Virus record (IMG/VR): IMGVR_UViG_3300031227_006615
Coordinates: 1 to 23,172 of that record
Length of the DNA: 23,172 bases
DNA from: a virus
Reading direction: 5' to 3' (one strand)
Each line of letters opens with the position of its first letter. Position 1 is the first letter of the stretch. The position numbers were made by a program, and so were the translations under genes. This document shows, piece after piece, positions 1 through 23,172 of the stretch. The notes under the pieces were generated by a model that made no database searches, was not told the DNA's origin, and worked only from the letters and a program-made list of their open reading frames with translations.

Positions 1-2
1 GG

Positions 3-197
3 ACATGGACTGATGATTCTTTTAAGGAAATGACTGAGGACGTATTAATAAAAATACATAAGTCCGTTAAGAAAGAAAGTACAGTAGATTATTCTTTACA
101 GAACAATATTGGAAACGACACTCTTCAGGATAATGCTGGTGAAGTCGAAGCAATGTGTCTTGGAAGAGATGAATTTAAAAAAGAGGAGGATAAATAA
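3..197 (+). CDS. C-terminal end of an upstream head-module protein (partial)
   Basis: An open frame enters from the left edge and ends at TAA 195-197, giving about 64 visible residues. The end is hydrophilic and highly charged, finishing in FKKEEDK. The stop shares its last base with the ATG of the next gene (TAATG), as expected inside a phage late operon. In lambda-like gene order the gene before the decoration protein is usually the capsid maturation protease/scaffold (S49 or ClpP type) or the portal. The visible tail could belong to either, because no catalytic or fold-specific residues lie in the window. The reality of the gene is fairly sure; its function is inferred from position only. 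Confidence 0.6.
   Translation, partial: TWTDDSFKEMTEDVLIKIHKSVKKESTVDYSLQNNIGNDTLQDNAGEVEAMCLGRDEFKKEEDK
183..190 (+). promoter_or_regulatory. Ribosome binding site of the decoration protein gene
   Basis: GAGGAGGA lies six bases before the ATG at 197 and inside the end of the previous gene. It is a near-consensus Shine-Dalgarno sequence and fixes the start of the decoration gene at 197. It also shows that the host uses SD-led initiation. Confidence 0.75.
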
Positions 198-688
198 TGG
201 CTAAAAATACCATTAAAATCATAAATTTCTCGGATGTAAATGCCGAGTATGAAGCAGCGGAAGCTACTACTCCTGGTATGTTGGTCGAACCCACTCCGGG
301 AGCAGCTACTATCAGAGTACATGCTACTATGGGGGGTAATGTCCTTCCGATGTTTGCTTTTGAAAATGAACTCGAAGGTGAAGGAATCGATGACGATTTT
401 GCAACTGGGGACAAGATTCAGGTATGGATACCTGGTCGTGGTGATATTGTGAACGCTCTATTAAGAGATGAGGAAACCATTGCAATTGGTGATTTTCTAA
501 TGTCTGATGGTGAGGGTAGGTTAATGGAATTTGCTGTTGTTGCTGGTGAATCTGGTGATACTGAAAATGTTCGTCCTATTGTGGGTGTTGCCATCAATGC
601 AGTAGATTTAGCTACTCTTCCAGAAGGTTCTGAATCAAGTGCAGGAGGGGACTATCATAATCCTAGGATTCAAGTAAGAATTATATAA
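197..688 (+). CDS. Phage head decoration / capsid stabilising protein
   Basis: A 163-residue protein placed directly before the major capsid gene, the usual position of head decoration proteins (lambda gpD-like or DUF2190-like). It has no signal peptide or membrane segment. The sequence is beta-rich and acidic, with a central segment KIQVWIPGRGD, then an IAIGDFLMSDGEGRL turn and a late VGVAINAVDL strand. This pattern of a value, a 'quality of start' loop and a closing barrel strand is common in phage decoration barrels. Such proteins bind the outside of the expanded capsid and stabilise it against DNA pressure. The start is fixed by a strong SD at 183-190. It could also be a capsid fibre base protein. 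The family call rests on resemblance plus position. Confidence 0.7.
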   Translation: MAKNTIKIINFSDVNAEYEAAEATTPGMLVEPTPGAATIRVHATMGGNVLPMFAFENELEGEGIDDDFATGDKIQVWIPGRGDIVNALLRDEETIAIGDFLMSDGEGRLMEFAVVAGESGDTENVRPIVGVAINAVDLATLPEGSESSAGGDYHNPRIQVRII

Positions 689-695
689 TATAAAA

Positions 696-703
696 AAGGA
701 GGA
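696..703 (+). promoter_or_regulatory. Strong ribosome binding site of the major capsid gene
   Basis: AAGGAGGA ends seven bases before the ATG at 711, in a short A-rich leader. This is the best SD match in the window, as expected for the most highly made virion protein. Confidence 0.8.
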
Positions 704-710
704 AAAGAAA

Positions 711-1808
711 ATGGTAGATTTAATGGGAATGAACGGAACCGGTCAAGGGCCCGTTGCAAATATATTGTCAAATGGTTCCAGACTTGACATTGGTGCTATG
801 CAGCCCTTTGTTGATATGAAGACTGGCAAATCATATATCTCTGTTTATAAAGGTGGAGATCCTAATGACATAAAGAGTTACACAGCAACCCCTATTCAGA
901 CAAATGCTACACTTCGTAGGGATGAATGGAAAACGCTGGATACAGCACTTATGATGGTCAAGCGTCAAAAACTTGGAGCCATAGATGACCTAATTTCAAA
1001 AGGTTTGACATACAATCTTGGGAATGCTATGGGAACAACTGTTCTCGAATGGCATGATGTGAGTGACGCCATGGAGGCTGAACTTACTATGGATGCTTTG
1101 TCTCGCGGTAAAGGAGATAGGGTTACTTTCCAACACAATTATTTACCAATACCTATTATCCATGTTGATTATGAAATTAATGCAAGGGTATTAGCAGCTT
1201 CTCGGAATATGGGTAATCCTTTGGATACTACTTCCGCTGAAAGAGCCGCTAGGAAGGTATTAGTGAAGTTGGAAGACATGTTAACAACAAACACCACTTA
1301 TAGCTTTGGTGCTGTTGATAGTAGATCAAGAAATACTATCTACAGTTATATCAACCATCCTGATAGGAATTTGGTTGCTATTGGAACTAATTGGGATGAT
1401 ATTGCAGCTAATGTAGGTTCAACTATCGTTACTCAGGTTCTGTCATTGAAGCAGGCAAGTCTTGACGATTATTTCACCGGACCTTGGCAGTTATATATCC
1501 CGTCTAATTATGAGACAACTATTGACGAGGATTACGATGCCACAACTCCGGGAACCACTATCCGTGAGAGAATTCTCAAGATAAATGGTATAGAGTCGGT
1601 TAAGGTGCTTAATAACCTTCCTGAAGATAACGTACTTTTGGTTCAGATGACTAGTGATGTTGTCCGTTTGGTACGTGGTCTTGGATTACAGAATGTCCAG
1701 TGGGCAGAAGAAGGCAATATGGTAACTAAATACAAAGTACTTACCATACAGGTTCCTCAGATACGTTCAGATATGAATGGCAGAAGTGGAATTGTGCATT
1801 TGAGTTAA
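711..1808 (+). CDS. Major capsid protein (HK97 fold, lambda gpE-like)
   Basis: A 365-residue protein that forms the icosahedral head shell. Length, position after the decoration gene and sequence texture fit HK97-fold capsid proteins of the lambda E / encapsulin-like group. The N-terminal arm runs to about residue 60, followed by the LRRDEWKTLDTALMMVKRQK segment (about 69-88), whose 'RRDEWK.LD..' pattern is typical of this group. A basic DRVTFQHNYLPIPIIHVDYEIN stretch and a long helix AERAARKVLVKLEDML follow. The C-terminal half is beta-rich, ending in a YKVLTIQVPQIRSD strand typical of the A-domain end. No separate scaffold domain is visible, so a scaffold/protease probably lies upstream. 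A strong SD precedes it. The gene is followed by a 51-base AT-rich gap containing the inverted repeat TTAAAT-aat-ATTTAA at 1809-1823, too AT-rich to call a terminator. Confidence 0.88.
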   Translation: MVDLMGMNGTGQGPVANILSNGSRLDIGAMQPFVDMKTGKSYISVYKGGDPNDIKSYTATPIQTNATLRRDEWKTLDTALMMVKRQKLGAIDDLISKGLTYNLGNAMGTTVLEWHDVSDAMEAELTMDALSRGKGDRVTFQHNYLPIPIIHVDYEINARVLAASRNMGNPLDTTSAERAARKVLVKLEDMLTTNTTYSFGAVDSRSRNTIYSYINHPDRNLVAIGTNWDDIAANVGSTIVTQVLSLKQASLDDYFTGPWQLYIPSNYETTIDEDYDATTPGTTIRERILKINGIESVKVLNNLPEDNVLLVQMTSDVVRLVRGLGLQNVQWAEEGNMVTKYKVLTIQVPQIRSDMNGRSGIVHLS

Positions 1809-1859
1809 TTAAATAATATTTAACTAATCAAGTTATTATTAATTTTTAATATTTTAAAT

Positions 1860-2315
1860 ATGGAACGTACAATAAGAAAAGTAGTAAAAGAACCAGAATT
1901 AAAAAATACTGATGTGGTTTTATGGAAAAATACCGGCGGAGGTTCTTTTAGGTTAGGTCGCAGAATAATTAAGCCCGGTGAGAAATTTGAAGCTACAGAA
2001 AAAGAAGTATCTCAAGGTTTTCGGGATGTTCTTAAACAAGTGGGTGGAACACCTACTCCGGTAAAAAAAGAACAAGAACAAATACCAGGAGTAAAGCCTT
2101 CTTTTAAAGTGACTCCTCGTGTGGATAAACCAAGTGCAAATAAAACAAGTGCTTTTAAAATGAAGCCCCGCAAAGGGGGGAAGGATCTTTATGATGTTGT
2201 TTCTGATGTTACTGTTTTAAAAGATGGCAAAAAAGTGAAGGTAGAAAAGCCCCTTAACACAGTGGGTCTTACAAAAGAAAAAGCAGAGAAATTACTTGTA
2301 GCTTTATCAGAATGA
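1860..2315 (+). CDS. Small phage protein of unknown function after the capsid gene
   Basis: A 151-residue basic protein with an apparent three-part build. There is a small N-terminal domain (about 18-65, with a VLWKNTGGGSFRLGRRIIKPGEKF core and a FRDVLKQVGG helix). A lysine/proline-rich linker spans about 66-110. A short C-terminal domain (about 118-151) contains a DVTVLKDGKKV hairpin and an LTKEKAEKLLVALSE helix. Proteins of this build often sit between capsid and connector genes in siphophages, but I know no assigned function; a virion or head-completion role is inference from position. No SD precedes the ATG; the leader at 1809-1859 is almost pure A/T, unlike the strong SDs of the two preceding genes. 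Its stop overlaps the next start as ATGA. Confidence 0.7.
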   Translation: MERTIRKVVKEPELKNTDVVLWKNTGGGSFRLGRRIIKPGEKFEATEKEVSQGFRDVLKQVGGTPTPVKKEQEQIPGVKPSFKVTPRVDKPSANKTSAFKMKPRKGGKDLYDVVSDVTVLKDGKKVKVEKPLNTVGLTKEKAEKLLVALSE

Positions 2316-3007
2316 GTTGGCAAATTCCTAAAATGTGGGAAGGGGCTGATGTCTGGATTATCGGAGGAGGCTCTTCTATTATAAAACAATTTGAAATTCC
2401 TGAGAAGGTTTTTGAAAGTGTTTGGAAGGGGTCCTCTCCACCCAGTACATACTCCCCATATATGGAATTTTTACATGATAAACATGTCATTGGTGGAAAT
2501 GTAGCTTATACGCTTGGTGATTGGGTTGATATAGTTCTTTATGGAGATAAGAATTTTTATAACAGATACTGTGAATCGTTGGCACTATTTCCGAGATTAA
2601 AAGTAACCTGTTTCCCACATGATGTTAAACAAGATTGGCTTAAATACATTCCTATGGATAAGAATCACCCAAGAGGGATTTCCAGAGACCCGGCTAAGAT
2701 TAGTTGGAATAAAAATATAGGAGGAGCTGCAATCAATTTAGCTTATCATACAGGGGCAGCAAGAGTATTTCTTTTAGGCTTTGATATGAATTTAGGTAAC
2801 TCTAGTAGGCAGCATTGGCATAATGTGTATAACAGAGGTCCTATTGTTGAACCGGAGAGAGTAAAGAAATTACCATTTAGGAAGCATTTACGTTGTTTTC
2901 CAAATATTGCTGCGGATGCGAAGGATTTAGGACTTGAAATAATAAATGTAAATCCTGATAGTGCAATTACCCAGTTTCCAAAATGTTCATTAAATCAATT
3001 AATATGA
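2312..3007 (+). CDS. DUF115 / MptE-like Rossmann protein
   Basis: A 231-residue soluble protein resembling the DUF115 (MptE-like, also flagellar-glycosylation Maf-related) proteins that recur in phage genomes. Visible marks are an N-terminal nucleotide-binding-like turn VWIIGGGSSI (about 14-23), a GGNVAYTLGDWVDIVLYGDKNFY block (about 61-83) and a GGAAINLAYHTGAARVFLLGFDM block (about 138-160). The last is the family's strand-helix-strand core ending in an acidic residue. Relatives act in pterin diphosphate transfer or in attaching pseudaminic or other sugars to flagellin. The exact reaction here is unknown. It is the first gene of the sugar island, coupled by ATGA overlap at both ends, which fits a role in glycan attachment or sugar activation. 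Family placement is reasonably sure; function is not. Confidence 0.65.
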   Translation: MSWQIPKMWEGADVWIIGGGSSIIKQFEIPEKVFESVWKGSSPPSTYSPYMEFLHDKHVIGGNVAYTLGDWVDIVLYGDKNFYNRYCESLALFPRLKVTCFPHDVKQDWLKYIPMDKNHPRGISRDPAKISWNKNIGGAAINLAYHTGAARVFLLGFDMNLGNSSRQHWHNVYNRGPIVEPERVKKLPFRKHLRCFPNIAADAKDLGLEIINVNPDSAITQFPKCSLNQLI

Positions 3008-3795
3008 ATGTAATAGAGTTATGTGGGGGGATAGGAAATCAAATGTTTCAGTACGCTTTTGGGCGAACTCAGCAGGAAAATGGCATAGAGGTAAAGTATA
3101 GTACAAGGTGGTATAGGAAGATGCAAAATCCACCACGTCCTTATAGATTAGATAAATTTCATACTGACATAAAACATTGCCTTTTTTTACATCAGCATAC
3201 CATTAGAGAGAAGCATAGGTTTGATATAAGATATTTAAGAACAAGCGACTGTAATTTTAAAGGGTATTGGCAATACTTGGATTATTTTAAAGGGATTTTG
3301 GATACCTTACAGAATGAATTTTATGTTCAGAAAAAATACTATACTCCAGAATTTGAGAGGCTGAGAGCACAAATTATAAAAAATCCTTCTGTATCTCTTC
3401 ATGTGAGGAGAGGGGATTACGTAAATCGTAAAGGGTTTGGGGCCCTTCCATTGTCTTATTATTTTAAGGCTTTAGAAAAGATAGATAAGGACGTGACTGT
3501 GTATGTATTTAGTGACGATATACCGTGGTGTAAGTCTGTTTTTAAAACAGATTATTTTTCACGGAAATTTATATTTGTTCATTTAGAAGATTATTTGGAT
3601 TTTGAATTGATGCGGGTATGTGATTCTCATATTCTAGCAAACAGTACATTCGGATATTTGGCTGCAATTTTAGATGATGCCCCTGAAAAAATAGTAGTTT
3701 GTCCTCCGGGGTGGTTAGTAATTGGGGGAATCCCAACTGAAGATAGAGACAAAAATATACCTAAACATTGGATAAAAATAGAAGATTATGTATGA
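3004..3795 (+). CDS. Alpha-1,2-fucosyltransferase (GT11 family)
   Basis: A 263-residue enzyme transferring L-fucose from GDP-fucose, usually to galactose in alpha-1,2 linkage. The GT11 signatures are clear. GGIGNQMFQYAF at residues 8-19 is the N-terminal motif. HVRRGDY at 133-139 is the GDP-fucose phosphate-binding motif with the essential arginine. NSTFGYLAA from N213 corresponds to the family's third motif, often NSTFSWWAA. Length is close to the usual 270-300. The start at 3004 is preferred over an in-frame ATG at 2983 because it makes the ATGA junction with the previous gene and puts the GT11 motif at the N-terminus. Gmd and Fcl, which make its donor, are encoded further along the same island. 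The acceptor is unknown. The third motif has Gly-Tyr where many relatives have Ser-Trp. Confidence 0.88.
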   Translation: MNVIELCGGIGNQMFQYAFGRTQQENGIEVKYSTRWYRKMQNPPRPYRLDKFHTDIKHCLFLHQHTIREKHRFDIRYLRTSDCNFKGYWQYLDYFKGILDTLQNEFYVQKKYYTPEFERLRAQIIKNPSVSLHVRRGDYVNRKGFGALPLSYYFKALEKIDKDVTVYVFSDDIPWCKSVFKTDYFSRKFIFVHLEDYLDFELMRVCDSHILANSTFGYLAAILDDAPEKIVVCPPGWLVIGGIPTEDRDKNIPKHWIKIEDYV

Positions 3796-4537
3796 TGTAT
3801 TAATTCCATTAGCAGAAAAGGATTTTAACAAATTTAGGTTTGCTTACGATTCTATTGTAAAATATTTATCAGGGTTTGCAGATGTTCATTGCATCTCCCC
3901 TGTACCATTTCCGAAACATTTGAAGATACAGGGTGTTTTGTATCATTTGGATAAGGATGTTATAGATTTTGATTTTAGTGTATTTAAGGGGGGGATAAAG
4001 AACAGAACAGGCTGGTATAGGCAGCAGTTTATCGAATTATTTCAAGAGGTGACAAGGGATGATTATTTAGTGTCTGACTCGGATAACATATACACCAAAA
4101 AGATTGATGTGTACCGAAAAGGAAAACCTCTCTTTTTATTAGGAGAAGATCAAAACCACGGTCCTTATTTTAGATTGACCGAGAAGTTATTTGGTTTTGG
4201 CAGAGAGTATCCGTTTTCGTTTATCAATGAGATAATGTTGTTTAAAAGGCCTATTATTAAAGAGCTGGTAGCTTCCACAGGATTAACTAATGAAGGTTTC
4301 TTTCAGTTGGTTGCAGCGGAGTTAAATAGAACCCAGGAAAATAGTGGGATGGCTCAGTATGAGATATATGGTAATTATGTTACAAAATATCACCCAAAGT
4401 TATACGGGTACGAGTATCTTACTTTTATTAATAAAAACAAGCACAGGGAGTGGACTGACAGTGAGATTCAGAAAGAACTTGATAAATATAGGGATTCTAA
4501 ATATTCAATGATAAAAATGCACTCATGGACGGGATAG
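3788..4537 (+). CDS. DUF6492-like glycosyltransferase
   Basis: A 249-residue soluble protein resembling the DUF6492 group of GT-A-fold glycosyltransferases found in sugar loci. It opens with YDVLIPLAEKDF, the typical first strand. It has RTGWYRQQFIEL (about 78-89), a conserved helix of the group, then a DSD metal/nucleotide-sugar motif at 97-99 within YLVSDSDNIY, and a FSFINEIMLFKR block near 142-153. No membrane segment is present. It overlaps the GT11 gene by 8 bases and the next gene by 13. Sugar donor and acceptor cannot be read from sequence. Confidence 0.7.
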   Translation: MYDVLIPLAEKDFNKFRFAYDSIVKYLSGFADVHCISPVPFPKHLKIQGVLYHLDKDVIDFDFSVFKGGIKNRTGWYRQQFIELFQEVTRDDYLVSDSDNIYTKKIDVYRKGKPLFLLGEDQNHGPYFRLTEKLFGFGREYPFSFINEIMLFKRPIIKELVASTGLTNEGFFQLVAAELNRTQENSGMAQYEIYGNYVTKYHPKLYGYEYLTFINKNKHREWTDSEIQKELDKYRDSKYSMIKMHSWTG

Positions 4538-5421
4538 TTTTATTTCATAGTGGTAAAGAATTACCGGTATATCTTAAATATGCATTTAAGCAGATTAGGA
4601 TTTTTAATCCTTTTGTTACTGTTTATTTCTTAACAGATACACATTTATTAGGAAACCCTATTTTTCTTAAATATAATGTGCTTGCAGTAGATAAGGATTT
4701 ATTTTATTCTGATAAGGTGGGACAGTTAGCTTCTTTATGCACAAATCCAACGGATCATTTTTGGACTATTACAACAACTCGTTTGGTGTATATTGAGAAT
4801 TTTTTGAAAAAATATAACTTAACAAATGTTTATCATTTTGAAAATGATATTTTATTGTATTGCCCATTAGAAGAACATCATGAGAGGTTTCAGAGGTTGT
4901 ATTCTTATTTGGCAATAACTCCGGGGGGACCTGACAGAAATATGACGGGGTTTTTATACATTAAGAATTCAGATGCATTATCTTTAATGACTCAGTTTTT
5001 TATAGACTTGCGAAAAGCTCATACATTAGAGGAATTAAAAGCAAAGTATAAAACGGATATGGTTCACGAGATGTCTTTAATGAAAATGTATGAGGTAGAA
5101 AAAGGAGAGGGGTATTTGAGTTATCTTCCAATATTACCTTTTGGGGAATATGCAAAGTTATATGATGTATTTAATTCTATATTTGACCCTGCATCCTGGG
5201 GGCAATTTGTGGGGGGAGCATCTACTGGTATTCCAGGGGCAAAAGGACCTGATCATTATATAGGGCAGGTATTAATAGAACATCCTGAGTATAGTGTTAT
5301 TTGGAAAGAAGACGATAAAGGGAGAAAAATACCGTATTTTAAATATGAACATAACGAGGTGAAGATAAATAATTTACATATACATTCTAAGAATTTACAT
5401 AAATATATGAGTTATGATTGA
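4525..5421 (+). CDS. Putative GT-A glycosyltransferase
   Basis: A 298-residue soluble protein. The N-terminal part has alternating beta strands (IVLFHSGKELPVYLKYAFKQIR, then VTVYFLTD), and ENDILLY at 106-112 looks like the DxD-type motif at the end of a GT-A nucleotide-binding half. An HEMSLMKMYE segment (about 178-187) and a late histidine-rich NNLHIHSKNLHKY (near 283-295) are marks I associate with glycosyltransferases of bacterial polysaccharide loci, where the late His often binds the metal or diphosphate. No named family is certain. It is translationally coupled to both neighbours. Confidence 0.6.
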   Translation: MDGIVLFHSGKELPVYLKYAFKQIRIFNPFVTVYFLTDTHLLGNPIFLKYNVLAVDKDLFYSDKVGQLASLCTNPTDHFWTITTTRLVYIENFLKKYNLTNVYHFENDILLYCPLEEHHERFQRLYSYLAITPGGPDRNMTGFLYIKNSDALSLMTQFFIDLRKAHTLEELKAKYKTDMVHEMSLMKMYEVEKGEGYLSYLPILPFGEYAKLYDVFNSIFDPASWGQFVGGASTGIPGAKGPDHYIGQVLIEHPEYSVIWKEDDKGRKIPYFKYEHNEVKINNLHIHSKNLHKYMSYD

Positions 5422-6733
5422 TTTAGATACTAATTGGCCTGGGGAATTGTTACCTTACGAAAGGTATAAGTTATTTAATTGGATCTTGGACACTAAGCCA
5501 AAGAATATATTAGAGGTGGGTACCGGTGGAGGCGGATCAACACATGCTATGTCAGAAGCTATTAAACAATTAAATATACCTTCTATTTTATATACCTGTG
5601 ACCCGGAGAGTGGTTTATCTGAGGAGTTTTTTAAAGAATACCCATTTGTTGATTTTTATAAAGTAAAATCTCATATCCTAATACAGGACATTTTAATAAC
5701 GAAACTCGTTGATATTGATTTTATATTATTTGATGGTTCTAATGAACCTGATGAAGCATTGAATGAGTTACTAGTATTGGAAAAACATATTAAGAGTGGC
5801 ACTTATTTTTGTATGCACGATTGGGAGTTTACAAAAAGGGGCTTTGACAGGCAAACAACAACCAAGGCATTGACAATAAGACCTTATATAGAGCAGTCTG
5901 AGAGTTGGGAAAAGGTGGAGGTTTTGAGCGGACTACAGAAAAACAGTGATTACAATACGGATGAGTTTGATTCTGTTGGTTTATGTTTATACCGGTTTAA
6001 GAGGAATAAAATTTCATTAGCAATAACAAGTTTTAATAGGAGTGATATGACAATACGTTCATTCACCCAAGTTTTAGATAATCCTTTAATAGATGAGATT
6101 ATAATAGTGGACGATCACTCTGATGTTAATATATTTATGAAATTGTGGACTCTTCTTGATGATTTAGATAATGAGAAAATACAGCTGCACAGGAATCAGG
6201 TAAACCTGAAACCATTGAGGAATAAGCATGAAGCGGTAAAAAGGTGCCGAAATGATTGGGTGATACTATTAGATTCTGATAATGTAATAGATAACACTTA
6301 TGTTAAGGCAGTTAGCAAATTAAATAAATTTGCCAACACCATCTATTGCCCAGGATTAACATATAGATTGGACGGAAGTGAAATGTGGGATTGGAGACCT
6401 TTTAATCATTATATAGATAAAAAGGAAACTGTGAAACATATAGATAACGCTTTGTTCCAAACTTTATTGAATACCGGTAATTATTTTTGTAACAGGAAAA
6501 AATATATAGATGTTTTAGAACATGTCGTTATTGACGAGTCTTTAGCTTTTAATGATGCTTTATATTACTCTTATTTATGGTTGTTGAGTGGAGGTAAACT
6601 AAAAGTAGTAAATAGCCTCCATTATATTCATTTTCAGCATGGTGGAGGTGAAGGGGGTAGTTGGTTTGCAAATAATATTAACGAATGTACTTCTGTTATG
6701 GATAAACTTAAACGGAAAATTAAAAATTGGTAG
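5414..6733 (+). CDS. Bifunctional methyltransferase-GT2 glycosyltransferase
   Basis: A 439-residue fusion. Residues 1-195 form a class I SAM-dependent methyltransferase-like domain, with motif I NILEVGTGGGGST at 31-43, an acidic TCDPESGL turn and an MHDWEF motif near 134-139. This resembles Methyltransf_24 / cephalosporin-hydroxylase-like proteins. Residues from about 199 form a GT2 glycosyltransferase: first strand KISLAITSFNRSDM, nucleotide-binding VDDHS (D233-D234) and the LLDSDN metal motif with D287 and D289. Such fusions often add a sugar and cap or decorate it. No break or frameshift separates the domains. It overlaps the preceding gene by 8 bases and ends 2 bases before the preferred start of the next. 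Which sugar it adds or methylates is unknown. Confidence 0.72.
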   Translation: MIDLDTNWPGELLPYERYKLFNWILDTKPKNILEVGTGGGGSTHAMSEAIKQLNIPSILYTCDPESGLSEEFFKEYPFVDFYKVKSHILIQDILITKLVDIDFILFDGSNEPDEALNELLVLEKHIKSGTYFCMHDWEFTKRGFDRQTTTKALTIRPYIEQSESWEKVEVLSGLQKNSDYNTDEFDSVGLCLYRFKRNKISLAITSFNRSDMTIRSFTQVLDNPLIDEIIIVDDHSDVNIFMKLWTLLDDLDNEKIQLHRNQVNLKPLRNKHEAVKRCRNDWVILLDSDNVIDNTYVKAVSKLNKFANTIYCPGLTYRLDGSEMWDWRPFNHYIDKKETVKHIDNALFQTLLNTGNYFCNRKKYIDVLEHVVIDESLAFNDALYYSYLWLLSGGKLKVVNSLHYIHFQHGGGEGGSWFANNINECTSVMDKLKRKIKNW

Positions 6734-6735
6734 AT

Positions 6736-7608
6736 ATGGATTTTATACAAGGTGAATTATTTCCACAAGTAGCAGATTTTATATATGCTCCGCAGATTAA
6801 GAAAGCAGATGATTATGACAAGACTGCTTGTACTGTTGATTGGAATGAATTAAAGGATGTTAATGTGATATACACTCATACTATGTATGTAGCAAAATTG
6901 TTATATATTATAAAGCATTTTAAGCAAAAATTTATTATTATCAGCCATAATAGTGACTGCAGGGTAGAAAAACGAGGTATAGTTACAACCATGGGAAATA
7001 GCATAATGAAAAGTGTAGAGCCTTGTCCCATACCGGGTAATGTAATCAAATGGTATTCTACAAATGTAAATATGGCTCATCCTAAATTAGTACCCATACC
7101 TATTGGGGTTGAGAATCAAAGATGGCAGGGGAACCCATCTAAAAAATTACAAATGCTTGAAAAAGTAAAGGAACCAAGAGCATATAAAAATCTTCTTTAT
7201 ATAAATCACAGCATAGGAACAAATGTCAAACAAAGGAAAGAGCCTTATGAGTTATTTGAGGGAAAATCATGGGTTACTGCGGTAAGAGGACATAATGGAG
7301 TAAACTTTGCCGGTTATATAGATGACATATATAATCATAAATTTACAATTTGCCCAGAGGGGAATGGAACTGATACTCATAGGACGTGGGAATGTCTTTA
7401 TGTGGGATCTATTCCTATCCTGAAGAGGCATCCCAACTTTCGATTCTATACTGATCTGCCAATTTGTTTTGTAGATGCTTGGTCGGAGGTGACAAGTAGG
7501 TTTTTAAATAAGGAGTATAAGAGGATAAGCAATGCTACATGGAACTTAGATAAACTTAATTTTAGTTACTGGAACAATAAAATATTAAGTGATGTCGATA
7601 AGCAATAA
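6736..7608 (+). CDS. Exostosin/GT47-like glycosyltransferase
   Basis: A 290-residue soluble protein with a GT-B-like C-terminal half. The block starting at F203 (FTICPEGNGTDTHRTWE, then CLYVGSIPIL) matches the exostosin-like pattern 'F.lcP.G.g.ds.R..Ea...G.iPVi', which binds the nucleotide sugar. An internal LVPIPIGVENQRW segment (about 113-125) is also seen in bacterial relatives. The frame also contains a TTG at 6727, which would overlap the previous gene by 7 bases; the ATG at 6736 is preferred as an ordinary start two bases after the previous stop. Known exostosin-type enzymes transfer glucuronic acid, GlcNAc, galactose, xylose or arabinose; the donor here is unknown. A GT10-like fucosyltransferase is a less likely alternative. 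Confidence 0.62.
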   Translation: MDFIQGELFPQVADFIYAPQIKKADDYDKTACTVDWNELKDVNVIYTHTMYVAKLLYIIKHFKQKFIIISHNSDCRVEKRGIVTTMGNSIMKSVEPCPIPGNVIKWYSTNVNMAHPKLVPIPIGVENQRWQGNPSKKLQMLEKVKEPRAYKNLLYINHSIGTNVKQRKEPYELFEGKSWVTAVRGHNGVNFAGYIDDIYNHKFTICPEGNGTDTHRTWECLYVGSIPILKRHPNFRFYTDLPICFVDAWSEVTSRFLNKEYKRISNATWNLDKLNFSYWNNKILSDVDKQ

Positions 7609-8236
7609 AAATAAGATTTGGGTCCAGATTGGGACGAATAATGGGAACGATGACTTTAATCGGCTGGTGAAACAATCTGACCCAACTATGGTGCTTTTAA
7701 TTGAACCCAATACATTAAAAAATACAGAGATTATTGAGAATTACACAGGGGTGAGTAACACGCACATAGAAAATGTGATTATAACAAATACAGATGAAAA
7801 AGTATCAACAATAGTTATACCTAAGAATAATCAAGAAAATAATACAGCTATAAATGGTGTAAGATATGATGATGCACATTACAGTTTGTTACCGATGGAT
7901 GATTGGGGGGACGTATTCACTTCAATTAAAACACAAAGCACAACGTTTAATGCTTTATGTAAAAAATATAGGATTACAAACGTTCATTATTTGCAGATCG
8001 ACACAGAAGGATACGACGTAGAAATCTTAAAGTCTATTGATTTTAAAAAGATTAATATTGATGTTATTAAATACGAGAACTGGAAATTTTCAGAAGCTTG
8101 TTTTACTAGATATGGGGAGAAGGCTAAATTATATGGAATAAATGGAATAGAGGCTGCAGCGGTATTATTAGAGGGTTTAGGATATGATGTGCGCGATTGG
8201 GGAGAGAACTCAGTTGCTATAAAAAGAGAAGTCTAA
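7592..8236 (+). CDS. FkbM-family SAM-dependent methyltransferase
   Basis: A 214-residue FkbM-type methyltransferase. The SAM-binding motif I is VQIGTNNGND at 11-20, and an acidic IEPN turn follows near 36-39. The characteristic FkbM segment LQIDTEGYDVEILKSID starts at L134, with D137, E139 and D142. FkbM-type enzymes methylate hydroxyls of sugars or polyketides, and they are frequent in surface-glycan loci and phages, where they cap or block chain ends. A GTG at 7589 lies in frame just before the ATG at 7592; the ATG is preferred. It overlaps the previous gene by 17 bases and the next by one (TAATG). The methylated position is unknown. Confidence 0.82.
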   Translation: MSISNKNKIWVQIGTNNGNDDFNRLVKQSDPTMVLLIEPNTLKNTEIIENYTGVSNTHIENVIITNTDEKVSTIVIPKNNQENNTAINGVRYDDAHYSLLPMDDWGDVFTSIKTQSTTFNALCKKYRITNVHYLQIDTEGYDVEILKSIDFKKINIDVIKYENWKFSEACFTRYGEKAKLYGINGIEAAAVLLEGLGYDVRDWGENSVAIKREV

Positions 8237-8910
8237 TGAAAGAATTATTATTACATACTCATTACGGATTCGGAGATTATGTCATATGTTATGGGATGAT
8301 TAAAGAATTAGCTAAAGAACAGGACCTTGTGACTTTATTTGTTCAGCCACATCGTTCAAAGTTGCATATTGATAATGTCAGGAGATTATATAGCAGTATA
8401 AAAAAGGTGCAGATTACAGAGAACCCCCCAGAATTCTGTGATGGTGTTGTGTATGTGGGAGAAGGGTTTAATCCGGAAGATAATATACAATTCCCAAAGT
8501 TTTTTTATCAGCAGATGAAGGTTCCGTTAGGATTAATGTGGCAGAATTTTTATTTTAAAAGAGATATAAAAAAAGAGAAAGAAATTTATTATGATATATT
8601 AGGGTTAAAAGATAATGAAGAGTATATTTTTCTGCATGATGATCCTGTGAGAGATTTTATAATTGATAGAAAGCACATCAACCCAAATATTAAAATTATC
8701 CATTTGGTTGAGTTAGAAGATATAAGTATTTTAGATACTCTTTATTTAGTTGAGAAATCTAAAGAGGTTCATATGTATACTACTGGATTAGCGTCGTTTA
8801 TAGATCAAATGGGTATTAAACACAATAGTTTAAATTTACACCTGTATATCAGGTCAGCACCAACAGACCAGCCAATATTATTGTTGGATTGGAATATAAT
8901 TAATAAATAG
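8236..8910 (+). CDS. Putative GT-B-fold glycosyltransferase (GT9-like)
   Basis: A 224-residue soluble protein. The N-terminus LLLHTHYGFGDYVICYGMIK (about 4-23) resembles the glycine-rich first loop of GT9 heptosyltransferases, where 'GxGD' precedes a helix. Alternating beta strands and helices continue (LVTLFVQPHR, then KIIHLVELEDISILDTLYLVEKSKEV), suggesting a Rossmann-like second half that bears a serine/threonine-rich YTTGLASF loop. It is short for GT9 (about 320-350), so this is either a compact GT-B protein or a nucleotide-sugar-binding relative. An upstream in-frame start at 8197 is rejected because 8236 gives a one-base coupled junction and begins right at the first beta strand. Function is inferred from neighbours; the family call is tentative. 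Confidence 0.5.
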   Translation: MKELLLHTHYGFGDYVICYGMIKELAKEQDLVTLFVQPHRSKLHIDNVRRLYSSIKKVQITENPPEFCDGVVYVGEGFNPEDNIQFPKFFYQQMKVPLGLMWQNFYFKRDIKKEKEIYYDILGLKDNEEYIFLHDDPVRDFIIDRKHINPNIKIIHLVELEDISILDTLYLVEKSKEVHMYTTGLASFIDQMGIKHNSLNLHLYIRSAPTDQPILLLDWNIINK

Positions 8911-8912
8911 GT

Positions 8913-9674
8913 ATGTTAGAGAAATATACTTTGATATGGTCGTTTCGAAACAGATTTGATGTATTACAAACATCAATTTTTACTGCAGATAAGCTCACTC
9001 CCAAAGAGGTTGAGTTTTGTTTAGTTGATGCTGCATCTAATGAGGATACGATCAGACAGTTACGAGAATACTGCAATACAATTACTGACAGAAAAATACG
9101 AATATGTGAAAGTTCATATCGTTCTAGTTTATCTGAAGCTTGGAATTTAGGAATGATGTTAACAGAAAACCGATACGCAATATTCAGTAGTTCAGATGTT
9201 ATCTTTACTTCTAGTGAGTGGTTTACAAAATTAAAATCGCACCGGGAGCAAACAGGGTCTCAATATATTCTTATAGGGAACCATGCAGTTTTTTTAATTG
9301 ATAAAAAGGTGTTACCAAAGATGGGTTGGTTTGATGAAGAATTTGGTATTGGTGCCCATTTTGATTGTGACTATATGATAAAAGCGTCGGAGAGTGGCGT
9401 ACAATTAACAAATCTTGGAGTTCCCGGTCTTTTTATACATCAAGGGGATGATGCTGATGAAGGAATAAAAAGGGGAACAACAGAATGTCCTGACAGATTA
9501 CCATTTAATACTTTAGAAAATGAAATCTATTTTAAATCAAAGTGGAGCAGTGATTGGCCGGGATGGAAAAATGATACGGCTCATCCAAACCATCCACCAA
9601 CAAATATAACCCAGGCCAAAAGATTAAAGCCAGAAATAGACCCACATCCAATTTATACAAAAAAATGCAAATGA
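8913..9674 (+). CDS. GT2-family glycosyltransferase
   Basis: A 253-residue GT-A/GT2-like protein. It opens YTLIWSFRNRFDVLQTSI, and a CLVDAASNEDT segment stands where most GT2 enzymes have VDDxS. LSEAWNLGM (about 72-80) is the usual donor-binding helix. IFSSSDVIF has only D95 where a DxD is normally found. GWFDEEFGIGAHFDCDYMIKA (about 142-162) matches the GT2 acceptor-side 'GxFDExF...EDxD' region. The C-terminus is a 40-residue proline/histidine-rich tail without a clear fold. The substituted DxD may mean altered metal use. It starts 2 bases after the previous stop and overlaps the next gene as ATGA. Confidence 0.68.
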   Translation: MLEKYTLIWSFRNRFDVLQTSIFTADKLTPKEVEFCLVDAASNEDTIRQLREYCNTITDRKIRICESSYRSSLSEAWNLGMMLTENRYAIFSSSDVIFTSSEWFTKLKSHREQTGSQYILIGNHAVFLIDKKVLPKMGWFDEEFGIGAHFDCDYMIKASESGVQLTNLGVPGLFIHQGDDADEGIKRGTTECPDRLPFNTLENEIYFKSKWSSDWPGWKNDTAHPNHPPTNITQAKRLKPEIDPHPIYTKKCK

Positions 9675-10423
9675 AAATACTTTTATTGGGACATCGCGGT
9701 TATTTAGGATCTTTTTTATACCAGTACTTATCAGTTGATATTTTATCTGAAAGAAATGTGTATGATAATGGAAATAGATACGACTATGTTATTAATTGTA
9801 TTGGTAGACCGAGTGTTGAGTATTGCGAAAGTCATATACTTGAAACTAATTATAGTAATTGGTTGGCGGTAAAAGATATTATTAAATACTACCCAGACGC
9901 TAAAATTATTAATTTTTCAAGTTATTACGTTTATGATGATAAAGGGTTATGCAGTGAGACTTCTAAAACGACTGCTAAATATGCGTATATGCGTCAGAAT
10001 TTAAATGCTGAAAAAATAATCGAGTATGGTGTAACCTTTCGGTTGGGTAAATTATTCGGGAATAAAAAACAAGGGCAAGATACAGTGGTAGACCACATTT
10101 TAAAAAACGATGATTTGGTTTTAGATTCTATTTTGTTTAATCCAACCAGTTTACAGCAGGTGTTAAAGATTGTTAAGCACGAGTTGAATAGAAATCACAT
10201 AAGTGGGGTGTGTAACCTGGCAAATTCAGGGATTACCTCCCATTATGAATTTGGTGTTTTTATTAATGAATTGCTTGGGACAAACAAACACATCACTAAA
10301 ATTAAAAAGATGGGGAGGGTATTTCATAATTACGGTAGATTTTTGATGGATGTATCTTTATTGAACAGCATCTGTCCATTGACTGATTGGAAAACAGATT
10401 TTAAAAACTATATATCATGCTAA
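9671..10423 (+). CDS. SDR / RmlD-like protein with altered catalytic motif
   Basis: A 250-residue extended short-chain dehydrogenase-like protein, similar in layout to dTDP-4-dehydrorhamnose reductase (RmlD) and small NAD-dependent epimerases. The dinucleotide-binding motif is GHRGYLG (G7, G10, G13). VINCIGRPSVEYCE corresponds to the 'NAAA' strand, and INFSSYYVYDDKG to the catalytic serine/YVY region. Where the YxxxK pair is expected, the sequence is YAYMRQN: Y104 is followed by R108 and Y106 by N110, so the usual lysine is missing. It may be a non-canonical reductase or an inactive sugar-nucleotide-binding protein. An ATG at 9665 is in frame, but 9671 makes the ATGA junction and begins just before the Rossmann strand. 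Length is a little short for RmlD (about 290-300). Confidence 0.65.
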   Translation: MKILLLGHRGYLGSFLYQYLSVDILSERNVYDNGNRYDYVINCIGRPSVEYCESHILETNYSNWLAVKDIIKYYPDAKIINFSSYYVYDDKGLCSETSKTTAKYAYMRQNLNAEKIIEYGVTFRLGKLFGNKKQGQDTVVDHILKNDDLVLDSILFNPTSLQQVLKIVKHELNRNHISGVCNLANSGITSHYEFGVFINELLGTNKHITKIKKMGRVFHNYGRFLMDVSLLNSICPLTDWKTDFKNYISC

Positions 10424-10671
10424 GTATCGGAGATTTGATAGATAAGTTAGTAATTGAAAATATAAAGCTCTTCACGTTACGGGAGAGACTACATACGGAA
10501 CAATTAAGTGACAAGGAAGGAACTAAACTATATAATAAAGTATTGGCTCTTAATGAAAATAGGACAATTATTTGTGACCGGTTGGATGAAAAAGTAAAAA
10601 ATGTTATTTCCGGAAAAGAGAAGAATGTGATTTTAAAAAAAATTAGAACCTATCATGAGTACAAAGGGTAA
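10417..10671 (+). CDS. Small helical protein, paralogue of the 12152 gene
   Basis: An 84-residue protein, mostly helical and charged. Its N-terminus SIGDLIDKLVIENIKLFTL matches TFGELVDRLSIINIKLFNL of the protein encoded at 12152-12430, so the two are paralogues. They lie on either side of the RfbH-type gene, with one more small gene between. The '[ST]hG[DE]LhDKLxIxxIKL' pattern resembles the start of DUF6165-type small proteins found beside sugar genes, but I am not sure of that family link. No catalytic motif, signal or membrane segment is present. A binding or accessory role to neighbouring enzymes is inference only. It overlaps the previous gene by 7 bases and the next by 17. Confidence 0.62.
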   Translation: MLSIGDLIDKLVIENIKLFTLRERLHTEQLSDKEGTKLYNKVLALNENRTIICDRLDEKVKNVISGKEKNVILKKIRTYHEYKG

Positions 10672-10864
10672 GAAATTTAGTGAATTGGTTATTGAATTAA
10701 CTGAAACGTGGATGGAGTGGATGGCTAAAAATAAATTAGCTTGTTCTTCAAATATCACCTATACCCTTCGGAGAACATATTCAAAGGAATGTGAAGTATT
10801 GATTGATCGGGAGTATGAAATTGTATCAGAATTAGACGCATTTTTAAAAAATAAAAATGGATAA
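10655..10864 (+). CDS. Small protein of unknown function
   Basis: A 69-residue, mainly helical protein starting inside the end of the previous gene (17-base overlap) and overlapping the RfbH-type gene by 8 bases. It has a FSELVIELTETWMEWMAKN helix and a C-terminal REYEIVSELDAFLKN helix, and two cysteines. I do not recognise it. It is kept because it lies in the same coupled run with overlaps like its neighbours, and it fills the only gap between them. It could be a partner of the 84-residue protein upstream. Confidence that it is translated is moderate. Confidence 0.5.
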   Translation: MSTKGKKFSELVIELTETWMEWMAKNKLACSSNITYTLRRTYSKECEVLIDREYEIVSELDAFLKNKNG

Positions 10865-12158
10865 GTTTGAACTGGAATATAAAATTAAGGCATTAATGGG
10901 AGACTGGGTTAAATTAAATAACAGTCACCACATTAATAAAATACGTTATACTGGTCCCTGTTTAGATGTTGAAGAGTATGAGGGTATGTTAGATGCTATT
11001 TTTAATAATTGGTGGTCAGGTGGGAAATACACAATTAAAGCCGAACAATTACTAGCCGAATTATCTGACAGAAATAAAGGGTTGTTGGCTAATTCCGGAA
11101 GTTCTGCAAATTTATTATTAATGGCTGCAGCTAAGGAATTGTATTTTAAAGATGGGGATAAAATATTAACTCTGTCATGTGGATTCCCTACAACTGTAAA
11201 TCCAATAATACAGACTAGATTAGTCCCTGTGTTTGTGGATATTGATTTAGATACACTTAGTTTATTGCCAGAGACGTTGGAAAATGCGTTAAAAGCAGAC
11301 CCCGAAATCAAAGGGGTATTTATTGCAAATACATTAGGGTTTAAATCTCAGATAAATGAATTACTTGATATTTCCAGAAGGGCTAATGTTTTAGTATTTT
11401 TTGATAACTGTGACGCATACGGAACAATGTATAAGTCTCGTCCAATACAAGCTTATGGAAAAGCCAGTACGTCCAGTTTTTATGTTGCACACCATATTAC
11501 TATGGGTGAGGGTGGGGGAATAGTAACAAATGACGATGAATTATTTGGGGTTATGCGAGGTTTAAGAAACTGGGGGAAATATTGTTCATCTGATAAATGC
11601 TGCATACGTTCTGAAAATCCGGAAGCTTTTTGCCCGACACAAAAACTGACAAAAAATTCTAACTTACCAAAGGATTATATGGTTAATTATCAGTTTGAGT
11701 GGTTGGGGTATAATTTAAAACCGCTTGAGTTACAGTCTGCTATTTTATATGAACAGTTAAAAAAATTAAATACCTTTACCAAAATTAGAAAAGATAATTA
11801 TAGAAAATTATTTAATTACTTTAAAAGTATTCCTTATGTTAAGACGTGGGAAATTGACGATGACGTGTCCCCATTTTCTTTTCCATTTTTAATAAATAAA
11901 GACGCTCCATTTACTAGGAAGCATTTAATGGATCATTATACAAGGAATAAAATTGAGTGTAGAATGTTGTTTGGCGGGAATTTAATGAAGCATCCTGCAT
12001 ATGCAAATAAGAAATATTATTGGGGGGTAATAGGTAACCATAAAAACGCGGATTTAATTTTAGATACTTTTTTGATGTTAGGTGTGTCTCAAATATTGAA
12101 TGAAGAAGATATAGATAAAGTTATTGAAGTAACAACTAAATTTATAAAACAATGGTAA
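10857..12158 (+). CDS. RfbH-type PMP-dependent sugar 3-dehydratase
   Basis: A 433-residue protein of the DegT/DnrJ/EryC1/StrS fold, closest by pattern and length to RfbH/DdhC (CDP-4-keto-6-deoxyglucose-3-dehydratase, E1, about 437). Marks are NSGSSANLLLMAA, CGFPTTVNPIIQ, DNCDAYGT with PLP-ring Asp at D186, AHHITMGEGG with H212-H213, and RMLFGGNLMKHPAY near the end. The usual PLP-lysine is replaced by histidine (H213), the hallmark of 3-dehydratases (RfbH, ColD) rather than aminotransferases. Cysteines C243, C248, C249 and C259 lie where E1 binds a [2Fe-2S] cluster. E1 needs a ferredoxin-type reductase partner (E3), and the CDP-glucose genes are also needed; none is in the window. Gmd downstream could instead provide GDP-4-keto-6-deoxymannose. 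The product would be a 3,6-dideoxy sugar precursor; which nucleotide it uses is unknown. Confidence 0.8.
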   Translation: MDKFELEYKIKALMGDWVKLNNSHHINKIRYTGPCLDVEEYEGMLDAIFNNWWSGGKYTIKAEQLLAELSDRNKGLLANSGSSANLLLMAAAKELYFKDGDKILTLSCGFPTTVNPIIQTRLVPVFVDIDLDTLSLLPETLENALKADPEIKGVFIANTLGFKSQINELLDISRRANVLVFFDNCDAYGTMYKSRPIQAYGKASTSSFYVAHHITMGEGGGIVTNDDELFGVMRGLRNWGKYCSSDKCCIRSENPEAFCPTQKLTKNSNLPKDYMVNYQFEWLGYNLKPLELQSAILYEQLKKLNTFTKIRKDNYRKLFNYFKSIPYVKTWEIDDDVSPFSFPFLINKDAPFTRKHLMDHYTRNKIECRMLFGGNLMKHPAYANKKYYWGVIGNHKNADLILDTFLMLGVSQILNEEDIDKVIEVTTKFIKQW

Positions 12159-12430
12159 GTGATTTAGAATTAGTGACATTTGGGGAGTTGGTTGACAGGT
12201 TGTCTATCATCAATATTAAGCTTTTTAATCTTTTAGATAAAACTGCTGAACTTGATAAGATAGAGAATAAATCTAAAAAGGATATAGATTTGATTGTTAA
12301 ATTAAGTGGGGATAATATACGCTTGGCAACCCAAAGAAGTTGTTTGAAATCTGCAATAGATAAAAAGTTAAACATTGCTATTAAAAAAGGCGGGTCTGAA
12401 ATTTTAGATGAAGTTAAAAGTTATAAATAA
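12152..12430 (+). CDS. Small helical protein, paralogue of the 10417 gene
   Basis: A 92-residue charged, helical protein. Residues from about 9 (TFGELVDRLSIINIKLFNL) align with the start of the protein at 10417, sharing the GxLxDxLxIxNIKLFxL pattern. Both also have a second helix with a conserved arginine region (ENRTIICDRL against DNIRLATQRS). The C-terminal halves diverge. It overlaps the RfbH-type gene by 7 bases and ends 6 bases before the methyltransferase gene. No catalytic motif or membrane segment is present. Role unknown; it may be an accessory subunit or regulator of sugar enzymes. Confidence 0.62.
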   Translation: MVSDLELVTFGELVDRLSIINIKLFNLLDKTAELDKIENKSKKDIDLIVKLSGDNIRLATQRSCLKSAIDKKLNIAIKKGGSEILDEVKSYK

Positions 12431-12436
12431 AAAGAT

Positions 12437-12958
12437 ATGGAACATTTTTATACAGGAATTACAGGTTGGTTTTCATATCCTCACTTATATGCGGATATGG
12501 TAAATAAATTTCCTTCGGGGAGTCACTTTGTTGAGGTTGGTAGTTATGAAGGTTGTTCACTTGCTTATTTAATTGTAGAGATAATAAATGCAAAAAAAGA
12601 CATAAAAGTGACTGCCGTGGACTCATTTGCCCCCATATTTGGTGCGAATGAATCTACATTTCACAATAATATGAAGCCTGTTCAAGATAAGTTTGATTTA
12701 ATAATAGGGCAAAGCTGGGTTACTGCTGATATGTTTGAGGATAAGTCGTTGGACTTTGTATTTATAGATGCGGATCATGTTTATGAAAGTGTAAAGAAGG
12801 ATATAATAGCATGGCTTCCAAAGGTAAAGTCAGGTGGGGTGCTTGCTGGACATGATTATCCTGCTTTTATAGGTGTTAAGCAAGTAGTGGACGAAATGTT
12901 TGGTGATAAGCATGATAGAAAATATGCAGGTGAGCTTTGTTGGTATGTACCAATTTAA
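12437..12958 (+). CDS. Class I SAM-dependent methyltransferase (Methyltransf_24-like)
   Basis: A 173-residue single-domain methyltransferase-like protein. Motif I is HFVEVGSYEGCSLAYL (30-45). A VTAVDSFAP segment carries the acidic residue that holds the SAM ribose. DFVFIDADHVYESVKKDI is the post-motif typical of Methyltransf_24, and SGGVLAGHDYPA follows, with the histidine-aspartate pair often involved in metal binding in this group. It is compact but complete. Relatives methylate sugars or small molecules, or are annotated as class I MTases in polysaccharide loci. It begins 6 bases after the previous stop. The substrate is unknown. Confidence 0.75.
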   Translation: MEHFYTGITGWFSYPHLYADMVNKFPSGSHFVEVGSYEGCSLAYLIVEIINAKKDIKVTAVDSFAPIFGANESTFHNNMKPVQDKFDLIIGQSWVTADMFEDKSLDFVFIDADHVYESVKKDIIAWLPKVKSGGVLAGHDYPAFIGVKQVVDEMFGDKHDRKYAGELCWYVPI

Positions 12959-12970
12959 AAATAGAGAATT

Positions 12971-13750
12971 ATGATATCAGTTGTAACAGCGTATTATAAC
13001 AGAAAAAGATTGTTCCTTGAAACATTAAGGTCAATAGCTAAATCAGCTTATAAAGATTTTGAGGTTATTGTTGTAGATGATGCAAGTGACGAAGAGGAAC
13101 GAGTGGAAGATTTACAGTCAGAATTTTCATTTTTAAAAGTGGTTAGAGTAGAGAAAGAAGATAAATGGTATAATAATTCTTGCATGCCTTATAATGCGGG
13201 TATTGTTAAAGCATCTGGGGACATCATTATGTTGCAGAATCCAGAGTGTTGCCACATACATGATGTGTTAAGTCATGTGGTTAATACAGTCGATGATTCT
13301 AATTATGTTTCAATGTCTACTTATGCAATTAATGAGAAGTTAGGGAAAGTATTTTTATCGGAGGGGATTGACAAGAAAGTTTTTTTTAATGCTTTACCAC
13401 AACGATGTAATGCCAATTATAATGGATGGTATAATCATTCAAAATATAATCCAACCCACTATCATTTTTGTGCTGCCCTCACAAAGAATAATATAGATAA
13501 GCTTGGTGGGTTTGATGAAAGATTTGCAAAAGGGATTGCGTTTGAAGACAATGAGATTCTTTATCGGATTGATCGGTTAGGATTAAATAAAATAATTAGT
13601 GATAAGATTTCGGTGGTGCATCAGTGGCACCCAAAGGTATTTACTCTTGAAAATCCAGAACACCTTATATTATATAAGTTAAATGAGGCTTTAATGGAAC
13701 AAATAAAGAATGAACCAATTATTAAAGTAAATAATAGTTATTATGAGTAA
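12971..13750 (+). CDS. GT2-family glycosyltransferase
   Basis: A 259-residue GT2 enzyme. It begins ISVVTAYYNRKRLFLETLRS, then VIVVDDASDEEE with D36-D37, the nucleotide-binding aspartates. An MPYNAGIVKASGDIIMLQNPECCH segment follows, in which NPE stands in place of the normal DxD after the GD strand. GGFDERFAKGIAFEDNE (about 178-194) carries the acceptor-side acidic pair. The last 60 residues carry a VVHQWHP segment seen in other GT2 proteins of this type. The N-terminal half is canonical, so activity is likely, although the metal motif is unusual. It overlaps the gmd-like gene by 8 bases. Confidence 0.78.
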   Translation: MISVVTAYYNRKRLFLETLRSIAKSAYKDFEVIVVDDASDEEERVEDLQSEFSFLKVVRVEKEDKWYNNSCMPYNAGIVKASGDIIMLQNPECCHIHDVLSHVVNTVDDSNYVSMSTYAINEKLGKVFLSEGIDKKVFFNALPQRCNANYNGWYNHSKYNPTHYHFCAALTKNNIDKLGGFDERFAKGIAFEDNEILYRIDRLGLNKIISDKISVVHQWHPKVFTLENPEHLILYKLNEALMEQIKNEPIIKVNNSYYE

Positions 13751-14714
13751 AAGAATTTTTATAACGGGAATCAATGGGCAAGACGGGTCATATTTAGCTG
13801 AATATATGCTTGAACTTGGACATGAGGTGCATGGTCTTATCAGAAGGAATTCTGTAGAAGCTAACCAATCAAAAAGACTAGTTCATTTAGGGGGCAAGCT
13901 TCATTTGTATTACGGGAATATGTTAGATGCCTATTCGTTGGAAAAGGCGCTGGAAGAGGCACAACCCGACTACGTGTTTCACCTGGCGGCTCAATCACAG
14001 GTAAGAGTTAGTTTTGATATCCCTGAATATACAATAGATGTGAATGGAACAGGCACTTTGCGTTTACTCAATGCATGTAGACGGATATGTCCCAAAGCTC
14101 ACATATATAATGCATCCAGTAGTGAGATATTTGGTGCTTCTGTGGATGCTGATGGATTTCAAAGAGAAACAACTACAATATCTCCAATATCTCCGTATGG
14201 TGTAGGTAAAGTAATGGCACATAATTTAATAATGCATTATCGTAGAGCCTATGGCATGTATACAGCTAATGGAATTTTATTTAACCACGAGTCCCCAAGA
14301 AGAAGTGTTGATTTTGTAACTCGAAAAATAATTAAAGGTGTTGTTGCTATTCATCGTGGGCAACAAGATAAATTGGAATTAGGGAATCTTGATTCATTTA
14401 GGGATTGGGGGCACTCTAAAGATTACGTTAGGGCAATGTGGTTAATAGTAAATCATGTAAAACCAATGGAGTTTGTAATAGCTTCAGGAAAAGCTTATTC
14501 TGTGAGGGAGCTGTGTAAATTTGTATTTGCTCATTTCAAATTAAATTATGAAGATTACGTTGTCCAGAATCCTCAATTTATGCGTCCGGAAGAAGTTCCT
14601 TATTTAAAAGGGGATGCAACTAAAGCAAGAACAATATTAGGGTGGGAACCTACATATACATTTGAATCTTTACTGGAAGAAATGATTGAAGCACGTATGA
14701 AAGAAAATGATTAA
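13743..14714 (+). CDS. gmd: GDP-mannose 4,6-dehydratase
   Basis: A 323-residue extended SDR that converts GDP-D-mannose to GDP-4-keto-6-deoxy-D-mannose with bound NADP. Motifs: TGINGQDGSYLAEYML with G9, G12, G15; HEVHGLIRRNS with the NADP phosphate-binding arginines; HLAAQSQVRVSFDIPEYT; ASSSEIFG with S126 and E128; and SPYGVGK with Y152 and K156. NHESPRRSVDFVTRKI, a strongly conserved Gmd block, follows. It is a little shorter than most Gmd proteins (about 340-370), mainly at the C-terminus. Fcl lies two genes downstream and the GT11 fucosyltransferase upstream, so the natural role is supplying GDP-L-fucose in the cytoplasm from host GDP-mannose. The intermediate may also be shared with the RfbH-type enzyme. 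Confidence 0.93.
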   Translation: MSKRIFITGINGQDGSYLAEYMLELGHEVHGLIRRNSVEANQSKRLVHLGGKLHLYYGNMLDAYSLEKALEEAQPDYVFHLAAQSQVRVSFDIPEYTIDVNGTGTLRLLNACRRICPKAHIYNASSSEIFGASVDADGFQRETTTISPISPYGVGKVMAHNLIMHYRRAYGMYTANGILFNHESPRRSVDFVTRKIIKGVVAIHRGQQDKLELGNLDSFRDWGHSKDYVRAMWLIVNHVKPMEFVIASGKAYSVRELCKFVFAHFKLNYEDYVVQNPQFMRPEEVPYLKGDATKARTILGWEPTYTFESLLEEMIEARMKEND

Positions 14715-15096
14715 TAAATCTTACATAATAGCGCCTCCATGTTCGGGGAAGAGTACTTTTATAAATTCATATGAAAATGAATATAAGATACTCCGTCTTT
14801 TTGATGAACAACTTTTACCATCTTATCTTTGTAATTTAGGAGGAAATTGTATTCTTGATCAGGAAAAATATATTTATGCTATTGTTTTGATTAGGGAAGC
14901 TCAATTACGAAAACAAATTGCTAAAAGAAAAAAACAAGACCCCGGAAATGCTTGGACGGAAGAGTTAATTTTTGATCATCCAACACAGGGTTATTATGCA
15001 GTAAAACAAACAGCAAAAGAACACAACATTCCAGTATTTAAGACATTTGAAGATGCTTCAAATTTTATAATAGTTAAAATGATTGAAAATGAATAA
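14707..15096 (+). CDS. Small P-loop NTPase/kinase-like protein
   Basis: A 129-residue protein with an N-terminal P-loop-like motif APPCSGKST (residues 9-17), preceded by a beta strand KSYIIA. The first glycine of the Walker A is alanine, but the GKST end is intact. The C-terminal half has a helix rich in basic residues (IREAQLRKQIAKRKKQ) and a final NIPVFKTFEDASNFI strand-helix. The size suggests a compact nucleotide-binding protein, possibly a degenerate small-molecule kinase. It sits between gmd and fcl, overlapping both by 8 bases. Its substrate is unknown; a link to fucose or mannose activation is only inference. Confidence 0.6.
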   Translation: MINKSYIIAPPCSGKSTFINSYENEYKILRLFDEQLLPSYLCNLGGNCILDQEKYIYAIVLIREAQLRKQIAKRKKQDPGNAWTEELIFDHPTQGYYAVKQTAKEHNIPVFKTFEDASNFIIVKMIENE

Positions 15097-16030
15097 AGAC
15101 AGTAAAATATTCGTAACCGGTCATAAAGGTTTGGTAGGTTCAGCAGTAGCCAGAGAACTTACTAGGCAAGGATATACTAATATCTTAACAGCAGATAAAA
15201 CTGAATATGATTTATTATATCAGAATCAAGTAGTTTATTATTTTGATGATAACAAACCAGAATATGTAATTAATTGTGCAGCAAAGGTAGGGGGGATAAA
15301 TGCAAACAACACAAAGAGTGCAGAATTTATAACTGAAAATCTAATCATACAAAACAATATAATTACTACTTCACATTATTTTAAGGTTAAAAAATTAATG
15401 TTTCTTGGAAGTTCATGTATATATCCGAAACTTTGTTCACAGCCTATTAAAGAAGAATATCTATTAACATCAGCACTGGAGGAAACAAATATTGGGTATG
15501 CAGTCGCTAAGATTGCCGGATTAACACAATGTCGTATGTACCGTAAACAATATAATGATAATTTTATATCTGCTATGCCTACAAATCTTTATGGAATTAA
15601 TGATAACTTTGACCTTCAAAATGGACATGTATTACCGTCTTTATTGAGAAAGTTCCACGTGGCGAAAATAAACAACTTTTCAAAAGTGGAATTATGGGGT
15701 ACAGGTTCCCCAAAAAGAGAGTTCTTATTTGTAGATGATTTAGCTGAGGCTTTAATATTCTTAATGAATAATTATAACGATGAACAGCACGTTAATATTG
15801 GTACAGGAGGTGACGTGACTATTAAAAAACTTGCACATATAGTTAAAGACATCGTAGGATTTGAAGGAGATATAGTATGGAATAAGTTTTACCCTAATGG
15901 CACTCCACAAAAACTACTTGATGTTAGTAAAATAAACAATTTAGGGTGGGAAGCAAAAACCTCTTTGGAAGAAGGTTTAGATATAACATATAAGTGGTTT
16001 ATTGAAAATTATAATAATATTAGAAAATGA
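15089..16030 (+). CDS. fcl: GDP-L-fucose synthase
   Basis: A 313-residue bifunctional epimerase/reductase (Fcl, WcaG) that turns GDP-4-keto-6-deoxymannose into GDP-L-fucose with NADPH. Motifs: TGHKGLVGSAV with G11, G14, G17; CAAKVGGINANN; FLGSSCIYPK with the catalytic serine and cysteine; GYAVAKIAG with Y137 and K141; and PTNLYGINDNFDLQNGHVLPSLLRKFH with the conserved histidine after NG. Length matches family members (about 310-320). A TTG at 15083 is in frame, but ATG 15089 is the ordinary start. It overlaps the P-loop gene by 8 bases and the next gene as ATGA. With Gmd and the GT11 enzyme it completes GDP-fucose synthesis and use. Confidence 0.92.
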   Translation: MNKDSKIFVTGHKGLVGSAVARELTRQGYTNILTADKTEYDLLYQNQVVYYFDDNKPEYVINCAAKVGGINANNTKSAEFITENLIIQNNIITTSHYFKVKKLMFLGSSCIYPKLCSQPIKEEYLLTSALEETNIGYAVAKIAGLTQCRMYRKQYNDNFISAMPTNLYGINDNFDLQNGHVLPSLLRKFHVAKINNFSKVELWGTGSPKREFLFVDDLAEALIFLMNNYNDEQHVNIGTGGDVTIKKLAHIVKDIVGFEGDIVWNKFYPNGTPQKLLDVSKINNLGWEAKTSLEEGLDITYKWFIENYNNIRK

Positions 16031-17313
16031 ATGAACGACCTACAATAGTATTAGTATTAAAAAACGGAAAAGGTTTTGGTTTTCGTGATGTGGAATTAAT
16101 TGCAAAGCACATCAATGGTAAATGGAAAGCTATAACTCGTCCACGTATCATTTGTCTTTGGGATCAAATAACCGAGCCTTGTGATTTAGGTAGTATTGAA
16201 CTTTTACCTCTTACAAACACTTGGCCGGGGACCTGGTCGAGAATGATTCTTTATTCTCCACAAATGGAACAATATAAACCATTTTTATACGTGGATTTAG
16301 ATACAGCAGTGATTCAGTCTTTAGAAAATATATTTGCTTTAATAACTGATCCTTCTAGGTTCATTACATTAGAAGACTTTTGGAATAAAAGAAAGTTAGC
16401 AACACCACTAGTTTGGTTTCCTGCTGATTGTGAAAAGACTAAAAAAGTATGGAAAGAGTGGAAGGGAGAAGCAATTGGATTTAGAATGGACCACTTTTTA
16501 CGCAAGCATGTCGCTCCTGATTTGTACTGGCAACAATTAACCACTACTATATATGATTTTAAACCCAGAAACAATGTTTTATTAGATGAGCTTCCAGCAG
16601 ATGCCACATTAGTTTGTTTCCATGGAAAGCCCAGAATATTTGATATAGTGGAAGCATCTATGAGTTTGGCTTGGGTACAGGACTATGTAAATACTGAATA
16701 CGAGGAGGTTCTTAAAAAGAAAGTTACTGTTATTATCCCTTATAAAAAAGATCGCGGTTGGTTACGGGATGCGATTGATAGTATTCCTGCAGATGTTCAA
16801 TTAATAGTGAGTCAGGGAGAAGGTAACTGGCCAGCTAACTTTAATAAAGTATTGGGTCAGGCAGAAGGGGATTATATTAAATTCCTTCATGAGGACGATA
16901 TGTTACTTCCAAATTGCATAGAAGATTCTGTAAAAGCAATAGAAGAGCAGAATGTGGACTTTATACATGGAAACGCTGTAGAGCTATTTCAAGGCACTGA
17001 GAGGCTACGCCACTACAAACCGAAGGTAACACACCCTACTGTGGAGGATCTATTGGCACGTAACGTTATTCATTGCCCTACTTTGATGTATCGCAGGGAA
17101 GTCTTTGAGAAGGTAGGGACTTTTGATGAGACTTTAAATAATCAGGAGGAATATGAATTTAACCTACGTTGTTTAAAAGCTGGATTAAAGATAGGGTATT
17201 GTGATTCGTTTTTAGCAGTTTATAGAAGACATTCTGCTCAGAAAATAAAAACAATTACAAAGACAGAGATTAGAAAAGAAAAGGAATTGGTTAATAAAAA
17301 ATATATAGCATGA
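16027..17313 (+). CDS. Two-domain glycosyltransferase (GT8-like plus GT2)
   Basis: A 428-residue fusion. Residues 1-225 form a GT-A-like domain with LYVDLDTAVI (D90, D92), the metal-binding pair, and a late CFHGKPRIFDI segment (about 198-208), where the histidine would bind the metal as in GT8-type enzymes. The family resembles phage/bacterial proteins of this kind rather than classical GT8. Residues from about 232 form a GT2 domain: VTVIIPYKKDRGWLRDAI, IKFLHEDDMLLP with H288, D290 and D291, and a GTFDETLNNQEEYEFNLRC acceptor-side region. The two active sites suggest two consecutive sugar additions by one polypeptide. The start is coupled to fcl by ATGA, and the end overlaps the sulfotransferase-like gene as ATGA. 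Confidence 0.75.
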   Translation: MNERPTIVLVLKNGKGFGFRDVELIAKHINGKWKAITRPRIICLWDQITEPCDLGSIELLPLTNTWPGTWSRMILYSPQMEQYKPFLYVDLDTAVIQSLENIFALITDPSRFITLEDFWNKRKLATPLVWFPADCEKTKKVWKEWKGEAIGFRMDHFLRKHVAPDLYWQQLTTTIYDFKPRNNVLLDELPADATLVCFHGKPRIFDIVEASMSLAWVQDYVNTEYEEVLKKKVTVIIPYKKDRGWLRDAIDSIPADVQLIVSQGEGNWPANFNKVLGQAEGDYIKFLHEDDMLLPNCIEDSVKAIEEQNVDFIHGNAVELFQGTERLRHYKPKVTHPTVEDLLARNVIHCPTLMYRREVFEKVGTFDETLNNQEEYEFNLRCLKAGLKIGYCDSFLAVYRRHSAQKIKTITKTEIRKEKELVNKKYIA

Positions 17314-18011
17314 TAAATCAGGCTCCCATATTAATTACAGGTATTCCTCGAAGCGGGGCTTCTATGATTGCTGCAGCTATTAATGTGTGTGGAGCATTTG
17401 CTGGGGATATGTCAAAAAGAGGAAGATACTGTAATGATAGGGTTCGGGAAGAAATGGTTAAGCCTTATTTAGAAGGAATGGGGTGTGATAGAGAAGGCTA
17501 CTACCCTTTACCAAGTGATGTAACCATACCATTAGGTTGGAAGGATAAGATAGATCAAATAATAGTTGAAGAGGGGCACAAAGGCGGTTCTTGGATGTAC
17601 AAGGATTCCAGATTAGCATTGACTTGGGAGATTTGGAATAAAGCCTATAAAAATGCTAAATGGGTAATTGTTCGTAGACGTACAGGCGATATTCTTCATT
17701 CTTGTATTGAAACGAAGTATATGCATAGATTTGAGGGGGAAAGAACTCGTAAAGCTGTTGGTGCTAAAGATGAAAGAGAAGGATGGCTTTGGATGGTGCA
17801 TCAATATGAGAATAGATTTGTTAATATGATACAAGAAGGATTAAATTGTAAACAAATATGGCCTGAGCGAATGGTAAAAGGAGATTACGAGCAGATATAT
17901 GAAGTTTGTAATTGGCTAGGTTTAGATTGGAACGAAGAGGCTTTCAATTTCATTAATCCTTTATTATGGGGAGGCAAAAACCAAAAAAGAAAGGACATAA
18001 ATAATGGCTGA
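17310..18011 (+). CDS. Sulfotransferase-like P-loop protein
   Basis: A 233-residue soluble protein of the sulfotransferase superfamily. ITGIPRSGASMIAAAI has the 5'-phosphosulfate-binding loop TGIPRSGAS at residues 10-18. WVIVRRRTGDILHSC from W118 fits the 3'-phosphate-binding motif with an arginine (R122/R123) and S131. A late GLDWNEEAFNFINPLLW (near 206-222) resembles the 'LGL.....' end of such proteins. Sulfotransferases move sulfate from PAPS to sugar hydroxyls; a phage version would depend on host PAPS. Many phage proteins of this fold are not proven sulfotransferases, so a related kinase-like role is possible. It is the last sugar-type gene before structural genes resume, and overlaps the next gene by 8 bases. 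Confidence 0.68.
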   Translation: MINQAPILITGIPRSGASMIAAAINVCGAFAGDMSKRGRYCNDRVREEMVKPYLEGMGCDREGYYPLPSDVTIPLGWKDKIDQIIVEEGHKGGSWMYKDSRLALTWEIWNKAYKNAKWVIVRRRTGDILHSCIETKYMHRFEGERTRKAVGAKDEREGWLWMVHQYENRFVNMIQEGLNCKQIWPERMVKGDYEQIYEVCNWLGLDWNEEAFNFINPLLWGGKNQKRKDINNG

Positions 18012-18318
18012 AAAAATATTAACAGTTAGACAGGGAAATTCTGATACCTTTACAGATGTGGTAAGTGGACTTACTTCTTTGTCAGGGTATACAGCTAAGA
18101 TGTATGTTTATAATATAGCAGGGACTTTACTTCTTACTCTTACTGGTTCAATAAGTACTCTGACTATCACTTATCAATTAACAAAAGTTGCTTCTAAAGC
18201 GTTGGCGGTAGCGAGTCACTACTATGAATCTATTGTATTTGATAGCAATAATCATGTATATACATCTACTTGGGGGCCTTTAGTAATAACAACAGCAAAA
18301 AATAATAATCCTTCATAA
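18004..18318 (+). CDS. Small beta-rich virion protein (BppU N-domain-like)
   Basis: A 104-residue protein of alternating short beta strands, starting EKILTVRQGNSDTFTDV and continuing with a SGYTAKMYVYNIAGTLLLTLTG segment. The 'RQGDT.....GLTSLSGYTAKM' pattern is common to small phage proteins related to the BppU N-terminal domain or to Ig-like baseplate/fibre linkers. No signal or membrane segment is present. An AAGGA SD lies about 9 bases before ATG. Its stop directly abuts the next ATG, so it is probably made with the 644-residue fibre protein and may form its base or partner. Confidence 0.6.
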   Translation: MAEKILTVRQGNSDTFTDVVSGLTSLSGYTAKMYVYNIAGTLLLTLTGSISTLTITYQLTKVASKALAVASHYYESIVFDSNNHVYTSTWGPLVITTAKNNNPS

Positions 18319-20253
18319 ATGGCAAGAGTATCAGGAAATATTACGCAGTTAGGAGTCTCCGGAAGTATGACACAGAAAGGGGTTACTGGTGCTATGACTC
18401 AAGGGGGCTATGCTTTTCCAGCTGCACCTTCTGGTTTAGCATTAACTATTACTTCAAGCAGTGAAATTGATCTTGCATGGACAGATAATGCTACCAATGA
18501 GGATGGATTTTCTATTGAACGTTCTTTGGATGGTATTACTTATGTTGAGATTGATACGGTGGCTGCTAATGTTGTTGCTTATGAAGATACAGGATTAACC
18601 GCAAGTACTCTTTATTATTATCGTGTTCGTGCTTATCGGGGTAGTTATACATATTCATCTTATTCAAATGTGGATTCAGACACTACTGATTCAGCCTATG
18701 CAACATATCTGACATATATAGAGATTCAGCCTAACGCTCTTTTAGGAAAAGATACTACTATATATAATTCTGCACCAACAAAAAACAGAGGTGCTAATGT
18801 ATCTATTGCAGCAGGCGAGATAAATGTAGGTGCTATTATATTTAGAGGATTAATTCAGTTTGATTTATCTTCACTTCCCGATAATGCTATTATAACATCT
18901 TGTAAGTTAAATTTTCATGTAACAGCTAATTATGCCGACACAGCAAGGGAGTTTAAGGTTTACAGAATGAAAAAAGAATGGACTGAGGGAACAGGAACAG
19001 ATACAGTAACGGGTGATGGTGCTACATGGAATACTTATGATGGCAGTAATGCTTGGCAAACAGTAGGAGCTTTTGGAGCTGATGATTGCGAGCAAACTTC
19101 CATAGGTGTTTCATATCAAAAAATCTCACCTACTGTATTAACGGCAGTGGAATTTACCCTAACACCCACCTCTAAGGCTGATCTTGATTTGGGCTATGGA
19201 TGGCTTATAAAGGCAGAAACAGAAAGTGAAGATGCTCATGCTTTTATGTCATCAGACTATACAGTGTCAGCAGCAAGGCGTCCTTCATTGTTTATAAGTT
19301 ATCTACTTCCAACACAGGCAAATAATTTTTTATTTCCTAAAAATGCATATAATCCAATGATAAGTGGAGGGTTTTTTGGAAGTGTTATTTATATCGCAGC
19401 TAATGATTATTTGCTTTATTATTCTGATGGAACTAATGTATTAAGGGCTGCCTCGTCTGATAGACTTATATGGACTCCTGATACGGTTAATAATCCCATA
19501 TTAACTCCAGATGCAGGGACTCTTGATGTGGCAAGTGCATGGAAAGAGGATAGTTCTTGGTATATGTTATATAGATCAAATGAATGGGGGGGAGACAAAT
19601 CAATAGGGTTGGCAACTTCTGCGGATGGGATAACGTGGACAAAAGAGGCAACTAATCCTGTTATAACAAATGCTGATTTAGGAGCATGGGCAACAGGAAG
19701 TATTGATCCTTGGGGCGTAATTAAAATAGGTGCAACTTATTATCTATGGGTAAATGATGTTGGTGAAGATCCAAGAGAAACAGGCCTAGTCACATCAACT
19801 GATTTAATTAATTGGACAGAAGATGCTAATAGTCCTATGTTTACAAATGGCAGATATTGTGTTGATGTTATAAAATATAATGGGTATTATTATTTATTTG
19901 TACCATATACCCCAAATGGCAGCTATGACGTAGGTGCTATTAATCATAGGATAGAATTATATAAAGACACTGATCCTAGATTTTTACCAGCAAGCAGAAA
20001 ATATCTTGGATATATTACTGTTGGGGGAGGGTTAGGATCGTGGGATAATCTTTACTTGGATACTCCAACAGTTCTAACTAAGACAATACAAAGAGACACA
20101 TATCCAGATGATGAGTTATTTATGTATTATTCTGGTTATGATGGTGCAAGTGGTGTTGCCGCTATGACAACATGGAATCATGGTTTGGCAATAGGTGATT
20201 TTAATCAATTAAAAAACATGCCAAGTAAAACAGAACCGGGAGCCGGTGAATAA
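18319..20253 (+). CDS. FN3-DNRLRE-beta-propeller virion protein
   Basis: A 644-residue multi-domain protein, probably a tail/head fibre, receptor-binding protein or depolymerase. Residues 5-30 hold three short 'hTQxGVxG' repeats (GNITQLGVSG, SMTQKGVTG, AMTQGG). An FN3 domain covers about 35-125 (PSGLALTI, IDLAWTDNATNEDGFSIER, STLYYYRVRAY). A DNRLRE-type domain covers about 128-330 (KDTTIYNSAPTKNRGANVSI, GLIQFDLSSLPDNAIITSCKLNF). From about 335 come five beta-propeller-like blades (DRLIWTPDTVNNPIL, DGITWTKEATNPVI, DPWGVIKIGATYYLWVND, NGYYYLFVPY, YPDDELFMYYSGYDG), like GH43/GH32 enzymes or sugar-binding propellers. There is no signal peptide, as expected for a phage virion part. Catalytic residues cannot be assigned surely. 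It sits between the sugar island and the connector genes. Confidence 0.78.
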   Translation: MARVSGNITQLGVSGSMTQKGVTGAMTQGGYAFPAAPSGLALTITSSSEIDLAWTDNATNEDGFSIERSLDGITYVEIDTVAANVVAYEDTGLTASTLYYYRVRAYRGSYTYSSYSNVDSDTTDSAYATYLTYIEIQPNALLGKDTTIYNSAPTKNRGANVSIAAGEINVGAIIFRGLIQFDLSSLPDNAIITSCKLNFHVTANYADTAREFKVYRMKKEWTEGTGTDTVTGDGATWNTYDGSNAWQTVGAFGADDCEQTSIGVSYQKISPTVLTAVEFTLTPTSKADLDLGYGWLIKAETESEDAHAFMSSDYTVSAARRPSLFISYLLPTQANNFLFPKNAYNPMISGGFFGSVIYIAANDYLLYYSDGTNVLRAASSDRLIWTPDTVNNPILTPDAGTLDVASAWKEDSSWYMLYRSNEWGGDKSIGLATSADGITWTKEATNPVITNADLGAWATGSIDPWGVIKIGATYYLWVNDVGEDPRETGLVTSTDLINWTEDANSPMFTNGRYCVDVIKYNGYYYLFVPYTPNGSYDVGAINHRIELYKDTDPRFLPASRKYLGYITVGGGLGSWDNLYLDTPTVLTKTIQRDTYPDDELFMYYSGYDGASGVAAMTTWNHGLAIGDFNQLKNMPSKTEPGAGE

Positions 20254-20280
20254 TATAAATTTAAAGAAAGGGTATAAAAA

Positions 20281-20658
20281 ATGGCAGCAAGAACAACAGC
20301 ATCAGAGGTATTACAGATATTGGACGGATGCACGGTGTCCAGTATAGTGGTAGATACCTTTATTGGGACAGCTAGTAGATTATTAGATTCTGTGTTTAGT
20401 TCAGATTCATCCATGACTGCTGTCCAATTACGAGATATTGAAACATGGCTTACGGCACATTTAATAGCCAGTACACTTCACAGACAAACCAGTGAAGAAC
20501 AGGTAGACGGAGCATCTGTAAAATATACCGGTTATTGGAGTAAGGATTTAGAATCCACTTCATACGGACAGATGGTAAAGGTAATAGATACGTCAGGAAA
20601 GATGGCAAATGTAGGTAAAAAATTAGCTAGCATGAAAGCTATAACAAGTTTTGACTAA
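20281..20658 (+). CDS. Head-tail connector protein (gp6-like)
   Basis: A 125-residue, mostly helical protein fitting the head-tail adaptor (HK97 gp6-like) type. An N-terminal helical half (TASEVLQILDG, then SRLLDSVF) is followed by VQLRDIETWLTAHLIASTLHRQTSEEQVDGASVKYTG. The latter 'W..AH......R....E..GGASVKY.G' block is common to this connector family. The C-terminal TSYGQMVKVIDTSGKMANVGKK completes the usual pattern. Such proteins form a dodecameric or tridecameric ring under the portal. An AAGAAAGGG leader lies just before ATG. The stop TAA shares its last base with the next ATG. After the island, the structural order resumes here. Confidence 0.78.
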   Translation: MAARTTASEVLQILDGCTVSSIVVDTFIGTASRLLDSVFSSDSSMTAVQLRDIETWLTAHLIASTLHRQTSEEQVDGASVKYTGYWSKDLESTSYGQMVKVIDTSGKMANVGKKLASMKAITSFD

Positions 20659-21068
20659 TGGGAATAGAAACCTTTATAACGCGAATATGTAAACAGACAG
20701 CAGTATATTGGGCTAGTCCGGTAGCTGATGGGTATGGAGGATATACTTTTAGTGATCCTGAAGAGATATATTGTCGTTGGGTTGAGGAACAACAGATGTT
20801 TCAATCCGATGATGGATCTCAACTTGTTTCTAAAGCAATCGTACATGTATTGGAAGATGTAGACATGAATGGTGTATTATATTTAGGAACATTGTCTGAT
20901 TTAGAGGATCTTTATAATGCTAGTGAAGGTGATAGCAGTAGTGAGTGGTATGATCCTTATCAAATAGATACAGGACTTTGTATTATAAAGAAGTTTACAA
21001 AGGTACCTGCTATTAGGTCTACAACAGAATTTGTTCGTAAAGCATATTTAACAGGATGGCAAACATAA
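20658..21068 (+). CDS. Putative head-closure / stopper protein
   Basis: A 136-residue protein in the position of the head-closure (stopper, lambda FII / SPP1 gp16-like) protein, between the gp6-like connector and the gp10-like protein. TAVYWASPVADGYGGYTFSDPEEIYCRWVEEQQMF (about 14-48) is the '..A..DGYGG.tF..P..I.cRWe' pattern of such beta-barrel stoppers, and a STTEFVRKAYL segment closes the barrel. Junctions are coupled (one-base overlap upstream, 13-base overlap downstream). The role is inferred chiefly from position and this motif. Confidence 0.68.
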   Translation: MGIETFITRICKQTAVYWASPVADGYGGYTFSDPEEIYCRWVEEQQMFQSDDGSQLVSKAIVHVLEDVDMNGVLYLGTLSDLEDLYNASEGDSSSEWYDPYQIDTGLCIIKKFTKVPAIRSTTEFVRKAYLTGWQT

Positions 21069-21601
21069 ATACATTAAGGGGAGGTCGTGAGGTCATGGCT
21101 AATCTTAATAAAGAAATATTACTTATAAAAGGAAGAAGTTTGAAGGGACTGATTTTAGGAGCTGCTATAGTAAGAAAAGATATGGAAAAAACTTCTCCAA
21201 AGACTCCGGTAGATTACGGTAATTTAAAAGCATCTTTTTTTACTGTTACTGCTAGAAGTGTTAGGGTTGGTAGGAATCCAAAATTTAAAAGTGAAGTAGC
21301 TAGTAAAATGTCGTCAGATCATTCTTCGACAATTAGTGAAATACAAGGGATGGTGAAAGCCCAGTCTACAGGAGGGAATATAATGTTAATGCTTGGATAT
21401 AGTGCTAATTATGCGACGGCTGTTCACGAACTTCTTGATATGAATTTAAAGCCTCGTTGGAGATATGGACCAGGACCCGGAAAGAAAAGATGGTATAGAC
21501 CACGTGTCGGTGCCGGTCCCAAATGGTTTGAGTATTCTTTAAAAAGAAACAGTAAAAAGATATTACAAGCAATTGCAGTTAATGCACAAATAAAAGGATA
21601 A
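21056..21601 (+). CDS. HK97 gp10-like neck/tail-completion protein
   Basis: A 181-residue protein of the HK97 gp10-like family. Its signature is a TPVDYGNLKASF block (about 46-57), in which a cleft glycine and asparagine follow 'TPvdtG.L..S', and GYSANYATAVHE (about 117-128), the family's 'Y..yVE.G' equivalent. The long basic insertion between them (KPRWRYGPGPGKKRWYRPRVG) is richer than usual. Members act at the head-tail joint or the tail terminator side. A second ATG at 21095 follows AAGGGGAGG (21076-21084) and would remove 13 residues; the upstream ATG is kept because both are possible and it overlaps the previous gene in the usual way. Length is slightly above the common 110-160. Confidence 0.76.
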   Translation: MANINTLRGGREVMANLNKEILLIKGRSLKGLILGAAIVRKDMEKTSPKTPVDYGNLKASFFTVTARSVRVGRNPKFKSEVASKMSSDHSSTISEIQGMVKAQSTGGNIMLMLGYSANYATAVHELLDMNLKPRWRYGPGPGKKRWYRPRVGAGPKWFEYSLKRNSKKILQAIAVNAQIKG

Positions 21602-21603
21602 AG

Positions 21604-22002
21604 ATGAACGCAAGCAGTGTAGATATAAAAGACATGTTAGTAGCAGATGCTACCGTTGATGTAACCTTTAAAACTAATTTGTTTATAGGTAAAGAGGAAA
21701 AAACCCCAAGGAATTGCGTTACAATATTTGATACTTCCGGACATGCACCTGATCTTGGATTAACAAATCAAGGTTATGAGCGTCCGTCTGTACAAATAAG
21801 GGTTCGAAATGCCAGTTATGTAACTGGTTGGAATTTAATTGAATTGATAAAGACATCATTACATGGCCGGGCACAAGAGACATGGAATGATACTTTATAT
21901 ACTGTTATCTACTGTTCTAGTGGTCCCGCCCACTTAGATTGGGATGAAAACGGTAATGCTCGCTTTATTATTAATTTTAATGTGCAGAGAAGATCTGCAT
22001 AA
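21604..22002 (+). CDS. Tail terminator protein
   Basis: A 132-residue protein in the place of the tail terminator (lambda gpU / SPP1 gp17-like), directly after the gp10-like gene and before the tail tube. It has VDIKDMLVADATVDVTFKTNLFIG (start), a PDLGLTNQGYERPSVQIRVRN segment (about 57-77) and a final ARFIINFNVQRRSA strand. The beta-sheet/helix order and the 'ygYerP.vqIrvR' motif match small terminator proteins that cap the tail tube and link it to the neck. It begins two bases after the previous stop. Confidence 0.74.
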   Translation: MNASSVDIKDMLVADATVDVTFKTNLFIGKEEKTPRNCVTIFDTSGHAPDLGLTNQGYERPSVQIRVRNASYVTGWNLIELIKTSLHGRAQETWNDTLYTVIYCSSGPAHLDWDENGNARFIINFNVQRRSA

Positions 22003-22008
22003 AAAAAG

Positions 22009-22015
22009 AAGGAGG
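22009..22015 (+). promoter_or_regulatory. Ribosome binding site of the tail tube gene
   Basis: AAGGAGG lies five bases before the ATG at 22021, within an A-rich leader. This is a strong SD, as expected for a high-copy tail protein. Confidence 0.75.
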
Positions 22016-22020
22016 CATGT

Positions 22021-22458
22021 ATGAGTACTAATGCTGTATCTGGAATAGGTACAAAATTTCAACGATGGTCTGCCGCAGCATGGCATAACATTGCTGAAGT
22101 GAATACGATAGCAGGACCTGGAATGTCAAGGGAGACAATTGATTGTACATCCTTGGATTCCACTGACGGTTATCGTGAGAAAATAGGAGGTCTCAGAGAT
22201 GGGGGAACAGTCGTTTTAAACATGAATTTTACCCGTTCAGGGTATGATGATTTTAAAGATGATTTTGAAAGTTCCACTCTTGGTAATTACAGAATTCATA
22301 TGCCAGATGACGATAATACATCAGTAGAATTTGAAGGTTGGGTTAATGAACTACCTTTGGATATTAGTCCAGATGATCGCATCACAATGAATGTTACTAT
22401 TGAGATAACCGGGCCAGTCGAAACTGATTCAGGCGAAAGTGCTGGATTAGGAATGTAG
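22021..22458 (+). CDS. Major tail tube protein (gpV-like)
   Basis: A 145-residue protein of the siphophage tail-tube family. The opening SGIGTKFQRWSAAAWHNIAEVNTIAGPGMSRETIDCTSLDS carries the 'p.hsretiD.T.hds' block characteristic of tail tubes. GYREKIGGLRDGGTVVLNMNF and GWVNELPLDISPDDRITMNVTIEITG (about 105-130) form the closing hairpins. It polymerises as hexameric rings around the tape measure. A strong SD at 22009-22015 precedes it, and the assembly chaperone pair follows. Confidence 0.86.
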   Translation: MSTNAVSGIGTKFQRWSAAAWHNIAEVNTIAGPGMSRETIDCTSLDSTDGYREKIGGLRDGGTVVLNMNFTRSGYDDFKDDFESSTLGNYRIHMPDDDNTSVEFEGWVNELPLDISPDDRITMNVTIEITGPVETDSGESAGLGM

Positions 22459-22467
22459 ACATATTTT

Positions 22468-22500
22468 TACCTAATCAGGGTATTTTTATTTTTTATTTAT
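22468..22500 (+). terminator. Weak stem-loop with U-rich tail after the tail tube gene (tentative)
   Basis: TACCTaatcaGGGTA at 22468-22482 can form a 5-base-pair stem (one G-T pair), followed by a run of mostly T to about 22500. It is too weak for a confident terminator, but the spot between tail tube and chaperone is a usual place to lower downstream expression. It may equally be an AT-rich spacer. Confidence 0.22.
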
Positions 22501-22525
22501 TAACAAACAATTAAAATCACTAATC

Positions 22526-22957
22526 ATGGGATTATTAAACAGAAAAGAATTATTAACAAAAGAAAAACTTGAAGTTGTCAAAGTAGATTTAGATAAAGAC
22601 AATTTTGTTTTTGTGAAGCAAATGACCGGAGGAGAAAGAGATCGTTTTGAACAGTCACTTCTCAGACAGGTAAAAGACAATAAAGGACTTGTAACAGGAT
22701 TTGAAAGTGTTACCGAGAATTTTAGGGCAAAATTATGTGTAGTAACGGTATGTGATGAGGAAGGTAAGTTACTACTTGCTGCAGGGGATTTTCCTCTATT
22801 AAGCAATAGCATGAGTGCTGCAAAATTGGAGAAAATTGTCAATGCGGCACAAGCGTTAAATGCAATTACTGAAGAGGATAAGGAGGCAATAATAAAAAAC
22901 TCCGAAGTCGGCCCAGCCGACAATTCCAGTTCAGACTCTGCAGAGAAATCGGAGTAG
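22526..22957 (+). CDS. Tail assembly chaperone, short form (gpG-like)
   Basis: A 143-residue protein read when no frameshift occurs. An N-terminal helix (LLNRKELLTKEKLEV) precedes a VDLDKDNFVFVKQMTGGERDRFEQSLL segment, the 'd...v.vr.ltg.erd.fe' pattern of gpG/TAC proteins. A further AKLCVVTVCDEEGKLLL region and a NAAQALNAITEEDKEAI helix follow (near 112-125), and the C-terminal tail is acidic and serine-rich (SSSDSAEKSE). It holds the tape measure before tube assembly. No SD precedes the ATG; the leader is AT-rich. At 22894-22900 the ribosome can slip to the -1 frame and make the longer G-T form. Confidence 0.82.
   Translation: MGLLNRKELLTKEKLEVVKVDLDKDNFVFVKQMTGGERDRFEQSLLRQVKDNKGLVTGFESVTENFRAKLCVVTVCDEEGKLLLAAGDFPLLSNSMSAAKLEKIVNAAQALNAITEEDKEAIIKNSEVGPADNSSSDSAEKSE
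22894..22921 (+). promoter_or_regulatory. Programmed -1 ribosomal frameshift signal
   Basis: A AAA AAC at 22894-22900 is in the gpG frame (codons AAA, AAC), a classic -1 slippery heptamer. Six bases later GTCGGC (22907-22912) and GCCGAC (22916-22921) form a perfect 6-base-pair GC-rich stem with a 3-base CCA loop, a good stimulatory hairpin. After a -1 shift the ribosome continues in the frame that encodes the gpT-like part. The -1 frame is open from 22882, since a stop lies at 22879-22881. Confidence 0.87.
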
Positions 22958-23172
22958 AACATCCGGACTACTTACTAGAGGTTTTGACATCAAAACAGCT
23001 AAGTGAGTGGGAGGCATACGATAGGATAGACCCGATAGGAAAGTGGAGGGATGATTTTAGGTTAGCTTATTTAAGTTCACTTCTTACCAATTTAACAATT
23101 AGTGTTCATGGTAAGAAAGGAACGAAGAGTACGAATCCAATGGATTTTATGTTGGATTGGGATTTGGGGAAA
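22900..23172 (+). CDS. Tail assembly chaperone, frameshift extension (gpT-like, partial)
   Basis: After the -1 slip the frame stays open from 22900 to the window edge, 91 codons. It encodes FRLCREIGVEHPDYLLEVL, then SKQLSEWEAYDRIDPIGKWRDDFRLAYLSSLLTNL. The 'LxRElG....eLl..lts.ql.eW.AY..i.P.G..r.D' pattern fits gpT/DUF4035 tail-assembly extensions. It has no useful ATG of its own at the expected start, so it is made as a fusion to the short form. The gene is cut by the window end; a tape-measure protein is expected beyond it. Confidence 0.84.

Follow-up and report, generated by a model that had tools for sequence, protein, structure and literature searches.

The window analysed here, that is the whole 23,172 bases of the virus record IMGVR_UViG_3300031227_006615, encodes an E1-type (RfbH-like) 3-dehydrase in a phage sugar cassette. 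With modest confidence the protein is read as a PMP-dependent phage enzyme, probably carrying a [2Fe-2S] cluster, that would use a CDP- or dTDP-4-keto-6-deoxyhexose made by the host together with host electrons. If this reading is right, a rare PMP/Fe-S deoxygenase has a separate branch in phage glycan cassettes, marked by an altered cluster motif, and the branch would form a small natural set for E1-type cluster binding and electron-donor choice.

Genomic context and family assignment

The sugar cassette covers approximately positions 2312–18011 and is placed between head genes (197–1808; a head decoration and a virion structural protein) and genes of the head–tail connection and tail (approximately 20281–22957). 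The ORF of the E1-type gene is intact, its translation giving 433 residues with no internal stop, and the minus strand over it is rich in stops.

Table 1. Positions of the features in the window; all genes discussed are on the plus strand.
Feature	Positions	Strand	Basis or remark
Phage head structural protein	711–1808	+	Places the cassette in a phage
Family-11 glycosyltransferase (fucosyltransferase type)	2983–3795	+	Assigned with Gmd and Fcl to a GDP-fucose route
GT2-type glycosyltransferase	8913–9674	+	5′ of the E1-type gene in 5/5 subfamily members
RmlD-like SDR, candidate 4-keto reductase	9665–10423	+	YxxxN; three relatives have YxxxK
Small conserved protein between reductase and E1-type gene	10417–10671	+	Weak sub-cutoff DUF4254 match
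E1-type (RfbH-like) NDP-4-keto-6-deoxyhexose 3-dehydrase, 433 aa	10857–12158	+	Profile, sequence, fold
C185 codon, aligned with E1 cluster ligand C193	11409–11411	+	Alignment, subfamily conservation
H212 codon, at the PLP lysine position (E1 H220)	11490–11492	+	Alignment
Variant cysteine loop C243-X4-C248-C249-X9-C259	11583–11633	+	Sequence, subfamily conservation
Second small related protein, directly 3′ of the E1-type gene	12152–12430	+	Weak sub-cutoff DUF4254 match
Gmd, GDP-mannose 4,6-dehydratase	13743–14714	+	Assigned to a GDP-fucose route of its own
Fcl, GDP-L-fucose synthase	15083–16030	+	Match to 1bsv

RfbH/E1 (AscC, DdhC) is a PMP- and [2Fe-2S]-dependent CDP-4-keto-6-deoxyglucose 3-dehydrase. 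Among the NCBIfam profiles, RfbH (NF011936) ranked first for the window protein with 328.8 bits, followed by PseC with 133.7 bits, and in the PDB sequence search E1 (3bcx) reached 210 bits against approximately 160 bits for ColD (2gms). Both searches bear out the RfbH-type dehydratase proposed for this ORF in the earlier note. The profile score misses the curated RfbH cutoff of 423 bits, which counts against the favoured reading; since neither this score nor the exact cysteine spacing of RfbH is matched, the protein is classed as a variant rather than as RfbH proper. Literature searches, limited in coverage and weak as evidence, returned no description of phage RfbH-type enzymes.

The AlphaFold model had a mean pLDDT of 88, but only approximately 50 in the cysteine loop, and it is unreliable at residues 243–280, a further point against the reading. 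The model aligned with E1 (3bb8) from residue 2 onwards over 405 residues (Z 53.0, rmsd 2.0), while the alignment with ColD (Z 47.8) started only at residue 27, and E1 took Foldseek ranks 1–3. The window protein is nearer to E1 than to ColD both in sequence and in fold, and by all that could be tested it appears to work like E1. With E1/AscC/RfbH (DdhC; 3bcx, 3bb8) it shares the fold, the histidine in place of lysine, the N-terminal extension, the C-X57-C pair and another cysteine beyond it. It differs from E1 in having approximately 30% identity over the aligned structure and in lacking E3 and CDP-glucose genes in its record. ColD (2gms, 3b8x) belongs to the same superfamily and has the catalytic histidine at the same position, but it is the weaker match and has neither the N-terminal extension nor the cysteine loop, whereas in the window subfamily five cysteines, at the cluster region and the partner site, are invariant.

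Catalytic histidine and cysteines

The cysteines of the window protein were located by script at residues 35, 108, 185, 243, 248, 249, 259 and 368 and the histidine pair at 212/213; the aligned region of E1 has cysteines 192, 193, 251, 253, 257 and 261 and histidines 220/221. The residue altered in the E1 mutant H220K (3bb8) is the first histidine in the triplet AHH and corresponds in the alignment to H212, and the ColD mutant H188N (3b8x) likewise alters the first histidine of the pair. Therefore the catalytic residue is H212, and not H213 as the earlier note had it.

The cluster ligands of E1, said to have been determined by Agnihotri et al. in 2004, are reportedly C193, C251, C253 and C261. 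The earlier note had placed C243, C248, C249 and C259 of the window protein at the cluster region, and these positions stand, but it had missed C185 and the loop spacing of E1 is different. C185, within the motif DNCDA, aligns with E1 C193, and the spacing C185-X57-C243 is identical to C193-X57-C251 of E1. From the E1 motif C-X57-C-X1-C-X7-C the first pair is retained, while C-X1-C-X7-C is replaced by C-X4-C-C-X9-C; the missing C-X1-C speaks against the favoured reading. All five cysteines (C185, C243, C248, C249 and C259) are invariant in 5/5 subfamily members at 54–66% identity, and C185, C243 and C259 also in 53 viral relatives at 31–62% identity, which at this divergence is more than chance. 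The four-cysteine motif is present in E1 and SpnQ and absent in ColD (review PMC8987622). By its conserved cysteines the window protein probably binds a [2Fe-2S] cluster.

Relatives and phylogenetic placement

The mixed-alignment scan found at least 576 related stretches in viral contigs, and phage E1-type genes are therefore common. The C-X-C after the WG motif was present in 80 of the 84 sequences compared, the exceptions being the window protein and those of the viral contigs L009, L008 and L002; the cellular relatives examined likewise carry C-X-C. L119, with 66% identity the closest relative of the window protein, came from a motif scan, and these five form a subfamily with 54–66% identity. 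A second motif scan gave the same four contigs again, which makes the subfamily a rare one in this viral collection. Cellular members were sought in 398 Bacillota genomes and plasmids, and the best match among the 398 genomes had 39% identity; a scan of the genome collection with poorly suited peptide patterns gave two distant aminotransferase relatives. On these searches, the subfamily would be a small branch, known here from phages only. The common phage E1-type enzymes (e.g. L010, L022 and cyanophage S-H68) are also located in phage glycan cassettes, with no E3-type reductase found in 24 IMG/VR records, but they have kept the C-X-C, lie mostly near an RmlB-like dTDP-glucose dehydratase and have 31–37% identity to the window protein.

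The tree was constructed with four subfamily members and two aminotransferase outgroups. The subfamily was monophyletic (support 100) on a long branch, and the best tree placed it on the E1 side of the E1/ColD split (support 94), beside cellular and phage E1 groups. In the AU test a tree with the subfamily joined to ColD was not rejected (p-AU 0.50), a point against the favoured reading, so the placement is not settled by the tree alone. The phylogeny with RfbH/DdhC and ColD suggested in the earlier note thus gave the E1 side in the best tree but left the ColD joining standing. Tentatively, and as a possibility to which we give less credence than to the favoured reading, the subfamily might be a deep, phage-only third lineage of 3-dehydrases near the E1/ColD split, with a new cluster set (C185, C243, C248 or C249, and C259), host ferredoxin and host sugar nucleotides.

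The tree result would also agree with a ColD-like mode of action, in which the cysteines would hold no working cluster (or another metal) and PMP would be regenerated from glutamate with no reductase. The altered cysteine spacing and the absence of a reductase gene from the records point the same way. We nevertheless consider this mode quite unlikely, as none of the five cysteines varies within the subfamily, the C185-X57-C243 pair included, and the phage ColD-type enzymes have no cysteine loop.

Electron supply

Neither a Fer2 nor an FNR-type NAD domain was detected in the five subfamily records (23 kb in the window and 28–108 kb in the relatives). The absence of reductase and CDP-sugar partner genes claimed in the earlier note holds for the 23-kb record, where Fer2 and the FNR-type NAD domain were missing and nothing scored above the cutoff for CDP-glucose 4,6-dehydratase. 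Also the 24 IMG/VR records had no Fer2, and a ferredoxin was found only in the named cyanophage S-H68. As the viral records are fragments, absence of partner genes refers to the records only. At some plasmid loci that carry rfbH together with rfbF and rfbG no E3 is annotated alongside, and at the Sphingomonas rfbH locus a FAD-binding oxidoreductase is adjacent. Since phage E1-type genes ordinarily, and some plasmid rfbH loci as well, are without E3, its absence here is unremarkable.

SpnQ, a relative of E1, runs on ferredoxin or flavodoxin reductase pairs (PMC8987622), and by analogy host ferredoxin or flavodoxin would be the simplest electron supply for the window enzyme. Like SpnQ, which belongs to the dTDP branch, the window protein would be an E1-like 3-dehydrase without a dedicated E3; the likeness to SpnQ is by description only, and the substrate and electron donor are known experimentally for SpnQ while those suggested for the window enzyme are predicted.

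Nucleotide branch

The Gmd that the earlier note had seen near the E1-type gene is indeed encoded 1.6 kb 3′ of it and is canonical, with 347.8 bits to the profile and 295.6 bits to 6gpj. The Fcl is canonical as well (311 bits to 1bsv). Together with the family-11 glycosyltransferase these two make up a predicted GDP-fucose route that is complete in the window, and a comparable fucose gene set has been reported in cyanophage S-SCSM1 (PMC9602691).

The earlier note had considered a move of the E1-type enzyme to the GDP branch, giving a 3,6-dideoxyhexose. In such a route the phage Gmd would supply GDP-4-keto-6-deoxymannose, and the product, a GDP-3,6-dideoxyhexose such as colitose, would be finished by Fcl or by the RmlD-like SDR. 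The window encodes no sugar-nucleotide pathway enzymes of that kind other than Gmd and Fcl, and ColC, the last enzyme to colitose, shares its enzyme class with Fcl. We find this move unlikely, as Gmd is already accounted for by the fucose route, a canonical Gmd was not found with the other four subfamily members, and phages have ColD-type enzymes for the GDP branch. The Gmd profile gave only traces in the L008 and L009 records (13.7 and 15.4 bits), L002 has just a distant Gmd-like SDR (115.5 bits), and L119, checked through the general epimerase family and against the Gmd of the window, showed no close Gmd. Independent sugar routes are mixed in phage cassettes, which makes the presence of Gmd nearby a poor guide to GDP specificity.

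Several phages with an E1-type gene encode a second histidine-bearing enzyme, which is nearer to ColD than to E1 and has no cysteine loop. Four such ColD-type enzymes are located near Gmd- or Fcl-like genes (L068:17600-18781, L047:17561-18739, L044:1045-2211 and L077:1661-2866) and are candidates for phage colitose-type routes. With these separate enzymes, the phage GDP branch appears to have an enzyme of its own. In the fetched flanks of 78 other phage E1-type loci, an RmlB-like gene was present in 55, Gmd in 28 and Fcl in 23; directly adjacent to the E1-type gene were RmlB in 17, Fcl in 4 and Gmd in 2. One phage RmlB-like protein matched dTDP-glucose 4,6-dehydratase with 241.5 bits. The phage E1-type enzymes tend to go with non-GDP branches.

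In the window, L002, L008 and L009 records nothing exceeded the family cutoff for CDP-glucose 4,6-dehydratase, and in the five subfamily records nothing exceeded that for dTDP-glucose 4,6-dehydratase. L002 encodes a homologue of CDP-tyvelose 2-epimerase (208.6 bits to 9rl0), which by its sequence points to CDP. TyvE-like enzymes can be promiscuous (PMC7851689), which counts against the reading. The second option of the earlier note, host CDP-sugars with host ferredoxin, fits better than the GDP branch, considering the lack of an E3-like protein, the precedent of SpnQ and the epimerase homologue of L002. A dTDP route, which that option had left aside, is also live for the window enzyme.

Conserved neighbours and proposed reaction

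The gene order GT2, RmlD-like SDR, small protein and E1-type gene is common to the window, L009, L008 and L119, whereas L002 lacks the RmlD-like gene and has only the other two neighbours. Among the subfamily members, conservation is accordingly 5/5 for GT2 and the small protein and 4/5 for the RmlD-like SDR. When the RmlD-like protein was scanned for as a single protein, no matches were found. A role as C4 reductase is plausible for this SDR. In the window it has kept SSYYVY but carries Asn at the usual YxxxK lysine, which is Lys in three relatives, so the reductase of the window may be inactive; this also counts against the favoured reading. The same Asn could suggest a decaying gene or a module no longer functional in the window phage. 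Decay seems very improbable, as the ORF of the E1-type gene is uninterrupted and five diverged phages have retained the histidine, the cysteines and a large part of the core.

In the favoured reading of an E1-type 3-dehydrase supplied by the host, H212 stands at the PLP lysine position and PMP would form a Schiff base with an NDP-4-keto-6-deoxyhexose, which would most likely be made by the host and carry CDP or dTDP rather than GDP. The PMP-bound sugar would lose its C3 hydroxyl by elimination, and the intermediate would be reduced through a cluster on C185, C243, C248 or C249, and C259, with a ferredoxin or flavodoxin reductase pair of the host supplying the electrons. The RmlD-like reductase and the GT2 transferase could then finish the 3,6-dideoxyhexose and attach it to a glycan of the host surface or the virion.

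The two small proteins next to the E1-type gene are related to each other and flank it both in the window and in relatives. Radical SAM genes are located close 3′ of the E1-type gene in two relatives (L002:11289-12239 and L008:12663-13778). In L002 a sugar nucleotidyltransferase-like domain also appears to be fused to an RpiB-type isomerase (L002:3803-4972). The record OR851175.1 (L005) bears the name Salmonella phage S.Kent 1-2-1, but this contig of 2.6 kb and low coverage carries rfbG, rfbH and an abequose-synthase-like gene and resembles host O-antigen DNA rather than phage.
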